Assembly: GCA_002698985.1 (NCBI GenBank) | Contig: PAAY01000019.1 | Coordinates: 1-64,000 of the forward strand | Source of the DNA: Saprospirales bacterium | GTDB taxonomy: Bacteria > Bacteroidota > Bacteroidia > Chitinophagales > Saprospiraceae | Direction of reading: 5' to 3' | DNA: 64,000 bases | In this document: piece by piece, positions 1-64,000 of the stretch | Layout of the letters: the number at the start of each line of letters is the position of its first letter | How positions within the stretch are numbered: position 1 is the first letter of the stretch | Program-made: the position numbers and the translations under genes | The notes under the pieces: generated by a model | Seen by the model: only the letters and a program-made list of their open reading frames with translations | What the model was told of the DNA's origin: nothing | Databases searched by the model: none

Positions 1-110
1 ATTGGGTGATTGTTCTTCGTGTAAGTTGTGCAAAACTCAAACTTAGAACTTTCACCCTTTTATACATTAAATACTTTCACGGACTATTGATCTAACAAAA
101 CTGTGAGAAC

Positions 111-899
111 ATGATCATCTTGAAAATTCTTGGAATTGCCATTCTCGTCTTTGTAGTGCTTTTGGTCCTGGCCTACTTCATCCAGCCGGCCTTGCTGACC
201 TTGCCCTACACGACTTTCATAAAGCTCTTCGTCAAAAACCCGCCTTTCGTTCCGGTGGAAGAACACTTTCCTCAACACAAACTGTTGAAAGACAACTGGG
301 AAGTGATCCGCGATGAATTGCTCGAGGTGCTGAAAGATGCTGACAACATTCCCAAGTTCCACGAAGTGGACAGCATTCAACGCTTTATCAGTGCCAAAGA
401 CGATGTACCCTGGCGCACCTTCATCATCAAGGCCTATGACAAGTGGCTGGACAGCAATGCCGCCAAGGTGCCCAAAACAACAGAACTGCTCAAACAGACT
501 CCCCAGATCACCACGGCCATGTTCAGCATCCTCGACGGTGGCAAGCACATTCCGCCGCACATGGGCTTTTTCAAGGCCGTTTTGCGCTATCACCTCGGAC
601 TGATCGTGCCCACGGATGCCCCCTGCTACATCGTAGTTGGCGGTGAAAAATACTCCTGGAAAGAAGGCGAGGACGTTCTTTTTGACGACACCTACATGCA
701 CGAGGTTTGGAACAAAAGCCCCAACCGCCGGGTGGTGCTCTTCTGTGATGTTTACCGTGAGAAAGGCTTGCCCGGATGGGTGAAAAAGCTGAACCGCAAA
801 ATGTTCAACCTGCTGGCCACCAGCAAGCGCCTGTCCAAAGCCGTGAAAAAAGCCGAAGTGACAAAAGACATCGCTTCCACAAAAAAATCTGCCGCCTGA
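111..899 (+). CDS. Aspartyl/asparaginyl beta-hydroxylase family protein
   Basis: The 262-residue protein has one N-terminal membrane segment (about residues 4-24) followed by an Asp/Asn beta-hydroxylase (LpxO/AspH-type) jelly-roll domain at about residues 80-215. Visible family features are HIPPHMG (146-152), RYHLGL (159-164), FDDTYMHEVWN (191-201) and the RR pair at 206-207, which fit the Fe(II) and 2-oxoglutarate sites. Members hydroxylate aspartyl residues of proteins or lipid A acyl chains using O2 and 2-oxoglutarate; the substrate here is unknown. The start is the first ATG, and the 110 bases before it hold no other gene. The stop lies one base before the mqnB start, so the next two genes are probably cotranscribed with it. 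Confidence 0.82.
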   Translation: MIILKILGIAILVFVVLLVLAYFIQPALLTLPYTTFIKLFVKNPPFVPVEEHFPQHKLLKDNWEVIRDELLEVLKDADNIPKFHEVDSIQRFISAKDDVPWRTFIIKAYDKWLDSNAAKVPKTTELLKQTPQITTAMFSILDGGKHIPPHMGFFKAVLRYHLGLIVPTDAPCYIVVGGEKYSWKEGEDVLFDDTYMHEVWNKSPNRRVVLFCDVYREKGLPGWVKKLNRKMFNLLATSKRLSKAVKKAEVTKDIASTKKSAA

Positions 900-900
900 C

Positions 901-1578
901 ATGAAAGTCCTCATCGTCAGCGCCACGCCATTCGAGCTAGCACCTTTGATGAAGTTGCTGGAGAGCCAGGGCGTACCCAGGGAGCAGTCGATCTTTTACG
1001 GATTGCTCGAAATCCAGACGCTCATTACTGGTGTGGGTTCCACAGCCACAGCTTTTGCCCTCGGCCACACTTTTGCGAAGCAAAAATTTGACCTGGCCAT
1101 ACAGGCGGGAATCGGTGGCGCCTTTGATCCTGAGGTCCGGTTGGGGACAGTTTTCAATATAGTTTCAGAACAATTCGGCGACCTGGGCGTGGAGGAAGCA
1201 GACGGCAGCTTCACCGATGTTTTCGAACTGGAACTCATGCAAGCTTCAGCTCCCCCGTTTACCGAAGGAAAACTGCTGAACCCCGCCGGTGAAGCCGGTT
1301 TTCTACCTTCGGCAAAAGGGCTGACGGTGAACAAAGTGCATGGTTCCGAAAAGAGCATCGCCGCCATCCGGAAAAAATACGATGCGGACATCGAGAGCAT
1401 GGAGGGGGCAGCCTTCTTTTATGCCTGTTTGCTCGCTTCGCAACCTTTTTTGGAGCTGCGTTCCATCTCCAACCATGTGGAGCCGAGAAACCGGGAAAAC
1501 TGGGATTTACCGAAGGCAATCGACGAACTGAACAAGACCCTTATCGAGCTACTGGACACCATCAAAAGCCAGCTGTAG
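901..1578 (+). CDS. mqnB: Futalosine hydrolase
   Basis: The 225-residue protein belongs to the nucleoside phosphorylase-like fold and matches futalosine hydrolase, which removes hypoxanthine from futalosine to give dehypoxanthine futalosine in the alternative menaquinone pathway. Diagnostic stretches are the N-terminal MKVLIVSATPFE, the IQAGIGGAF loop near residue 70, and the C-terminal ESMEGAAFFYACL followed by SISNHVEPRNRENW. The ATG lies one base after the stop of the preceding hydroxylase gene, and the next gene starts immediately after its TAG, so this is a tight operon. Menaquinone made this way would feed the respiratory modules further along the window. Confidence 0.88.
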   Translation: MKVLIVSATPFELAPLMKLLESQGVPREQSIFYGLLEIQTLITGVGSTATAFALGHTFAKQKFDLAIQAGIGGAFDPEVRLGTVFNIVSEQFGDLGVEEADGSFTDVFELELMQASAPPFTEGKLLNPAGEAGFLPSAKGLTVNKVHGSEKSIAAIRKKYDADIESMEGAAFFYACLLASQPFLELRSISNHVEPRNRENWDLPKAIDELNKTLIELLDTIKSQL

Positions 1579-2520
1579 ATGCCGGACTCAAAAACACCCA
1601 TTTCCATTGACAAGAAAGTGGAAGTGCTGCCCCACTTTCAGTTGGAAACGCTGCCGGATAGGCCGCAACCCAAACCCTTTGCACTGGTTTTGCTCCGGGT
1701 TTTCTTCCGCATTGCCGGTTGGATCGTTCCCGGCCTGGCAGCACGCCTGGCACTGTCGCTTTTTGCCCGTCCCAGGGTCAGGGCCCGTCACAAATATTCC
1801 GACGAAATACTGGAGAGCGCCAAAATCTTTGAAATTCTTTACGGCAACCTCATCCTCAAAGGATATGAATGGGGGGAAGGAAAGGAGACCGTGCTGCTGG
1901 TTCACGGCTGGGAGTCGCGGGGCACTGCACTGCGCAGCTTCGTTCCCGGCCTTTTGAAAGCCGGCTACCGGGTGGTGACATTCGACGGTCCGGCACACGG
2001 CGACTCTCAAGGCAAACGCACCGACCTGGTGCATTTTGCGGGTGCCGTGAAAGCGGTCATCAACAAAGTGGGTGGGGTCAGGCACATCATTACCCATTCC
2101 TTTGGTGGTTCCACAACGGTTTTCGCACTGAGCTACCTGGCACCCGAAATTTCCATTGATAAACTTGTGCTCATTGCCGTACCGGCCAGTACCCGCAAGG
2201 TGGTCAGCGACTACCTGAAAATGATTGCCATGCCACATCCCGGCAGGGTGCGTTTCAGAGATATGCTGCAAAACCGCTACCACCACCTGTCCTTCAATTC
2301 CGTTGATGTGGAGCACTCCCTGGCCAATGCCAATGTCAATAAAGTGCTGGTCGTTCACGACCGCTCCGATACCGCCGTGCCTTTTGAAAGTGCCGAGCGG
2401 ATTTTTGAAAACCACCCACATGTGAGCATGCTGGTAACACACGGTTTCGGACATTATCTGCTGGTGAAGCAAAAGCCCGTCATCGAGCGGGTTACGGCTT
2501 TTATTTGCGATGGGCAGTGA
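1579..2520 (+). CDS. Alpha/beta hydrolase
   Basis: The 313-residue protein has an alpha/beta-hydrolase core from about residue 100 onward. Seen in the sequence are the oxyanion-hole motif LLVHGWES (107-113), the nucleophile elbow THSFGGS with Ser174, a likely acid Asp264 in HDRSDTAVP and a likely His292 in GFGHYLL. This makes a complete catalytic triad. The first 70 residues include a weakly hydrophobic segment (about 34-62) that could bind membrane. The start codon abuts the stop of mqnB. The substrate cannot be told from sequence; esterase or lipase activity is the family default. Confidence 0.82.
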   Translation: MPDSKTPISIDKKVEVLPHFQLETLPDRPQPKPFALVLLRVFFRIAGWIVPGLAARLALSLFARPRVRARHKYSDEILESAKIFEILYGNLILKGYEWGEGKETVLLVHGWESRGTALRSFVPGLLKAGYRVVTFDGPAHGDSQGKRTDLVHFAGAVKAVINKVGGVRHIITHSFGGSTTVFALSYLAPEISIDKLVLIAVPASTRKVVSDYLKMIAMPHPGRVRFRDMLQNRYHHLSFNSVDVEHSLANANVNKVLVVHDRSDTAVPFESAERIFENHPHVSMLVTHGFGHYLLVKQKPVIERVTAFICDGQ

Positions 2521-2577
2521 TTCCTTTTCGTATCATTGCGGCTGTTATTTTGGACTGCAATTATTAATCCTTGCAAC

Positions 2578-3411
2578 ATGGAATTCGTTCTTCCGGATCT
2601 GGCCAGCTTTGAAACCTGGATGAGCCTGCTCACCCTCACCTTTCTGGAAATCGTACTCGGAATTGACAACATCATCTTTATCAGCATTGCAGCCAACAAG
2701 CTGCCCATAGAGAAACAGAAAAGAGCTGCCAACATCGGGCTTTTCCTGGCCATGGTGTTGCGCATCCTGCTCCTCTTCGGAATTTCCGTGCTCATTGCCA
2801 TGAGTGAGCCCTGGATCACCATTGACACCAGCCTGGTGCAGGCGGGCTTTTCCGGCCAGAGCCTGATTCTCATTGCCGGAGGCATCTTTCTGCTTTACAA
2901 GAGTACCACAGAAATACACCACAAACTTGAAGGTGATCACGCAGAGGCGCTGGGCATGAAGCGCAAAACCTCCACCATGACTGCTGTCATTCTGCAAATC
3001 ACCATCATCAACATCGTATTTTCCTTTGATTCCATCCTGACGGCCGTTGGAATGACGAACGGCCTTTACGGTGCCCTGGTGATCATGATCGTGGCCGTGG
3101 TCATTTCGGTAGTGATCATGATGGCCTTTGCCGTGCCGGTAGGCCGCTTTGTAAACACCCACCCCACCATCCAAATGCTGGGGCTGGCTTTCCTGATCCT
3201 CATCGGTTTCATGCTCATTGCCGAAGGGGCACACATCGGGCATTTGAGAATTGCCGGAACGGAAGTGGGCACAGTGCCCAAGGGTTACCTGTATTTTGCC
3301 ATTGCCTTCTCGCTTTTTGTCGAGTTCCTCAACATGCGGCTTCGCAAAAAACAAGTCCCTGTGCAACTGCACGGCGCTGAAGAAGAAGCAACAAAAGAGG
3401 GTATATTGTAG
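2578..3411 (+). CDS. TerC family integral membrane protein
   Basis: The 277-residue protein has about seven hydrophobic helices and the TerC signature, with acidic residues in membrane segments: FLEIVLGIDNIIF near residue 20 and FSFDSILTAVG near residue 150. TerC/Alx proteins have been linked to tellurite resistance and, in better studied members, to manganese export during loading of secreted enzymes. I chose the ATG at 2578, which begins with MEFVLPDLASFE as in relatives, over an upstream in-frame TTG at 2536. The gene ends in a TAG followed directly by a 10-base tandem repeat tract. Confidence 0.87.
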   Translation: MEFVLPDLASFETWMSLLTLTFLEIVLGIDNIIFISIAANKLPIEKQKRAANIGLFLAMVLRILLLFGISVLIAMSEPWITIDTSLVQAGFSGQSLILIAGGIFLLYKSTTEIHHKLEGDHAEALGMKRKTSTMTAVILQITIINIVFSFDSILTAVGMTNGLYGALVIMIVAVVISVVIMMAFAVPVGRFVNTHPTIQMLGLAFLILIGFMLIAEGAHIGHLRIAGTEVGTVPKGYLYFAIAFSLFVEFLNMRLRKKQVPVQLHGAEEEATKEGIL

Positions 3412-3446
3412 GTTGAGAGGAGTTGAGAGGAGTTGAGAGGGGTTGG
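3412..3446. repeat. 10-bp tandem repeat tract after terC-like gene
   Basis: About three and a half copies of the decamer GTTGAGAGGA begin at the first base after the preceding stop codon. It is one of several word-like tracts in the first 23 kb. Confidence 0.8.
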
Positions 3447-3528
3447 TGATGAGGTTTTTTGAACTTTCTCGTTACATCAACCGGATTATTTGAACGCATA
3501 AATCATACTAACCATAATTGAGTCCCCT

Positions 3529-3924
3529 ATGAAGTTTACCAATCAATCAGACCTTGCACTACTCTTACTAAGGGTCACTTTTGGTGGCCTGATGTTCATC
3601 AACCACGGCATGGGCAAAGCAGCAAAGGTTTTGGCCGGCGAGTTGACAAAATTTGGTGACCCGATTGGCCTTGGGCCCGAGATCTCATTGATTCTGGCTG
3701 CCTTTGCCGAAGCGGTCTGTGCCATTTTGCTCGTGGTAGGACTGTTCACCCGCTGGGCCGCTATTCCGCTCATCATCACCATGGCAGTGGCGGTATTCGT
3801 GGTCCACATCGATGACCCTTTCAAAAAAATGGAAATGGGGCTGCTGTACCTGACGGTTTATCTTGCGATTTTTATGACGGGACCCGGCAGGTTCTCCATT
3901 GACGAACAATACCGGAAAATTTGA
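3529..3924 (+). CDS. DoxX family membrane protein
   Basis: The 131-residue protein has four predicted membrane helices and the DoxX layout: an N-terminal LLLLRVTFGGLMFINHG helix, a FGDPIGLGP loop, and two later helices around FAEAVCAILLVVGLFTRWA and LLYLTVYLAIFMTGPGRFS. DoxX-like proteins are membrane proteins of the quinone and redox-stress type whose exact reaction is often unknown. The stop TGA at 3922-3924 is four bases before the ATG of the ApbE gene, so the two are probably one transcript. Confidence 0.82.
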   Translation: MKFTNQSDLALLLLRVTFGGLMFINHGMGKAAKVLAGELTKFGDPIGLGPEISLILAAFAEAVCAILLVVGLFTRWAAIPLIITMAVAVFVVHIDDPFKKMEMGLLYLTVYLAIFMTGPGRFSIDEQYRKI

Positions 3925-3928
3925 TCCT

Positions 3929-5020
3929 ATGCGGATACTGACCACCATTGCAGCGCTTGTCCTGCTTTTTCAGGCCTGTCAGAACGAACAGGAAGCCCCG
4001 GCGTCTTCCTACCTCGTTGCCGAAGGTAAAACCATGGGAACCTATTACCGGGTTACCTACGATGACAGTCTCAACAGGGATTTCGGCAGAGAGATAGACT
4101 CACTACTGGTGGCCATCAACGACGAAATTTCCACCTACATTCCGGAATCCACCATCAGCCGCTTCAACCAGGCGGAAAGCAGCCTGGACCTGGGGCTGGA
4201 GTACAAAGACTTCGCCGAATGCCTGGAAGACCTCAACCGCTGTGCGGGAGTCCCCAACACGCATTTTCTTCGCAATTTTTTGGCGGCCCGTGTGGTTTAC
4301 GCCCGTACCAACGGTGCCTTCGACCCAACCATCATGCCACTGGTCAATTACTGGGGCTTCGGCTACACCCCGAAAAGAGCGGTGACCAACGCCGACAGCC
4401 TCGTCATCGATTCGCTGCTCCAATACGTCGGCTTTGACAAGGTGACCCTGAAAGCCGACGACGGCCCCGTACTCCTCCTGAAATCCGACCCCGGCGTCCA
4501 GCTAGATTTCGGCGGCACCGGCCAGGGATATGGCATCGATGCGGTGGCCGATTACCTGGAATGGAAAGGAATCAAAAATTACCTGGTGGACATCGGCGGT
4601 GAATGCAGGGCCAGAGGCCTCAACCCGCACGGAAAACTGTGGACCATCGGCATCAACACCCCCAAGTCTGAAGCGGAGGTCACAGAATTTACCCGCATCA
4701 TTCAGTTGAAAGACATGTCCGTGTCCACTTCCGGTAACTACCGCAACTTTTACGAAGTGAACGGCCAGAAATACAGCCATTTCATCAGCCCGAAAACCGG
4801 TTTCCCGGAAAAGAGCACCCTGCTGAGCGCATCGGTATTCGGAAAGGACTGCCTGCTGCCCGATGCCCTTGCCACCGGATTCATGGTCATGGGCCTGGAC
4901 GCAGCCTACCTGCTGGCCGATGAGCTGGAAGACATCGAAGCCTTGTTCATCTATTCCGACGAAAATGGCCAACTACAGGTGAAATACACCCCAGGAGTGG
5001 AAGCGATGCTGGTGGAGTGA
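3929..5020 (+). CDS. apbE: FAD:protein FMN transferase, lipoprotein
   Basis: The 363-residue protein starts with a lipoprotein signal (MRILTTIAALVLLFQAC, lipobox Cys about residue 17) and continues as an ApbE domain. ApbE uses FAD to attach FMN covalently to threonines of NqrB/C- or RnfG-type respiratory subunits outside the cytoplasm. Recognisable motifs are GKTMGTYYRVTY, FDPTIMPLVNYWGFG, DFGGTGQGYGID and SGNYRNFYEVNGQKYSHF followed by SPKTGFP. The central motif has Gln where many ApbE proteins have Lys (AKGY), a variant I believe is common in Bacteroidota lipoprotein forms. The ATG at 3929 gives a clean signal peptide; an upstream in-frame start would add ten unneeded residues. Confidence 0.9.
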   Translation: MRILTTIAALVLLFQACQNEQEAPASSYLVAEGKTMGTYYRVTYDDSLNRDFGREIDSLLVAINDEISTYIPESTISRFNQAESSLDLGLEYKDFAECLEDLNRCAGVPNTHFLRNFLAARVVYARTNGAFDPTIMPLVNYWGFGYTPKRAVTNADSLVIDSLLQYVGFDKVTLKADDGPVLLLKSDPGVQLDFGGTGQGYGIDAVADYLEWKGIKNYLVDIGGECRARGLNPHGKLWTIGINTPKSEAEVTEFTRIIQLKDMSVSTSGNYRNFYEVNGQKYSHFISPKTGFPEKSTLLSASVFGKDCLLPDALATGFMVMGLDAAYLLADELEDIEALFIYSDENGQLQVKYTPGVEAMLVE

Positions 5021-5048
5021 GGTGGCTCGGCGACCCAAACTCTACTCT

Positions 5049-5430
5049 TTTTTGACCACAGAGTTAAACAGAGTTATTGCACGGAGTTGCACGGAGTTTT
5101 GACACGGAGTTTCACGGAGCTAGCGCTCCCAAACTCTAAACCCTAAACCCTAAACTTTTTAACCGCAGAGTTAAACAGAGTTATTACACGGAGTTGCACG
5201 GAGTTTTGTCACGGAGTTTCACGGAGCTAGCGCTCCCAAACTCTACACTCTAAACCCTACACCCTGAACTTTTTAACCGCAGAGTTAAACAGAGTTATTA
5301 CACGGAGTTCCACGGAGTTTTGTCACGGAGTTTCACGGAGCTAGCGCTCCCAAACTCTACACTCTACACCCTAAACCCTAAACTTTTTTAACCACCGAGT
5401 TATCAGAGTTGAAAACAGAGTTGTGCAGAG
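5049..5430. repeat. Tandem array of a ~114-bp unit with GCTAGCGCT core
   Basis: The 502 bases between apbE and the exonuclease gene contain no gene. Three tandem copies start near 5049, 5156 and 5270 (spacing 107 and 114 bases), with a degenerate fourth from 5384. Each copy runs from an ACAGAGTT/CACGGAGTT stutter through the core GCTAGCGCTCCCAAACTCTA to short (CTACAC/CCTAAAC) words. The same core recurs, sometimes inverted, at 9364, 11610-11625 and, more weakly, near 15825. I see no reading frame, tRNA or insertion-sequence end in it. Confidence 0.85.
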
Positions 5431-5436
5431 TATTCC

Positions 5437-5521
5437 CGGCCAACCTACAACCTACAACCTACAACCTCATAATCCTCCATAATCCTCATAATCCTCCATA
5501 ATCCTCATAATCCTCCACAAC
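5437..5521. repeat. Short-word repeats just before the exonuclease start
   Basis: Three copies of CCTACAA are followed by alternating CATAATCCTC and CATAATCCTCC words, reaching to within a few bases of the ATG at 5523. Any ribosome binding signal of the next gene must lie inside this tract. Confidence 0.8.
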
Positions 5522-5522
5522 A

Positions 5523-6338
5523 ATGAACCTCGATCTCAAAAGAGACCTCTGTTTTTTCGACCTGGAAGCTACCGGCCTGAACGTGATTCGTGACCGGATC
5601 ATTCAGATAGCCATTGTCAAGTTTCCGAAAGACGGCGGTGAGCCGGAAGAGCTGCAAATGCTCATCAATCCGGGCATTCCGATTTCCGAAGAGGCTTTTG
5701 GCGTCCACGGCATTTCGGCCAAAGACGTGGCCAACAAACCCACCTTCGCGCAGGTAGCCAAAAAGATCTACGATTTCATCGGCGATGCCGATCTGGCGGG
5801 CTACAACATCAGCCGATTCGATGTGCCCTTGCTGATGGAAGAATTTGACCGGGCTGGGTTCCACTTCGACATCGAAAAGCGCAAGCTGGTGGATGTGCAG
5901 CGCATTTTTTACAAAATGGAGCCCCGCAACCTGCGGGCAGCCCTGCGCTTTTATTGCGGAAAGGAAATGGTCGATGCCCACGACGCCATGGCTGATGTGA
6001 GAGCCACCATCGATGTTTTCAAAGGCCAGCTGGAAAAATACGAGGGGGTGGACCATGTGGATGACGACGGCAACGTGACCCCGACTCCCGTCAGACCCGA
6101 TGTGGAGACACTGCACGAATTCACCCAGGACGTGCGCACCATCGATGTGACCAACCGCCTCAAATACAACGACAATGGAGAAATTGTCTTCAACTTCGGA
6201 AAATATGTGGGCAAAACTTTCGACCAGGTTTTTGAAGAAGACAGAAATTATTTTTATTGGATCCTCAATAAGGACTTTGCCGTTCAGGTGAAGAACACCG
6301 TCCGCAATTACCTGAAGACCAAAGAGAACAAAAGCTGA
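5523..6338 (+). CDS. DEDDh 3'-5' exonuclease (DnaQ/ExoX-like)
   Basis: The 271-residue protein has a DnaQ-fold exonuclease domain with all three motifs: Asp13 and Glu15 in FFDLEATG, Asp100 in NISRFDVPLL, and His153 with Asp158 in HDAMADVR, which makes it a DEDDh enzyme. A C-terminal region (about 205-265) with FNFGKYVGKTFDQVF and YFYWIL resembles the small domain following ExoX-type nucleases. It is therefore a single-strand DNA trimming or repair nuclease, or a stand-alone epsilon-like proofreader. No polymerase gene is near. The ATG at 5523 is preceded by repeats. Confidence 0.88.
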   Translation: MNLDLKRDLCFFDLEATGLNVIRDRIIQIAIVKFPKDGGEPEELQMLINPGIPISEEAFGVHGISAKDVANKPTFAQVAKKIYDFIGDADLAGYNISRFDVPLLMEEFDRAGFHFDIEKRKLVDVQRIFYKMEPRNLRAALRFYCGKEMVDAHDAMADVRATIDVFKGQLEKYEGVDHVDDDGNVTPTPVRPDVETLHEFTQDVRTIDVTNRLKYNDNGEIVFNFGKYVGKTFDQVFEEDRNYFYWILNKDFAVQVKNTVRNYLKTKENKS

Positions 6339-6371
6339 CAACAACGAAAACCATCATCCAATCCACAGCCA

Positions 6372-7109
6372 ATGATCCGCCTTGCTGATTATGCCACGAC
6401 GCCCCCGGAAGACGCCAACTGGAAGAAGTTGGAAAAGCTCACCGACAAATACCAGGAACGAATCGGAGAGCTGAACGAAATCCTGCGGGCCGAGCGCAAC
6501 CACGCTGTGCTGGTCGTCTTGCAGGGAATGGACGGAAGCGGCAAGGACGGTGCAGTGAAAAAAGTATTTAAGGATTGCACCCACTTCAACGTAAGTGTTT
6601 ACCCTTTTAAAAAGCCGACGGAACTGGAATTTGCCCATGACTTCCTCTGGCGGGTGCACAAACAGGTGCCTGCAAAAGGGGAGATCAAGATTTTCAACCG
6701 CTCCCATTACGAAGACATTCTCATCCAACGGGTGCACGGCTGGATCGATGAAGATCGGGTGAAAAACCGCATGGAAGCCATCAACGCCTTCGAAAAGCTG
6801 CTGGTCTTCGACAACAACACCACGGTGCTGAAATTCTACCTCCACATCTCCTATGAACAGCAGGCCATCGAGCTGCAACAACGCATCGATGAACCGGAAA
6901 AACACTGGAAACACAACGAGGGCGACTGGGAAGAGCGCAAACTGTGGAAGCAGTACATGAAGGCCTATGAGGATGTATTCAACTGGAGCGAAATACCCTG
7001 GACCATCGTGCCCGTTGACGAACGCTGGTACCGCGATTACATCATCGCCAAAAAGGTTTGCGAAGCAATGGAAGCTCTAAATTTGCAATATCCGGAGATG
7101 GAGAAATGA
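6372..7109 (+). CDS. ppk2: Polyphosphate kinase 2 family protein
   Basis: The 245-residue protein is a PPK2 domain with almost no extension. Key features are the Walker A-like QGMDGSGKDGAVKKVF (51-66), FNRSHYEDILIQRVHG (108-123) and PWTIVPVDERWYRDYI near the C-terminus. PPK2 enzymes move phosphate between polyphosphate and nucleotides; short single-domain forms usually phosphorylate ADP/GDP or AMP at polyphosphate expense. The subclass cannot be fixed by eye. It starts 33 bases after the exonuclease stop. Confidence 0.9.
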   Translation: MIRLADYATTPPEDANWKKLEKLTDKYQERIGELNEILRAERNHAVLVVLQGMDGSGKDGAVKKVFKDCTHFNVSVYPFKKPTELEFAHDFLWRVHKQVPAKGEIKIFNRSHYEDILIQRVHGWIDEDRVKNRMEAINAFEKLLVFDNNTTVLKFYLHISYEQQAIELQQRIDEPEKHWKHNEGDWEERKLWKQYMKAYEDVFNWSEIPWTIVPVDERWYRDYIIAKKVCEAMEALNLQYPEMEK

Positions 7110-7523
7110 ATGATTGAGGAACCGAGGATGTGAGGATTTGAGGATGTGAGGATGTGAGGATGTGAGGATTTGAGGATTGAGTGCCCCGATAGCCATCGGG
7201 GCAAAAAGCCATTTTCGATTGGATTTGCCTGCAAGAGTCGTTGGTTGTGAGAGGTTGGTTTTATTCTAAAATTATGGTTTACAGAAGTTTAGAAGCGACC
7301 GAGCGCAACCTCTCTAAACTTCTCTAAACTTCTCTAAACCCCTCTAAACGAATGAGGGCACTTTTTACTGTGCACTCAGAAACTGGTGGTCTGCCCCAAT
7401 AAATTACCAGACCGGAGGTGATTCCGAAGAACTGAAAACATTCAACAGACTCAACAGACTCAACAGACTCAACAGTCTCAACAATTTCAACAGTCTCAAC
7501 AGTCTCAACAATTCTTCGAAGCT
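7110..7523. repeat. Gene-free 414-base spacer with several repeat tracts
   Basis: The spacer holds GAGGATGTGAGGAT words (about 7130-7180), a perfect 9-bp hairpin with loop AGCC at 7182-7203 that could end the ppk2 transcript, four (A)CTTCTCTAAAC words (about 7298-7350), and a 9-base CAACAGACT/CAACAGTCT tract (about 7441-7513) reaching nearly to the next ATG. I see no gene in it; a leucine-rich frame on the other strand is only the repeat read in translation. Confidence 0.8.
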
Positions 7524-7850
7524 ATGGATCCGAAAAGAAAACAGGAGCTCGAAACCGCAGCACTTGAACGGAACCTCAAAAATGCGGAAGAAGTGCTCAG
7601 GAAAGGTTTTCTGAAATTTGTTACGCCGAGGGTTCTTTTGTTCACGGTCATTTTCACGCCCTTGTTTGGGTTGGTTCAAATGGTGGGTTCGAAAGGCAAC
7701 AGTCTCGACGACTGGCTTTGGTACCTGCTGGCTGGTTTTTGTACCGGTTTGATTGGTGCCACTGCAGAATATTTTATCTGGCGATGGACGAGAAACAGGA
7801 ACGCCAGATTGATCAGGCAGAAGAAAGGGTCAGGAAGCATCCCTGGGTAA
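7524..7850 (+). CDS. Small two-helix membrane protein of unknown function
   Basis: I do not recognise this 108-residue protein. It has a charged N-terminal helix (about 1-30, rich in Lys, Glu and Arg), a hydrophobic segment at about 38-55, a second at about 65-85, and a basic C-terminal tail. The shape suggests a small inner-membrane protein with both ends in the cytoplasm. The ATG lies about ten bases after a nonamer repeat tract. The next large gene is in the same frame 24 bases after its TAA, so they may be translated from one message. Confidence 0.6.
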   Translation: MDPKRKQELETAALERNLKNAEEVLRKGFLKFVTPRVLLFTVIFTPLFGLVQMVGSKGNSLDDWLWYLLAGFCTGLIGATAEYFIWRWTRNRNARLIRQKKGSGSIPG

Positions 7851-7874
7851 TCCACATACAGCAATGAACCACCA

Positions 7875-9338
7875 TTGATCAAAAATCGCCTCATAAAACT
7901 GCTGGCTGCGCTCGACCGGCGGGAGATGACCCGGCTGAATGAATTTGTGCACTCTCCTTATTTCAACAAACACAAGCCTACCCGTCGGTTGTGTGCCTAC
8001 CTGTCCGGCCTGCACCCCCACTTCGCTGAAAAAAAGCTCAAAAAGGAGCTGGTTTTCGAACAGGTTTTTCCGGAAGAGGAATTCGATGCCCAGGAGCTGG
8101 CACTGGTCAGCACTTACCTCACCCGCCTGGTGATGAAATTCCTCCAAATGGAGGGCGCTGCTGAGTCGGGACTTTGGGAACAAAAGCAGCACCTGCTGGC
8201 CAAAATGCGGCAGCACGATGTGCTGGGGCTTTACCCGCTCATTTACGAACAGAACAAAAAAGACTGGACTGCCTGCCAGGCTGGCACCAATCCGCGACAG
8301 CACTTGCGCAACTGTGCCGAGCTGGCCAACGAGCTGGACAAGGCGGCCATTTCCTTCGGTAAATACGACAACAGCTTTCTGGTTGGCAGGCAAGCGGTAC
8401 TCGATGCTGCCTACATCACCGAAAAGCTGCACGATGCCTGCGAACTGTTGCAGCGCAGCAAGCTGATGGCCGCTCCCCCACCCGACGATCCCCTCCTCGA
8501 AAACCTCGTTTTTTTCCTTCGGCAAAATCCGGAGCGCTACCGCAATTTTCCGACGGTGGACATCTACCTCCGGGTGCTGTTGCTGCTGAAAAGCAGCGAT
8601 GAAAAGCAATACGCCCCGGCCCTGAAAGCAGCACAGGAGCAACAGGCCCGGCTTTCATTTGCCGATCAGCAAATCATCTACAACTACCTGCAAAACTTTT
8701 GCATCGAGCAAATCAACAAGGGCAATGGCAGTTTTCTGGAGGAGCTGTTCCGGCTGTACATGGTGCAACTGGAAGAACGGCTGTTTTTTGAAGGCGGCTA
8801 CCTTCCGCAATGGCATTACAAGAACATCGTCACCACCGGGCTGCGACTGGGGCAAACGGACTGGGTTCGCAAATTCATCGAGGAATACCGCCAACACCTG
8901 AACCCCGAGGTGGCTGACAACGCTTACCGCTACAACCTGGCCGCATGGTACTACCACCAGGGCCAACCACAGGAGGTAATGGGCCTACTATTTCAGGTGG
9001 AATACACCGACCTGCGCTACAACCTGGACGCCAAGTCACTGCTGCTGCGGACCTACTACGACCTGGAAGAAGAAGAGGCCCTGCTGGCACTCACGGATGC
9101 ATTCCGGCAGTACCTCAAACGCAACAAAAAAATGTCGGAGTTTCAGAAGAAAGGCTATTACAACCTCTTGAAATATACCCGTAGAGCCTTCCGGCTCAAA
9201 ATCAACCAGGGCATCACCCGGCAAGACCGCTGGAACCGCTCACTGGAAAAACTCATACGAGACCTCGCCGCTGCCGACACCGTTTTCAACCGCTCCTGGC
9301 TGGAAGGAAAGGTGAATGAGCTGAGGGGCGAGGGATGA
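7875..9338 (+). CDS. Conserved hypothetical protein, helical repeat-like
   Basis: I do not recognise a named family in this 487-residue protein. It is rich in Leu, Tyr, Gln and charged residues with alternating helical segments, many Tyr-Leu pairs and no signal peptide or membrane segment, which suggests an all-alpha cytoplasmic scaffold of the TPR/SEL1 kind. The start is uncertain: the frame opens right after the TAA of the previous gene and the first usable codon is TTG at 7875 (IKNRLIKLLAALDRRE follows). The last codons (LRGEG) are written in the GAGG/ATGAGG repeat that continues past the stop. Confidence 0.65.
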   Translation: MIKNRLIKLLAALDRREMTRLNEFVHSPYFNKHKPTRRLCAYLSGLHPHFAEKKLKKELVFEQVFPEEEFDAQELALVSTYLTRLVMKFLQMEGAAESGLWEQKQHLLAKMRQHDVLGLYPLIYEQNKKDWTACQAGTNPRQHLRNCAELANELDKAAISFGKYDNSFLVGRQAVLDAAYITEKLHDACELLQRSKLMAAPPPDDPLLENLVFFLRQNPERYRNFPTVDIYLRVLLLLKSSDEKQYAPALKAAQEQQARLSFADQQIIYNYLQNFCIEQINKGNGSFLEELFRLYMVQLEERLFFEGGYLPQWHYKNIVTTGLRLGQTDWVRKFIEEYRQHLNPEVADNAYRYNLAAWYYHQGQPQEVMGLLFQVEYTDLRYNLDAKSLLLRTYYDLEEEEALLALTDAFRQYLKRNKKMSEFQKKGYYNLLKYTRRAFRLKINQGITRQDRWNRSLEKLIRDLAAADTVFNRSWLEGKVNELRGEG

Positions 9339-9431
9339 GGAATGAGGAATGAAGAATGAAAGTGCTAGCCCCTCCAAACCCTACTCTCTACTCCCTACTC
9401 CCTACTCCCTACTCCCTACTCCCTACTCTAT
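9339..9431. repeat. ATGAGGA words and CCCTACT heptamer tract between convergent genes
   Basis: GAGGAATGAGGAATGA-like words follow the upstream stop, then a diverged GCTAGC...CCAAAC core at 9364, then about seven copies of the heptamer CCCTACT. The last copies encode the final codons (SRE, stop) of the leftward gene that ends at 9409. Confidence 0.85.
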
Positions 9432-10218
9432 ACCTGAATAATATCGCTGGAGAAAAACCCAGCACCTGGTGGTAGGTGGTGGCCATTTCGAGGAAAATAC
9501 CATTGGAGATTTCAAGGCCGATGCCGCCGCTGTATTCAGCGGGGTCGGTTGCAAAGCCAAAGCGGACTTGTAGCTTGTCCAGAGGTGAATACTCCATGCC
9601 GCTGCGAAAACGGAGTGGATAATTCAGGGTTTTATCCGACTGGACGGCCAGCAGGAGGCGTCCGGAAACACGCCATGCCAGTCCTGCGCTGAACTCCGTG
9701 GGCAGGTAGTCGCCTTCGGCAAAACGGACGGGGAAGGGGTTTTCCACCTGCACGCCCAAAGTCAGGTCCGGTTTCAGCTCGGCCTGCAGGCCAAAGCCGC
9801 CGCTCAGCTTTCCCTGCCTGCCATAACCTGTAATGCTGTACTGCATGTAGGAAAAATTGACTGCCAGCCGCAGGCGGTCATGGATCTGCCGGGCATACAT
9901 GAGTGCAGCCCGCTGCTGCTTCCAGGTATCAAAGCCGAAAGCCTCCAGCCGAAAGCCAAAGGCACCCTGGCTGACCGGCAGTGCCGCCCCTAGCCACACA
10001 CTGGTAAGCTCCGCCAGCTCGAAGCGGGAAGATGCCCCAGCGAGGAAGTCCGTCCTGTCGGTGGCTGCCAGACCTGCCGGATTGGCGAACAGCGCCGTGC
10101 CGCCTGTCAGGGCAACGCCGGCATTGCCCATGCCCATGCCCCGCACATCCCATGAGAGCTGCTGCGAATGGGCCGCCAAAATGAAGTGGAAAAGGATGAT
10201 CGTACAAACGAAGCGCAT
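9409..10218 (-). CDS. PorV/PorQ-like outer-membrane beta-barrel protein
   Basis: The 269-residue protein has a signal peptide (MRFVCTIILFHFILAAHSQ) and an N-terminal WDVRGMGMGNAGVALTGG with FANPAGLA, the pattern of the FadL-like PorV/PorQ family of the type IX secretion environment. The rest alternates aromatic and polar residues as in an outer-membrane barrel and ends in an aromatic strand (AILFRYRVGSRE). PorQ-like proteins accompany T9SS surface attachment; I see no other T9SS gene here, so the precise role is open. The C-terminal codons lie in a heptamer repeat. Confidence 0.7.
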   Translation of the reverse strand: MRFVCTIILFHFILAAHSQQLSWDVRGMGMGNAGVALTGGTALFANPAGLAATDRTDFLAGASSRFELAELTSVWLGAALPVSQGAFGFRLEAFGFDTWKQQRAALMYARQIHDRLRLAVNFSYMQYSITGYGRQGKLSGGFGLQAELKPDLTLGVQVENPFPVRFAEGDYLPTEFSAGLAWRVSGRLLLAVQSDKTLNYPLRFRSGMEYSPLDKLQVRFGFATDPAEYSGGIGLEISNGIFLEMATTYHQVLGFSPAILFRYRVGSRE

Positions 10219-10423
10219 GCGACGAAGGTAGCTAGCGGGGAGGTTTTTGTGTGGTTATTGAGTGGTTTTTTTAAGGTTTTAGGTGGTGTTTTTGATTCCC
10301 GTCTTACTCGAGATCGGTATTATACTGGCTAATGATTTCTGGCCAGCTCACCGTGTCACGAGTTACGAGTCACGAGTCACGACTTGCCACAAAGATGCTC
10401 CATCAGGAATCGTTGTGAAACTA

Positions 10424-10431
10424 TAACTTTG
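10424..10431 (+). promoter_or_regulatory. Putative -7 element (TAACTTTG) of uridine kinase gene
   Basis: TAACTTTG matches the Bacteroidota -7 consensus TAnnTTTG and lies only 9 bases before the ATG at 10441, implying a very short leader. I did not find a well-placed -33 TTG. Confidence 0.5.
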
Positions 10432-10440
10432 CGCACCAAA

Positions 10441-11091
10441 ATGAGCTTCATGAAAAAACCCTTCATCATTGGCATCACCGGCGGCAGCGGATCAGGGAAA
10501 ACCACTTTCATCAAGGAACTCCGAAACCACTTTTCCGAAGCGGAACTCTGCATCATCTCGCAGGACGATTTTTACCGCCCCCGGGAGGAGCAGCAAACAG
10601 ATGAGGCGGGGGTTACCAACTTTGACCTGCCCCGTTCCATTGACAAAAAAGCCTTTGTAAAGGATGTGAAACGGCTCATCGCCGGCGAAACCGTGACCCG
10701 CCCGGAATACACCTTCAACAACCAGAAAGTGAAGCCTCGGATGCTGATCTTCAACCCGGCACCGGTCATCCTGGTGGAAGGACTTTTCGTATTTCACTTC
10801 AAAAAAATGCGCAAGCTCATTGACCTGAAAGTCTTTCTCCACGCCAAAGAAAACCTGAAGGTCATCCGCCGCATCAAAAGAGACCAGATCGAACGCAACT
10901 ACCCCATCGAGGATGTGCTGTACCGCTACGAGCGCCACGTCATGCCCACCTTTGAGCGCTACATCAGACCTTACATGGACGAGGCCGACCTCATCATCAA
11001 CAACAACGAACACTTCGTCAATGGCCTCGAGGTGATGAAGGGCTTCATCCGCTTCAAACTGGAACAGTTTGCCGCCACTATTAAAGAATAG
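10441..11091 (+). CDS. udk: Uridine kinase family protein
   Basis: The 216-residue protein is a P-loop kinase of the uridine kinase/phosphoribulokinase family: FIIGITGGSGSGKTTFI at about residues 7-23, SQDDFYRP near residue 40 and VILVEGLFVFH near residue 110. Uridine kinase phosphorylates uridine and cytidine with ATP or GTP for pyrimidine salvage. The ATG at 10441 (MSFMKKPF) or the one nine bases later are both possible. Its 3' end overlaps the convergent small gene at 11081 by 11 bases. Confidence 0.87.
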   Translation: MSFMKKPFIIGITGGSGSGKTTFIKELRNHFSEAELCIISQDDFYRPREEQQTDEAGVTNFDLPRSIDKKAFVKDVKRLIAGETVTRPEYTFNNQKVKPRMLIFNPAPVILVEGLFVFHFKKMRKLIDLKVFLHAKENLKVIRRIKRDQIERNYPIEDVLYRYERHVMPTFERYIRPYMDEADLIINNNEHFVNGLEVMKGFIRFKLEQFAATIKE

Positions 11092-11359
11092 CAGGAAAAT
11101 CATCCTCATCCGGACCGGATAAGGATTCCAGGGCTGTCTGCCGCAATTGAATCATCTTTGAGAAGATGTATTCAGCACTTTCAAAAAATCGGTCATCCAA
11201 CAACCTCAGGACATCCTCCAGGCCCTCCACGGGCCGTCCTTCCCTGAACTTGTAGGTCTGCTCCAGCAGGTCCTGCTCCAGTTTCACAGAGAACTTGTTA
11301 TCCATTCTGAAAACGGTCACCCTGACGCTGCCCTGGGTGTATTCGTGGATGATGCGCAT
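11081..11359 (-). CDS. Small conserved hypothetical protein
   Basis: I do not recognise this 92-residue protein. It begins MRIIHEYTQGSVRVTVFRMDN, has mixed beta and helical character and an acidic C-terminus (GPDEDDFPAIL), with no signal peptide or membrane segment. I chose the internal ATG at 11359 because upstream residues are low-complexity basic sequence. It converges on the uridine kinase gene with an 11-base 3' overlap. Coding is supported by sensible protein composition rather than by family recognition. Confidence 0.5.
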   Translation of the reverse strand: MRIIHEYTQGSVRVTVFRMDNKFSVKLEQDLLEQTYKFREGRPVEGLEDVLRLLDDRFFESAEYIFSKMIQLRQTALESLSGPDEDDFPAIL

Positions 11360-11572
11360 TGTGAAGGTTTTTGAAAGGTTTTTTTTACGGGTTTTTTGAG
11401 GTTTTTGTTGGTCTGAACAGGCCCCAGGAGGCCCTAATCCGTGAAATCCCAACATCCGTGAAAATCTGCGATTCTGACAAGAAAAAAGAAGTCTAAATCA
11501 CAGATGAAACGGATTTCTGGATTGCGCTGATCGAGGGCATTGGTGGTCACGGTATGAAGCCAGGCCCCCATC

Positions 11573-11665
11573 CTTTTGTAGGGTTCAGCGTGTAGGGTTT
11601 AGCGTGTATAGTTTGGAAGCGCTAGCCCTTTTCATCCCTCATCCCTGTTCCCTCATCCCTGTTCC
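11573..11665. repeat. Inverted copy of the GCTAGCGCT element overlapping a gene 3' end
   Basis: Read on the minus strand, this stretch gives ATGAGGGATGA words, then GCTAGCGCTTCCAAACTA (at 11608-11625) and (TACACGCTAAACCC) words. The TAG in GCTAGC is the stop codon of the leftward DUF2520 gene, and the preceding words encode its last 14 or so residues. Confidence 0.75.
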
Positions 11666-12434
11666 TGATACTCTCCGAGAGTAGTGCATACAATTGCCGG
11701 AAGCGGGGGTGTGCGGCCAGCAGGTGCATGTGCCTTTCGATGGTTTTCAGGTCGCCCCTGATGGCGGGGCCTGTTTGCATGTCCTGGGGGTCGGCCTCGT
11801 CGAGGCGGTTCACGGTTTCCCGGAGCAGGGGTTTCAAAAGCTTGAAAGGAACGCCAGCTTCGTCGGTGAGTTCCTTGCTGATGGTAAGCAGGTGGTTGGT
11901 GAAGTTGTTCACGAAGACGGCAGCCAGGTGCAGGGTCTGTCGCTGTTCTTCTGAAACGGTGCAGACTTCATCTGACAGGAGCCTGGCCAAACGGCTGATG
12001 CTTGCCAGGGCCTTTTCGTCGGAAGCATTGATGCAAATGGGAACCTTTTTGAAATCCACCGTTTTTCCGGAACGGAAAGACTGCAAAGGCCAGAAAACGC
12101 CGTAATGCTTCAGCGCTGCGGCTTGGAGGACGGCCATGGGAGTGGCGCCTGACAGGTGTACGACAACCGGCTGCGCCTCGCTCTTCCCGAAAAGCGCTGC
12201 CAGCGAATTTGCCATTTCTGCAATGGCGTCATCGGCCACAGCCAGCAGGATGAGGTCTGCCGTCTGATTCAAGTCATGGAAACCGGAAATGGCAGCAGCA
12301 CCGGAAAGGGCAGCCACAGCTTTGGCTTTTTCAGCATTCCTGCCCCAGACTTGCAGCACCTGCACACCACTGCGCCCGCATGCAGCGGACAGGTGGGTAG
12401 CCAGGTTGCCGGTGCCGATGATGCTGATCTTCAT
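11622..12434 (-). CDS. Rossmann-like and DUF2520 domain protein
   Basis: The 270-residue protein has an N-terminal NAD(P)-binding Rossmann domain (MKISIIGTGNLATHLSAA, glycine motif at about 7-11; VVVHLSGATP near residue 100) and a C-terminal helical DUF2520 domain containing HLAAVFVNNFTNHLL. The architecture resembles pyrroline-5-carboxylate reductase and F420-dependent oxidoreductases; its substrate is unknown. The start at 12434 lies six bases beyond the ccmF stop, so it is cotranscribed downstream of ccmF. The last 14 residues (NRDEGTGMRDEKG) are encoded by a repeat tract and are probably not part of the conserved protein. Confidence 0.8.
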   Translation of the reverse strand: MKISIIGTGNLATHLSAACGRSGVQVLQVWGRNAEKAKAVAALSGAAAISGFHDLNQTADLILLAVADDAIAEMANSLAALFGKSEAQPVVVHLSGATPMAVLQAAALKHYGVFWPLQSFRSGKTVDFKKVPICINASDEKALASISRLARLLSDEVCTVSEEQRQTLHLAAVFVNNFTNHLLTISKELTDEAGVPFKLLKPLLRETVNRLDEADPQDMQTGPAIRGDLKTIERHMHLLAAHPRFRQLYALLSESIRNRDEGTGMRDEKG

Positions 12435-12439
12435 GTGCT

Positions 12440-15259
12440 TCAGTATTGCCGCAGGCGATGGAACATGGCCAGGAAAAGACCCACCATCATGAGGGTGGAG
12501 CCCAGCCAGAACAGGTTGATGCCCGGGAATATAATGGCCTCCAGCACAATGTAATCCGTCCGGAAAGACTTTTTCGCTATTTGAACCGGAAGGCCGCTGA
12601 GGGCTGCCTCTTTTTGTGCCACCCAAATATCCACGGTTTCCGTCTTTGGGTCAATGCGGGGCACCCGGATGTGCAGGCCGAGTTCCGGAATTTCGTCTTT
12701 CAGGTTGACCACGGAATTGTCTCGAATGAGGTAGAGTGGCCTTGCCTGGTAGTTTTTTCCTTCGGCAACGACGTCGATTTTGGCATTGATGGCAATGTCA
12801 CCCTCTTGCGGCTGGTAGCCGGAATGTTTGGCTGCCTGGTCGAAGCCGTTAAACTGGAATTGCATTCCGTTGAACTCAAAGCTGTCGCCTTGCCGGACGG
12901 TGAATTTCCGGTAATCCAGGTCATTTTCGTTGACGATGAGCTTTTCCAGCACCTCGTCGGTCAGGCGCACTTTGAAAGACAAATCATTGAGCTGCACCGG
13001 ATAGGTGTACAGCAATTCTCCCCGCAGCACCAGCACGGGTTCCGCAAAGAAGGTGGTATCCTCTTTTTCAAAAGCCACCTTCACACCGATGGCGTAATCT
13101 CCTTCTTCCGGTTTGTAATCGGGGTGTGTGGGCTTGTTATCCACCTCCACGATGCGGGCTTCGGTGCGGAGGGTTTTCAGCTCACCGGTTTTGGTTTCCA
13201 CGGTGTCCAGGATGAGGGTGGACTCGTTTTGGCTGAGGTAATAAGTCTGGAAATCGAGGCTGTCGTCAGCTTCCCTGGCAAACTGGAAATTGGCCTCTTT
13301 CATCGGCAGCGTGGCGATGTGCGTAAAGATGTCTTTGTCGAGGTAGCGTTTGGTGGAGGGGTTGAAGGCTTTCACCTCGATGGCCTTGTTGTCGTAGGTG
13401 GCGGTGGGTTCTACGGTAAACTCTTCTGTCACATTTCCCTGATCGTCGAGTTTCTGGTAGCGCACCGTGAATTTGCGCAGGTTGCCCACCATGGTGTCCC
13501 GCTCATAGGTCACCCGGTAGCCGCTCATGAACATGGGCATGCCCTTGAACAGGAGTACGTTTTTCTGAATCAATTCTTCGTCGAGCAACTGGCGCTGCAC
13601 CACCGGGTTGGAGGAGATGTGCTGTTTGTTCAGGCCAGAGGCAATGATTCCCACGATCATCAGTCCAAAACCAATGTGCGCCAATGCCGAGCCTGCCGCC
13701 TTGAGGTTTTTCCGAAGGAAATCAATGATGTACATGGAATTGGCCACTACCGCAAACCATCCGGCAAACATCAGGAGCCAGTACTGCCAGGCGCCTAGCT
13801 GAATCCAGAAACTGGTGGCAATGGACATGGCGATGGCCGCTACCGCTGAAATGCCCATTTTTTTCAGAAACAGTGACCGGCGCCCCGGCCAGTTGGGTTC
13901 CTTGTAGCGGAGGTACTGGGCTATGCCCGTCAACAAGCCGATGAAGACCCCGATCCAGAGCTGGTATTTGTTGTAGTGCTCAATAGGGTCATTGATGGTA
14001 AGCCCGAGGTATTCGGGATTGAAAAGCTGTACGATCTTGTTGTAAACCGGCAGCGAGGTGGAAACCGTGATGATGACCGAAGAGAAAAGCAGGATGAGCG
14101 AGCCGATGAACATCCAGAACTCCCGGGCCGTGATGGGCTCCTCCTTTTCGGGCACCGGTATTTGTTTGCGACGTAAAAAATACAGCACCAGTGAAAGCCC
14201 CAGAAATGCTGCAATGAAGAGGATGAGCTGGCTCTCCAGTCCCATCTCCGTAAAGGCATGCACGGAGCTGTCGCCGAGGATTCCACTGCGGGTCAGGAAA
14301 GTGGAATAGAGGATCATGATGAAGGTGAACAGGTAAAAGAGGTAGGTTGCCCTCAGCGCCTGTCCGGTGTTCTTCGCAATGAGGTGGCTGTGAATGCCCG
14401 CCACCAGCAGCAGCCAGGGCACAAGCGACATGTTCTCGACGGGGTCCCAGGCCCAGTAACCGCCAAAGCTGAGGGCTTCGTAAGCCCAGGCGCCCCCCAT
14501 CAGGATGCCAAGCCCCAGAATGCCGCCGCTGAACAGGGCCCAGGGCATGGCCGGCCGCAGCCATTCTTTGTATTGTTTGGTCCAAAGCCCGGCAATTGCG
14601 TAAGCGAAAGGAACAACCGTTGAGGCGAAGCCGAGAAACAAAGTGGGCGGGTGGATGGTCATCCAGTAATTCTGCAGCAAGGGGTTGAGGCCGTTGCCCT
14701 GGATGAGTTGCAGGTAGTCGGCGTTGTAAAACAAGGGGATGTCCATGGTGTCCCGCAAGAGCAGCAGCGGGTTGCTGCCGATTTTCATGTCCGGCGTGAT
14801 GTAAATGCCGAGGATCATGGAATTGATGAAAACCTCAACAGCCGCTATGACGGCAATGACCGGGGCTTCCCATTTGCCGGCCCGCCATATCAGCACGAAG
14901 CCCAGTATGATGTGCCAAAACATCCAAAGCATGAAACTGCCTTCCTGCCCTTCCCAAAAGGCGGAGAAAATGTACTTCATGGGCAGGTCTTCGGAAACGT
15001 GCTGCCAAACGTACTGGTACTCGAAGTACTGGTTGATCATGGCCCATAAGATGGTGCCCATGACCGTCAGGATGCTGATGCCATGCACGATGAAGGCCGT
15101 CCGACCCATGCGCAGCCAGCCCTTTCCGGCGGCGTCATTCCGGGTGCCCATGGCATAGGCAACGGCAGAGAGAATGGCGGCCACAAAGCCGAGGACGATA
15201 CAGAAATGCCCTATGCGCCCGGGCCACAGGTGTTCACCTATGTATTGAATTTGTTCCAT
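12440..15259 (-). CDS. ccmF: Cytochrome c maturation heme lyase CcmF, long form
   Basis: The 939-residue protein is a many-helix CcmF/CcsA-family heme handler with the tryptophan-rich WWD motif YWAWDPVENMSLVPW (268-282), flanking histidines in TIHPPT (203) and GIHSH (290, 292) and an N-terminal half matching CcmF. It attaches heme, delivered by CcmE, to CxxCH of apocytochromes outside the inner membrane. It is clearly longer than the roughly 650-residue proteobacterial protein, mainly through a periplasmic beta-rich region at about residues 560-905 before a last membrane helix. ccmE lies 43 bases upstream on the same strand. Confidence 0.9.
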   Translation of the reverse strand: MEQIQYIGEHLWPGRIGHFCIVLGFVAAILSAVAYAMGTRNDAAGKGWLRMGRTAFIVHGISILTVMGTILWAMINQYFEYQYVWQHVSEDLPMKYIFSAFWEGQEGSFMLWMFWHIILGFVLIWRAGKWEAPVIAVIAAVEVFINSMILGIYITPDMKIGSNPLLLLRDTMDIPLFYNADYLQLIQGNGLNPLLQNYWMTIHPPTLFLGFASTVVPFAYAIAGLWTKQYKEWLRPAMPWALFSGGILGLGILMGGAWAYEALSFGGYWAWDPVENMSLVPWLLLVAGIHSHLIAKNTGQALRATYLFYLFTFIMILYSTFLTRSGILGDSSVHAFTEMGLESQLILFIAAFLGLSLVLYFLRRKQIPVPEKEEPITAREFWMFIGSLILLFSSVIITVSTSLPVYNKIVQLFNPEYLGLTINDPIEHYNKYQLWIGVFIGLLTGIAQYLRYKEPNWPGRRSLFLKKMGISAVAAIAMSIATSFWIQLGAWQYWLLMFAGWFAVVANSMYIIDFLRKNLKAAGSALAHIGFGLMIVGIIASGLNKQHISSNPVVQRQLLDEELIQKNVLLFKGMPMFMSGYRVTYERDTMVGNLRKFTVRYQKLDDQGNVTEEFTVEPTATYDNKAIEVKAFNPSTKRYLDKDIFTHIATLPMKEANFQFAREADDSLDFQTYYLSQNESTLILDTVETKTGELKTLRTEARIVEVDNKPTHPDYKPEEGDYAIGVKVAFEKEDTTFFAEPVLVLRGELLYTYPVQLNDLSFKVRLTDEVLEKLIVNENDLDYRKFTVRQGDSFEFNGMQFQFNGFDQAAKHSGYQPQEGDIAINAKIDVVAEGKNYQARPLYLIRDNSVVNLKDEIPELGLHIRVPRIDPKTETVDIWVAQKEAALSGLPVQIAKKSFRTDYIVLEAIIFPGINLFWLGSTLMMVGLFLAMFHRLRQY

Positions 15260-15302
15260 GAAAAGTTAAGGGGATGCAGAGCGGCTTCCGGATGCTGGCG
15301 CA

Positions 15303-15701
15303 TCAGGAGGCTGACTTCTCTTTGATTTGTACCTCTTCGTCTTTGTATTTCGAAGGGCATTTCATCAGGATGTGCGAGGCAACGAACTCGTCGCCTTTCA
15401 TGCTTCCGGTCACCACGATTTGTTCCGACAATTCAAAATCCTTCGGTTTGGCTGCTTTCAGAACCACCTTGTGCGTTTCCCCATTCATATCCGTGAGGAA
15501 AAAGGTGAAGTGGTTGGGATCAATTTCAGGATTGTATTCCATGGGGCGGTCTTTGGCCAAGGTGCCCACCACTTTCACCTTTTTTTGCGTCGCAATGGCC
15601 TGGCTGAAATCACCATAAGTACTCGTGTCGGCAGCCACACTCGTCAGCAAGCCAATGGCTGCCACGATCATGATAATTGCTACGATATAAATCTTCTTCA
15701 T
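15303..15701 (-). CDS. ccmE: Cytochrome c maturation heme chaperone CcmE, CxxxY type
   Basis: The 132-residue protein has one N-terminal membrane anchor (about 3-22) and the OB-fold of CcmE (KVKVVGTLAKDRPMEY, FFLTDMNGETHKVV, QIVVTGSMKGDEFVASHILMKC). CcmE holds heme covalently on the periplasmic side and passes it to CcmF. In classical System I the heme ligand is His in HxxxY; here the aligned motif is CPSKY (Cys115, Tyr119), the CxxxY variant known from some bacteria and archaea. It is the first gene of a leftward unit with ccmF and has a TACCTTTG element upstream. Confidence 0.88.
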   Translation of the reverse strand: MKKIYIVAIIMIVAAIGLLTSVAADTSTYGDFSQAIATQKKVKVVGTLAKDRPMEYNPEIDPNHFTFFLTDMNGETHKVVLKAAKPKDFELSEQIVVTGSMKGDEFVASHILMKCPSKYKDEEVQIKEKSAS

Positions 15702-15716
15702 CGTTCAAGGTTTGTG

Positions 15717-15724
15717 CAAAGGTA
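15717..15724 (-). promoter_or_regulatory. Putative -7 element (TACCTTTG) of ccmE-ccmF
   Basis: On the minus strand this reads TACCTTTG, a full match to TAnnTTTG, 15 bases before the ccmE ATG. No clear -33 TTG is at the usual spacing. Confidence 0.5.
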
Positions 15725-15756
15725 CTGCCTCTAAACAGCTTGCGGAAAAACAACTT

Positions 15757-15912
15757 AATTTGAGGAACTGAGGAGTTGAAGAATTGAAGATTTGAGGAAT
15801 CGAGAGGGGCAGCAGGTATCACTTCTAGTGCTACCAAACTTAAAAACAGATAGCAGGATCTCTCGATACCTCGATACCTCGATTCCTCGATTCCTCGATT
15901 CCTCGATTCCTC
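15757..15912. repeat. Complementary word tracts between selD and ccmE
   Basis: A TTGAGGAACTGAGGAGTTGA-type tract (about 15757-15806) faces a tract of five or more CTCGATTCCTCGATACCT-type words (about 15861-15912). The two are partly complementary and could fold into a long imperfect stem. A diverged GCTA..CCAAACT core lies between them (about 15825-15840). Confidence 0.7.
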
Positions 15913-15919
15913 AACATCC

Positions 15920-16975
15920 TCAAACCACCTCGATCAGTTTCTCGCCTCTGGCTTTCATTTGTCCGATGGGCTCCAGGTTCAGGCCCTCTCCGGTGGTTAC
16001 TTCCAGGAATTCATCGAGCTGATCCGGGGCAACGGCCACCAGCAGGCCGCCGCTGGTTTGCGGATCGCAGAGGATGGGTTTCTGTTCTTCGGAGATGTTG
16101 CCCACTGCTTCGCCGTAGCTGCTCCAGTTGCGGTGGGTGCCACCGGGAATGCAGTTTTCAGAAAGATAGTACCTGATGGCCTCAGCGTCGAGTAAAGGCA
16201 CCTTCGCAAAATGAATTTCAGCTGTGGTTTCAGAGGCTTCACACATTTCCCGGAGGTGCCCCAGCAGGCCAAATCCCGTTACATCGGTCATGGCATTTAC
16301 ACCTTTAAGCCGGGCCAGCTTTTCGCCGATCTTGTTGAGCTTCACCATGCTGTTGCGGGCCAGATTGGCGTGTTCGGGTTTCAGTTTTCCCTTTTTCTGT
16401 GCCGTCGTCAAAATGCCGACACCCACGGGTTTGGTGAGGAAGAGAAGATCACCCACGCCGGCACCACCGTTCTTTTTCAGGTGTTCGATTTTGACCCGAC
16501 CTGTTACCGCCAATCCGAAGATGGGCTCCGGACTGTCGATGCTGTGGCCACCGGCCAGGGGGATGCCCGCTTCGTCGCAGGCTTTCCGGGCACCGGCCAG
16601 CACATCGCCAGCCACCTCGGGCGGCAGTTGGTTGATGGGCCAGCCCAGGATGGCAATGGCCAGGATGGGCGTGCCACCCATGGCGTACACATCGCTGATG
16701 GCATTGACACTGGCGATCCGCCCAAAATCCTCGGGGTCATCTACAATGGGCATGAAAAAATCCGTCGTCGAAATAATTGCGGTACCATCACCCAGATCCA
16801 GTACGGCTGCGTCATCCCGTTGGCCATTGCCGACGAGGAGATTTTCGAAGAAGGCAGCCTCGCCGGCCCTTTTGAGGATACCGTCGAGCACGGCAGGTGC
16901 AATTTTGCAACCGCATCCGGCGCCGTGGCTGTACTGGGTCAGTTTCCAGGTTTTGGTTTCAGAGTTCATGTTCAT
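15920..16975 (-). CDS. selD: Selenide, water dikinase
   Basis: The 351-residue protein makes selenophosphate from selenide and ATP. The active-site motif HGAGCGCK carries Cys21, Cys23 and Lys24, so the catalytic residue is Cys and not selenocysteine. Other family stretches are STTDFFMPIVDDPEDFGRIA, AISDVYAMGGTP, AGGHSIDSPEP and MTDVTGFGLLGH. The start overlaps the end of mnmH by 17 bases, so the two genes are translationally coupled. This points to selenophosphate use for 2-selenouridine in tRNA; no selA or selB is in the window. Confidence 0.93.
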   Translation of the reverse strand: MNMNSETKTWKLTQYSHGAGCGCKIAPAVLDGILKRAGEAAFFENLLVGNGQRDDAAVLDLGDGTAIISTTDFFMPIVDDPEDFGRIASVNAISDVYAMGGTPILAIAILGWPINQLPPEVAGDVLAGARKACDEAGIPLAGGHSIDSPEPIFGLAVTGRVKIEHLKKNGGAGVGDLLFLTKPVGVGILTTAQKKGKLKPEHANLARNSMVKLNKIGEKLARLKGVNAMTDVTGFGLLGHLREMCEASETTAEIHFAKVPLLDAEAIRYYLSENCIPGGTHRNWSSYGEAVGNISEEQKPILCDPQTSGGLLVAVAPDQLDEFLEVTTGEGLNLEPIGQMKARGEKLIEVV

Positions 16976-18002
16976 TTGCGAATTGTATAAGCGACCGGGC
17001 TATTTCCCGGCTGTCATTGGTATTGAATTCAGGATGAAATTCCTGGCTGAAGTTTCCCTTTGCCGTAGCCATCAGATAGGCTTTGTCGTAATAATGCAGC
17101 GCCAGTTCCGTAGCGGTTTTCAGATCGCCGGCCGCCATAGCTTCTTTGGCGGCTTTCACATGTTGCGGCCCCATTCGCTTTTGAATTTTGCTCAGGGCCT
17201 CCATCAGGTGTTCCTTCGGAAAATGGGCATACTCCTTCATGAGTCGTTCCACCCGGATCTCAAAAGGCACTTCAATGTGAATCAAGGGACTGCTCACCTT
17301 CTTGTCCCAAAAGCCTTGAGGAATAAAAATCCTTCCTATGGTCCGGCTTTCGTTCTCCACCCAGATCCTCCGTGAGAAATCAAATTGCTTCAGCTGAGAA
17401 AACAACTCATTTTCAAAATGTTCAACAGAAGGTTGCGGCTCCTGCCCCAGCGCCCCGAAGGCAGACCCTTTGTGGTGCGCCAGCCCTTCCAGGTCCAGCA
17501 CTTGCTCTCCTTCGCTTCGCAACTGATGAAGGATATCAGTTTTGCCGCTGCCGGTCTTGCCTCCCAAAACCACGAGCTTGTAATCCCAATCGGAAAAAGC
17601 CCGCAGCACATAGTTTCTGAATGCCTTGTAACCGCCTCTCAGCACCTTCACATCAAAGCCGGAATAAACCAGCAGTTGCGCAATGCTGGCGCTGCGTTGC
17701 CCTCCCCGCCAGCAATGCACGCCCACCACCTTGCCAGGAGAATACTGCGCTGCCTGCTCGATGTAGGCCGTGAGGCGGGGCCCAACCAATTCAAGTCCCC
17801 GTTTGAAAGCGTTTTCTTTGCTAACCTGCTTGTACAGGGTGCCAATTTCAGCGCGCTCTTCATTGGTGAAGAGCGGCATATTACTGGCTCCAGGGATGTG
17901 ACCCTGCTCGAATTCCGCGGGCGTCCGCACGTCGAGTATGACCCGCTGTGCAGCCTCATCGAGAAATTCGGGAACATCCACCTTTTCCACTGGTTCAATC
18001 AT
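16959..18002 (-). CDS. mnmH: tRNA 2-selenouridine synthase
   Basis: The 347-residue protein joins an N-terminal rhodanese domain with the catalytic Cys97 in HCWRGGQRSAS to a P-loop domain with GGKTGSGKT (147-155). MnmH replaces the 2-thio sulfur of wobble uridines in Lys, Glu and Gln tRNAs with selenium from selenophosphate. The start at 18002 (MIEPVEKVDVPEF) fits the family; an upstream frame extension is inside an inverted repeat and is unlikely. It is followed, with a 17-base overlap, by selD. Confidence 0.93.
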   Translation of the reverse strand: MIEPVEKVDVPEFLDEAAQRVILDVRTPAEFEQGHIPGASNMPLFTNEERAEIGTLYKQVSKENAFKRGLELVGPRLTAYIEQAAQYSPGKVVGVHCWRGGQRSASIAQLLVYSGFDVKVLRGGYKAFRNYVLRAFSDWDYKLVVLGGKTGSGKTDILHQLRSEGEQVLDLEGLAHHKGSAFGALGQEPQPSVEHFENELFSQLKQFDFSRRIWVENESRTIGRIFIPQGFWDKKVSSPLIHIEVPFEIRVERLMKEYAHFPKEHLMEALSKIQKRMGPQHVKAAKEAMAAGDLKTATELALHYYDKAYLMATAKGNFSQEFHPEFNTNDSREIARSLIQFANEHEL

Positions 18003-18019
18003 TCTTGCTATTAAGTATC

Positions 18020-18106
18020 GAGTGCACTGCAAAAGCCTAAAAGACCTCTTAGAAAAAACCTTCAAAAACCAGTGCTAACCGGAACATGGCCTTTTGCAGT
18101 ACACTC
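18020..18106. repeat. Short inverted-repeat element upstream of mnmH
   Basis: Arms GAGTGCACTGCAAAAGCC (18020-18037) and GGCCTTTTGCAGTACACTC (18088-18106) are near-perfect inverse complements around about 50 bases of AT-rich sequence. It could be a small non-autonomous mobile element or an mRNA hairpin. The rest of the 325-base gap up to 18327 shows nothing else I can name and should contain the divergent promoters of mnmH and the ABC permease. Confidence 0.6.
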
Positions 18107-18327
18107 ACTAATTGGTTGTGGCAAGCCTCTTTTCAAAGCGGTGCGAAATTAGGAAAATAGCGCCTGGGATGGCGCAGGTATGAGCGGGCATTACAATTGC
18201 ATTAAATCTTTGCAGAAGAAATACATCGCTTCATCGAATCATTGCCTGCGTTTCTGAATCTCTTTTGACTTTCGCTGCGCAAATCAGTTTCCGGAAACCA
18301 CCACATTGCCCAATTAAATTCACCACC

Positions 18328-19587
18328 ATGCGGGTTATTTTACGTGTCATCAACGAAAGCATACTACAGGCCCTGCATCAGCTGTCCTCCAACAAGCTTC
18401 GAACATTCCTTTCCCTGTTGGGTATCATGATCGGTATTTTCTGCATTGTTGGCGTGCAGTCCGCTGTTGATTCGCTGAAGGACAACATCATGGGCAGCCT
18501 CGAAAAACTGGGCGATGACACCGTGTACATCTCCAAAATGCCCTGGACCGAAGACCCCCACAACAATTGGTGGAAATACATGCGCCGGCCCAGCCCCGAC
18601 TACAAAGACCTGCAAGCCATCAAGAAAAAAGTGAAGTCCGCCTCCCTGGCTGATTTCCATCTTTTCATCGGAGCCCGTACGGCCAAGTACCGCTCCAGCA
18701 GTGTTGAGCGGGTGTTCACCGTTGCCGTTACTTACGATTTTGAAAAACTTTTCAACGTCGAATTTGAAAAAGGCAGGTACTGGACGCCTTCAGAGTACTA
18801 CTACGGTTCCAATAAGGTCTTCATTGGCCACAACGTGGCCGAAAAACTCTTCGGCAACCTCGACCCCATCGGGAAGACCATCAAGATGTTCGGCAGAGAC
18901 ATGGTCGTCATTGGTGTCTTCAAAAAATCAGGGAAAGACCTCCTGCAGATAATGAACTACGACAACATCGCCGTGGTCAGTTATGAATACGCGAAGAGCT
19001 TTGCCAACGTCAAAAACACCAGTTTTTGGGGTGGTTCGGTGAATGTCAAAGCCGAAGAAGGAGTTACCATCGAACAGCTGAAAGACGATCTCACCGGTGC
19101 CTTGCGGGCTGCCCGACGCCTGAAGCCCCTCGAGGAAAACAATTTCGCCCTGAACAACCTGACGATCCTTGCCAATCTTTTTGAGCAGTTCTTCGGTGTT
19201 CTCAACATGGTGGGCTGGGCCATTGGGGTTTTTGCCATCCTGGTGGGTATTTTTTCCGTCGCAAACATCATGTTCGTTTCGGTGCGTGAGCGCACCAACA
19301 TCATCGGCATCAAAAAGGCCCTGGGGGCCCGCCGCAGTATCATCCTGCTGGAGTTCCTGATCGAATCCGTCATCCTTTGCATCATAGGTGGGATATTCGG
19401 CCTTGCCCTGGTCTATGCTGTTTTGGAGTTATTGAGCGCTGCACTCCCCTTTCCCATTTACCTGAGTGTCGGTAACATGGCCTTTGGAATTGGCCTTTCC
19501 GTCGCTGTGGGTGTACTCTCCGGACTGATACCTGCCATGCAGGCTTCTCAACTCGATCCGGTTGAAGCCATTCGATTCGGGGGCTAA
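18328..19587 (+). CDS. MacB/FtsX-type ABC transporter permease
   Basis: The 419-residue protein has the MacB/LolC layout: one N-terminal membrane helix (LSLLGIMIGIFCIVGVQSAVDS, split around residue 35), a large periplasmic domain, and three C-terminal helices containing FSVANIMFVSVRERTNIIGI and KKALGARRSIIL, the conserved FtsX cytoplasmic loop. It ends LDPVEAIRFGG as usual. Such permeases move lipoproteins, peptides or drugs, or transmit force, with a separate ATPase. No ATPase gene is adjacent. The ATG at 18328 is preferred to an upstream TTG because MRVILRVINESI starts the normal N-terminus. Confidence 0.87.
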   Translation: MRVILRVINESILQALHQLSSNKLRTFLSLLGIMIGIFCIVGVQSAVDSLKDNIMGSLEKLGDDTVYISKMPWTEDPHNNWWKYMRRPSPDYKDLQAIKKKVKSASLADFHLFIGARTAKYRSSSVERVFTVAVTYDFEKLFNVEFEKGRYWTPSEYYYGSNKVFIGHNVAEKLFGNLDPIGKTIKMFGRDMVVIGVFKKSGKDLLQIMNYDNIAVVSYEYAKSFANVKNTSFWGGSVNVKAEEGVTIEQLKDDLTGALRAARRLKPLEENNFALNNLTILANLFEQFFGVLNMVGWAIGVFAILVGIFSVANIMFVSVRERTNIIGIKKALGARRSIILLEFLIESVILCIIGGIFGLALVYAVLELLSAALPFPIYLSVGNMAFGIGLSVAVGVLSGLIPAMQASQLDPVEAIRFGG

Positions 19588-19640
19588 AACCCGTTTCCGA
19601 AGCACCTCACAAAATAATTCGCACCTGTCAGGACTAAAAA

Positions 19641-19669
19641 AGCATTTCCGGCTTCGGAAGTGCTTTTTT
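19641..19669 (+). terminator. Intrinsic terminator of the ABC permease gene
   Basis: AGCATTTCCG and CGGAAGTGCT pair as a 10-bp stem (one G-U) around the tetraloop GCTT, followed by a run of T. It lies 54 bases after the stop. The remaining 230 bases before the next gene show only a leader without recognisable features. Confidence 0.85.
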
Positions 19670-19898
19670 GCTTGTCACAATGCCCATTTCGAAAAAGCAT
19701 TGTTACCGTTGATTTGAGTCAACCCCACCATTTTTCCCGCCCCTTTGGCTCAGATTTTGGCAAGGACCTTTTACCCGCCCACAATTACTTCTCTCTCTCA
19801 GAAACATCAGCGGAAATTATTTCCGGACACCAATTGAAGCAATCTCGTGCTACGGCACATTCACTTCCCCCCGCTGCTCATTCACAAAAACACTTACT

Positions 19899-20486
19899 AT
19901 GAAACATCTGACACTCCTTCTGCTGTGTTCCATTCTGGCAATTTCCTCACTGCGTGCACAAGACCGCACCACCCAATTTGGCAAATTTGCCTTCAGTGCA
20001 GGCATTGGCACAGTGCCAACTTATGTTGCCGGTGATGCCAAAACCCACGTTCCCGCCCTCAGCCTGCGTGCAGGAGTGCTGGTGAGCAAACGGTTTACAT
20101 TAAGCACATTTCTCGGTTATACCGACATTACCTCAGCCCCAAGGGAATTCTCTGACGGTTACAGCACAGTGGTCAACAACAAGACTTTCATGTTTGGCCT
20201 GCGCACTGAAATGCACAGGGAGATCACCGAAAAGGTAGATTTCTATGGGGGACTCACATTCGGCTTTGCCAACTCCAACCGCACAGAGAAAGATGCAGCA
20301 ACAGGTGCCCCGATGCAACGCGATGCAGATGGTCCTACCCCATACAATCCAAATGCACCCACGTCCACCTTCCTTTACTCCGGCTACGTCGGAACGACTT
20401 ATTATTTCGACAATAAATTCGGAGCATTTGCAGAAGCGGGCTATGGCATTTCCCTGCTTACCATTGGTGTGACGATGAAGATGTAA
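19899..20486 (+). CDS. Outer-membrane beta-barrel protein of unknown function
   Basis: The 195-residue protein has a signal peptide (MKHLTLLLLCSILAISSLRAQ) and a pattern of alternating strands: FGKFAFSAGIGTVPTY, LSLRAGVLVSKRFTLSTFLGYTD, FMFGLRTEMHREI, DFYGGLTFGF and TYYFDNKFGAFAEAGYG. This is the composition of a small eight-strand outer-membrane barrel of the OmpA/OmpW size. No ligand or enzyme motif is visible. It is monocistronic, with a terminator before it and a hairpin after it. Confidence 0.75.
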   Translation: MKHLTLLLLCSILAISSLRAQDRTTQFGKFAFSAGIGTVPTYVAGDAKTHVPALSLRAGVLVSKRFTLSTFLGYTDITSAPREFSDGYSTVVNNKTFMFGLRTEMHREITEKVDFYGGLTFGFANSNRTEKDAATGAPMQRDADGPTPYNPNAPTSTFLYSGYVGTTYYFDNKFGAFAEAGYGISLLTIGVTMKM

Positions 20487-20512
20487 CCAAATTCAATCAA
20501 TCATAACATTTC

Positions 20513-20553
20513 GCAAAAGGCTGCCGGTGCAAATGCATCGGGGCCTTTTGCGC
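20513..20553 (+). terminator. Hairpin after the beta-barrel gene
   Basis: CGCAAAAGG pairs with CCTTTTGCG across a GC-rich centre, 26 bases after the stop. No T run follows, so it may protect the 3' end more than terminate. Its right arm overlaps the putative kdsA -33 region. Confidence 0.5.
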
Positions 20554-20577
20554 GTTGTAGCCACCACCTACTTTTGC
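20548..20577 (+). promoter_or_regulatory. Putative kdsA promoter (TTTG, N18, TACTTTTG)
   Basis: A TTTG at 20548-20551 and TACTTTTG at 20570-20577 are separated by 18 bases, matching the Bacteroidota -33/-7 pattern. The kdsA ATG follows 17 bases later. Confidence 0.5.
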
Positions 20578-20594
20578 GACGAAAAAAAAGAGGC

Positions 20595-21416
20595 ATGCAA
20601 AAGACCACCATTCTGAAATCACTGGGCGTCACCAATCCCGATTCCTTTCTGCTCATCGCCGGCCCCTGTGTGGTGGAAAGCCGTGACATGACCCTCCGGA
20701 TAGCAGAACAGCTGGCACAGGCTTCTTCAAAGCTACAGTTACCCCTCGTTTTCAAGGCCTCTTACCGAAAAGCCAACCGCTCCAGCCTGGATTCCTTTAC
20801 CGGCATAGGAGATGACAAGGCCCTGCAAATTCTCGAAGAAGTAAAGCTCCAGTTCGGCCTACCGCTCACCACCGACATCCACAAAGACGAGGAAGCCGCC
20901 AAAGCAGCAGAGGTGGTTGATGTTCTTCAAATTCCCGCCTTCCTGTGCCGCCAGACCTCCCTTTTACTCGCTGCCGCAATGACCGGTAAAACCGTCAACA
21001 TCAAGAAAGGTCAGTTCGCAGGGCCCGAAGCCATGAAGCACGCAGTGGAGAAAATCAGAAAATCCGGCAACGATAAAGTGATGCTCACGGAGCGGGGAAC
21101 AACCTTCGGCTATCACGACCTGGTGGTGGATTTCCGGAGTATCCCCACCATGCAGGAACTGGATGTTCCGGTTATCATGGATTGCACCCACGCCCTCCAA
21201 CAACCCAATCAGGCAAAAGGTGTCACCGGTGGGCAGCCCCGGTTCATTGACACCATTGCCTCTGCTGCCATTGCTGCCGGTGCCGATGGCATCTTCCTCG
21301 AAACTCATCCCGATCCTGCCAATGCGCTCAGCGATGGAGCCAACATGCTGCCGCTGGATCAGTTGGCGCCTCTCCTGAAAAAACTCATCCGCATCAGGGC
21401 CGCCATTGTCGGTTGA
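20595..21416 (+). CDS. kdsA: 3-deoxy-8-phosphooctulonate synthase
   Basis: The 273-residue protein condenses arabinose-5-phosphate with phosphoenolpyruvate to Kdo-8-phosphate for lipopolysaccharide core. Recognisable stretches are LLIAGPCVVESRDM, FKASYRKANRSS, TDIHKDEEAAK, VNIKKGQFAGPEAM and LPLDQLAPLLKKL. Cys is present in GPC where the metal-independent enzymes have Asn, so this is probably the metal-dependent class. The ATG at 20595 gives the normal length; upstream in-frame residues are lysine-rich and not conserved-looking. Confidence 0.93.
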   Translation: MQKTTILKSLGVTNPDSFLLIAGPCVVESRDMTLRIAEQLAQASSKLQLPLVFKASYRKANRSSLDSFTGIGDDKALQILEEVKLQFGLPLTTDIHKDEEAAKAAEVVDVLQIPAFLCRQTSLLLAAAMTGKTVNIKKGQFAGPEAMKHAVEKIRKSGNDKVMLTERGTTFGYHDLVVDFRSIPTMQELDVPVIMDCTHALQQPNQAKGVTGGQPRFIDTIASAAIAAGADGIFLETHPDPANALSDGANMLPLDQLAPLLKKLIRIRAAIVG

Positions 21417-21701
21417 TCGTCATTTGTTCCTTTTCCGTTAAACCTCAACCCAACGCCGGTGTCAGACCAGCCGTTCTTTCACTTGAGTGGCGCTCTGATT
21501 CTGAAGAAAATCAGGCAATGGCTTGACAGGCAAACATATTTCGCCTATTTTGTGTTATCCTGACAGATCTGAAAAAAGTTCATTGACGACGAGCACCATG
21601 AACGAGCCAACTATCTGAAAAGATGAAGGCTCTTTTGAACACTACGCACTTGCCCCCCTTGCGAACCTTCAACCAGTTCATCCAAAGCAAAACCCTTCGT
21701 T

Positions 21702-22142
21702 ATGAAAATCAATCCCGCACTATTCGCCCTCGCTCTGCTCGGACTCACTTCAGCAACCATCGCACAGGGGACAGAAAAGACCCTCGTCAAATCCTTCCGG
21801 CTGGACAACATCTCACAAATCAATCTTGGTATCGGCAGCGACGTGGAAGTCAAGCAATGGAACGAACCGCATCTTCGCATCCTGATGACCATCAAGCTGG
21901 ACAATGGCAATGAATACTTGCTCAAAAGCCTGATTGCCAACGGACGATACAACCTCAAAGGCACCGTGGAAAACGGAATTTTTTCGATCTTCGCACCCGA
22001 ACTGGTCAAAGAAATCAAGTTTAAAGACGGGCAAAAACTTTACGAAGTAATTTCTCTTGAAGTGTATGTACCTGAAGGTGTGCAAGTTCAACTTGAAGAA
22101 TTGGCATACGAATCGATAGGTAATGATTTAGAATCCCATTGA
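21702..22142 (+). CDS. Secreted hypothetical protein, first of a tandem pair
   Basis: I do not recognise this 146-residue protein beyond its type. It has a signal peptide (MKINPALFALALLGLTSATIAQ) and a beta-rich mature part of the kind seen in auto-transporter adhesin-like or DUF2807-like secreted proteins (FRLDNISQINLGIGSDVEVKQW, a typical strand-turn-strand opening). The next gene encodes a protein of the same length and layout, so the pair probably arose by duplication. The 285 bases before it show no gene. Confidence 0.65.
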   Translation: MKINPALFALALLGLTSATIAQGTEKTLVKSFRLDNISQINLGIGSDVEVKQWNEPHLRILMTIKLDNGNEYLLKSLIANGRYNLKGTVENGIFSIFAPELVKEIKFKDGQKLYEVISLEVYVPEGVQVQLEELAYESIGNDLESH

Positions 22143-22182
22143 ATCCGGTTTTCTTCGGAAACACAAAAACACTATCTACCCA

Positions 22183-22617
22183 ATGAAACATATCCTGACA
22201 ACCACTTTTGTGGTATTTCTCTTCTGTGTATCAGCCTACGCCCAGGTTGAAAAAACAATCCATCAGACCTTCGAACTGGACGATGTGACCACAGTCAAAC
22301 TGGAGATCCCGGGTGAATATGAAATCATCCCATGGGCCAGCTCGTCCATACTTACTGAAACTCACATAAAACTTTTCAACGCCTCTCCGGCCATCCTCAA
22401 ACACTTCGTTGAAAAAGAAAAACGCTACTCTTTTGTACTCGAAATGAGTGAGGGCACAGCCACCCTCAAAGCAGAAGACCTGGAACGGGAACCCATTAAA
22501 ATTCGGGATGTAACGCTTACCGAAGTCGTCGTTCAAAAGATCTACCTGCCAGAGAATTTCGTAGCATCAAACGCCGATAACCAGGAGAATCTGCTGGTCA
22601 GGAGGAGTGAGGAGTGA
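22183..22617 (+). CDS. Secreted hypothetical protein, second of a tandem pair
   Basis: The 144-residue protein has a signal peptide (MKHILTTTFVVFLFCVSAYAQ) and then FELDDVTTVKLEIPGEYEIIPW, aligned in position and pattern with the opening of the preceding protein. The middle contains ILKHFVEKEKRYSFVLEM against YLLKSLIANGRYNLKGTV in the partner, so they are diverged paralogs. The final residues LLVRRSEE are written in a GAGGAGTGAGG repeat that continues into the spacer. Function unknown. Confidence 0.65.
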   Translation: MKHILTTTFVVFLFCVSAYAQVEKTIHQTFELDDVTTVKLEIPGEYEIIPWASSSILTETHIKLFNASPAILKHFVEKEKRYSFVLEMSEGTATLKAEDLEREPIKIRDVTLTEVVVQKIYLPENFVASNADNQENLLVRRSEE

Positions 22618-22758
22618 GGAATCGAAGGCAACCCCTCTCAACCTCCCAACAAAAAGACACTTCTCCAATCCATTCTTACCTTTTTCGCTCATTTGTGGTT
22701 TTCTGTTTTCTTTTGCTCCTTCGGGTAATGCCAGCCCTGAAGCAAATATCCTGTTGGA

Positions 22759-24330
22759 ATGCACAAGACCATCGAACTCACACTTCTGCCACATGAATTG
22801 GACGATAGCCGGCTCATCCGGAAGAGGGCTGTGGCCAAAGCACAGGCCAATGAGCAGGATGTAACATTGGTCAAAGTGGTAAAGCGCTCGCTGGATGCGC
22901 GGGGTTCGAGGCCTGTTTTCCGACTGAAAGTCGAAGTTTTTGAGAAAGAGTCCCCCACCCCTGAGCCGGTATTTCTCGATGAGCTGAAAGATGTGAGTAA
23001 AAGACCACCCGTCATCATCGTTGGAGCCGGACCTGCCGGCTACTTCGCTGCACTCGAACTGATCGAACTTGGATTCAAACCCATTGTACTGGACCGAGGC
23101 AAAGATGTAAGGCAGCGAAGACGAGACCTCCGTGCCATCCAACAGTTTGGCAAGGTTAACCCGGACTCGAACTACTGCTTTGGTGAAGGTGGGGCCGGCA
23201 CCTATTCCGACGGCAAGCTGTACACCAGGTCCCACAAGCGCGGCCACATCTACAAAGCCATGAAGTTGCTGGTGGAACACGGCGCCAAAGCAGATATCCT
23301 GGTGGATGCCCATCCCCACATCGGCTCCAATAAACTGCCCCACATCGTGGCCAACATCAGGCAAACCATTCTGGAACACGGTGGTGAAGTACATTTTGAT
23401 GCCAGGGTCACCGATTTCATTTTGCGGAACGAAGTAATGGAAGGCGTCATCGTCAACGACAAACTGGAATTCAGGGCCAATGCCGTCATCCTTGCCACAG
23501 GTCATTCAGCCCGGGACATCTACCAACTGTTGCACCGGCGGCAAATCGTCATTCAGCCCAAGCCCTTTGCCCTCGGCGTACGCATTGAACACCCCCAGCC
23601 GCTAATTGACAAAATACAATACGGCATCGAAAAACGGGGAACACACCTGCCGGCATCCTCCTACCGGCTGGCCTGCCAGGTGAACGACCGCGGGGTTTTT
23701 TCATTTTGTATGTGTCCCGGCGGACTGGTTGTGCCGGCAGCCACCAGCCCCGGAGAAATAGTGGTCAATGGCATGTCCATGTCGCGCAGAGACAGTCCGT
23801 TCGCCAATTCCGGAACGGTGGTACAAGTGGAACTGGAAGACCTGCACGAATACGACGTACACGGAGTTTTCAAAGCCATGGTTTTCCAAAGGGAGGTTGA
23901 ACAGACACTCTTCAAATACGGCGATGGCAGCCAGAAAGCCCCGGCCTTGCGGTTGACGGATTTCGTAAGGGGAAAAGTCTCCACTACCCTGCCGCCCTCT
24001 TCTTACATACCCGGACTTTACCCGGCCCCCCTGCACGAATTGCTGCCTGACTGGATTTACGACAGGCTCAAAAAAGCCGTCAGGATATTCGGGAAAAAGA
24101 TGCCCGGTTATTTCAGCGAAGAGGTCAATGTCATTGCGACGGAAAGCCGCACCAGCGCACCGGTGAGGATACCCCGGCACAAGGCAACCTACATGCACAT
24201 CAACACCCCGGGGCTCTTCCCCGCCGGCGAAGGAGCCGGTTATGCCGGTGGCATCATCTCTGCCGCCATGGACGGTCAAAACGTAGCCAGAGCTGTGGCC
24301 CAATACATGGAATCAAGGGTGCTGAGCTGA
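22759..24330 (+). CDS. FAD-dependent dehydrogenase of the COG2509 type
   Basis: The 523-residue protein has an N-terminal basic domain of about 80 residues (ELDDSRLIRKRAVAKA...SLDARGSRP) and then a FAD-binding fold with IIVGAGPAGYFAALELIELG at about residues 93-112. Later stretches CFGEGGAGTYSDGKLYTR, ATGHSARDIY and PAGEGAGYAGGIISAAMDG are typical of the uncharacterised FAD dehydrogenase family COG2509. The reaction is unknown; thiazole or quinone chemistry has been guessed for relatives. It starts with ATG at 22759 and is followed by an inverted-repeat element before the next gene. Confidence 0.85.
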   Translation: MHKTIELTLLPHELDDSRLIRKRAVAKAQANEQDVTLVKVVKRSLDARGSRPVFRLKVEVFEKESPTPEPVFLDELKDVSKRPPVIIVGAGPAGYFAALELIELGFKPIVLDRGKDVRQRRRDLRAIQQFGKVNPDSNYCFGEGGAGTYSDGKLYTRSHKRGHIYKAMKLLVEHGAKADILVDAHPHIGSNKLPHIVANIRQTILEHGGEVHFDARVTDFILRNEVMEGVIVNDKLEFRANAVILATGHSARDIYQLLHRRQIVIQPKPFALGVRIEHPQPLIDKIQYGIEKRGTHLPASSYRLACQVNDRGVFSFCMCPGGLVVPAATSPGEIVVNGMSMSRRDSPFANSGTVVQVELEDLHEYDVHGVFKAMVFQREVEQTLFKYGDGSQKAPALRLTDFVRGKVSTTLPPSSYIPGLYPAPLHELLPDWIYDRLKKAVRIFGKKMPGYFSEEVNVIATESRTSAPVRIPRHKATYMHINTPGLFPAGEGAGYAGGIISAAMDGQNVARAVAQYMESRVLS

Positions 24331-24368
24331 CCTTCGCCCTGGTTCTCACATTGGGCTTTTCGCTTAAC

Positions 24369-24472
24369 TATACTCAAAACGAAGTGGTTTGGTTGGCGCA
24401 CGCCAACCAAACTCCCCATCTTCACTGGTCTGAAGAGCCTGGATTTTCTCAAACCACTTCGCGTTGGGTATA
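24369..24472 (+). repeat. Inverted-repeat element, copy A
   Basis: A 104-base element bounded by 23-bp imperfect terminal inverted repeats, TATACTCAAAACGAAGTGG... at the left and ...CCACTTCGCGTTGGGTATA at the right. Just inside the left end lies a perfect 12-bp hairpin (stem GTTTGGTTGGCG, loop CA). A second copy in the opposite orientation is at 60501-60603. It fills most of the gap before the next gene. Confidence 0.8.
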
Positions 24473-24530
24473 TTTTGGCCGATCGTTGAAAGAAGTGCAT
24501 TTTCGCAGCAAGTACGAAACTCGATTCGCT

Positions 24531-26351
24531 ATGGCAAAACGAAACAAAAAAACCAAAGTCAGCAGGACGAATACACCACAAAAAGTCAAGCGCAAACCCG
24601 CTCCGAAAATTTCCGAGCCCTGGCCACTGAAATGGAAAATGATCATTGCCGCCGGGATGGCGCTACTGGCCATGCTGGTTTATGCTCCCAGCTATAATTA
24701 CGACTTCGTTTACGACGACGATGCGGTGGTCAAGGAAAACCGCTTCGTTCAGCAAGGCCTTGAAGGATTGGACGAGATATGGACCACCTCTTATTTCGAA
24801 GGCTACAGCGAAAATATAAAAGCCAGGGCCTACCGCCCCATTCCACTCACCACCCTTGCCATTGAATACGAACTGTTCGGGCTTGATTCCAAAGCGAATC
24901 ATATCTCAAACATCCTCATGTACGGTCTGACCGGTTTTCTACTTTTTCTTTTCCTGGCCACTTTGCTGAGGAATTACCACCCAGCGCTCCCGGTTATCGT
25001 AAGCCTTCTTTTCGTTCTGCATCCCATCCACATCGAGGTGGTAGCCAACATCAAGAGCCGGGATACCATGCTTGGTTTCATCGGGTTTTTATCCGGCGCC
25101 CTGCTTTTTCTGAAATATTTTGACAGAAGAAAAATTGGGTTGCTCGCAATGGCAGCCCTTTGTTACGGCATCGGCCTGTTTTCCAAAGAATCCGCACTTA
25201 CCAATCTGGCGGTGTTCCCGCTTTTGCTCTGGTTTTTCAGAAAGACCAGCCTCGTAAAATCCCTGACTTACTCGCTCCCGTTCATTGCAATGGGCCTCAT
25301 ATACCTGGGGATACGAAGCTCCGTTCTCGGAGGCTTGAACGAGGGCGTCACACTCACACCACTAGACAACTCCCTGCTGGCTGCTGAGACGCTGGATCAA
25401 AGGATTGCCTCCAATATCCTGGTACTCGGGGTTTACCTTTTCAAAACCATTTTCCCGCACCCGCTGCTCAGTGATTATTCCTACCTGACCATCCCGCTCG
25501 TCGGTTGGGATGACTGGCGGGTTTACGCATCGCTGCTTGCCAATCTCGGATTGTTGTATGTTGGTTTCACGGGTTTTGTCCGTCGGAAAATATATGGATT
25601 CGGAGCTTTGCAATATTTCATCACGGTTTCCATCTTCACCAGTATCATCATCACCAATGTGAGTGCTTACAACGACCGGTTTCTCTATGAGCCGGTACTC
25701 GGCATCTGTATTTTGATTGGATGGCTGATTTCAAGACTGATCAAAGCACCCGCTGATCGTCAATACAACGTGGCAGAATTCTTCAAAAACAACTTTGTTC
25801 CGGTTGCCATTACTATCCTGCTCGCAACCCTGGCCCTGGTAAAAATCGAAAGCCACCTGCCAGTCTGGAAAGACAGGTATGTACTTTTCGAACACGACGT
25901 AAAGCTGGCCCCTGACAATGCCAGAATGAGAAAGAATCACGGTGGCTCACTGGCCAGAAAGGCGGTTGAATATCAACAAACCGACATTGCGAAAGCGAGA
26001 GAATATGCGCAGCAAGCCATCGAGGAACTGAAAAAAGCGCTGGCCATTTACGAAGACATTCCAACAGGCCATATTCACCTTGGCAATATGTACATCATCA
26101 TGGGTGATTACAGCAATGCGGAAAGGAGTTTGCTGAAAGCCCTGGAATATGCTCCTGAAAATTACTTTGCACGGTCTTCGCTGGCCAATGTGTACTACCG
26201 TCTGGGCCGCTACAACGAATGCATCAACATGCTGGACACCATCAGCAGGACCTACCTGAAGCCCAACGATTATTACCTCTACTCACTGGCTTACAGCAAG
26301 ATAGGTGACGAGGCCAAAGCCGCCGAATACCGGAAATTATCTGGAAGGTAG
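24531..26351 (+). CDS. TMTC-like polytopic membrane protein with C-terminal TPRs
   Basis: The 606-residue protein starts with a Lys/Arg-rich tail, then about ten membrane helices, then TPR-like repeats (about residues 460-600, for example HIHLGNMYIIMGDYSNAERSLLKALEYAPENYFARSSLANVYYRLGRYNE in two adjacent units). The first periplasmic loop holds VYDDDAVVKENRFVQQG with the acidic cluster of GT-C glycosyltransferases, and the DUF1736-like part follows. This is the layout of TMTC and related proteins, which act as protein O-glycosyltransferases in animals; bacterial roles are unclear. The ATG at 24531 (MAKRNKKTK) excludes an upstream extension across repeat copy A. Confidence 0.78.
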   Translation: MAKRNKKTKVSRTNTPQKVKRKPAPKISEPWPLKWKMIIAAGMALLAMLVYAPSYNYDFVYDDDAVVKENRFVQQGLEGLDEIWTTSYFEGYSENIKARAYRPIPLTTLAIEYELFGLDSKANHISNILMYGLTGFLLFLFLATLLRNYHPALPVIVSLLFVLHPIHIEVVANIKSRDTMLGFIGFLSGALLFLKYFDRRKIGLLAMAALCYGIGLFSKESALTNLAVFPLLLWFFRKTSLVKSLTYSLPFIAMGLIYLGIRSSVLGGLNEGVTLTPLDNSLLAAETLDQRIASNILVLGVYLFKTIFPHPLLSDYSYLTIPLVGWDDWRVYASLLANLGLLYVGFTGFVRRKIYGFGALQYFITVSIFTSIIITNVSAYNDRFLYEPVLGICILIGWLISRLIKAPADRQYNVAEFFKNNFVPVAITILLATLALVKIESHLPVWKDRYVLFEHDVKLAPDNARMRKNHGGSLARKAVEYQQTDIAKAREYAQQAIEELKKALAIYEDIPTGHIHLGNMYIIMGDYSNAERSLLKALEYAPENYFARSSLANVYYRLGRYNECINMLDTISRTYLKPNDYYLYSLAYSKIGDEAKAAEYRKLSGR

Positions 26352-26357
26352 GGTGGC

Positions 26358-26801
26358 TCAATTGGCCAGCAGGACGTCTTTTTCTTTGTAATATGGTGTA
26401 CCGTCGCCCTGCCAGTCAACTTTCACAGTCCAGCGGGCGCCCAGGTACTCATTGCCGGGGATGAGCATTTGATTTTTTTCGTTGACAGAAATTTTGAAGC
26501 TAACATCTTTTGATATGTCGTCAGCGCGATACAGCAAAACCGTTCCGGTAATATTTTTCAGATTTCCAGGAAAACTGAGCAGGATATCGAGGTTGTTTGT
26601 CGTTGCAATTTCCAGGTCCTTTTCCAGCTTCGCCGAATTTTCCAGCTTGTCGATTTTTTCCTGAAAACGCAGGTCTTCGTCATAATAGTTCTCCACGACA
26701 AGGCTGTTGTCAAAAGTCTTGCTGTACACCACCATGCCAACCATGATGATGACAAATGCGATGTAAAAAATCGCTATACCGGTTCCCCAGGTAAACTTCA
26801 T
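26358..26801 (-). CDS. ccoH: cbb3 oxidase assembly protein FixH/CcoH
   Basis: The 147-residue protein has one N-terminal membrane helix (TGIAIFYIAFVIIMVGMVVYS) and a periplasmic FixH domain (VVENYYDEDLRFQEKIDK...; GNEYLGARWTVKVDWQGDG near the end). CcoH helps assemble or stabilise cbb3 oxidase. It is the last gene of the leftward cco operon, 54 bases after ccoG, and converges on the TMTC-like gene with only six bases between the stops. Confidence 0.88.
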   Translation of the reverse strand: MKFTWGTGIAIFYIAFVIIMVGMVVYSKTFDNSLVVENYYDEDLRFQEKIDKLENSAKLEKDLEIATTNNLDILLSFPGNLKNITGTVLLYRADDISKDVSFKISVNEKNQMLIPGNEYLGARWTVKVDWQGDGTPYYKEKDVLLAN

Positions 26802-26855
26802 AGCTCTTCAATTTTAAGTGAGGGTGCAGTCATCCCTTGCGGGAAAGCCCCGGAC

Positions 26856-28376
26856 CTATTTAATAGGCCCGAGGAAGTTGGTTGTTGTTTTATCGATCAA
26901 TTTTCCATTTGCATAAACCCCTATGACGAGTTCGGTTTTTCGATGTCCAACTTTGTCGATTGGCAAGTCTATGAACATCACCCCTTTTGAAAGTGCATTT
27001 TTGGCAAGCCCCCGCTCGTGGTTGTCACCAATGTACCTGATGCGGGCACCTTCAAAGTTAAGAACTCTGAACTCCACATTCGGGATGTCCTCGCTCGTTT
27101 TGTTGACCATCTCCCAGTTGTAGAGATTGGCCAGCCAGGTGTCATCCACTTTTTGGTAAAGCTGTCCGGGAGTGCGAAATACTTGCAGTTCCACATCAGA
27201 TCTGGTGATGAGGAGTGCTGCCTGAAGAACCAACAAGGCAACCAATACAGCAGAGTATGCAGCCACTCTCCAGGTGAAAATCTTCCGGACTCCTTTCTCA
27301 ACGCCAATCAGGGAGTCGTAGCGAATGAGGCCTTTGGGTTTGCCAACTTTCTCCATGATCGAATCGCAGGCATCGATGCAGGCAGTGCAGTTCACACACT
27401 CCAGTTGGGTACCGTTCCTGATGTCAATCCCCGTCGGGCAAACCCTGACACAAAGGCCGCAATCTATGCAATCGCCCTGCACCTTGATGGGTGCTTCGGC
27501 AGTTGCAACTTCAGGGCTTGCGGCACCTGCTGCCACCGTCTGGGCAATGTCAGTAGCCGGATTGGCTTTCGCTTTTGCTTTGGATTTTTTCAGTTTGCCA
27601 CGTGGCTCCCCCCTGACGAAATCATAGATTACTACTATTGTTTCCGGAACGATCAAAACACTCTGCATACGACCGTAAGGGCAGATTGTGGTACACACCT
27701 GCTCACGCATGAATGCGAATACCCCGTAAAACAGCCCTGCGAAGATCAACATGGCAATGAAGCCGCCAAAGTGTTCTGAAATTGGCTCGCTGATGATTTC
27801 CAAAACCCTGTCAGAACCGATGATATAGGAAAGGAAAAGGTTAGCGATCACAACGGCAATGCCATAAAAAATGGCGTGTTTGCTGACCTTTTTTATGACC
27901 TTCTCAGTAGTCCAAGGAGCCGCATTCAGCTTCCGTTGCTGGCTGGCATCGCCCTCTATCAGGTATTCTATTTTCCGGAATACCATTTCCATGAAAATGG
28001 TTTGCGGGCAAACCCAACCACAAAAGATTCTCCCGAAGACCACTGTGAACAACACGATGAAGATCATCAGTGTCATCATTGCCAGGGCGAAGAGGTGTAG
28101 GTCTTGCGGAGTGAATACCATCCCGAAAATGACGAACTTCCCCTCCAAAACATTGAGCAGCAAAAACTGCTCACCATTGACCTTGATAAAAGGCATTGTA
28201 AACAGTGCAGCCAGTAAGACCCAACTGACGATGGTCCTCCATTTGTAAAACCTTCCGCTGGGCTTTTTGGGGTACACCCAGATGCGCTTTCCTTGTTTGT
28301 CAACGGTAGCCAGGCGATCTCTAAAGGACTCCGTATCCTGGTAGACTTTTTCGATATCCTTGTTCATTTCTTTCAA
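26856..28376 (-). CDS. ccoG: cbb3 oxidase accessory ferredoxin-like protein CcoG
   Basis: The 506-residue protein has several membrane helices, GRIFCGWVCPQTIFMEMVFRK near residue 115, TTICPYGRMQSVL near residue 230 and two iron-sulfur motifs, CIDCGLCVRVCP and CVNCTACIDACD, the latter with Asp instead of Pro after its last Cys. CcoG (RdxA/FixG) is a membrane Cu(II) reductase that supplies copper for cbb3 oxidase. An Ala/Lys-rich insert (KAKAKANPATDIAQTVAAGA) sits just before the iron-sulfur region and looks like a disordered linker. The first ATG or the one nine bases later could be the start. Confidence 0.92.
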   Translation of the reverse strand: MKEMNKDIEKVYQDTESFRDRLATVDKQGKRIWVYPKKPSGRFYKWRTIVSWVLLAALFTMPFIKVNGEQFLLLNVLEGKFVIFGMVFTPQDLHLFALAMMTLMIFIVLFTVVFGRIFCGWVCPQTIFMEMVFRKIEYLIEGDASQQRKLNAAPWTTEKVIKKVSKHAIFYGIAVVIANLFLSYIIGSDRVLEIISEPISEHFGGFIAMLIFAGLFYGVFAFMREQVCTTICPYGRMQSVLIVPETIVVIYDFVRGEPRGKLKKSKAKAKANPATDIAQTVAAGAASPEVATAEAPIKVQGDCIDCGLCVRVCPTGIDIRNGTQLECVNCTACIDACDSIMEKVGKPKGLIRYDSLIGVEKGVRKIFTWRVAAYSAVLVALLVLQAALLITRSDVELQVFRTPGQLYQKVDDTWLANLYNWEMVNKTSEDIPNVEFRVLNFEGARIRYIGDNHERGLAKNALSKGVMFIDLPIDKVGHRKTELVIGVYANGKLIDKTTTNFLGPIK

Positions 28377-28461
28377 TTTAGTTGAGAGGCGATTGTCCGA
28401 TAGCTACCAAAAAGTCAAATGGCCGGGAAATGCTCCCGGCCATGTGCGCTTATGATTCCGA

Positions 28462-29427
28462 TTACTCTGTCGCTTCTTCGGTGGGAGCTTCATCAGGTGT
28501 TGCTTCGGCTGGTGCGGAATCTGCATCGTCGTTTTGCCCAACACTGCATGGTTCGCCCTGAGGTTCCTTGGCATTCTCTGGGTTAGAACCATGGAGCTTC
28601 ACCAGGATGTAGCTGGCCACTCTTTGTATTTCAACAGGGCGCAACTGATCTTTCCAGGATTGCATACCCTTTTCAATCACTCCATTTTTAATGGTTCCGA
28701 ACACGTCTTTGATATCACAACCATGCAACCAATAGTCATCAGTGAGGTTCGGGCCAATGGAGTTGCCCTCCCCGTTCATACCGTGGCAAGGCATGCACAG
28801 GGTTTCAAATGTTGATTGGCCCATGGCAAGGCTTTCATCGTCAGTCAATAAGGTCACCGTATTTTCATCCACTGCATCGGCTTTCGTGGCCATGTACTCA
28901 TCAATCTTTGCCTGAGCCACTTCCATTTCTTTGTTGTACTCATCGATGAGTGAAGGTCCATCGGCAATGTGATAAACCGTCCAGTAAACTGCAGCGAAAA
29001 TGATGGAGACATAAAACATCCACAGCCACCACGGTGGGAGCCGGTTGTCCAATTCACGAATGCCATCGTACTCGTGATCGAACATGATGTCCTCTTCTTT
29101 TTCAACAGGGACATACTGCGTTGCAGATTTCATGAATTTCTTCCACCAGCTCTCTTCCGGCTGTTTGTACTGCTCCACAATTTCTTCCACTCCCTTTTCT
29201 TTCAGCACACGCAGCTCTTCCATTTTCACAATGATATTGAAGAGGCGCACGATGGCTATCAGTGCTGCCAATACAACAATGGCACCAGCTAACAACACGA
29301 TAGAACCAAAAGCATTCTCCCAAAAATTCTGGGAATCAGCGGCTGCGCCGGCATCCTGGGCATAAGTTGCCAGGGGCAACATCAGCATTGCCAGCAAACC
29401 CTTTATGCGAATCGATCTGTTTTTCAT
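28462..29427 (-). CDS. ccoP: cbb3-type cytochrome c oxidase subunit III, mono-heme
   Basis: The 321-residue protein has an N-terminal signal-like helix ending in YAQ, a membrane helix (SIVLLAGAIVVLAALIAIVRLF), a second one (PPWWLWMFYVSIIFAAVYW) and a C-terminal cytochrome c domain with one heme site, CMPCH, and MQSW as likely axial Met region. Proteobacterial CcoP has two hemes; this has only one. The tail is acidic and low in complexity. CcoP passes electrons from soluble cytochromes to CcoO. The gene lies between ccoQ and ccoG. Confidence 0.92.
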   Translation of the reverse strand: MKNRSIRIKGLLAMLMLPLATYAQDAGAAADSQNFWENAFGSIVLLAGAIVVLAALIAIVRLFNIIVKMEELRVLKEKGVEEIVEQYKQPEESWWKKFMKSATQYVPVEKEEDIMFDHEYDGIRELDNRLPPWWLWMFYVSIIFAAVYWTVYHIADGPSLIDEYNKEMEVAQAKIDEYMATKADAVDENTVTLLTDDESLAMGQSTFETLCMPCHGMNGEGNSIGPNLTDDYWLHGCDIKDVFGTIKNGVIEKGMQSWKDQLRPVEIQRVASYILVKLHGSNPENAKEPQGEPCSVGQNDDADSAPAEATPDEAPTEEATE

Positions 29428-29472
29428 ATCCTGAAGAGTTGATTTCGTTTTTGATTGATTTTGAGAAGAAAA

Positions 29473-29637
29473 TCACTCATCTTCTTCCAGTGGCAGGTTC
29501 GACATTTTGTCGATATAATCCTTTTTCCGGGTCATGATCCAAATGGTACTTCCCAAAAAAATTGTGACGAACAATACCAGCGAGAAAATCGCCAGCCAGT
29601 TCATGTTTTCCACTGATTGCAAGAGGTATTTGTACAT
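29473..29637 (-). CDS. ccoQ: Small cbb3 oxidase subunit, CcoQ-like
   Basis: This 54-residue frame starts MYKYLLQSVENMNWLAIF and has one membrane helix (about 14-35) followed by a short charged tail ending LPLEEDE. Its position between ccoNO and ccoP, single helix and size fit CcoQ, which stabilises CcoP in the cbb3 complex. It starts 57 bases after ccoNO. It is easy to miss because it is so short. Confidence 0.8.
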   Translation of the reverse strand: MYKYLLQSVENMNWLAIFSLVLFVTIFLGSTIWIMTRKKDYIDKMSNLPLEEDE

Positions 29638-29694
29638 GACTTTGAGTTTTGTGGTTGGGAGAATCCGGTTTGGGATTCTCCCAACTCAATTGAA

Positions 29695-31836
29695 TCACTT
29701 TTCAGCCTGAGCCGAGGGCTCTATTCCGGTTCCAAGTTTTTGGAGATAAGCAATCAAAGCAACGATTTCTTTGCGCTCCACTCCCTCCTGTTCAATGCCG
29801 GCTTCTTTGAGGCTCTGGGCAATACGCTTCGCCTGCACCATCAGGTCATCATTTGCGATGTACTCGTAACCTTCTTCGTAAGGGGTCCCCAACTGACGCA
29901 ACACCCTGATCTTGTTGAAGGTAGTCGTCGTATCCAGGTCGTTTTCGTGTAACCAGGGATATGCTGGCATCAAAGAACCCGGTGAGGTACTCGTTGGGTC
30001 AAGCATGTGATTGTAATGCCATGCATCCGACTTCTTCAGCTTACCAACACCTTCACGTGCCAGGTCTGGTCCTGTGCGCTTGCTGCCCCAAAGGAATGGG
30101 CGGTCGTAAATGAATTCACCTGATTTAGAATATTCGCCGTAGCGGGCTGTTTCAAATCTGAGTGGACGAATCATTTGAGAGTGACATCCAAGGCACCCTT
30201 CCCGAACATAAATATCACGGCCCTGTAACTCCAGTGGAGTGTATGGTGTCACGGTAGAAATTTTCGGTACGTTCTCATCGATCAATGCCATGGGGAAATA
30301 TTCCACAGCACCTCCAATGGATACCAAAACGAGGCTCGCCACCAGCATCTGAACCGGACGCTTTTCAATCCAGCGGTGCCAGTGTTCTTTTCCGGCTGGT
30401 TTGTGTTCCTCAACCACCGGAACTTCAACTTCCTCATTGGCCACCAACTTGCCACTCTGGACGGTTTTGATCATGTTCACAACACCAATCACCACACCAG
30501 TGAGATACAAAGTTCCACCCAGGACACGAATTGCATACATCGGAACAATCTGGGTCACGGTCTCGAGGAAGTTGGGGTAAACCAGGAATCCATCGGGAGT
30601 AAAGGCACGCCACATGATGTTTTGAACCACGGCAGCCCAATACAATGGAATGGCGTAGAAAATAATACCCAAGGTACCCAACCAGAAGTGGGTGTTGGCC
30701 AATTTGATAGAATGCAACTTGGTGTTGAAAATCCTCGGCAACAACCAGTACAGCACGCCAAATGTCAACATACCATTCCATCCCAATGCACCAACGTGAA
30801 CGTGACCGATGGTCCAGTCGGAATAGTGGGTAACGGCGTTCCAGCTCTTGATGGACATCATCGGACCTTCAAAGGTTGACATACCATAAGCGGTTACAGC
30901 TACCACGAGGAACTTGAGGATAGGATCCTGGCGAACCCTGTCCCAGGCACCGCGAAGGGTCAGCAAACCGTTGAGCATACCACCCCATGAGGGAGCAATC
31001 AGCATAAGCGAGAAGATCATTCCCAGCGACTGTGCCCAGTTAGGAAGTGAGGTGTAAAGCAAGTGGTGCGGTCCTGCCCAGATGTATATGAAAATCAAAG
31101 CCCAAAAGTGAATGATGGACAAGCGATAGGAGAACACCGGCCGGTTAGCGGCCTTTGGCAGGAAGTAGTACATCAATCCCAAATAGGGCGTGGTAAGGAA
31201 GAATGCCACAGCGTTGTGTCCATACCACCACTGAACCAGTGCCTCCTGCACACCGGCAAAAACCGGATAAGAGTGCGTGAGGCTGGTGGGTATTTCAAGG
31301 CTTCTGACAATGTGAAGCAATGCAACAGTAACCCAGGTGGCGATGTAAAACCAAATGGCCACATAAAGGTGCTTTTCTCTTCTTTTCAAAATGGTACCGA
31401 ACATATTGATACCAAAAACAACCCAAATGAGTGTGATAGCGATATCAATCGGCCAGATCAATTCAGCATACTCACCACTGGTCGTCAAACCTAGCGGAAG
31501 CGTCAGGGCTGCCGCAACGATGATCAACTGCCAGCCCCAGAAATGTATGTTGCTCAGAGCCTTGCTGAACATCCTTGCTTTGAGGAGGCGTTGCAGTGAG
31601 TAATAAACACCCATGAAGATACCATTGCCCACAAATGCGAAAATCACTGCATTGGTGTGCAGTGGGCGAATGCGGCTGAAAGTGAGCCAGGGTGTCTCAA
31701 AATTCAGCGCCGGGAAAATCAGTTGCAGCGCCAACAACAACCCAACCGTCATTCCCACTACCCCCCAAAGCAAGGTAGCATAAGCGAAATTCCTGACGAT
31801 CGCGTTGTCGTACTGAATTCGTTCTACTTGTGTCAT
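29695..31836 (-). CDS. ccoNO: cbb3-type oxidase, fused CcoN-CcoO
   Basis: The 713-residue protein fuses the catalytic subunit CcoN (about 1-460) to the mono-heme subunit CcoO (about 490-713). CcoN ligands are visible: His60 (PLHTNAV), His207 (YGHN), His257/258 (GPHH), and His345/347 (GHVHVG) for the low- and high-spin hemes and CuB. CcoO has one membrane helix (about 497-518), the heme motif GCLGCHSQMIRP (CxxCH 548-552) and SLMPAYPWL. The enzyme reduces O2 at high affinity and pumps protons. Fused CcoNO is a Bacteroidota habit. It follows ccoS by 12 bases. Confidence 0.95.
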   Translation of the reverse strand: MTQVERIQYDNAIVRNFAYATLLWGVVGMTVGLLLALQLIFPALNFETPWLTFSRIRPLHTNAVIFAFVGNGIFMGVYYSLQRLLKARMFSKALSNIHFWGWQLIIVAAALTLPLGLTTSGEYAELIWPIDIAITLIWVVFGINMFGTILKRREKHLYVAIWFYIATWVTVALLHIVRSLEIPTSLTHSYPVFAGVQEALVQWWYGHNAVAFFLTTPYLGLMYYFLPKAANRPVFSYRLSIIHFWALIFIYIWAGPHHLLYTSLPNWAQSLGMIFSLMLIAPSWGGMLNGLLTLRGAWDRVRQDPILKFLVVAVTAYGMSTFEGPMMSIKSWNAVTHYSDWTIGHVHVGALGWNGMLTFGVLYWLLPRIFNTKLHSIKLANTHFWLGTLGIIFYAIPLYWAAVVQNIMWRAFTPDGFLVYPNFLETVTQIVPMYAIRVLGGTLYLTGVVIGVVNMIKTVQSGKLVANEEVEVPVVEEHKPAGKEHWHRWIEKRPVQMLVASLVLVSIGGAVEYFPMALIDENVPKISTVTPYTPLELQGRDIYVREGCLGCHSQMIRPLRFETARYGEYSKSGEFIYDRPFLWGSKRTGPDLAREGVGKLKKSDAWHYNHMLDPTSTSPGSLMPAYPWLHENDLDTTTTFNKIRVLRQLGTPYEEGYEYIANDDLMVQAKRIAQSLKEAGIEQEGVERKEIVALIAYLQKLGTGIEPSAQAEK

Positions 31837-31848
31837 AGGGAAACTTGT

Positions 31849-32043
31849 TTAATTGTCAGTTATACTTTCGGAATCAAGTGCTTTGTCTGCCTCCTCCTTA
31901 ACAGGCTTGTCGTCAAACAATATCCTGATGGCTGGAGTGTAATCATCATCGTACTGACCGGCCTTTACGGCCCAAAAAAATGCGGCCAGAAAGCCACCGG
32001 CTACCACCAAACTTATTGCGATGAGTACGAAAATGATTTCCAT
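31849..32043 (-). CDS. ccoS: cbb3 oxidase maturation protein CcoS
   Basis: The 64-residue protein has a single membrane helix (IIFVLIAISLVVAGGFLAAFFWAV) followed by KAGQYDDDYTPAIRILFDD, the conserved CcoS signature. CcoS is needed to insert heme b and copper into CcoN. The ATG at 32043 is chosen over an upstream frame extension because the latter would run through the promoter. It is the first gene of the leftward cco operon and is preceded by two Crp/Fnr-type sites. Confidence 0.9.
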   Translation of the reverse strand: MEIIFVLIAISLVVAGGFLAAFFWAVKAGQYDDDYTPAIRILFDDKPVKEEADKALDSESITDN

Positions 32044-32061
32044 TGAAAAAAAATTTTGGCG

Positions 32062-32068
32062 CAAGATA
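32062..32068 (-). promoter_or_regulatory. Putative -7 element of the cco operon
   Basis: The minus strand reads TATCTTG, one base short of TAnnTTTG. Its centre is about 33 bases from the centre of the nearer Crp/Fnr-type palindrome, and the ccoS ATG lies 18 bases downstream. Confidence 0.45.
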
Positions 32069-32091
32069 GATTGGCCCTCCCCCCATCGAGG

Positions 32092-32127
32092 TTGACCTTT
32101 GTCACATTCAAAATTGACTTTTGTCAA
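32092..32127 (-). promoter_or_regulatory. Two Crp/Fnr-type sites upstream of ccoS
   Basis: TTGACCTTTGTCAC (32092-32105) and the perfect palindrome TTGACTTTTGTCAA (32114-32127) both fit the 5-4-5 pattern of Crp/Fnr family operators. Their centres are 22 bases apart, two helical turns. The nearer one is placed for activation of the cco operon. Confidence 0.7.
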
Positions 32128-32227
32128 CCAAAGGGCAATTGTTTGGAAAAGCAATTTTTCCTCAGAAAATCTGCTTTTTTCAAGCCCTTTTTCAGAATGA
32201 AATTTTGAATGACTTCAATGTCCGATT

Positions 32228-33010
32228 TCAAAAATCTCTTCGCAAACACACCCTGCGAATGCCCAATGTTGGTATGATTGTCCAAATCAGTAGCACAGCA
32301 ACGCTGATTGCCATCCCAACACCTGAGCCAAGAAACTTCCGGTAAACGGCACCAGTAAGTGACATGAGCGCCGAAATGTCGAGTTTGAGTAGCAGCATTA
32401 CCCGGGAAAGGTCGATTGGATTGAGAACCGAAGCAATTAGAGAAGCTTTTTCCAGGGGATAGTCCCTGAACCAGGAAAGGCCGAGAAGCAAAAGACCATC
32501 ATAAACAACAGCCAAAAGCAACCATACCAAAATGGCCAGTCCGAAGCCTTTGATTTTGTCCTCGTTTTTGAGTGCAATGAAAAAGGAGATGGCTGCGAAA
32601 ATGAAAGAAAGTACAACACCATTGAACAGCAGCACCAGAAAATTGCCTGCCTGATCAGAGCCAAACACCCCGAACATCAGAAATGGTATGCCTGCACCAA
32701 CCAGAAGACTTACTGACAGAGAGGTTGCCAATCCCAGAAATTGGCCGGTGAAAATGCTGGTACGCTTTATCGGTTGCGAGAGGAGCAATTCGGTAAACTC
32801 ACGTGAATTGTAATAGTACATTACGCCAAACATGGTAGCGATAAGAGGACACAAGATCAAAACCACATTCATACTGCTGATCACTACCTTGCTCAAATCA
32901 CTGCTCAGCATGAGCATACCCAGTGTAAAGAGAAAATAAAACCCGGCATAGATATATGTCCAACGACTCCGGATCAGATCGAAAAAACTGTATTTGAATA
33001 TCTTGAACAT
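32228..33010 (-). CDS. nosY: Nitrous oxide reductase ABC permease NosY
   Basis: The 260-residue protein has about six membrane helices and the ABC-2 layout: MFKIFKYSFFDLIRSRWTYIYAGFYFLFTLG at the N-terminus, YYNSREFTELLLSQPIKRTSIF in the cytoplasmic loop, then further helices. NosY pairs with NosF and NosD to deliver sulfur or otherwise mature the copper centre of NosZ. It is the last nos gene, 30 bases after nosF. Confidence 0.88.
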   Translation of the reverse strand: MFKIFKYSFFDLIRSRWTYIYAGFYFLFTLGMLMLSSDLSKVVISSMNVVLILCPLIATMFGVMYYYNSREFTELLLSQPIKRTSIFTGQFLGLATSLSVSLLVGAGIPFLMFGVFGSDQAGNFLVLLFNGVVLSFIFAAISFFIALKNEDKIKGFGLAILVWLLLAVVYDGLLLLGLSWFRDYPLEKASLIASVLNPIDLSRVMLLLKLDISALMSLTGAVYRKFLGSGVGMAISVAVLLIWTIIPTLGIRRVCLRRDF

Positions 33011-33040
33011 GATGAGTTAGATTTTAGTGGGTCCGGGTTG

Positions 33041-33811
33041 TTAGTTTTCCAGAAGTGTTTCAGGGACTTTTGCATGTCCGTTGGATGCAACAGCCCCCAG
33101 GCTAAAAGGGCCGTCCTTCTGCAACAAGGCAGCGATGGACTCTTCCACATTGCGCCCCTGGTATTTCTCTTTCAGTTCGGCAACGGTTCCCCGGAAGTGA
33201 ATATTCCCCTCCAGCAAATACACTACTTCTTCGGCGAGTTCCTCCACCAGGTCCATTACGTGGGTCGTAATCAGTATCAGCTTTCCTTCTTCCCTTTTGG
33301 TTTTTATCAACTTTTTCAACCTCACCAATGAAACCGGATCCAGTCCGGCGGTAGGCTCATCCAATATCACGATGGGGCAATCATACATGAAACACAACAC
33401 CAGGTTTACCTTTTGCCGGGTGCCGCCGGAGAGGTTGCCCAATTTTTTATCCAGAAATGGTTGCAATCCAAAATAACTGATTAGTGATACATCCATCTCG
33501 GTTTCTCCCCTTAAGTCCTTGACCATCGCAATCAACTCCCGTACACGGATGTTTTCAGGGAAACGGGCAATTTGCGGCAGGTAGGAGATTTGGCGCCGGT
33601 ACTCCCAGGCCTTTTTGATGGACGCACCATCGACCTCGATTTCACCACGGTCAGGAATTACCATTCCGAGGATGGATTTAATCAAGGTGGTTTTTCCGGA
33701 ACCATTGGGCCCCAGGATTGCAATCAATCCAGGCGGAACCAGACTCAGTTCGACGCCCTTGAGAACATGATTTTTTCCGAATGACTTGTGAAGTCCTGTT
33801 ATTTCAATCAT
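33041..33811 (-). CDS. nosF: Nitrous oxide reductase ABC ATPase NosF
   Basis: The 256-residue protein is an ABC ATPase with Walker A GPNGSGKTT (about 34-42), signature LSGGTRQKVN, Walker B CPIVILDEPTAGLDP and the switch His in ITTHVMD. It energises the NosDFY transporter for CuZ assembly. Gene order nosD-nosF-nosY is the usual one. The C-terminal tail after about residue 230 is not typical and may contact other proteins. Confidence 0.9.
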   Translation of the reverse strand: MIEITGLHKSFGKNHVLKGVELSLVPPGLIAILGPNGSGKTTLIKSILGMVIPDRGEIEVDGASIKKAWEYRRQISYLPQIARFPENIRVRELIAMVKDLRGETEMDVSLISYFGLQPFLDKKLGNLSGGTRQKVNLVLCFMYDCPIVILDEPTAGLDPVSLVRLKKLIKTKREEGKLILITTHVMDLVEELAEEVVYLLEGNIHFRGTVAELKEKYQGRNVEESIAALLQKDGPFSLGAVASNGHAKVPETLLEN

Positions 33812-33848
33812 CGGTTCAATTCTTTGTACCTCACTTGTTTATGAAAAA

Positions 33849-35096
33849 TCAAACCTTTCCAAAAACAGGCAGAGGTGTCATGAGAGGTGTTTCGTCAATG
33901 ACATTTTCCGGAGTGAAAATTGGGCTGACCTTTTCTGAGAAATTGAGAAGATCGATAAATAAAGACCTCAGCAGAACCATTGCCTCCGGTGTCGATGACA
34001 CAACATACGAAAATAGTTTCATCGGACGGTGCGGCACATCGCCAACTCCATCCTTGTCAAGGTCATATCCGGCATAATCACTCCAATAGTTACTGCTGAA
34101 AACATTGTCAGTTCCTGCAGAATGGACAGACAGGTTAAAGGTGTTGTGAAGAAAGTTATTCTTTGACAAAATATTGGTCTGATTGCCACCTGACATCTTT
34201 ACCGCCCACCCATTTTCTGAAAATTCATTTTGTTGGATTTTGAGGCGGTTTGAAGTTTCCATAAAAATGCCAACTGTATTCTGGTTGAATCTGTTGTGGA
34301 ATATCTCCGAATCAAAAATATCTTTCAACAACAGGCCATAAGATGCTGCTCCCCAGTTATCACGAAAGACATTGCGCTGCATGACGATGTTTTTTGAATA
34401 CATGACAGCTACACCGGCCCCATTATCCACAAACTCATTGTCATAATAACTGTCATCGTCAGAAAACATGAAGTGGAGGCCATAGCGAATATTGTCCTGA
34501 CTGAGGTTGTTGTGAATCAGGCTGTTGTCAACAAATTCTAAGTAAATACCATCACGGTTACCTTTTACAACATTGTTGGCAATTTCCAGGTAGCTACAAT
34601 ACCATGCGTGAATGGCATTGCCGGAATTTGCCTCTTCAAGGGAGTGGGCTGAAATGTGATTTCCCTCGATCAATCCTTTTGAAGAATTTTGAAGATATAT
34701 TGCAAAAAATGCCTCATCAAACTCATTGTTGCGGATGGTGAATTGGGTTGATTTTCTAATCCTGATTCCGGCTCTGTCCTCAACATAAGAGCGCCCGACA
34801 TTTTGAATGCGAAAACCTTCGATGTAAAAATATTTGTTTTCAACAGTGAAAATCTCCCCTTGCTCCTTCCCGTCAACAACCGGCATACCTTCCCCAATGA
34901 GGGTCAGGTCCTTGTTTATCTCGATATTGTTTTCGTAATAGGTACCTGATTGCACCAGGACGGTGTCACAGGGGTTCGCCAGGGCTATCCCTTTGGCAAT
35001 GGTGTTGACCGGGCAATCCGGGCATACCACCAAAGTATTGCTCAAAAGCGGGAATGCGGCAAACAGGAGTGCAGCAATGAGGATGTTGTTTTTCAT
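33849..35096 (-). CDS. nosD: Periplasmic copper-site maturation protein NosD
   Basis: The 415-residue protein has a signal peptide (MKNNILIAALLFAAFPLLSN) and a right-handed beta-helix of CASH repeats such as GIRIRKSTQFTIRNNEFD, AIYLQNSSKGLIEGNHIS and DGIYLEFVDNSLIHNNLSQ. NosD works outside the membrane with NosF and NosY in building the tetranuclear copper centre of NosZ. The C-terminal part contains SNYWSDYAGYDLDKDGVGDVPH, typical of the family. Confidence 0.92.
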   Translation of the reverse strand: MKNNILIAALLFAAFPLLSNTLVVCPDCPVNTIAKGIALANPCDTVLVQSGTYYENNIEINKDLTLIGEGMPVVDGKEQGEIFTVENKYFYIEGFRIQNVGRSYVEDRAGIRIRKSTQFTIRNNEFDEAFFAIYLQNSSKGLIEGNHISAHSLEEANSGNAIHAWYCSYLEIANNVVKGNRDGIYLEFVDNSLIHNNLSQDNIRYGLHFMFSDDDSYYDNEFVDNGAGVAVMYSKNIVMQRNVFRDNWGAASYGLLLKDIFDSEIFHNRFNQNTVGIFMETSNRLKIQQNEFSENGWAVKMSGGNQTNILSKNNFLHNTFNLSVHSAGTDNVFSSNYWSDYAGYDLDKDGVGDVPHRPMKLFSYVVSSTPEAMVLLRSLFIDLLNFSEKVSPIFTPENVIDETPLMTPLPVFGKV

Positions 35097-35134
35097 GTGG
35101 AGGTGGTTGAACGAAAATTCAGAATCCAGGATAA

Positions 35135-35575
35135 TTACCGGGCATACTTTTGTTTAAGTTGCTCCCAGGTAAGTATCTCTCCGCCTTTTTCAGCCTGCAT
35201 GGCTTCGGCAGCTGTTTTGGTCGGATAAGCCGAAAGGTAGCCGCCCATGGGGCTTGGTAATTCTTTGGAAATCAGGAAGAATGCACTATTTGCATCCACC
35301 CACTCATCGGGATTGTTGAAATCCCTAACCAGCAGGAGTGCAATGTTGTTTTCATCTTCTTCCTGGATAAATTGAGCCATGCACTCAATCGCATCGAATT
35401 TGTAAACCTTGCCTTTGGTCGTAACCATTTCAGCAGCAAATGGCTTGTCAACAATACTCATTTTGCAATGAGCGCATGGATCAGTTCCAAACTCAATGGG
35501 TTGTGGCGACGGAGTGCAGCTGTGAAGAAACCACACCACCATCGTTATCAGTGCCAACAGATTTTGCTTTCTCAT
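35135..35575 (-). CDS. nosL: Copper chaperone lipoprotein NosL
   Basis: The 146-residue protein has a lipoprotein signal with Cys20 (FLHSC) and the NosL metal motif DPCAHCKM (Cys34, Cys37, Met39). NosL binds Cu(I) and delivers it to NosZ. The family also shows FDAIECMAQFI and SPMGGYLSAYPT, both present. Its start lies inside the 3' end of the upstream membrane-protein gene, an 83-base overlap in another frame, which suggests translational coupling. Confidence 0.92.
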   Translation of the reverse strand: MRKQNLLALITMVVWFLHSCTPSPQPIEFGTDPCAHCKMSIVDKPFAAEMVTTKGKVYKFDAIECMAQFIQEEDENNIALLLVRDFNNPDEWVDANSAFFLISKELPSPMGGYLSAYPTKTAAEAMQAEKGGEILTWEQLKQKYAR

Positions 35576-36152
35576 CCTTCAATGATTTTTTACCGGAAAG
35601 CCAGATAGCCAATCCACTCAAGATAAACGAAAGCCCTACAAACCAACCTCCAATCCATGGCCATGATTTAGCCAGGAAGTTGAGCAGCATTTTGTTTCCA
35701 ATGAGTGGTGGCTGATAAGCCATTCCGGGAATTTTTATAGGTGCTTCTGGGCTTAGGTTGTGCCCATAATCATACTCCCACAGATAAAAGTCATACAATC
35801 CTGCAGCACACAAAACTGCAAGCAATACCAACCAAAAAATCCACAATGATCGTTTGCCCATAAATCCAAATACAACTCCCAAAAAGCTCATTGCCAAAAT
35901 GATGTACGGGAAATACTTCAACTCCGGAATTGATTCAGGTTCTATGGGCTTCATTCCAACATAATGATTCAAAATGTTGATATTCTGAAGTGTTCCAGGT
36001 TCAGATCCACTGATCTTGTTGATCCAAATGTACATCGTCACTCCATGTGGGTATTGGGGTGCCACCAGGGTAATCTTCCACATCGGAAAAATGAACAATG
36101 CTAAAAGCATGATGGCGGCAGAAATGAATAGAACTTTATTGATGGTCTTCAT
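35493..36152 (-). CDS. Four-helix membrane protein of the nos cluster
   Basis: The 219-residue protein has about four membrane helices (near 7-27, 80-100, 105-122 and 168-188), a periplasmic loop with PQYPHGVTMYIWINKISGS and a Gly/Pro-rich second loop. I know no assigned function, but similar proteins accompany nosL in Bacteroidota clade II nos clusters, so a role in copper delivery or electron supply to NosZ is inferred. The start at 36152 (MKTINKVLFISAA) is preferred over an upstream extension. The last 27 codons overlap nosL. Confidence 0.75.
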   Translation of the reverse strand: MKTINKVLFISAAIMLLALFIFPMWKITLVAPQYPHGVTMYIWINKISGSEPGTLQNINILNHYVGMKPIEPESIPELKYFPYIILAMSFLGVVFGFMGKRSLWIFWLVLLAVLCAAGLYDFYLWEYDYGHNLSPEAPIKIPGMAYQPPLIGNKMLLNFLAKSWPWIGGWFVGLSFILSGLAIWLSGKKSLKDEKAKSVGTDNDGGVVSSQLHSVATTH

Positions 36153-36228
36153 GGTGAAAGAAATTGGAAGGATTTTGCGGCTAAATGACAACTGACGATT
36201 TACATTGGAGCTCACACGGCAAAAAAAA

Positions 36229-36316
36229 GCAGGGCCGAACTCGGATATCTACACAGGTATGGAAGGATTCTCAGCATCAAAACCAAAGCCATGAAATGTT
36301 AGACTGTCGGCCCTGC
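36229..36316 (-). terminator. Large-loop hairpin with T run between nosZ and the nosL group
   Basis: On the minus strand GCAGGGCCGA and TCGGCCCTGC form a 10-bp stem around a 68-base loop, followed directly by eight T. It resembles an intrinsic terminator or attenuator after nosZ that would lower expression of the maturation genes. Confidence 0.6.
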
Positions 36317-36353
36317 GAGTACTTCAAAGTCTCAATCAATCCATTGCGAAAAG

Positions 36354-36386
36354 TCTGGTAGTGGCGAAATATTCGCCACTACCAGA
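36354..36386 (-). terminator. 15-bp perfect hairpin after nosZ
   Basis: TCTGGTAGTGGCGAA and TTCGCCACTACCAGA pair perfectly around the loop ATA, 13 bases downstream of the nosZ stop; CTTTTCG follows on the minus strand. It could terminate transcription or protect the nosZ message 3' end. Confidence 0.75.
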
Positions 36387-36398
36387 ACGGTGCTGTAA

Positions 36399-38369
36399 TT
36401 ACATCTCAGGAGCCTGTCCAGTCCACCACCGAAGTGCAGTGTTGGCATTGCTGGCTGACACCCTGATGTAGCCCTGCATTTCCTGGTGGAGAGCCGAACA
36501 GAAGTCTGTGCAATAGAATGGGAACACACCTTCAAATTTAGGCTCCCAGTACAAGGTCTCGGTTTGACCGGGCATGATCAACAACTCAGCATTGTTGGCA
36601 CCCATTACTGCGAAACCGTGTGGCACGTCAAAATCCTGTTCGAGGTTAGTAACGTGGAAGTAAACCTTGTCACCAACTTTGATTCCTTCGATGTTATCCG
36701 GAGCGAAGTGGCTTCTGATAGTAGTCATGTAAACATGGACCTCATTACCGTTGCGCTCCACCCTTGCTTCATTTTCGGAAAGTGTTGCATGCGGGTGCTT
36801 GTTCTCATCCAGCTTGTAATACTGCATGCTATTGGGTGCAACTTTGGATGCTTCGATACCTTGTGCATAGTGCGGTTCACCCACAGTTGGGAAGTCGAGC
36901 AGAAGCTTCATCTTGTCTCCTGAAATGTCGATCAGCTGTGCCGATTGAGTAAGCTCAGGGCCAGTTGGCAGGTAACGATCCTTGGTAATCTTGTTCAGGG
37001 CCACCAGGTACTTACCATTGGGCTTCTTGGAATCGCCACCAGGAATCATCAGGTGACCAATTGAGTAGTAGGTGGGAATGCGATCAACAACTTCCCAGGT
37101 ACCCAATTTCCACTTGGTAACTTCAGAAGAGATGAAGAAACTGGTGTAAGCATAGCCTTTACCATCGAACTCGGTGTGAAGTGGGCCGAGGCCACCTTCC
37201 TTAACTACTCCGGCAACCACTGCGTCGTAATTGAGAACCGGAATACCATAGCGATCACCATCAAAGTTCTTTTCATCGATGGCTTTCAGCATCTTGGTGA
37301 ATGAGTGAACGGTAAGATCTGTTGACAACTTACCAGCCCCCACAATGTATTCACCAGTCGGGTCTACGTCAACCCCGTGAGGTGATTTTGGAGTTGGCAG
37401 GAAGTAAACCATGTCCGGACAATCGCTTGGGTCAAGCACTTTAACCGTCTTGATGGTTTCAGAATATGCCATTTGTGTTGACTCATCCCAGTAGTTGTGA
37501 ACATAACTGGTTGGCAACTCCCGGTACTTACCTTGAGCCAGATATTCCTCGGCTTTTTTCCAGTTAATGGCAGCAATAAAGTCCTTGTCGTTCTGAGAAG
37601 CGTTAACTTCAAGCAGGGAGTTTTGCTCTTCAGTGTTGTAGGAGGTAAAGAACATCCAGCCGTGTGAATTATTCTTACCGGCGTGAGCAAGGTCGTAGTC
37701 AAAACCGGGCATCAACACCTGGAATGCCACCTCCATTCTACCAGTTTCAGGATCTACCTTAATAAAGGAAAGCGCACCCTTGAAGTTCTCAGCATAAGAT
37801 GTAATTGTCACATCTTTCTGAGGAATAGGTACACTGAAACGGGTTCCAGCTACCACATACTCTGTGTTTTCAGTAGTAAATGGAGAGCTGTGGTTACCTC
37901 CGCTGTTTGGTAACTCAATGATTTCCTCTGTTTCAAATGTTCTAAGGCTCACTCTGGCGACCCTGGGGGTGTTATTACCATTGATAAACACCCACCTGCC
38001 GTCAGTTTCTCCATTCGTTTGAGAAAGCTCGGGGTGGTGGGCATCGTCCCAGGGTACGAAGCCATAAGAAGTGTTCAGCAGTGGCTTCGTCTCTTCGTTA
38101 AAACCGTATCCTTTTTCTGCATCGACAGAAAAAACGGGAATAACGCGGAACAAACGTCCTGAAGGCAATCCATAAATACTCATTTGGCCGCTGAATCCGC
38201 CGGAAATCACAGCGTAAAACTCATCGTGTTGTCCAGGTGGGACATAAACCTGAGAAGCTACATCTGAACTCAGGGCGCCGGTATTCTGGCCTGACTGGTT
38301 ACATCCTGACAGGATGAAAAAGAAAACGACCAGACCCGCAGTTGCTAAAAGACTTGATAAGTACTTCAT
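36399..38369 (-). CDS. nosZ: Nitrous oxide reductase, clade II Sec-type
   Basis: The 656-residue protein reduces N2O to N2 in the periplasm. It starts with a Sec lipoprotein-like signal (VVFFFILSGCNQ) and not a twin-arginine signal, as in clade II. The N-terminal seven-blade propeller carries the His ligands of CuZ (for example PWDDAHHPEL, DYDLAHAGKNNSHG, KSPHGVDVDP, HTEFDGKG, EPHYAQG). The C-terminal cupredoxin domain has the CuA motif YCTDFCSALHQEM with Cys620, Cys624, His628 and Met631. It lies just after a mono-heme cytochrome c and before the maturation genes. Confidence 0.95.
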   Translation of the reverse strand: MKYLSSLLATAGLVVFFFILSGCNQSGQNTGALSSDVASQVYVPPGQHDEFYAVISGGFSGQMSIYGLPSGRLFRVIPVFSVDAEKGYGFNEETKPLLNTSYGFVPWDDAHHPELSQTNGETDGRWVFINGNNTPRVARVSLRTFETEEIIELPNSGGNHSSPFTTENTEYVVAGTRFSVPIPQKDVTITSYAENFKGALSFIKVDPETGRMEVAFQVLMPGFDYDLAHAGKNNSHGWMFFTSYNTEEQNSLLEVNASQNDKDFIAAINWKKAEEYLAQGKYRELPTSYVHNYWDESTQMAYSETIKTVKVLDPSDCPDMVYFLPTPKSPHGVDVDPTGEYIVGAGKLSTDLTVHSFTKMLKAIDEKNFDGDRYGIPVLNYDAVVAGVVKEGGLGPLHTEFDGKGYAYTSFFISSEVTKWKLGTWEVVDRIPTYYSIGHLMIPGGDSKKPNGKYLVALNKITKDRYLPTGPELTQSAQLIDISGDKMKLLLDFPTVGEPHYAQGIEASKVAPNSMQYYKLDENKHPHATLSENEARVERNGNEVHVYMTTIRSHFAPDNIEGIKVGDKVYFHVTNLEQDFDVPHGFAVMGANNAELLIMPGQTETLYWEPKFEGVFPFYCTDFCSALHQEMQGYIRVSASNANTALRWWTGQAPEM

Positions 38370-38442
38370 AATAGTCAGTCAGTTTTTCAATGAAATTGAG
38401 GGGAAGAAGAGAAGGACCACCTCCCCGTCAATCAGATAAATT

Positions 38443-38913
38443 TTAAAGGGTGCGGAAATATTCGAGAACAGCTCTGGCTTCCTCCTCTGTGAGGTTTTGA
38501 TTTGCCATTGGAGAGCCATTATATTCCATCAAAAGTTTTTTGGCGATGGGGTCTTCTTTGACCATTTGCTCAGGATTGAGGATCATGTTCATCACCCACT
38601 CCGGCGTGCGGCGTTCCAGAATACCTTTTGGTGCAGGGCCAATGAACTTCTCGGTAGGTTTGTGGCAGGCTGTGCACATTTTCTCAAACACCTCTTTGCC
38701 TTTTGCAGCCAGTTCCTGATCCACTTCTGGATCAAGTTTTACTTCTTTGATGGGACCAATTCCTTTGTTGGTCATCGGGTCGGGCTCTTCTGCAAGCATG
38801 GATTTTGGCTTGGGCTTGTTGGCCGGCGCACCGGAATTTGAATCAGAGCCACAAGCTGACAGTGACGCAACTGCCAGCACCAGTAGAATGAATTTCAGCG
38901 TGATAGATTTCAT
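38443..38913 (-). CDS. Mono-heme cytochrome c lipoprotein of the nos cluster
   Basis: The 156-residue protein has a lipoprotein signal (LAVASLSACGSD), a proline/lysine linker and a cytochrome c domain with CTACH and a likely axial Met in GSPMANQNLTEEEARAVLEYFR. It probably carries electrons from the quinol oxidation system to NosZ; such genes often head Bacteroidota nos clusters. The start at 38913 (MKSITLKFILL) gives the signal peptide. It is the first gene of the leftward nos unit and is preceded by a Crp/Fnr-type site at 39018. Confidence 0.88.
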   Translation of the reverse strand: MKSITLKFILLVLAVASLSACGSDSNSGAPANKPKPKSMLAEEPDPMTNKGIGPIKEVKLDPEVDQELAAKGKEVFEKMCTACHKPTEKFIGPAPKGILERRTPEWVMNMILNPEQMVKEDPIAKKLLMEYNGSPMANQNLTEEEARAVLEYFRTL

Positions 38914-39017
38914 TGTTATCAGGTTTTGATGTGATAATCGGACAATCATGTCCGTTTTGATGTGGCAAAGTTTGCACAGGCCGGTGCATGATAAGATGAC
39001 TATGATCAGGCCCAAAA

Positions 39018-39031
39018 TTGACTTTTGTCAC
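39018..39031. promoter_or_regulatory. Crp/Fnr-type site between the nos cluster and rrf2
   Basis: TTGACTTTTGTCAC matches the 5-4-5 operator pattern and is nearly identical to the box before ccoS. It is centred about 35 bases from a TAACTTTG element facing rrf2 and about 35 bases from a TATCATG element facing the nos genes, so it may serve both directions. Confidence 0.7.
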
Positions 39032-39055
39032 ACAAACTGCCCCGGGGCTCGCCCC

Positions 39056-39063
39056 TAACTTTG
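39056..39063 (+). promoter_or_regulatory. Putative -7 element (TAACTTTG) of rrf2
   Basis: A full match to TAnnTTTG, 34 bases before the rrf2 ATG and 35 bases centre-to-centre from the Crp/Fnr-type box. Confidence 0.55.
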
Positions 39064-39097
39064 TCAGAGTTTTTCATTACGCTTTAAGCCTTATAAA

Positions 39098-39559
39098 ATG
39101 TTTAGTAAATCAACCCAGTACGCATTAAAAGCTGCCTTATACCTCGCTCACCGAGAGAACCCTGGAGAACCGGTAGGTACTGGAGAACTGGCCAAAGCCA
39201 TCAATGCACCTCCTCAGTTCCTCGCCAAGACGCTTCAGAAACTGGTTCATGCCAACATCATCTCCTCTGTCAAGGGAAGTAATGGCGGCGTCTTTCTTTC
39301 AGAAGAAAACCTGCACATTAAACTTGTGGATATTTTGAATGAAATGAGTGGGCAGACAGGAATCAACACCTGCCTGCTCGGGACTTCTAATTGTGACCCC
39401 GAGCACCCTTGCATTTTACACAAGGACTTTGTGAAGGTCCGGGAAGGCCTGAACGAATTCTTTCAAAGCCATGTACTTGCTGATTTCCAGGCCCTTGGCG
39501 AAGCGGACTTTCAAAAACGGTACAATTGGATTGGTCAAAACGGGAAAATTGATCGCTGA
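39098..39559 (+). CDS. Rrf2 family iron-sulfur transcription regulator (NsrR-like)
   Basis: The 153-residue protein has an N-terminal winged helix (MFSKSTQYALKAALYLA; PPQFLAKTLQKLVHANIISS; KGSNGGVFL) and three cysteines, Cys92, Cys99 and Cys105 (C-x6-C-x5-C), that would bind an Fe-S cluster as in NsrR and IscR. Such regulators sense nitric oxide or redox state. It stands divergent to the nos cluster and upstream of stress-protein genes, so control of N2O/NO metabolism is likely. Nothing suggests damage. Confidence 0.9.
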   Translation: MFSKSTQYALKAALYLAHRENPGEPVGTGELAKAINAPPQFLAKTLQKLVHANIISSVKGSNGGVFLSEENLHIKLVDILNEMSGQTGINTCLLGTSNCDPEHPCILHKDFVKVREGLNEFFQSHVLADFQALGEADFQKRYNWIGQNGKIDR

Positions 39560-39663
39560 TTCACTTTAAAATATATCTCCATCTCCTGATTAAAGTCATT
39601 GACGAAGAAATTCTCAATGAACAAATTGGCACCCAATAAATTACCTTTCAAAACACCAGGACT

Positions 39664-40590
39664 ATGAATAACCAATCAGGCGTAAAAGACTTGTCTATCA
39701 ACCCTTTAGAGGTCAAGCAGTTGTTGGCTGGACTTGAAAACGGTCCCGTTGATGATGTATTACTAGAGTACTTGCGTAAATTTTCTGACGAGGTTCAGGT
39801 CAAGAGTACAGCATTTGTCCACGTCTTGCCTCCCACGGATTTCTTTTCCGTAAACGAGTACGTTGAATCAATTCAAGATGACCAGCACAATGAAGAGAAA
39901 CTGGTCAGAGACCAATTGAAAAATAAAATCGAAACTGAGTTTTCCGAAGCAAAGACCAGGTACTCAATTTGGGTTGGAGAAGGCAAACCACTTTAGGTGT
40001 TGCTGCGCAATGCAGAAGAGCTGAACAGCGACCTCGTTGTAATTGGTCAAAAAACCGACTCCTCTTCACACGGTATTACCGCAAGAAATTTTGCACGGCA
40101 TGTCAAATGCAATGCACTTGTCATTCCCGACCAGGCAAAATTCAAGTCGAGGAAAATTCTTGTACCAGTTGATTTCTCTGAAAACGCCGGCAAGGCTTTG
40201 AGAACTGCCATTGCATTGGCCAAAGCTCTTGATAAGGCTCCCAAAATAGAGGTGCTTCACTTCTTCGAGCTCCCACCCAACATTGGAGCTTACAGATTCA
40301 GCGAGACAAAGCTCATCCAACTCATCAAAGAGGACAGAGAAGAGGCACTTCCGCAATTCGTTGACCAGCACGTTGCAAAGGAGGATCAGTCCTTCCTCAA
40401 ATTCACAGTAGCCCAAAGTGTGCGGTGGCCAATCGGGCACCACATTGCCCATTACGCAACCGAGCACAAGCATGACTTGATCATAAATGGAGCAAAAGGC
40501 CATTCAAGACTCGGATTGTTGCTCCTGGGAAGCGTAACTGAAAAGTTGTTGGCTAACACCACCAGGGTTCCTGTACTGATCGTAAAATGA
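39664..40590 (+). pseudogene. Universal stress protein gene with in-frame amber codon
   Basis: Codons 1-110 (39664-39993) and 112-308 (39997-40587) form one continuous frame broken only by TAG at 39994-39996. Together they align along their whole length with the next gene's 301-residue tandem UspA protein: GEGKPL-stop-VLLRNAEELNSDLVVIG faces TEGNPLDELITIIEKNKADLVVVG with no gap. The second UspA domain is intact (ILVPVDFSENAGKALR; NGAKGHSRLGLLLLGSVTEKLL). It is thus a nonsense-mutated gene, a sequencing error, or a read-through gene. Translation of the 3' part alone from a GTG or TTG would give one UspA domain. Confidence 0.8.
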
Positions 40591-40591
40591 T

Positions 40592-40605
40592 TTGATAATT
40601 GTCAA
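40592..40605 (+). promoter_or_regulatory. Crp/Fnr-type site upstream of second Usp gene
   Basis: TTGATAATTGTCAA fits the 5-4-5 pattern. A TACATTTG element lies at 40650-40657, so spacing here is longer than at the other sites. Confidence 0.5.
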
Positions 40606-40679
40606 ACAAGGGTTTGACGCAAGTCATCACCCTGCTCTTGAGGTACGGATACATTTGTACCGAATCAGATCGATTCCAA

Positions 40680-41585
40680 ATGTTGGCTAAAAACTTCGCT
40701 GAAATGATGTCTAAGATCAATCACGCAGTTGTTGGGATGGATTTGGGCAAGAGTGATAAGCCAATGCTCAAGTTCCTGAGTTTCCTTGGATCAAAATTAC
40801 CCATCGAAAAAGCGACCTTCGTTCACGTTGTTCCTTCGTTTGAGTTGTTCTCGGGGGAGAAACTCGAAGACTTTATCTTACTCAGTAAAGATATAGCCGC
40901 TAAGATGGGTGAAATGCTGAAAGGCTTGTCCGTTTCGCATTCAGCCCAAAAGGATGAGTTCATCGTTACCGAAGGCAATCCACTGGATGAACTCATTACC
41001 ATCATTGAAAAGAATAAAGCTGACCTTGTAGTTGTTGGGAAAAGCACCGGAACCGAGAATCACGGAATCCTTCTGAAAAATCTGGTTCGAAAAACCAACT
41101 GCAACGCCTTGGTAATTCCCGATAAGACAAAACCCGAGGTAAACCACATATTGGTTCCGTTTGATTTTTCTCAAAACTCCATCAAGTCACTTAAAACGGC
41201 GCTGGAACTCAAAGCTGCTTTGGGCCAGGAAGTCAAAATAACCGCCCTGAACGTTTACGAACTCCCATCCATTCAAACTTACCGGATTGGTAAAACGGAA
41301 GAACAGCTCAAGCAATTTCTGATGGAGGACCGGAAAGAGGCGTTCAAAAACTTCCTCCAGACCTATTTTACTGAAGACGAAAGGAGCGACCTCCAAATTG
41401 AGTTGGCCGAATTGAGACATTCCAGCATTGCCGATGCCATCATGAAGTTTGCTCACAAACACAAAGTCGACTTCATCGTGCAGGGAGCCAAAGGACATTC
41501 AAAAGTAGGCTTGCTGCTTCTGGGCAGTGTTACGGAAGGAGTCCTCTCCCGCACTGACAAAGTTCCTGTCTTTGTGGTCAGGTAA
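40680..41585 (+). CDS. Universal stress protein with two UspA domains
   Basis: The protein of about 300 residues has two UspA folds. The first opens HAVVGMDLGKSDKPMLKFL and contains ADLVVVGKSTGTENHG; the second opens HILVPFDFSQNSIKSLKTAL and ends QGAKGHSKVGLLLLGSVTEGVLSRTDKVPVFVV, with the G-x2-G-x9-G(S/T) ATP-binding pattern in the C-terminal loop. Usp proteins help survival under energy or oxygen stress. The start is uncertain: ATG at 40680, 40704 or 40707 all fit; a TACATTTG element at 40650 favours these over a far upstream TTG. It is the intact paralog of the broken gene before it. Confidence 0.85.
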   Translation: MLAKNFAEMMSKINHAVVGMDLGKSDKPMLKFLSFLGSKLPIEKATFVHVVPSFELFSGEKLEDFILLSKDIAAKMGEMLKGLSVSHSAQKDEFIVTEGNPLDELITIIEKNKADLVVVGKSTGTENHGILLKNLVRKTNCNALVIPDKTKPEVNHILVPFDFSQNSIKSLKTALELKAALGQEVKITALNVYELPSIQTYRIGKTEEQLKQFLMEDRKEAFKNFLQTYFTEDERSDLQIELAELRHSSIADAIMKFAHKHKVDFIVQGAKGHSKVGLLLLGSVTEGVLSRTDKVPVFVVR

Positions 41586-41637
41586 CACAAACTATTGAAT
41601 AACAGGGTTTTTTGGTCACATAGGTTAGTTTACGAAG

Positions 41638-41667
41638 GCCGTCAGTCGATTGCACTGACGGCTTTTG
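41638..41667 (+). terminator. Intrinsic terminator after the Usp gene
   Basis: GCCGTCAGT and ACTGACGGC form a perfect 9-bp stem around CGATTGC followed by TTTTG, 52 bases after the stop. Confidence 0.85.
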
Positions 41668-41670
41668 ATT

Positions 41671-41707
41671 TTGATGAATATCAATACAAAGAATTGATAT
41701 TCATCAA
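41671..41707 (+). promoter_or_regulatory. Double FNR consensus site forming a perfect inverted repeat
   Basis: TTGATGAATATCAA (41671-41684) and TTGATATTCATCAA (41694-41707) each match TTGATnnnnATCAA exactly. Together they form a perfect 15-bp inverted repeat around ACAAAGA. The second is centred 33 bases from a TACTTTTG element (41730-41737), the placement of a class II activator site. Confidence 0.8.
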
Positions 41708-41729
41708 CGTTCTCCGAGATGCATAAAAC

Positions 41730-41737
41730 TACTTTTG
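41730..41737 (+). promoter_or_regulatory. Putative -7 element (TACTTTTG)
   Basis: A full match to TAnnTTTG, 17 bases before the ATG at 41755. No -33 TTG is present, as expected for an activator-dependent promoter. It argues against a start at 41719. Confidence 0.6.
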
Positions 41738-41754
41738 GTTCAAATAAACTAGCT

Positions 41755-42123
41755 ATGCGAATTACAGACTCCAACACAGTACGATCACTCCAGATAGCCT
41801 TCACCTCCGTGTACCCAAACCTGAAGCTGGAGTTTTTCAAGGTATCCAAACAGGGCGGCAAGATCACTACCACCGTCAAGCTGGATCCGTCAACCAGACT
41901 GGGTGATGTAAGAAAAGTGCATAACAACGGTTTTATCAAACTCGACGACAAGATTACTGTGAACGGGCTTGTTACGACGCTGCATGAGGTTTTTGGACTT
42001 TATGCCGTGGTGTACAGAAACAGCTTTGACACCTGGCGCCCTTTGAGGCCATCGGATAAAGGAACGCTTCGAGAACACGATTTGAGAGGTTTCCTGTCAA
42101 ATCAACGACTGCAAATTGATTGA
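41755..42123 (+). CDS. Small conserved hypothetical protein under FNR-type control
   Basis: I do not recognise this 122-residue protein. It begins MRITDSNTVRSLQIAFTSVYP, has mixed alpha and beta character, a FGLYAVVYRNSFDTWR stretch and ends in a basic segment (REHDLRGFLSNQRLQID). There is no signal peptide or membrane helix. An ATG at 41719 would add 12 residues but would place the start upstream of the -7 element, so I prefer 41755. It lies 33 bases before a UspA gene and probably shares its transcript, which suggests a role under low oxygen. Confidence 0.6.
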   Translation: MRITDSNTVRSLQIAFTSVYPNLKLEFFKVSKQGGKITTTVKLDPSTRLGDVRKVHNNGFIKLDDKITVNGLVTTLHEVFGLYAVVYRNSFDTWRPLRPSDKGTLREHDLRGFLSNQRLQID

Positions 42124-42156
42124 ACACACAGCCATTTACACCCCAATCAATGATTC

Positions 42157-42984
42157 ATGAAAAAAATACTGTTTCCCACAGATTTTTCCGAAGGAGCAAA
42201 AAATGCTTTGAAATATACCATTGAGCTCGCCAAACAGCTCGATGCAAAAATCGATGTGACTCACATATTCAACTTGCCCTTCATCGAAACACCAGGCATG
42301 ACAGCCAGCATGCTGGAAAAAATGATTGCTGAGAAAAAAAATCTCATTCAGGAAAAGCTCCATCTCTTCATGGATGAAATTCCGAAGAAACATAGGGGGG
42401 ATGCCATCCCGGTTTACGGTGTTTTCATTCCGGAGGAAATACACGACCTGGCAGAAGAGGGGAAGTATGACATGGTAGCCATGGGTACGCTCGGCGAACA
42501 TCATACGCAGTTTGAAAAAATAGTGGGAAGTGTAACGACTAATACGCTGATGCGGGTGAAATGCTGTCCTGTTTTGGCCATCCCAATTGATTGCAAGTGG
42601 AACGGAATCAAGCGAATAGCCTATGCAACGGATTTTCACCCAAAAGATGAAGTTGCCGCATCAAAATTGCTCGATTTAGCCGTGACCCTGGGCGCTCGTG
42701 TTCATTTTGTCCACGTTGAGTCACATCCGCAAATCGGAGAAGAGGAAGACACCATATTGCTGGAAAAATACCCCTTTGACTTTACTGATTTTGCAGTGAT
42801 CAACAGCCCCGACACCATCTCAGGTTTCGACAGATACCTCAATGAAAAGAAGATTGACCTTTTGGCATTGTTCATTCCCAAAAGACGGCTATGGGAAAGG
42901 CTCTTCCACAGCAGTTTCACAAAAAAGATGACTTTTCACTCCAAGATCCCCCTCATTGTTTATCACGCTAACAACCACGCCTGA
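42157..42984 (+). CDS. Universal stress protein with degenerate second domain
   Basis: The 275-residue protein starts with a good UspA domain (MKKILFPTDFSEGAKNALKYTIELAKQLDAKI; MVAMGTLGEHH; IVGSVTTNTLMRVKCCPVLAIP). The second half (KRIAYATDFHPKDEVAASKLL onward) is also UspA-like but lacks the Gly-rich ATP loop, reading LFIPKRRLWERLFHSSFTKKM instead. Such one-active, one-degenerate pairs are common. It belongs to the Crp/Fnr-type transcription unit starting near 41744. Confidence 0.85.
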   Translation: MKKILFPTDFSEGAKNALKYTIELAKQLDAKIDVTHIFNLPFIETPGMTASMLEKMIAEKKNLIQEKLHLFMDEIPKKHRGDAIPVYGVFIPEEIHDLAEEGKYDMVAMGTLGEHHTQFEKIVGSVTTNTLMRVKCCPVLAIPIDCKWNGIKRIAYATDFHPKDEVAASKLLDLAVTLGARVHFVHVESHPQIGEEEDTILLEKYPFDFTDFAVINSPDTISGFDRYLNEKKIDLLALFIPKRRLWERLFHSSFTKKMTFHSKIPLIVYHANNHA

Positions 42985-43129
42985 ATTCCTTGCTTGGTCA
43001 CAGTTTTTTCAAGTTTGAACGGTTTCTCTTCCCGTTCGACAGAATACTCCCTTAGTCTTACCGTCAGCAGGGGTGAATTCGTAATTTAGCAGGCCAGAAA
43101 ACCCCACCACACCTCAAACAGAAACAGCA

Positions 43130-46100
43130 ATGAATCAAGTTTTCAAAAAGGTGCTTGATCGCCTTTTCTCAATGTCGGCTGCTGGCCTTTACATGATCAT
43201 TTTTGCGGCAGCAATCGGCATTGCCACTTTCATCGAAAATGACTTTGGAACCAGTGCGGCACAAAAGCTCGTATTTCAGGCCAGATGGTTTGAAGTCCTG
43301 CTGGTTATGTTCTCCATTTCGCTCATCGTGAACATCATACGTTTCAGGATGATCCAGCAAAAGAAATGGGCTATTCTCGCTTTCCACCTGTCCATGGTGA
43401 TTATTATCGCCGGTGCAGGGATAACCAGGTATTTTGGTTACGAGGGCATGATGCACATACGGGAAGGGGATGTTTCCAACAGCTTTTTATCCCGGGAAGG
43501 CTACCTTCTTTTCGACGCAAAAAAAGGTGACCAACAATACGTTTTTGATGAACCGGTTCTCTTTGCATCAGTAGGTAATAATTCTTTCAAAAAATCCTAC
43601 TTGCTGGGAGGAGAGGAGGTTGGAATTGAAGTAGTGGATTTCATGCCCAACCCAAAAGAAAGCATGGTTGATGATGAGAACGGTTTGCCAACGATAAAGA
43701 TAGTGATGGGTGGTGCCAACGGCAGGGAGGAATACTACCTCCAACAAGGCGCCAGAAAATCAATCAGAGGAACCAGGTTTAATTTCTCCAACGCTCCCCT
43801 ACCCGGTGCGGTGAACATTGCATACCGAAACGACAGTTTGTACTTTTTGGCTCATGAGCCCTTCGACGTAACGGTGATGGCCACTCAGGAAAAGTTCCAA
43901 TTGGCACCGGGACAGTGGCATCCGCTGAGGCTGCGCAGCCTCCATGCCAGCGCAAACAGCAGCTTTGTTTTTGGCCTTTTCTCTCCTCATGCAAGGGTTG
44001 AAATTATCTCCGAATCACCCAAAATGAGCAGTACGAGCCTTGGTGGTGTAAACTTGAAAATAACTGCCGGTGGCCAGGAAGAAACAGTCATGGTTGTTGG
44101 CAGCCCGGGAATCGAAGGGAGACCCAGACCCGTTCAGGTTGGCAATTTCACTTTCAATGTTGCCTATGGCTCAAAGCGAAAAGTGCTCCCATTTGCCATC
44201 AAACTGAACGATTTTATTCTGGAAAAATACCCCGGCACCAACAGTGCCTCATCTTACGCCAGCGAAGTTACCCTGATCGACCAGGGAAAAAACGTAAACA
44301 TGGACTACCGAATATTTATGAATAATATCCTGAATTATGGAGGCTATCGCTTTTTCCAATCCTCCTTTGACCAGGATGAGCTCGGCACTTACCTGAGTGT
44401 CAATTACGACGCTCCAGGCACCTTCGTCACTTACCTGGGCTATGCAATACTTACCCTGGGTATGTTGCTCACCTTTTTCGATAAAAAAAGCCGCTTCCAG
44501 CAACTAAACCGCAACATTTCGAGAATCAGACAATCAAGAAAAGCAGCGTTTTCAGCAATAGCACTTGCGCTTTTTGCCTTTACCGCAAGCCCGGTTCACG
44601 CAGACAGTCCTCCCATTGAACCATCCGTAAAAGTGATTGACCTGGCGCACGCCAAAACCTTTGGGAAACTCATCGTGCAGGATCATCGCGGGCGGTTTAA
44701 ACCGATGAATACGCACACCAGCGAGATTATCAGGAAATTATCCAAAAAGGAAAACTGGTTCGGAATGAACCCTGACCAGATCGTGCTTTCCATGGTCGTC
44801 AATCCGGAGGACTGGTACCATGTGCCCATGATCAAACTGGGACATCACGAAGAGGTGCGGAAAATACTCGGCGTTGACGGCGATTACTGCGCCTACAGCG
44901 ATATTTTTGACAACAATGGTCAATACAAACTGAGACAATACATTCGTCAGGCTTACAACACTCCTCAAAGAGACCGGGGAGTTTTTGAGAAAGAAATCAT
45001 CAAATTGGATGAGAAGGTAAACATTTGCTCCATGGTCTTCAGCGGTGATTTCATGAAGGTATTTCCGCTTCATGGTGATGAAAACCACACCTGGGTTTCG
45101 CCTTCCCACCTACCTGAATCCAATGGAGATGATGCCATGCTTGCCAAATTTTTCCCGGCCTATGTTGGCTCCATTGCAGAATCCTTGAATTCCGGAAACT
45201 GGGAATTGCCCAACAAGCTCATTGAAGAATTAAGAAATTACCAAAAAAAGGTATCGGCCGAAGTATTGCCATCCGAAAGCCAGCTTAGCACCGAACTGTG
45301 GCTGAATAAAATGCGGCCTTTTTCAAGGCTCACTGGGATATATGCCATTCTGGGACTTTTGTTTGTAGGCTTGCTATTCACCTCGGTATTTAAGCCCGGT
45401 ATCGATTTGAAGTGGCCCGTCAGAATAGCCTTCGGACTCTTCGTCGCTGCATTCCTTGTGCACTTGATCGGACTCGGAATGAGGTGGTACGTGTCAGGCA
45501 GAGCCCCATGGAGCAATGGCTATGAATCCATGATCTACATTGCCTTCACCACCACACTGGCCGGGATGATATTCTCGAGAAAATCCCTGGGCGGCCTGGC
45601 TGCCACCAACATTCTGGCGGCAACAGCGCTGATGGTGGCCAGCCTCAGCTTCCTGGATCCGGAAATTACCCCCCTCGTTCCAGTATTGAAATCCTATTGG
45701 CTCACCATTCACGTTTCACTTGAAGCAGGTAGCTATGGCTTCCTGATGTTGGGTGCTTTGATCGGAGTGCTCAATCTCATATTCATGATTCTGGCCACTA
45801 AGAAGAATGGTGAGAAGGTCTATAAAATGATCCGTGAAATGACCTACATCAGTGAAATGACACTGATTGCCGGTTTGGTCATGATAAGTGTGGGAACCTA
45901 TCTCGGTGGAGTTTGGGCCAATGAATCATGGGGACGCTACTGGGGCTGGGACCCCAAAGAAACCTGGGCCCTGGTAACCATTCTTGTGTACGCTTTTATC
46001 TTGCACATGCGGTTCATCCCGGGCTTCCGAGGGCTTTATGCCTTCAACGTTTCCACACTTTTTGGATGGGCCTCGGTAATCATGACTTACTTTGGGGTTA

Positions 46101-46252
46101 ATTATTACCTGTCAGGGCTTCACTCCTATGCAGCCGGAGACCCGATGCCTGTACCACCTGCCATTAAAATATCGGTAATTATTCTCACCCTAATCAGCTT
46201 GCTAGCATTGTGGCGCTATAAAGCCATTAAAAAGGCGGGAATAAAGGCCTAA
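43130..46252 (+). CDS. ccsBA: Fused cytochrome c synthase CcsBA (System II)
   Basis: The 1040-residue protein joins ResB/CcsB (N-terminal helices, large periplasmic part, about 1-480) to CcsA (C-terminal helices, about 770-1040). The heme-handling WWD motif is RYWGWDPKETWALV (936-949), with flanking His in TIHVSLE and LHMRFIPGF. A single fused CcsBA exports heme and attaches it to CxxCH. Between the halves lies a periplasmic segment beginning with a second signal-like helix (AIALALFAFTASPVHA). It stands beside the multiheme cluster, which would need high heme-attachment capacity; System I genes are also present at 12.4-15.7 kb. Confidence 0.93.
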   Translation: MNQVFKKVLDRLFSMSAAGLYMIIFAAAIGIATFIENDFGTSAAQKLVFQARWFEVLLVMFSISLIVNIIRFRMIQQKKWAILAFHLSMVIIIAGAGITRYFGYEGMMHIREGDVSNSFLSREGYLLFDAKKGDQQYVFDEPVLFASVGNNSFKKSYLLGGEEVGIEVVDFMPNPKESMVDDENGLPTIKIVMGGANGREEYYLQQGARKSIRGTRFNFSNAPLPGAVNIAYRNDSLYFLAHEPFDVTVMATQEKFQLAPGQWHPLRLRSLHASANSSFVFGLFSPHARVEIISESPKMSSTSLGGVNLKITAGGQEETVMVVGSPGIEGRPRPVQVGNFTFNVAYGSKRKVLPFAIKLNDFILEKYPGTNSASSYASEVTLIDQGKNVNMDYRIFMNNILNYGGYRFFQSSFDQDELGTYLSVNYDAPGTFVTYLGYAILTLGMLLTFFDKKSRFQQLNRNISRIRQSRKAAFSAIALALFAFTASPVHADSPPIEPSVKVIDLAHAKTFGKLIVQDHRGRFKPMNTHTSEIIRKLSKKENWFGMNPDQIVLSMVVNPEDWYHVPMIKLGHHEEVRKILGVDGDYCAYSDIFDNNGQYKLRQYIRQAYNTPQRDRGVFEKEIIKLDEKVNICSMVFSGDFMKVFPLHGDENHTWVSPSHLPESNGDDAMLAKFFPAYVGSIAESLNSGNWELPNKLIEELRNYQKKVSAEVLPSESQLSTELWLNKMRPFSRLTGIYAILGLLFVGLLFTSVFKPGIDLKWPVRIAFGLFVAAFLVHLIGLGMRWYVSGRAPWSNGYESMIYIAFTTTLAGMIFSRKSLGGLAATNILAATALMVASLSFLDPEITPLVPVLKSYWLTIHVSLEAGSYGFLMLGALIGVLNLIFMILATKKNGEKVYKMIREMTYISEMTLIAGLVMISVGTYLGGVWANESWGRYWGWDPKETWALVTILVYAFILHMRFIPGFRGLYAFNVSTLFGWASVIMTYFGVNYYLSGLHSYAAGDPMPVPPAIKISVIILTLISLLALWRYKAIKKAGIKA

Positions 46253-46285
46253 CTGCATCAAAGCCTGTTTAAATTCAACCAATGA

Positions 46286-46318
46286 AAAAGCCGGACGAAT
46301 GGATTTCGTCCGGCTTTT
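46286..46318. terminator. Bidirectional terminator between convergent genes
   Basis: AAAAGCCGGACGA pairs perfectly with TCGTCCGGCTTTT around ATGGATT, giving A runs on one side and T runs on the other. It separates ccsBA from the leftward lipoprotein gene. Confidence 0.9.
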
Positions 46319-46341
46319 ATATTTTCCGAAATGAAGGTCAA

Positions 46342-47097
46342 TTATTTTTTCACTACTGCCCCTTCGAGAATTATATCGTAACGATAACCTGCACCGAAAT
46401 CTTTGTTCAATGCAATGGTGCCTTCAAATGAGACCACATGCCCAAGGGGAATATTTTCCATGGTGGTAACCGTAAGGTCTTTGCCTTCGACTGTTCCATC
46501 CTGAATGTGTATCCAGTTGCGCCCCATGATCATAGGATTCACTTTGACCACTTTTCCGGTAACCACGATTTGCTTCCCATTGTACTTAGACATGTTCTCA
46601 AACAGCTCCGACAAGGGTACCGATCCTTCCGGCCTTGTGATCTGATTGGGATCGACTTTCAAAACATCGCCCGATTGCAATGCAGAAAGAACATCTTCAG
46701 CCTGGTTAGTTCCGCCCATTGGCCTGAAATCGCTGACCAGGTAAAGCGTTTCAAAAACCCGGTTAAACTCTGGGCTGAAAAAGTTCTTTTTCATCAAGCC
46801 TTTTTGAAAAACATATTTCTTGCCTACCTCCACCGGCTGTTTGGATATGGCCACCCAGTATTCCTCGTCACCTTCTGCAACGCGGACGTAGGTATATCTC
46901 TCCGAATCAAAAGTTTCCTTGGCCTCTACCTGGTGCAAAACCGATTGTGAAGCTTCACTCAAAGCTGAAAACTCGGAGGAGGGTGAGGAACTTGATTCTG
47001 ATGAACCGGAACTAACGCTTTTAACTTCTGTTGGACCAGTGTCGCAAGATGCACACAAGGCAATGATAACTCCGAAAAGGATAGTTTTATCTGTCAT
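46342..47097 (-). CDS. OB-fold lipoprotein of unknown function
   Basis: The 251-residue protein has a lipoprotein signal (ILFGVIIALCASC), a Ser-rich linker (SGSSESSSSPSSEFSALSEA) and two OB-like beta regions: TYVRVAEGDEEYWVAISKQPVEVGKKY at about 70-100 and KQIVVTGKVVKVNPMIMGRNWIHIQDGT at about 175-205. Similar GW-containing OB-fold proteins are found near cytochrome genes; the role is unknown. It is the last gene of the long leftward block and converges on ccsBA. Confidence 0.7.
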   Translation of the reverse strand: MTDKTILFGVIIALCASCDTGPTEVKSVSSGSSESSSSPSSEFSALSEASQSVLHQVEAKETFDSERYTYVRVAEGDEEYWVAISKQPVEVGKKYVFQKGLMKKNFFSPEFNRVFETLYLVSDFRPMGGTNQAEDVLSALQSGDVLKVDPNQITRPEGSVPLSELFENMSKYNGKQIVVTGKVVKVNPMIMGRNWIHIQDGTVEGKDLTVTTMENIPLGHVVSFEGTIALNKDFGAGYRYDIILEGAVVKK

Positions 47098-47185
47098 AAT
47101 TCAGGGGTGTTTAGGTCAGTTTTCAGCCCACTGCAAAAAATCATTTTACCATGGAGCTGACTGTTAAGATAGTTGAGAGAGGTTT

Positions 47186-47229
47186 AGATCTGTTCAGAGA
47201 GGTTGAAACGAACCTCTCTGAACAGATCT
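47186..47229. repeat. Perfect 19-bp inverted repeat
   Basis: AGATCTGTTCAGAGAGGTT and AACCTCTCTGAACAGATCT flank GAAACG. It sits in the 172-base gap between the outer-membrane barrel gene and the lipoprotein gene. No T run follows on the minus strand, so it is more likely a structured or mobile repeat than a terminator. Confidence 0.8.
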
Positions 47230-47269
47230 GGGCACTTTTTAGGTAAACAAACTTTTGACCGTTCAAAGA

Positions 47270-48877
47270 TCAAAAGCGCTGAATGATTTTGGAATTAAAC
47301 CTGTTCAGCTGCCTTCCCTGATCATCAAAAGTGCCTTCGTAATAGAAGTACAAAGATAGCTTTTTCAGCAGCCTTATGTTGAGACTGGCACCAGCTATGT
47401 TTTGGCGGAAAGTATAGCCCCCGGTAACATAAGTGTATTGAACGAAATCGTAATGCATCTCTCCGCTCAATTTGCCCCGGATAATGTCCTTGCTCAGCCG
47501 TGCACCGAAACGCTGACTTTGCAGGTAATTCGTCTCCAATAAGTTTGCCCGAAGGGTGAAGCGAACATTCAGCACCGGAATGCGATTGAAGTTGACATAC
47601 CCATTGACGTTTTTTGAAAGGTTCATATCGCTCTTCTGAAAACGCCAGCTGCCGTTTACTCCGACACTGATCAATCTTACAGGCCTCACCGAAACTCCCA
47701 GCCGCATTCCTTGCCGGGTTTCATTTTCTATCAACTGATCGATGAAATTCTTATAGGATTCGTAATAGATGATGTTGTTGCGATTGTCATAAGAGGCCGT
47801 AAGGCTGAATTTCCGTGAAAAGCGATACCTGGCGGAAACGTAAAGGTTGGTCAACCTGGGCTTGTTGGATACTTCACCGTTTACCTTTTGATAGGCATCC
47901 ACTTCAAAAGATCCGAATAAATTCAGGTTTTCAACTGGAGAACTCGAATGCTGGAAATAAGCAAAACGTCTGTCTACGGCACTGCCATTATGCTGTTCCA
48001 CAAAGGCAAGGGTTGAATACCCACTGTTCTCTTTGGCCTGAAGGCTGATAAATGCCCCGGCTTGCAAAAGATTAGCGTTGAAACTGTAGTCGGAATAGTC
48101 TGGTCTTGCTCCTGCTATGGCACCCAACACAAACTGACCGAATCTATGCTCATACTGCAAGCCATCGATGGCGCCCATACTGGATATTTTGTAGTTGATG
48201 CTGCGGCCAACGGTTATCGAGGAATTATCAAAATCATACTTCCCAGCCAATGAGTACACTTTGAGTGCGTTGAATATATTATCCTGCACTTCTGACCATT
48301 CATCGAGCGTATGTCTGAAGGTGATATAATTATCGACGGAAAAACGGGAGCCATTCAAGTTCGTCCCCCTGAAGTTGAAGGCATAGCGCATTCTGTGATT
48401 GTCGCCGTAGTCAGAAGTCGTGCTGTAAGAGCCGGCAGAAATACGTCCCTTGATCCTTTGTTTGAATTGTGGTTCTCCGGCTGTTTCTTCTTCTGAAAAT
48501 GAAGGTTCGATCTCCGCAGTAGAAGTAGGCTCGTCGGTCTGACGTGCAGGGTCAACTGCCTCCTCTTTTTTCTCTTCCACGAGCATTCTTTTACGGGCAT
48601 AAACAACTTGCTTCACTTCCATCTGAACTCCTTCAAGGGGTGTACAGACTACTGATGAAGAGGATTTATTGACAACCAGTAAGGCGGGTGTAAAAAGTTC
48701 ATTTTCCCGGACATAGAGGGTATCCCCGGACGCTATCTCTTCGGTACTTTCAAATTTTACGTACACATTTCTTGAAGACAGGAATGAGACCGAGCCAGCA
48801 TTCCAATCAGCTTCAACCTGGCTCATTGCAGGCAAAAGAATACTCATCCACAGGAGTGCAGAAAAAAGATATCTCAT
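47270..48877 (-). CDS. Outer-membrane beta-barrel beside the giant cytochrome
   Basis: The 535-residue protein has a signal peptide (MRYLFSALLWMSILLPAMSQ), an N-terminal soluble beta region (about 20-95), an acidic low-complexity linker (about 100-150, EEKKEEAVDPARQTDEPTS-like) and then about 380 residues of alternating strands typical of a 16-strand-like barrel (for example RISAGSYSTTSDYGDNHRMRYAF in two strands; NAGSV; RYRFSRKFSLTASYDNRNN). It ends in an aromatic strand, SKIIQRF. It starts 21 bases after the 91-heme gene, so the two proteins are very likely made together; a porin-type partner of the cytochrome is inferred, not shown. No close family name is visible to me. Confidence 0.72.
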   Translation of the reverse strand: MRYLFSALLWMSILLPAMSQVEADWNAGSVSFLSSRNVYVKFESTEEIASGDTLYVRENELFTPALLVVNKSSSSVVCTPLEGVQMEVKQVVYARKRMLVEEKKEEAVDPARQTDEPTSTAEIEPSFSEEETAGEPQFKQRIKGRISAGSYSTTSDYGDNHRMRYAFNFRGTNLNGSRFSVDNYITFRHTLDEWSEVQDNIFNALKVYSLAGKYDFDNSSITVGRSINYKISSMGAIDGLQYEHRFGQFVLGAIAGARPDYSDYSFNANLLQAGAFISLQAKENSGYSTLAFVEQHNGSAVDRRFAYFQHSSSPVENLNLFGSFEVDAYQKVNGEVSNKPRLTNLYVSARYRFSRKFSLTASYDNRNNIIYYESYKNFIDQLIENETRQGMRLGVSVRPVRLISVGVNGSWRFQKSDMNLSKNVNGYVNFNRIPVLNVRFTLRANLLETNYLQSQRFGARLSKDIIRGKLSGEMHYDFVQYTYVTGGYTFRQNIAGASLNIRLLKKLSLYFYYEGTFDDQGRQLNRFNSKIIQRF

Positions 48878-48897
48878 TGATTTAAGATTTTCACCGA

Positions 48898-51800
48898 TTA
48901 CTCCTCTCCATCCGGGTGGCAAGCATAGCATGCCGGACTGGAGTACTGGTAACCCGAAACACCTTGATGTTCATCAGCAAGTTCTACAGGGTCGTCGTGT
49001 TCGTGGCAATCAATGCAGCTGAACGAGGAATAATTCCCTCCGATATGGCATTCAACACATTGGTTCCATTCGCCTTCGTGTTTTCCGGAAAAGATCGGGA
49101 AGTACTGGTTGTCATGATCCCAGGTGGAGGGTGTCCAGGCATTTTCTGTATGGCAGGTCTGACAGTCAGTCGGGAAGCCTGCAGATGAGTGGTTGGGATT
49201 GTTTGCGTTGTTGTATTCCGATGAATGGCAGCCATAGCAAGTATTGGGCGTGTTGTTGTAATTGCCGTTGTGGCAAGCTGCACAGTCGTTGGCAATGGCT
49301 GCGTGAGCACCATTCAATTGCCAGTAATTATTATGGATGGGGAAAGTAGCCGGCATCCAATCCGGATCCGTGGTATGGCACATGGCGCAATCCGTCGGGA
49401 TATTCAATGAGGGGTGGTTCGGATTGGTGGATGTGTTGTACTCCGGCATGTGGCAGCCTTCGCAAGTATTTGGCGTGTTGTTGTAATTGCCCTGGTGGCA
49501 GGCATTACAGTCATTTTGAATGGGAATATGCGCCCCGGTAAACGGCCAGAACGAGTGCGTGAATGTACTCGGTATCCAGGCGTTCTCCGTGTGGCAGTCT
49601 TCACAATCAGTCGGGAACTGATTGGCAGCGTGGTTCGGGTTCGTTGCCATGTTGTAGTCATCAGCATGGCAGCCATAGCAAGTATTGGGTGTGTTATTGT
49701 AGTTGCCGTTGTGGCAGGCTGCGCAGTCGTTCTGGATGGCTGCATGAGCGCCATTCAACACCCAGAATTGGTTGTGAATGGGGAAGGTAGCAGGCATCCA
49801 TCCAGGATCAGTGGTATGGCACATGTCGCAATCAACCGGCAAGCTCAAAGCCACGTGGTTCGGGTTTGAGGTCGTGTTGTAATCGTCTATATGGCAGCCG
49901 TCGCAGGTGTTGGGGGTGTTGTTGTAATTGCCGTTGTGGCAGGTAGCACAGTCATTGGCAATGGGCAGGTGTGCACCATCGATTACCCAATAGTTGTTGT
50001 GGATGGGGAACTCAGCCGGCGCCCATCCCGGATCTGTGGTATGGCATTCGTCGCAATTCGTCGGAATTCCCAGGTTCACGTGGTTCGGGTTGGTGCTCTG
50101 GTTGTAGTCGTCCATGTGGCAGCCGTCGCAGGTGTTCGTCGTGTTGTTGTAATTGCCGTTGTGGCAGGCTGCACAATCGTTGGCAATGTCAGCATGTGCG
50201 CCATCCAGTACCCAGTAGTTGTTGTGAATGGGGAATTCAGCCGGCGCCCACCCTGGTTCCGTGGTATGGCATTCGTCGCAATTCGTCGGAATGGCCAGGT
50301 TCACGTGGTTCGGGTTGGTGCTCTGGTTATAGTCGTCCATGTGGCAGCCATCGCAGGTGTTCGGCGTGTTGTTGTAGTTGCCGTTGTGACAGGCCGCACA
50401 ATCGTTGGCAATGTCAGCATGTGCACCATCCAATACCCAGTAGTTGTTGTGGTTCGGGAATGAAGCCGGTGCCCAGCCAGGCTCAGTGGTATGGCATTCG
50501 TCGCAATTCGTCGGCAATGACAAGTTGATGTGGTTCGGATTACTTGTCTGGTTGTAATCATCAATGTGGCAGCCGTCACAGGTGTTCGGCGTGTTGTTGT
50601 AATTGCCGTTGTGGCAGGCCGCACAATCGTTGGCAATATCAGCATGAGCCCCATCTAATACCCAGTAGTTGTTGTGTACCGGGAACAGAGCCGGAGCCCA
50701 GCCCGGCTCTGTGGTATGGCATGTTTCACAATCAGTTGACAAGCTCAGATTTGGGTGGTTCGGGTTCGTAGTTTGGTCATAGTCATCCTGGTGGCAACCG
50801 TCGCAGGTGCTGGGGGTGTTGTTGTAATTGCCCTGGTGGCAGGCGTTGCAATCAGTTTCAACAGCCAGGTGAGCACCCGTTATCGGCCAGAATTGATCGT
50901 GGTCGAAAGTTGACGGTGTCCATGCGCTTTGAGAGTGGCATTGCTCACAGTCCGTCGGGAAATTGGCCGCCACGTGATCGGGGTTGGTGGTAGCCGTGTA
51001 ATCATCGTTATGACAGCCGTTGCAGGTATTCGGCGTGTTGTTGTAATTGCCGTTGTGGCAAGCCACACAATCATCTGCAATGGCGATGTGTGCACCCTGG
51101 AATGCCCAGTACTGACTGTGGTCAAATGTCGAGGGTGTCCATTCCGACTCAGTATGACATTCCTGACAATCGGTCGGGAACTGATTTGCCACGTGGTCAG
51201 GATTGGTGGTGGCATTGAAATCATCATCATGGCAGCCATAGCAGGTATTCGGGGTGTTGTTGTAATTGCCGTTGTGGCAGGCCGCACAGTCATTGGCAAT
51301 GTCGGCATGCGCCCCGTTTAAGACGTAGAAATCATCGTGAATCGGGAAAGTGGCTGGTGCCCATCCGGGTTCGGTGGTATGGCATTCGTCGCAATTGGTA
51401 GGCAAGCTCAGTGCGGTGTGGCTGGGGTTGCTGCTATTGTCGTAATCCTCCTGGTGGCAACCGTCGCAGGTGTTGGGAGTATTGTTGTAGTTGCCGTTGT
51501 GACAGGCTACACAATCTTCTGCAATGGGGATGTGCGCACCCGTAAAGGCAAAGTATTGACTGTGGTCAAAAGATGATGGCGACCAGCCGTTTTCATCGTG
51601 GCAAAGCGTGCAATCCGTCGGATACTGGTTAGCACTGTGGTTCGGGCTGGTCGTCGCAGCGTAGTCATCATCGTGGCAGCCGTAGCAATCATTCGGCGTG
51701 CTGTTGTAATTGCCGTTGTGACAGGCTGCACAATCGTTTGAAATATCTGCGTGAGCCCCCAGCAAAGGCCAGAAATCATCGTGGATTTCAAAAGTGGCCG

Positions 51801-54800
51801 GTGCCCATCCAGGTTCGGTGGTATGACATTCGTCGCAATTGGTCGGCAAGCTCAGCGCGGTGTGGCTGGGGTTGCTGCTGTTGTCGTAATCCTCCTGGTG
51901 GCAACCGTCACAGGTATTTGGCGTGTTGTTGTAATTGCCGTTGTGACAGGCTGCGCAATCATTGGCGATATCGAGGTGCGCTCCATCGATTACCCAGAAA
52001 TCATCGTGCATGGCAAAAGTAGCCGGTGCCCAACCTGGTTCCGTTGTATGGCATTCATCACAGGTCATGGGCAAGCCAAGCGCCACGTGATCCGGGTTGC
52101 TGGTGTTGTTAAACTGCGTCTCGTGACAAGCTGAGCACTCTGACGGAGTACCGGCAAAGCCATTCGCATGACAATCGAGGCATTCAAGTGGAATGTGAGC
52201 GCCCGTCAGCGGGAAGCCGGTGTTGTCGTGGTTGAAATTATCGTCGGCAGAACCCGTTGGGTGGCAGGCAAAACAAGCTGAACTGTTATATACATAGCCG
52301 GTTACACCCTGGTGCTCATTATCAGTTTCCGGGTTGGTGTGGCACACCGTGCAGCTGAACTCAGCATAGTTGTTCGGATTGGTATGGCAATCTATGCACT
52401 CACTCCACTCACCTTCGTGTTTTCCACTGTAAATCGGGAAGTACTGCGCATCATGATCAAAGGTGGAGGGTACCCATGCATCTTCGTTGTGACAGGTAGT
52501 ACAATCTGTTGAAAACTGAGCCTGGCTGTGATTGGGATCAGTGGTGCCATTGTAATCATTCTCGTGGCAGCCAAAGCACTCATTGGGAGTGTTGTTGTAG
52601 TTGCCATTGTGGCAAGCTGCACAGTCGTTGGCTATATTGGCATGTGCGCCGTTCAATACGTAGAAATCATCGTGAATGTCAAAGGTTGCCGGAGCCCAGC
52701 CAGGCTCGGTGGTGTGACACTCGTCGCAATTTGTCGGCAGGTTCAGTGCCGTGTGGCTTGGGTTGCTACTGTTGTCGTAGTCGGTCTGGTGGCAGCCATC
52801 GCAGGTGTTGGGGGTGTTGCTGTAATCGCCATTGTGACAGGCAACACAATCGTCGGCAATGGCAACGTGTGCCCCGGTGAACGGGAAGTAATCATCGTGG
52901 TTGAAACTGGAAGGGCTCCAGGCCTGGGCATCGTGACAGGTGGCACAGTCCATTGGGAATTGCGCCGTGGCGTGATCCGGATTGGTCGCTGCATTGTAAT
53001 CGCTCTCGTGGCAGCCAAAGCAGTCATTGGGCGTATTGTTGTAATCGCCGTTGTGACAAGCCGCACAGTCATTGGCGATGGAAGCATGGGAGCCTTCGAG
53101 AACGAAAAAGTCGTCGTGGATGGCAAAAGTTGCCGGTGCCCAGCCAGGTTCAGTTGTGTGGCAGCCTGCACAATCCGTATCCAGCGACAGTGCATTGTGG
53201 TCGGGATTGGAAGTGCCATTGTAATCACTCAGGTGGCAGGATTCACAGGCTGTTGGCGTGCCCGCATAACCCGCACTGTGGCAATCGAGGCAGACCAGCG
53301 CCAGGTGTGCTCCTGTGAGCGGGAAATCCGTGTTGTTGTGATCGAAAACATTGTCGGCATCACCCGTGGGGTGACAAGCCAGACAGGCAGAGCTCTCGTA
53401 AACATACCCCCCCACTCCATTGTGTTGGTCATCCGTTTCGGGATTGGTGTGGCAACTGGTACAGGTTACCTCAGCGTAATTATTCAGGTTGGTATGGCAA
53501 TCCATGCACTCATTCCACTCACCGGCATGGGCGCCACTGTATATGGGGAAATATTGGGCGTCGTGGTCAAAAGTTGATGGAACCCATTGAGTCTCCGTAT
53601 GGCACTGGGCGCAATCCTGTGCGAACATCAAATTGACGTGGTTGGGGTCCGTGGTTCCTTCATAATCTGCCTGGTGACAGCCAAAACACTCATTGGGCGT
53701 GTTGTTGTAATCGCCGTTGTGACAGGCAGCACAATCATTGGCAATGGTGGCGTGCGCGCCGTTCAGTGCATAATAGTCGTCGTGTATGGCGAAGGCAGCC
53801 GGTGCCCAGCCCGGTTCTGTGGTATGACAGGTTGCACAATCCGTTGGCAATCCCAAAGCAACGTGATTAGGATTGGCGGTCTGGTTGAAATCTGTCAGGT
53901 GGCAGGCGTCGCAATTGGTAGGGGTTCCTGCATAGCCGCTGCTGTGGCAAGACGTACACTCAGTGGCAATGTGTGCCCCGGTCAATGGAAATGCTGTGCT
54001 GTTGTGGTCAAACACCAGATCTGCATCGCCGGTGGGGTGGCAGGCCAGGCAGGCTGAATTTTCGAAGACATAACCGTTAACGCCCTGGTGCTCGTTGCTC
54101 GTACCGGGATCGGTATGGCATACGATACAACTGAATTCAGCAAAATTGTTCGGGTTGGTGTGGCAGTCAATACATTCGTTCCATTCTCCTTCGTGCTTAC
54201 CACTGTAAATCGGGAAATATTGACCATCATGGTCGAAATCAGCAGGTACCCATTCCGACTCTGAGTGGCACTGAGCACAATCGGTAGAGAATTGCGCAGC
54301 GACGTGGTTGGGTTCAGTAGCGTTTGTGTAATCATCGTGGTGACAGCCGAAACAGTCGTTCGGCGTATTGTTGTAATCACCATTGTGACAGGTTACACAA
54401 TCATTGGCAATGATAGCGTGAGCCCCGTTGAGCGCATAATAATCATTGTGGATATCAAAGCTGGCAGGTGCCCAACCTGGTTCCGTGGTGTGACAGGATG
54501 CACAATCCGTACTCAAGCCCAGGTCATTGTGATTGGGATTGATGGTCTGGTTGAAATCCGTCAGGTGACAGGCATCGCAATTCATCGGCGTGCCTTCGTA
54601 GCCATCACTGTGGCAAGCAATACAACTCGTTGTCGTGTGAGCTCCAGTTAGCGGAAAATTGGTGCTGTTGTGATCAAAAACATCGTTTACATCACCGGTG
54701 GGGTGACAAGCCAGACAGGCGGAATTTTCATAAACGTAGCCATTCACGAGGTTGTGCGCATCGTCCGTTTCCGGATTGGTATGGCATATCGTACAACTGA

Positions 54801-55803
54801 ATTCTGAAAAGTCGGAACTGTTGGTGTGACAGGAGGCGCAATCATCCCAGGTGCCGGCATGGGCTCCGGAGTATATTGGGAAGAGCTCTCCATCGTGGGC
54901 CAGGAACTGCGCAGGTGCCCAACCTGGATCGATGGTATGACAAGAAGCACAATCGTGCTCAAACCCTGCTGCCTGGTGATCGGGAGCTTTGGTATCTTCG
55001 AAATTCTGCTGGTGGCAGGCGAAACAATCAGTCGGAGTCATTGAAAAATCACCACCCGTGTGGCAGGCTGCACAGTCATTGATCTCGTGCCCCTTTTCCA
55101 GCGGAAAGAAACTGTGATCTACAACATCGGTACCCCAATCCGGGTCGTCGATGCTGTGGCATTCAATACAATTCGATGAGAAGCCGGCGTCTTTGTGGTT
55201 AGGGTTGGTGGTGTTGTCAAAATCATTCTGGTGGCAGGAAATGCAATCATTGCCGATACGGTCAAATCGAAGGGCAGTTTCTGAAGTATGACATTCGTTG
55301 CAACTCACCGCAGCGTGTCCGCCAAGCAAGGGAAAACCATTCTCTTCGTGCAAATCAGTGATGTTGTCCACCAGCCAGTTGTTGGTGCTGTGGCAGCGGG
55401 TGCAATCGTTGCCGACGGTATTTTGGTGTACATCCGTGTGGCAGGAATTACAGTTGGTTTGGGCTTCTTCAAAAACGAGGCTGGCATGGCAGTCCCGGCA
55501 ATCAAGCATTGCATGCTGGCCGGTGAGGGGAAAATCCGTGCGGTTGTGATGAAAATAGCTGGTGTCGAAAGGAAGGCGCAATCCCGTGGTGTGGCTGATG
55601 GTATCTGTCCGGGCATCCAGTTGCTGCCAATGTGAAAATGGAATCTCCCAGCCTTCGGAATTGTGGCAGGCGGCACAGTTGATCTTCATTTGCTCCCCAT
55701 GCGGATTCTGGGCAACCACAGTTGCCGACAGCAAAAGAAACAGCATGAAGAGTAGATGTCTGTGCAAAATGCTCTGACTTTTTTGAAAAACTAAAACAAA
55801 CAC
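48898..55803 (-). CDS. Giant multiheme cytochrome c with about 91 CxxCH motifs
   Basis: The protein of up to 2,301 residues has a signal peptide ending VVAQ and, by hand count, 91 CxxCH heme-binding motifs and no other domain. The first ten motifs align with the start of the 13-heme neighbour, and the last three (FSGKHEGEW, then CVECH, CIDCH, CYACH) with its end. Between them are repeats of about 75 residues with three hemes, for example CDECHTTEPGW, DGAHADIANDCAACHNGNY and NTCDGCHMDDYN with NPNH. Each unit also has three extra His, enough for bis-His ligation. No lipobox or T9SS C-terminal domain is visible. GTG at 55803, TTG at 55767 or ATG at 55746 may be the start; the TTG gives a signal peptide most like the neighbour's. 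Confidence 0.92.
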   Translation of the reverse strand: MFVLVFQKSQSILHRHLLFMLFLLLSATVVAQNPHGEQMKINCAACHNSEGWEIPFSHWQQLDARTDTISHTTGLRLPFDTSYFHHNRTDFPLTGQHAMLDCRDCHASLVFEEAQTNCNSCHTDVHQNTVGNDCTRCHSTNNWLVDNITDLHEENGFPLLGGHAAVSCNECHTSETALRFDRIGNDCISCHQNDFDNTTNPNHKDAGFSSNCIECHSIDDPDWGTDVVDHSFFPLEKGHEINDCAACHTGGDFSMTPTDCFACHQQNFEDTKAPDHQAAGFEHDCASCHTIDPGWAPAQFLAHDGELFPIYSGAHAGTWDDCASCHTNSSDFSEFSCTICHTNPETDDAHNLVNGYVYENSACLACHPTGDVNDVFDHNSTNFPLTGAHTTTSCIACHSDGYEGTPMNCDACHLTDFNQTINPNHNDLGLSTDCASCHTTEPGWAPASFDIHNDYYALNGAHAIIANDCVTCHNGDYNNTPNDCFGCHHDDYTNATEPNHVAAQFSTDCAQCHSESEWVPADFDHDGQYFPIYSGKHEGEWNECIDCHTNPNNFAEFSCIVCHTDPGTSNEHQGVNGYVFENSACLACHPTGDADLVFDHNSTAFPLTGAHIATECTSCHSSGYAGTPTNCDACHLTDFNQTANPNHVALGLPTDCATCHTTEPGWAPAAFAIHDDYYALNGAHATIANDCAACHNGDYNNTPNECFGCHQADYEGTTDPNHVNLMFAQDCAQCHTETQWVPSTFDHDAQYFPIYSGAHAGEWNECMDCHTNLNNYAEVTCTSCHTNPETDDQHNGVGGYVYESSACLACHPTGDADNVFDHNNTDFPLTGAHLALVCLDCHSAGYAGTPTACESCHLSDYNGTSNPDHNALSLDTDCAGCHTTEPGWAPATFAIHDDFFVLEGSHASIANDCAACHNGDYNNTPNDCFGCHESDYNAATNPDHATAQFPMDCATCHDAQAWSPSSFNHDDYFPFTGAHVAIADDCVACHNGDYSNTPNTCDGCHQTDYDNSSNPSHTALNLPTNCDECHTTEPGWAPATFDIHDDFYVLNGAHANIANDCAACHNGNYNNTPNECFGCHENDYNGTTDPNHSQAQFSTDCTTCHNEDAWVPSTFDHDAQYFPIYSGKHEGEWSECIDCHTNPNNYAEFSCTVCHTNPETDNEHQGVTGYVYNSSACFACHPTGSADDNFNHDNTGFPLTGAHIPLECLDCHANGFAGTPSECSACHETQFNNTSNPDHVALGLPMTCDECHTTEPGWAPATFAMHDDFWVIDGAHLDIANDCAACHNGNYNNTPNTCDGCHQEDYDNSSNPSHTALSLPTNCDECHTTEPGWAPATFEIHDDFWPLLGAHADISNDCAACHNGNYNSTPNDCYGCHDDDYAATTSPNHSANQYPTDCTLCHDENGWSPSSFDHSQYFAFTGAHIPIAEDCVACHNGNYNNTPNTCDGCHQEDYDNSSNPSHTALSLPTNCDECHTTEPGWAPATFPIHDDFYVLNGAHADIANDCAACHNGNYNNTPNTCYGCHDDDFNATTNPDHVANQFPTDCQECHTESEWTPSTFDHSQYWAFQGAHIAIADDCVACHNGNYNNTPNTCNGCHNDDYTATTNPDHVAANFPTDCEQCHSQSAWTPSTFDHDQFWPITGAHLAVETDCNACHQGNYNNTPSTCDGCHQDDYDQTTNPNHPNLSLSTDCETCHTTEPGWAPALFPVHNNYWVLDGAHADIANDCAACHNGNYNNTPNTCDGCHIDDYNQTSNPNHINLSLPTNCDECHTTEPGWAPASFPNHNNYWVLDGAHADIANDCAACHNGNYNNTPNTCDGCHMDDYNQSTNPNHVNLAIPTNCDECHTTEPGWAPAEFPIHNNYWVLDGAHADIANDCAACHNGNYNNTTNTCDGCHMDDYNQSTNPNHVNLGIPTNCDECHTTDPGWAPAEFPIHNNYWVIDGAHLPIANDCATCHNGNYNNTPNTCDGCHIDDYNTTSNPNHVALSLPVDCDMCHTTDPGWMPATFPIHNQFWVLNGAHAAIQNDCAACHNGNYNNTPNTCYGCHADDYNMATNPNHAANQFPTDCEDCHTENAWIPSTFTHSFWPFTGAHIPIQNDCNACHQGNYNNTPNTCEGCHMPEYNTSTNPNHPSLNIPTDCAMCHTTDPDWMPATFPIHNNYWQLNGAHAAIANDCAACHNGNYNNTPNTCYGCHSSEYNNANNPNHSSAGFPTDCQTCHTENAWTPSTWDHDNQYFPIFSGKHEGEWNQCVECHIGGNYSSFSCIDCHEHDDPVELADEHQGVSGYQYSSPACYACHPDGEE
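49840..50760 (-). repeat. 225-bp coding tandem repeats within the giant cytochrome gene
   Basis: Successive units of 225 bases (75 codons, three CxxCH) are nearly identical at DNA level here; for example the stretches starting at 50074 and 50299 differ at only about six of their first 90 bases. Units elsewhere in the gene have diverged more. Confidence 0.85.
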
Positions 55804-55923
55804 TTATTCACAAAAAGCCTATGTGACAAATCTATGACAGTGTTTCATTCTGACATAAAATTGCCACAGCTTTTCACCTTGTTCTTCCCTCAATGAGAAA
55901 ATTCATACCCTGAACGGGAACAC

Positions 55924-57006
55924 TTACTCCTCTCCCTTCGGGTGGCACTGGTAACATGCCTGGCTGTTGTACTGATAGCCGCCAACATCATCGTGTTTGT
56001 CTGCCAGTTTACTGGGATTGTTGTGCTCATGACAATCGATGCAACTGAACTGTTTGAAATCACCAGCTACGGTATGGCACTCGATGCAATCATTCCACTC
56101 GCCTTTGTGCTTGCCACTGAATATTGGAAAATACAAATCATCGTGCTGAGCGAAATCTTGAGCCGGCCAGCCCGGCTCGATGGCGTGGCAAACCGAACAA
56201 TCTGTCGGAAAACCATTGGCCTGGTGATTGGGCGATGTTGTAGCCAGGTAATCCTCTTCATGGCAGGCAAAGCAATCCGTCGGTGTACCCGAAAAAGTCC
56301 CGTTGGAGTGGCAGGCATTGCAATCCTGAATTTCATGCCCACCCGTCAGCGGGAAGAAATTGTGATTGGCAGTGCCGGAAGTCCAAAACCACCCTTCCGC
56401 AGCTACATCGTGACAGTCCATGCAATTGGTGCTGTAACCTGCTGCCTGGTGATCGGGCGAAGTTGTTGCCTGAAAATCTTCCAGGTGGCAGTTGATGCAG
56501 TCGTTCCCTATTCTGTCAAACCGAACCGCAGATTCTGAAGTATGACATTCGTTGCAACTCGCCGTTGCGTGTTGCCCAAGTAATGGAAAACCATTTTCAA
56601 AGTGTAGCTCATCGATGTTGTCCACCAGCCAGTTTTCAGTGGAATGGCAGCGGGTACAGTCATTGCCGACGGTCATCTGGTGCATGTCCGTGTGGCAAGA
56701 GATACAACTCGCCTCGGCTTCTTCGAACACCAGATTGTCATGGCATTCTCGGCAATCGAGATTGGCGTGCTGCCCTGTCAGTGGAAAATTGGTCTCATTG
56801 TGACTGAAGCCTTTCTCATTCCCTGTTTTCGTCGGAATGACCAGCTCTCCCGCGTTCCATGCCGATGAGGCAATGGCCCAACCCTCCGGCGAGTGGCAGG
56901 AAGCACAATCGATGGTCAGCTTTTCCCCGTGAGGATTTTGCGAAGCGACAAACCCATGAAAAAAGCAAACCAAAGCGGCGACAGCAAGAATATTCGGTAG
57001 TTTCAT
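55924..57006 (-). CDS. Multiheme cytochrome c with 13 CxxCH motifs
   Basis: The 360-residue protein has a signal peptide (MKLPNILAVAALVCFFHGFVAS) followed by QNPHGEKLTIDCASCH, and 13 CxxCH motifs. It resembles the cytochrome c3/doubled-CxxCH families. Motifs 1-10 and 11-13 match the two ends of the giant cytochrome, including FPLLGQHATASCNECH, RFDRIGNDCINCH, FPIFSGKHKGEW and a C-terminus CYQCHPKGEE. It is probably the unexpanded paralog. The start at 57006 gives the clean signal peptide. It lies between the 23-heme and 91-heme genes, all leftward. Confidence 0.9.
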   Translation of the reverse strand: MKLPNILAVAALVCFFHGFVASQNPHGEKLTIDCASCHSPEGWAIASSAWNAGELVIPTKTGNEKGFSHNETNFPLTGQHANLDCRECHDNLVFEEAEASCISCHTDMHQMTVGNDCTRCHSTENWLVDNIDELHFENGFPLLGQHATASCNECHTSESAVRFDRIGNDCINCHLEDFQATTSPDHQAAGYSTNCMDCHDVAAEGWFWTSGTANHNFFPLTGGHEIQDCNACHSNGTFSGTPTDCFACHEEDYLATTSPNHQANGFPTDCSVCHAIEPGWPAQDFAQHDDLYFPIFSGKHKGEWNDCIECHTVAGDFKQFSCIDCHEHNNPSKLADKHDDVGGYQYNSQACYQCHPKGEE

Positions 57007-57057
57007 ATTGACTGAGCTTACGGTGCTTGGCTGTGCCACAGTTGCTTCGGCGAAAAA

Positions 57058-58938
57058 TTAATCGCCATGACAATCGATGCATTCAAACTTCCTGATCTTG
57101 TATTCAACCCTTAGTTCGCCATCGATCAATTTCTCTTTATGGCATTCAGCACAGTCTACATCCGCGTGTTTCCCTTCCAGCGGGAACTTCGTTTTGCTAT
57201 GGTCGAACTGGCTGCTGTCCCAAGCCTCAAAACCGTGGCACCGGACACAATCCGTGATGCCTTGTTGCTCAAACTGGCTGCCGTGCACGTTGTCATGGCA
57301 GGCTGAACACGCCACTTCCATGTTGCGGAAGCGACCATGAGGAGTCGGCTCCTCTTTCAGGTGGCACTCACTGCAATTTGTTCGGGCATGTGCTCCCTCA
57401 AGGGCGAAGTCCGTCTGGGCATGGTCAAAGGTCAGTTCTTTGGTCCAGCTATCTGTGTTGTGGCAATTCTGGCATTGCTTGTCAGGATACCACCGGGTAT
57501 CCAGTTCACCTTCGTGAACATCCTCGTGGCAGTCAATGCAATTGGTTCCCAAATTCACAAACGACCACTCTTCTGTGTCAGATAAGTGGCAGGCAATACA
57601 AGGGGTCGCCATGTGCGCACCCTCCAATGGGAAATCAGTTGCAGCGTGCTGTTCAAACTCAAAAGTGCTGGGACTGAATCCATCCACCGTGTGGCATTCG
57701 GAGCAGTCTCTTATTTTGTTTCCTTCGGTAAATGCCCCTTCGTGGTAATCCTCGTGACAGTCGGTGCACTTGGCAAATGGCAAAGGATCCGTGTAGTGCC
57801 CGGAAGTGTGGCATTTTGCGCAATCAACTGCAATGTGCTTTCCCTCAAGAGGAAAATCCGTCATGGAGTGGTCGAACTTGTCCGGATCACCGGAGAACCT
57901 GAAACTCTTTTCATTGTGGCATTCAGCGCAGTTGTTGCCAAAACGCCCCTCGTGCACATCTTCGTGGCATTTTGCACATTCGGAAGTTCCTATACCCAAC
58001 TGATCCTGAAATACGGTGGTGGCAGAAACATAGGTCTCATGGCACTTGAAACAATCCACCTGCTGGTGCTTGCCTTTGAGCGGAAAGCCAGTTGAGTTAT
58101 GGTTGAAACGCCTCAAACCCGACAACACATCCCAGCCTGCTTCGGTGTGGCACTGTTTGCAATTATTTCCCAAATTGCCCTGGTGGGCATCGTCGTGGCA
58201 AGAGTTGCAATTGGTGAAGGCCACATTGGCAAAGTGTTGAAACTCCTCACCATTTCGGATTTCTTTTTTATGACATTCGGCACAATCCACATCGATGTGC
58301 TTTCCTTTTAATGCAAAGTCTGTATCGTCATGGTCAAATTTTGTTGCCGGGGCGAAAGCCTCTGTGGTGTGGCAACTGGCACAATCCGTTCCGAGCGTTT
58401 TCTGGTGGTAATCGTCGTGGCAGTCCAGACAATCAGTGCCCATACCCAGCCAGGTATCTTTCCGCTTTCTGATTTCCCGGTCGGCTATATTGTCGGGCTT
58501 GTGGCATTCACGGCAGTCGGTCTCTTTGTGGGCACCGGTCAGCTCAAAGCCCGTGAGATCGTGATCAAATTTATCTTCGTCAAAATGCAGCATGTCGAAC
58601 TTGCGACCGTGGTGATCACTGTGGCAATCGAAACATTCCTTGTTGCGCACCTCCCTCGATGCATGATACCCCCGCCGGGCATCCACCAGCGCTTTGATCT
58701 CTTTGTGGCAATCCAGACACTTCTGGCTGGACACCTTGTCACCCAGGGAGTGACATTGCGTGCAATTGGACAGGCCCTCCAGGTGAGCGTGTGGCTGCGC
58801 CAAATCTCCCGGTGACAACTGCCCCACTGACCTGCCAATGAGCAGCACATTCAAAACGAGGAATGCACAAACCCATTTTAGAAAAGGTTTGTGCAATCGT
58901 TGACTGCTGTATGGTCTGTTCGATTCTGATACATCCAT
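57058..58938 (-). CDS. Multiheme cytochrome c with 23 CxxCH motifs
   Basis: The 626-residue protein has an N-terminal hydrophobic signal or anchor (WVCAFLVLNVLLIGRSVG, about 22-39) and 23 CxxCH motifs by hand count. Repeated modules such as FDHDDTDFALKGKHIDVDCAECH and FNHNSTGFPLKGKHQQVDC, each broken here for brevity, recur about seven times and alternate with CHEDVHEG or CHDDAHQG segments. It is distinct from the 13- and 91-heme pair but shares the F-x-L-x-GxH grammar. It probably stands between a membrane electron donor and the larger cytochromes. Confidence 0.9.
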   Translation of the reverse strand: MDVSESNRPYSSQRLHKPFLKWVCAFLVLNVLLIGRSVGQLSPGDLAQPHAHLEGLSNCTQCHSLGDKVSSQKCLDCHKEIKALVDARRGYHASREVRNKECFDCHSDHHGRKFDMLHFDEDKFDHDLTGFELTGAHKETDCRECHKPDNIADREIRKRKDTWLGMGTDCLDCHDDYHQKTLGTDCASCHTTEAFAPATKFDHDDTDFALKGKHIDVDCAECHKKEIRNGEEFQHFANVAFTNCNSCHDDAHQGNLGNNCKQCHTEAGWDVLSGLRRFNHNSTGFPLKGKHQQVDCFKCHETYVSATTVFQDQLGIGTSECAKCHEDVHEGRFGNNCAECHNEKSFRFSGDPDKFDHSMTDFPLEGKHIAVDCAKCHTSGHYTDPLPFAKCTDCHEDYHEGAFTEGNKIRDCSECHTVDGFSPSTFEFEQHAATDFPLEGAHMATPCIACHLSDTEEWSFVNLGTNCIDCHEDVHEGELDTRWYPDKQCQNCHNTDSWTKELTFDHAQTDFALEGAHARTNCSECHLKEEPTPHGRFRNMEVACSACHDNVHGSQFEQQGITDCVRCHGFEAWDSSQFDHSKTKFPLEGKHADVDCAECHKEKLIDGELRVEYKIRKFECIDCHGD

Positions 58939-58953
58939 ATTGCGAGGGTTTTA

Positions 58954-59112
58954 GAGCCTGTTTAAATTCCCATCACTTGGCTACAAGCGGCCAATTTTAT
59001 CCTGCACTTCGTTAAATTTTTCGCCGGATTACCCGGATCCGCCTGCAAAATTTGCCTCGTTCAGAATAAAATTTGCTCACTTTCGCTCAAGCATGAAAAT
59101 CTAAACAGGCTC
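58954..59112. mobile_element. MITE-like element with TTA target duplication
   Basis: A 159-base element with terminal inverted repeats GAGCCTGTTTAAATT and, inverted, GAGCCTGTTTAGATT (one mismatch in 15). TTA flanks both ends (58951-58953 and 59113-59115), consistent with a 3-bp target duplication. It has no reading frame and is partly self-complementary inside. A lone end-like AGCCTGTTTAAATTC also occurs at 46262-46276. Confidence 0.7.
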
Positions 59113-60441
59113 TTAACTGGCGTGTTTCCTGACAGTGTACGCGAACCGTTTTGTGATTTCCACCCCTACTTTCTTCAGGAATTGCGTTGGCAATTCACCT
59201 CCGGCAAAAATGTAAACCAAATCGTTTTCGATGGTTTTGGTCATGTCATCGCCAATTTTCATGATGACCTTGTCCTCCTGAATTTCCAGCAAATTTGAGT
59301 TGAAGATCACCTGCAATTTCTGTTCTTCCATGGCCCTGGTGATATTTTCCCTGTTTTTCACTTTCAGGCGGCTGAACGCATCGCGGCGGTAGGAAAGTAT
59401 CACCTGGTTTTGCTCGCAGAGCAACAATGCTGATTCAATGGCTGAATCGCCTCCCCCCACAACGACCACCTTCTTTCCGACAATTCTTTCCGGTTCCAAC
59501 AAGCGATAAGCCACTTTCTGCATCTCCTCACCGGGAATGCCCAGCTTCCTGGGTGTTCCCCTCCGGCCGATGGCCAGCAATACCGTTTGCGTGAGGTATT
59601 CCTTACCAGTGTTGGTGAACACCCTGAAATAACTCCCTTCCGGCTGGATGCTTTCCACTTTAGTATGTTCCGTAATGCTGATGTTGTTTTTGGTAAGTGC
59701 ATCCTGCCAGATGCTCAGCAGTTCATCCTTGCTGGTATCGTACAATTTTACTTTTCCGTACAGTGGCAGGTGCATGGGGGCTGTCATCACGATTTTTGCC
59801 CTCGGAAAATTGAAAACCGTTCCACCCACCGAATCCTGCTCGAGGGTAATGAAATTCAAGCCGTGCTGTTTGGCTGTCAGAGAGGCAGAAATACCTGCAG
59901 GACCAGCTCCTATGATCAATACATCATAAACATTTTCAACACTTTTGAGCCCCAGTTTTGCAATGTTCTCCATGGCCATCTGGCCTTGTTCCACGCAATT
60001 CTTGATCAGGCCCATTCCACCCAGCTCACCGGCTATGTAAATACCTTCCACATTGGACTCGTAGTTCTCATTGACGTGCGGAAGCTCCACACCTCTTTGT
60101 TCTGTCCCAATGACCAGTGAAATGGCCTCAACAGGGCAGGCGTGAAAACAGGCACCATGCCCCACGCAGTTGGAAGCATTGATGAGTGTGCCCCCCCCGT
60201 TCAGGATGCCGAGAATATCCTTTTCAGGGCAAGCCTCGACACAGGCACCAGACTTGATACAGGTATTCAGATCGATGCGGGGGTGAAGGGAGACGGGCTC
60301 AAAGAGACCTTCTTCTTTCGCCTTTTGGATCTTGGCTTCAACTATTTTCGAAGCTTTTTTCTCGCTTCGTAAATAGAGGTAGATGACCAGGCCGCACAAT
60401 AAAATTGCGGCACCATAAATTAACACTTGTTCGAGCAACAT
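59113..60441 (-). CDS. Membrane-anchored Fe-S and FAD/NAD(P) oxidoreductase
   Basis: The 442-residue protein has one N-terminal membrane helix (about 7-24), a ferredoxin-like region with two motifs, CIKSGACVEACP (61-72) and CVGHGACFHACP (92-103), and a thioredoxin-reductase-like flavoprotein domain with GAGPAG (178-183) and GGGDSA near residue 325. Both iron-sulfur motifs lack the usual second Cys (Ser64 and His95 instead). There is no CxxC redox pair, so it is not a thioredoxin reductase. It would move electrons between NAD(P)H and a membrane or cytochrome partner. Its stop codon lies in the flank of the MITE-like element. Confidence 0.85.
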   Translation of the reverse strand: MLLEQVLIYGAAILLCGLVIYLYLRSEKKASKIVEAKIQKAKEEGLFEPVSLHPRIDLNTCIKSGACVEACPEKDILGILNGGGTLINASNCVGHGACFHACPVEAISLVIGTEQRGVELPHVNENYESNVEGIYIAGELGGMGLIKNCVEQGQMAMENIAKLGLKSVENVYDVLIIGAGPAGISASLTAKQHGLNFITLEQDSVGGTVFNFPRAKIVMTAPMHLPLYGKVKLYDTSKDELLSIWQDALTKNNISITEHTKVESIQPEGSYFRVFTNTGKEYLTQTVLLAIGRRGTPRKLGIPGEEMQKVAYRLLEPERIVGKKVVVVGGGDSAIESALLLCEQNQVILSYRRDAFSRLKVKNRENITRAMEEQKLQVIFNSNLLEIQEDKVIMKIGDDMTKTIENDLVYIFAGGELPTQFLKKVGVEITKRFAYTVRKHAS

Positions 60442-60500
60442 AATACAGGGTTTAAAATCGAAATCCTTGTGTTATGCCGCCAGCATCATTATTACAACAA

Positions 60501-60603
60501 TATACCCAAGTCGAAGTAGTTTGGGAAAGCCCCAGCCTTAAACTTCAGTAGGGGTTGGGAGTTTGGGCGGCTTCGCCGCCCAAACCACTTCGTTTTGAGT
60601 ATA
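60501..60603 (-). repeat. Inverted-repeat element, copy B
   Basis: This is the opposite-orientation partner of 24369-24472. Read on the minus strand it begins TATACTCAAAACGAAGTGG, holds a perfect 11-bp hairpin (stem GTTTGGGCGGC, loop GAA) where copy A has GTTTGGTTGGCG, and ends ACTTCGACTTGGGTATA. It reaches to within one base of the cytochrome-b-like gene's stop. Confidence 0.8.
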
Positions 60604-60604
60604 T

Positions 60605-61474
60605 TCATTCAAAAATCCAATGTGCACCAAAGGTGATCGTAACGATGACGTGAATGATCACGATTATCAGCATAATGAGCGCAAAAGGCAAATGCGCAAC
60701 GTGCCAGTACCGGAATAGCTTGTGCATCAATTGCAAATTCTCTATACGGTTGTTCAGGGTCAATTCTTTTTTGATAAGTCTGAGCACCTTGTTTATGTTG
60801 TCCGGCGCCATATTGTTTGACTTGAGAATCGACCTGGCTTCAGCCAGAATTTTTCGTTCTGCAAAAAAGCCTCCAAAGAACTTTTGCAAATAACCGGAAT
60901 CCGATTGCTTTTGGGATTCCGTTATTGCAACAAGCCGTTGAAAATCTTCCTCATTGATTCCATAAGCTCCTTTCAGCATACGCTCCACATCCCCCTTCAT
61001 CTCTTTCACTTCATTGAGCGACAAGGCCCGGCCCTCTATGGTGCGGGGTATTCTGACGTAAATAAATCTTCCGACAACACCGCTGGCCACCACTGCCACC
61101 ATGCTCCAAAAAGCCACTGATACAATCCCTCCAAACTTAAAGGCAGTGTGAAACAAGACCATGACCGGACCCAGCGTGCATAGGAAAATGTGAAATTCCA
61201 GCCAATACTTGAGGCGCCCCCAACGGGCCATCATTTTTGACCGCTTGCGAACGATGTACATCACTACCCCTATCAATATCAGCAAAGTTCCAATGATGCC
61301 CAGTCCATGTCCAAACAATCCACTTGGCTTGAACCAATCGTGCTGAGGGTGATAGAATCGCTCCTCGATGGGTGTAGTGTAATAGGACAAACCGGTGTAG
61401 GCCAGGTAAACGGTCACGATGACAACAATCGAAATGAGTGTAGTCCGGTAAATGCGGTGTGCAACAGGGGTCAT
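60605..61474 (-). CDS. Cytochrome-b-like membrane protein
   Basis: The 289-residue protein has about five membrane helices (near 13-31, 57-76, 95-113, 117-137 and 262-282) with membrane histidines fit for b-type heme: His56 in LFGHGLG, His95 and His109 in LEFHIFLCTLGPVMVLFHT, and His258, His261 and His275 in YWHVAHLPFALIMLIIVIIH. The middle (150-245) is a charged helical cytoplasmic region. It resembles cytochrome b561-type electron carriers and would exchange electrons with quinol and the adjacent Fe-S/FAD protein. The start at 61474 is chosen over upstream non-conserved sequence. Confidence 0.78.
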   Translation of the reverse strand: MTPVAHRIYRTTLISIVVIVTVYLAYTGLSYYTTPIEERFYHPQHDWFKPSGLFGHGLGIIGTLLILIGVVMYIVRKRSKMMARWGRLKYWLEFHIFLCTLGPVMVLFHTAFKFGGIVSVAFWSMVAVVASGVVGRFIYVRIPRTIEGRALSLNEVKEMKGDVERMLKGAYGINEEDFQRLVAITESQKQSDSGYLQKFFGGFFAERKILAEARSILKSNNMAPDNINKVLRLIKKELTLNNRIENLQLMHKLFRYWHVAHLPFALIMLIIVIIHVIVTITFGAHWIFE

Positions 61475-61517
61475 CGAACTGAATGTATTGTAATGATGCT
61501 GAGAGCAATAACAGTGG

Positions 61518-61525
61518 CAAAGGTA
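61518..61525 (-). promoter_or_regulatory. Putative -7 element (TACCTTTG) of the cytochrome-b gene
   Basis: A full match to TAnnTTTG on the minus strand, 43 bases before the ATG. No Crp/Fnr-type palindrome lies at the spacing seen elsewhere. The rest of the gap to 61755 shows nothing I can name. Confidence 0.5.
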
Positions 61526-61755
61526 TTTTTTGTTTTGACTTATAGAAATAAAAGCTATCTCAAAACAAGATTTAAGGTGCTGAGAGGGGAATAGCAACAG
61601 CCGAGAGTGGTTCCAGCTCCAGCAAACCTGCTTTTAAAAATTCAAACAGAAGCCGCCCTTGCGCGGGTTCTCTATTCACGACACTCGAATTTCTTTCCGC
61701 AGCAACCCGGCAAAGGCGGCAATGCTATTGTGAACGAACATTCCTTGGTTCTTTT

Positions 61756-62214
61756 TCAATCACTATCCTTCAAAAACACCGGCTCTCTGTAAGCATGGTT
61801 GAGCATGTCGTAGGTGCTCACAATGCCCACCAGTTTTCCTTCGTCATCAACCACTGGAATTGCGTGAAACAGATTCTCCCGGAAAAATCCCGCCGCCACC
61901 ATTATGGTGTCATCGGGGTGTAGTTTGGCAACCTGCTTTGTCATGACTTCCTTTACGAGAAGTGAACGTAAAATGGCTTTGTTGAACTCTTCACTCTTTT
62001 CTGTGCGGAACAAGGTGAACCCATGCAGGATTTTAAAATAATCCGTTTTGCTGACCATTCCGACCACTACCCCCTCCCGGTTCAGCACCGGCAAGTGATG
62101 TATGTTGTTGGTCCGGAATATTTCGTCCACCTTGCTCATGGTGTCATCAGGACGGACGAAAATCACATTCGTCGTCATGATTTGACCAACTTTGGTTGTG
62201 GGATCGATCATCAT
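61756..62214 (-). CDS. Tandem CBS domain protein
   Basis: The 152-residue protein is a pair of CBS domains: VGQIMTTNVIFVRPDDTMSKVDEIF with HHLPVLNREGVVVGMVSKTD, and VKEVMTKQVAKLHPDDTIMVAAGFF with HAIPVVDDEGKLVGIVSTYD. CBS pairs sense adenosine ligands. Its neighbour is a paralog 25 bases away, so they are one transcript. Stand-alone CBS proteins of this kind are often part of anaerobic regulons. Confidence 0.9.
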   Translation of the reverse strand: MMIDPTTKVGQIMTTNVIFVRPDDTMSKVDEIFRTNNIHHLPVLNREGVVVGMVSKTDYFKILHGFTLFRTEKSEEFNKAILRSLLVKEVMTKQVAKLHPDDTIMVAAGFFRENLFHAIPVVDDEGKLVGIVSTYDMLNHAYREPVFLKDSD

Positions 62215-62239
62215 GGTCTCAGTATTTTAAGATTAAAAT

Positions 62240-62683
62240 TTACTCTTCGTCAAATGTCAGTTCTTCGCTTTCTTCCACAGGTGAATCGAAGCTATAAGCT
62301 ATCAGGTCATGGGTGGTTACCAGCCCTACCAGTACGCCACCTTCAATGATCGGCAATGCGTGAAACTTGTTGGCAAGGAAAATATCTGCTGCCAGGCCGA
62401 TGCTGTCCTCCGGACTCAGGCTCAAAGGGTATTTTGTCATCACATCGCTGGCGCAAATGGCGTTTCCACCTTTCCCGTTTTCCCTGAACGACAGGATGTA
62501 AGCCACTTTTGCAAAATCTTCCCTGGAGATAATGCCCAAAAGCATCCCCTGGCCATCCGTTACCGGCAAGTGATGGAAGCTATGCTTCGAGAAAATATCT
62601 GCAACTTTTTTGAGTGGAGTATCTGGCCTGACGGTGACCAGGTTGGAAGTCATGATGGATTCAACAGATGTATTCGGGTTCAT
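62240..62683 (-). CDS. Tandem CBS domain protein, first of a pair
   Basis: The 147-residue protein has two CBS domains: VESIMTSNLVTVRPDTPLKKVADIF with HHLPVTDGQGMLLGIISRED, and ASDVMTKYPLSLSPEDSIGLAADIF with HALPIIEGGVLVGLVTTHD. It ends in an acidic tail (EESEELTFDEE). The start at 62683 (MNPNTSVESIM) fits a -7 element at 62715-62722 and a Crp/Fnr-type palindrome at 62745-62760. Confidence 0.9.
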   Translation of the reverse strand: MNPNTSVESIMTSNLVTVRPDTPLKKVADIFSKHSFHHLPVTDGQGMLLGIISREDFAKVAYILSFRENGKGGNAICASDVMTKYPLSLSPEDSIGLAADIFLANKFHALPIIEGGVLVGLVTTHDLIAYSFDSPVEESEELTFDEE

Positions 62684-62714
62684 CTTTTGGTGGTTTTTGT
62701 GAGAAGTTGTATCC

Positions 62715-62722
62715 CAAAAATA
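62715..62722 (-). promoter_or_regulatory. Putative -7 element (TATTTTTG) of the CBS genes
   Basis: A full match to TAnnTTTG on the minus strand, 31 bases before the ATG and 34 bases centre-to-centre from the upstream palindrome. Confidence 0.6.
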
Positions 62723-62744
62723 CCTGCTCGCCCGATGCTGGCCG

Positions 62745-62760
62745 GGTGACAAACGTCACC
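62745..62760 (-). promoter_or_regulatory. Crp/Fnr-type palindrome upstream of the CBS genes
   Basis: GGTGACAAACGTCACC is a perfect 6-4-6 palindrome with the TGAC...GTCA core of Crp/Fnr sites, at the same distance from its -7 element as the cco, rrf2 and 41.7-kb sites. Confidence 0.65.
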
Positions 62761-62972
62761 CCCTTGGTTGATTAGTATCATGAGCTGGTCCGCCATCCTT
62801 CTAATCTTTTTCTACCTTAAGGCGTTTACGGTTTCGTTCCATATTTTTGCCGCCCTTCATGAAAATCCACCCTTTGATTTTTCATCGGAGGCTTCTCGAA
62901 GATCACCCGTTAGCCAGCACACTTCAGCTGCGTTTCATTAACCGCTAATTTCAACCCAAACACAAAGAATTC

Positions 62973-63917
62973 ATGGCCACTAAGACCCACAAGTGCATCA
63001 TCATCGGATCAGGACCCGCAGGTTATACGGCTGCCATCTATGCTGCCCGTGCAAACATGAACCCCATCCTCTTTACCGGACCCGAACCGGGGGGCCAATT
63101 GACCACCACCACCGAAGTGGAGAACTTCCCCGGCTACCCCAACGGCATCACCGGACCGGAAATGATGGAGGAATTCCGCCAACAGGCCGAGCGCTTCGGT
63201 ACCGAGGTGCGCTACGAGATCATCTCCAAAGTAGATTTCAATACCGGTGAGAACTACCACAAACTCTGGACGGAAAGCGGCGAAGAATTGCAGGCATACA
63301 CCGTGATCATCTCAACCGGTGCCAGTGCCAAATACCTTGGCCTCGAATCCGAACAGCGACTGATGAACAAAGGCGTGAGCGCCTGCGCCGTATGCGACGG
63401 CTTTTTCTTCCGTGGAAAAGAAGTTGCAGTCGTCGGTGGTGGTGACACCGCTGCAGAAGAAGCCACCTACCTCGCCAAACTTTGCCCCAAAGTGCACATG
63501 CTTGTGCGCCGCGACGAACTCCGTGCTTCGTCCATTATGCAGCAGCGGGTGTTCAACACCGAAAACATCATCGTCCACTGGAACACCGAAGCCGAAGAAA
63601 TTCTGGGTGAGGAATCCGTCAACGGCGTCCGGGTGGTCAACAACAAAACCGGCGAAAAAACCGTGCTGCCCGTTGAAGGCTTCTTCGTGGCCATCGGCCA
63701 CAAACCCAACACCGACATTTTCAAAGGTTTCCTCGACATGGACGAGACCGGCTACCTCATCACCAAGCCCGGCACCACCCATACCAACATCCCCGGTGTC
63801 TTTGCCAGCGGCGACGCCCAGGACAAAGTGTACCGCCAGGCCGTCACCGCCGCCGGAACCGGCTGCATGGCCGCCCTCGATGCCGAACGCTATCTCGTGG
63901 AAGCGGGAATTGAGTAG
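62973..63917 (+). CDS. trxB: Thioredoxin reductase
   Basis: The 314-residue protein is a complete low-molecular-weight thioredoxin reductase: FAD motif GSGPAG (13-18), redox pair CAVC (Cys138, Cys141) followed by DGFFF, NADPH motif GGGDTA near residue 155 and C-terminal FASGDAQDKVYRQAVTAAGTG. It reduces thioredoxin with NADPH. It is divergent from the CBS genes, with a 289-base gap that holds their promoter. The stop is followed by GGGGATTATGG-type repeats. Confidence 0.95.
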   Translation: MATKTHKCIIIGSGPAGYTAAIYAARANMNPILFTGPEPGGQLTTTTEVENFPGYPNGITGPEMMEEFRQQAERFGTEVRYEIISKVDFNTGENYHKLWTESGEELQAYTVIISTGASAKYLGLESEQRLMNKGVSACAVCDGFFFRGKEVAVVGGGDTAAEEATYLAKLCPKVHMLVRRDELRASSIMQQRVFNTENIIVHWNTEAEEILGEESVNGVRVVNNKTGEKTVLPVEGFFVAIGHKPNTDIFKGFLDMDETGYLITKPGTTHTNIPGVFASGDAQDKVYRQAVTAAGTGCMAALDAERYLVEAGIE

Positions 63918-63977
63918 GGATTGTGAGGATTATGGGGATTATGGGGATTATGGAGGATTATAGAGGATTATGGGGTT
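63918..63977. repeat. GGATTATGG word tract after trxB
   Basis: Five or six copies of a GGATTATGGG/GGATTATAGA word follow the trxB stop, another example of the tracts that follow genes in the first 23 kb. Confidence 0.8.
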
Positions 63978-64000
63978 TAGCAGGGATACTCTGTTCAACT

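What the first reader, a model, noticed from the sequence alone, without database searches (positions are those of the whole stretch)
48898..55803. A single gene encoding about 91 c-type hemes
Reading the translation by hand I count 91 CxxCH motifs in about 2,300 residues, one per 25 residues, with no other domain. Most characterised multiheme cytochromes carry 4 to a few tens of hemes. This protein would be among the largest heme arrays and may form a very long electron path.
Basis: partly seen in the sequence, partly recalled or inferred. Interest (0 to 1): 0.95.

Follow-up and report, generated by a model that had tools for sequence, protein, structure and literature searches.

The report
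Giant heme wire built in threes
A bacterium of the Saprospiraceae group has a gene for one protein with 91 heme-binding sites, and its relatives have versions with 10 to 94 sites that nearly always differ by whole three-heme blocks, which suggests that evolution sets the length of a biological electric wire block by block.

Summary
It lies in a locus of six genes, five of which recur in relatives: b-type inner-membrane protein, Fe-S flavoprotein, 23-heme cytochrome, (13-heme paralogue), 91-heme protein, outer-membrane barrel. The inner-membrane protein carries the motifs published for the 'PCC3' porin-cytochrome complex, so I read this as a PCC3-like extracellular electron conduit in Bacteroidota. 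Size alone is not new: 85, 86 and 112 motifs are in print, and a 2024 survey points to Saprospiraceae. What I did not find in print is the rule behind the size: a 10-heme cap plus 27 three-heme units (the last is the end cap). Of 87 complete relatives (10 to 94 motifs) 84 have 3k+1 motifs; the other three show a CX3CH variant, a missing cap heme or masked bases. The barrel core stays at 531-548 aa. The nearest relative differs by one 225-bp module, with dN 0.057 against dS 1.41. Structure prediction of the array failed; wire length, conduction and location are inferred.

The parts
48898..55803 (-). E protein, 91 CxxCH, 2301 aa: 10-heme N-terminal cap, 26 triheme modules, 3-heme end cap; start codon unsettled
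54907..55803 (-). signal peptide-like start and 10-heme N-terminal cap (residues 1-299)
   Evidence: heme spacing 59-16-16-34-19-25-32-16-25, kept in relatives
49126..54906 (-). 26 triheme modules of 72-75 aa (residues 300-2226); modules 1, 4, 7 and 12 resemble the end cap
   Evidence: 25 of 26 modules have exactly 3 non-motif His, one has 4
50017..50691 (-). near-identical modules 20-22, the run in which L007 has one module (225 bp) more
48901..49125 (-). 3-heme end cap (residues 2227-2301)
55924..57039 (-). E paralogue with 13 CxxCH: the two caps with nothing between; probable ATG at 57006
57058..58938 (-). P protein, 23 CxxCH, 626 aa, presumed periplasmic cytochrome
   Evidence: P has 23 motifs in 55, 20 in 7, 10 in 1 of 63 distinct cases
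59113..60441 (-). membrane-anchored Fe-S flavoprotein (Fer4 plus pyridine nucleotide-disulphide oxidoreductase)
60605..61474 (-). inner-membrane protein, 289 aa from its probable ATG, two WX3HX13H and SGVVG
   Evidence: weak DUF4405 match below cut-off
47270..48877 (-). outer-membrane beta-barrel, 535 aa, about 22 barrel strands after a small N-terminal beta domain
   Evidence: AlphaFold pLDDT 78.2; Foldseek matches are outer-membrane barrels
46342..47097 (-). 251-aa protein with a lipobox-like start (read by eye), function unknown, found beside the barrel in relatives
43130..46252 (+). ResB/CcsB fusion, cytochrome c maturation; present in 48 of 101 stretches examined

Best explanation
The 91-heme protein is the variable-length outer cytochrome (E) of a PCC3-like porin-cytochrome complex in a Saprospiraceae bacterium. 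Electrons would pass between the quinone pool or NAD(P)H and the b-type inner-membrane protein, then the 23-heme cytochrome (P), then through the outer-membrane barrel to the array, which contacts an outside partner (mineral, humic matter or another cell); direction not known. The array consists of triheme modules with bis-histidine hemes between fixed caps. Recombination or slippage between modules adds or removes whole modules, so the count moves in steps of three while the other parts stay the same. Shown: motif count, module structure, step rule, one single-module difference, selection, recurring gene set, predicted barrel, inner-membrane motifs. Inferred: heme occupancy, order and direction of electron flow, outside location, wire shape and length.
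For: Module anatomy: in 84 proteins 927 of 928 modules have three or more non-motif His, 815 exactly three. Step rule: 69 of 71 and 15 of 16 complete E proteins, 84 of 87 together. Single 225-bp module difference from L007, dN 0.057, dS 1.41, 273 of 273 heme-attaching residues kept. Inner-membrane protein: all 78 distinct closed copies have two HX13H and SGxxG, 65 of 78 two WX3HX13H, as described for PCC3/PCC4 (PMC5566968). Barrel predicted, core 531-548 aa in 53 loci while the largest complete E has 13 to 94 motifs. All three partner genes occur in 70 of 131 stretches, many of which are cut by contig ends.
Against: No known export route is visible: no T9SS tail in the protein although 150 are listed elsewhere in the genome, no secretin match in the draft genome, and no lipobox-like pattern in 70 of 71 E proteins. 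AlphaFold failed on the array (pLDDT 43). No sequence match to any solved structure for E, P or the barrel. The barrel's Foldseek TM-scores are low (0.21-0.42 by query in the 50 rows shown), so they support the barrel class only. Homology to named PCC3 proteins was not tested.
Confidence: 0.68

Rival explanations
1. Periplasmic electron store. The array stays inside the outer membrane and acts as a capacitor holding up to about 91 electrons per molecule; module number sets capacity rather than reach.
For: No visible export route for E. Monomeric Geobacter 'nanowires of hemes' such as GSU1996 are periplasmic and discussed as capacitors (PMC10138318, passages); PMC11495043 offers the same idea for the Saprospiraceae proteins (passages).
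Against: The barrel gene sits directly after E and its core is constant, which fits a trans-outer-membrane complex. A fully stretched 91-heme chain would exceed the periplasm (inference).
Confidence: 0.22
2. Assembly artefact: repeat units were multiplied when reads were joined.
For: Draft genome of 102 contigs; tandem repeats in the gene; in many relatives the contig ends inside the array.
Against: Longest exact repeat 35 bp, no 41-mer repeated. L007, a separate record, has the same module order with one more. Five single-contig genomes carry 22, 28, 34, 37 and 43-motif versions.
Confidence: 0.03
3. Heme or iron reserve: the protein mainly stores heme or metal and electron transfer is incidental.
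For: Very high heme content; 13-heme and 91-heme versions stand side by side.
Against: One distal histidine per heme in nearly every module and a recurring redox gene set point to electron transfer.
Confidence: 0.04

Closest known systems
PCC3 porin-cytochrome clusters (PMC5566968, PMC10734462; passages read)
   Same: Barrel, large outer cytochrome, periplasmic cytochrome near 21 hemes, about 300-aa inner-membrane protein with two WX3HX13H and SGXXG; repeats in the cytochromes; about 26 aa per heme.
   Different: Described in Proteobacteria; no step of three in the outer cytochrome of Gallionellaceae; here a Fe-S flavoprotein joins the locus and the barrel has about 22 strands against up to 42 transmembrane regions reported for PCC3. 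Sequence homology not tested.
Giant secreted cytochromes of Saprospiraceae in activated sludge (PMC11495043; passages read)
   Same: Same group of bacteria, very many motifs (>100 in some Bacteroidota).
   Different: Called undescribed there; the passages seen give no gene context, modules or step rule. I could not check identity with the present family (supplements not readable).
GSU1996 and GSU2210, 'nanowires of hemes' of Geobacter (PMC10138318; passages read)
   Same: Chain of triheme domains in one polypeptide (GSU1996: 4 domains, 12 hemes); NCBIfam model TIGR04257 nanowire_3heme matches E above cut-off (44.9 against 40 bits).
   Different: Periplasmic, 12 or 27 hemes. The order of heme spacings here (15-25-35) differs from that of cytochrome c7 as I recall it, so the module fold is open.
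MtrC/OmcA outer-membrane cytochromes
   Same: Pfam PF22113 (MtrC-MtrF domains II/IV) matches E with 127 bits (cut-off 30), best stretch residues 167-330.
   Different: MtrC is a decaheme (PMC10734462); here 91 motifs, and the barrel gives no MtrB-type Pfam match.
Giant S-layer cytochromes of ANME archaea (PMC9012536; passages read)
   Same: Up to 86 motifs in one chain, thought to carry electrons across the outermost layer.
   Different: The best-conserved types carry S-layer or other domains; none is found here.

Membership tests
PCC3 | Inner-membrane protein of about 300 aa, five TM helices, WX3HX13H on TM3 and TM5, SGXXG on TM4 | tested here: met
   289 aa; motifs at 91, 257 and 131 of the ATG-started protein; hydropathy fits five TM segments though some overlap
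PCC3 | Outer-membrane beta-barrel porin gene in the cluster | tested here: met
   AlphaFold pLDDT 78.2, about 22 barrel strands; Foldseek matches are outer-membrane barrels
PCC3 | Periplasmic multiheme cytochrome (median 21 motifs) | tested here: met
   23 motifs, 57058-58938; the location itself was not tested
PCC3 | Large multiheme cytochrome outside the cell | tested here: inconclusive
   The large cytochrome is there; its location is unproven and no export signal was found
PCC3 | Sequence homology to named PCC3 proteins | not tested
   No named PCC3 protein was fetched
MtrCAB / MtoAB / PioAB | MtrB/PioB-type porin | tested here: not met
   No Pfam match for the barrel here at E 0.001; in 16 barrels at E 0.01 only OMP_b-brl_3 and LRR_5, each in 1 of 16
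MtrCAB / MtoAB / PioAB | Cytochrome with MtrC/MtrF-type domain | tested here: met
   PF22113, 127.2 bits against a cut-off of 30; other multiheme models match too, so this is weak evidence
Geobacter-type chain of triheme domains (TIGR04257) | Match to the triheme domain model | tested here: met
   44.9 bits, cut-off 40, but no single stretch passes alone
Geobacter-type chain of triheme domains (TIGR04257) | Solved c7-like fold | tested here: inconclusive
   AlphaFold failed, pLDDT 43; no PDB match by sequence
ANME S-layer MHC | S-layer domain | tested here: not met
   None among Pfam or NCBIfam matches

The most novel reading that the evidence does not exclude
The E protein is an evolvable molecular ruler: one covalent conductor whose reach is set by the number of three-heme blocks, tuned from 10 to 94 hemes while the inner-membrane, periplasmic and barrel parts stay fixed, and brought across the outer membrane by a route that is neither T9SS nor T2SS, perhaps through its own barrel.
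Probability: 0.3. Interest if true: 0.88.

Novelty: new variant of a known kind. Interest (0 to 1): 0.66.

Why it matters
Cytochrome wires are usually compared across unrelated proteins, so length cannot be varied alone. Here one gene set with near-constant partners offers a natural series from 10 to 94 hemes in steps of three, including single-contig genomes at 22 to 43. That would allow a direct test of how conduction, electron storage and fitness depend on wire length, and it extends a PCC3-like pathway to the Saprospiraceae, which the sludge survey PMC11495043 found rich in such proteins.

Tried and rejected
Assembly artefact: tested by exact-repeat length and by relatives, disfavoured. 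Structure of the array: a first alignment of 49 eight-module segments slipped by whole modules (1235 columns for 591 aa) and was dropped; a second with 14 of 15 six-module segments (L009 dropped as misaligned) gave pLDDT 43, so no fold or length is claimed. Solved structures by sequence: nothing for E (E up to 0.001), P (0.01) or the barrel (1); for the inner-membrane protein 27 unrelated-looking hits at E 0.02-0.73. MtrB-type porin: no support. Polymeric filaments of the OmcS/E/Z type were considered from memory only, not tested. A tie to the neighbouring cbb3 and nos genes: cbb3 was found near the locus only in the window and nosZ in the window and L115, of 101 stretches, most too short to reach that far; no conclusion.

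Full report
OBSERVATION. The frame 48898-55803 on the minus strand is 2301 aa and holds 91 CxxCH. All 182 cysteines are in motifs and 99 of 190 histidines are outside them. Shuffled residues give 1.16 motifs on average and at most 7 in 2000 trials. Pfam and NCBIfam find multiheme cytochrome families and one likely cysteine artefact. The two genes upstream carry 13 and 23 motifs.

ANATOMY. After ten hemes spaced 59-16-16-34-19-25-32-16-25, triplets follow at 31-37, 14-15 and 25-29 residues to the end. I divided the chain into a 10-heme cap, 26 modules of 72-75 aa and a 3-heme end cap. Of the 26 modules 25 have exactly three histidines outside motifs and one has four, which fits one distal ligand per heme. 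Modules 1, 4, 7 and 12 resemble the end cap. The 13-heme neighbour has both caps and nothing between.

LOCUS. On the minus strand, in order of transcription: inner-membrane protein, Fe-S flavoprotein, 23-heme P, 13-heme E, 91-heme E, barrel, and a 251-aa protein with a lipobox-like start. A ResB/CcsB fusion, which I recall as the heme-attachment machine of system II, faces them and was found in 48 of 101 stretches. The inner-membrane protein has WX3HX13H twice and SGVVG, placed as TM3, TM5 and TM4 of a five-TM protein, the marks given for PCC3 and PCC4 in PMC5566968 (passages). The barrel model has pLDDT 78; I count about 22 barrel strands after a small N-terminal domain. Its 50 listed Foldseek matches are outer-membrane barrels, with low TM-scores.

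RELATIVES. A scan of genome contigs gave 20 loci in Saprospiraceae, other Bacteroidota and Calditrichota. L007 lies on a contig of the same length as G061:C121, and G061 is in the window's genus, which is why I call the window's owner a Saprospiraceae bacterium. In the window's family 101 of 398 genomes match E at 1e-60 or better. With the barrel as query 12 of 14 genomes of the genus and 28 of 395 of the phylum match, the window's own included. Of 131 stretches examined 88 hold the inner-membrane protein, 91 the flavoprotein, 106 the barrel and 70 all three; many are cut by contig ends and some are duplicates. All 78 distinct closed inner-membrane proteins have two HX13H and SGxxG; 65 have two WX3HX13H.

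STEPS OF THREE. In the first set 86 closed E-type frames gave 76 distinct ones; 5 lacking an end signature were set aside (13, 13, 18, 39, 16; the last three look like interrupted genes). Of the remaining 71, 69 have 3k+1 motifs. A second, phylum-wide set gave 15 of 16. Set aside there, for lack of the end signature: with the start signature 34, 31, 43, 31, 37, 37 and 10, which fit, and 38 (L158), which does not; with neither signature 10, 14, 9 and 9. Together 84 of 87 fit, with 26 different fitting values between 10 and 94; only 52, 55 and 79 are missing from the series. The three that do not fit are L165 (18, plus one CX3CH), L017 (29, plus one CX3CH, and one heme missing from the first cap) and L128 (20, masked bases). 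On a tree of P with 50 loci the count changes 35 times by parsimony and one tip is off the step (another tree). That number is inflated, because a few loci are labelled by a small E while a larger one is cut off by the contig end (L083, L092, L129). The proteins are related, so I give no probability. P has 23 motifs in 55, 20 in 7 and 10 in 1 of 63 distinct closed cases of the first set, and mostly 20 in the second. The barrel core is 531-548 aa in 53 loci while the largest complete E has 13 to 94 motifs (Spearman 0.24, p 0.085; at L132 a larger E is cut off).

ONE STEP CAUGHT. Against L007 (94 motifs) the modules match in order, except in the near-identical run 20-22, where the best partner is ambiguous. 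The only internal gap is 75 residues, 225 bp, in that run. Protein identity is 90%, DNA identity 83%; dN is 0.057 and dS 1.41 (near saturation, so rough). All 273 heme-attaching Cys and His are kept although 75 of these codons differ silently, 98 of 99 other His are kept, and other sites are 88% identical. So every module, not only some, appears to be under selection to bind heme.

ARTEFACT. The longest exact repeat in the gene is 35 bp and no 41-mer occurs twice. Five relatives on single-contig genomes carry 22, 43, 34, 28 and 37 motifs. The window's genome is a draft of 102 contigs, which leaves a small doubt about the exact 91.

MECHANISM. Best reading: a PCC3-like conduit whose outer wire is lengthened or shortened by whole modules. 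Shown: anatomy, step rule, conservation, gene set. Inferred: heme occupancy, electron path, direction and place. Against the outside location: no T9SS tail in the protein although 150 matches are listed in the genome; no secretin match in the 95.5% complete draft; no lipobox-like pattern in 70 of 71 E proteins. A periplasmic store is the main rival. If hemes lie 0.8-1.2 nm apart, as I recall for other multiheme wires, 91 of them would reach roughly 70-110 nm; the structure prediction of the array failed, so this is an estimate from memory and not a result.

WHAT IS KNOWN. [quoted passage not shown] In Gallionellaceae PCC3 the outer cytochrome has 10-16, 17, 18, 26, 28, 29, 33 or 35 motifs, with no step of three, and the periplasmic one 21, 24 or 27 (PMC10734462). 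I found no account of this gene set in Bacteroidota or of the step rule in the searches or in the passages read; supplements could not be read and most subscription papers are not held.

VERDICT.

Noticed in passing
window 32228-38369 (minus): Clade II type (Sec-dependent) nosZ with NosL, NosD and ABC transporter genes, next to the heme locus.
   Followed up: partly
window 26856-31836 (minus): cbb3 oxidase: CcoNO fusion, FixP-like subunit and a FixG-like Fe-S protein.
   Followed up: partly
window 39098-42984 (plus): Rrf2 regulator followed by three universal stress protein genes between the nos genes and the CcsB/ResB fusion.
   Followed up: no
window 61756-62752 (minus): Two CBS-domain proteins directly upstream of the inner-membrane protein gene.
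   Followed up: no
window 12440-15259 (minus): A second cytochrome c assembly protein (CcmF-like), in addition to the CcsB/ResB fusion.
   Followed up: no
L017 and L165, end cap of E: The one CxxCH that departs in each array is a CX3CH in the end cap, which may be a real heme-site variant.
   Followed up: partly
window 55803; same frame in L007 and L059: No ATG lies in a suitable place for the large E gene in any of the three, which suggests an unusual start codon.
   Followed up: partly
G000:C100:31078-31347: A further Cytochrome_C7-like match (504-aa frame) elsewhere in the window's genome.
   Followed up: no
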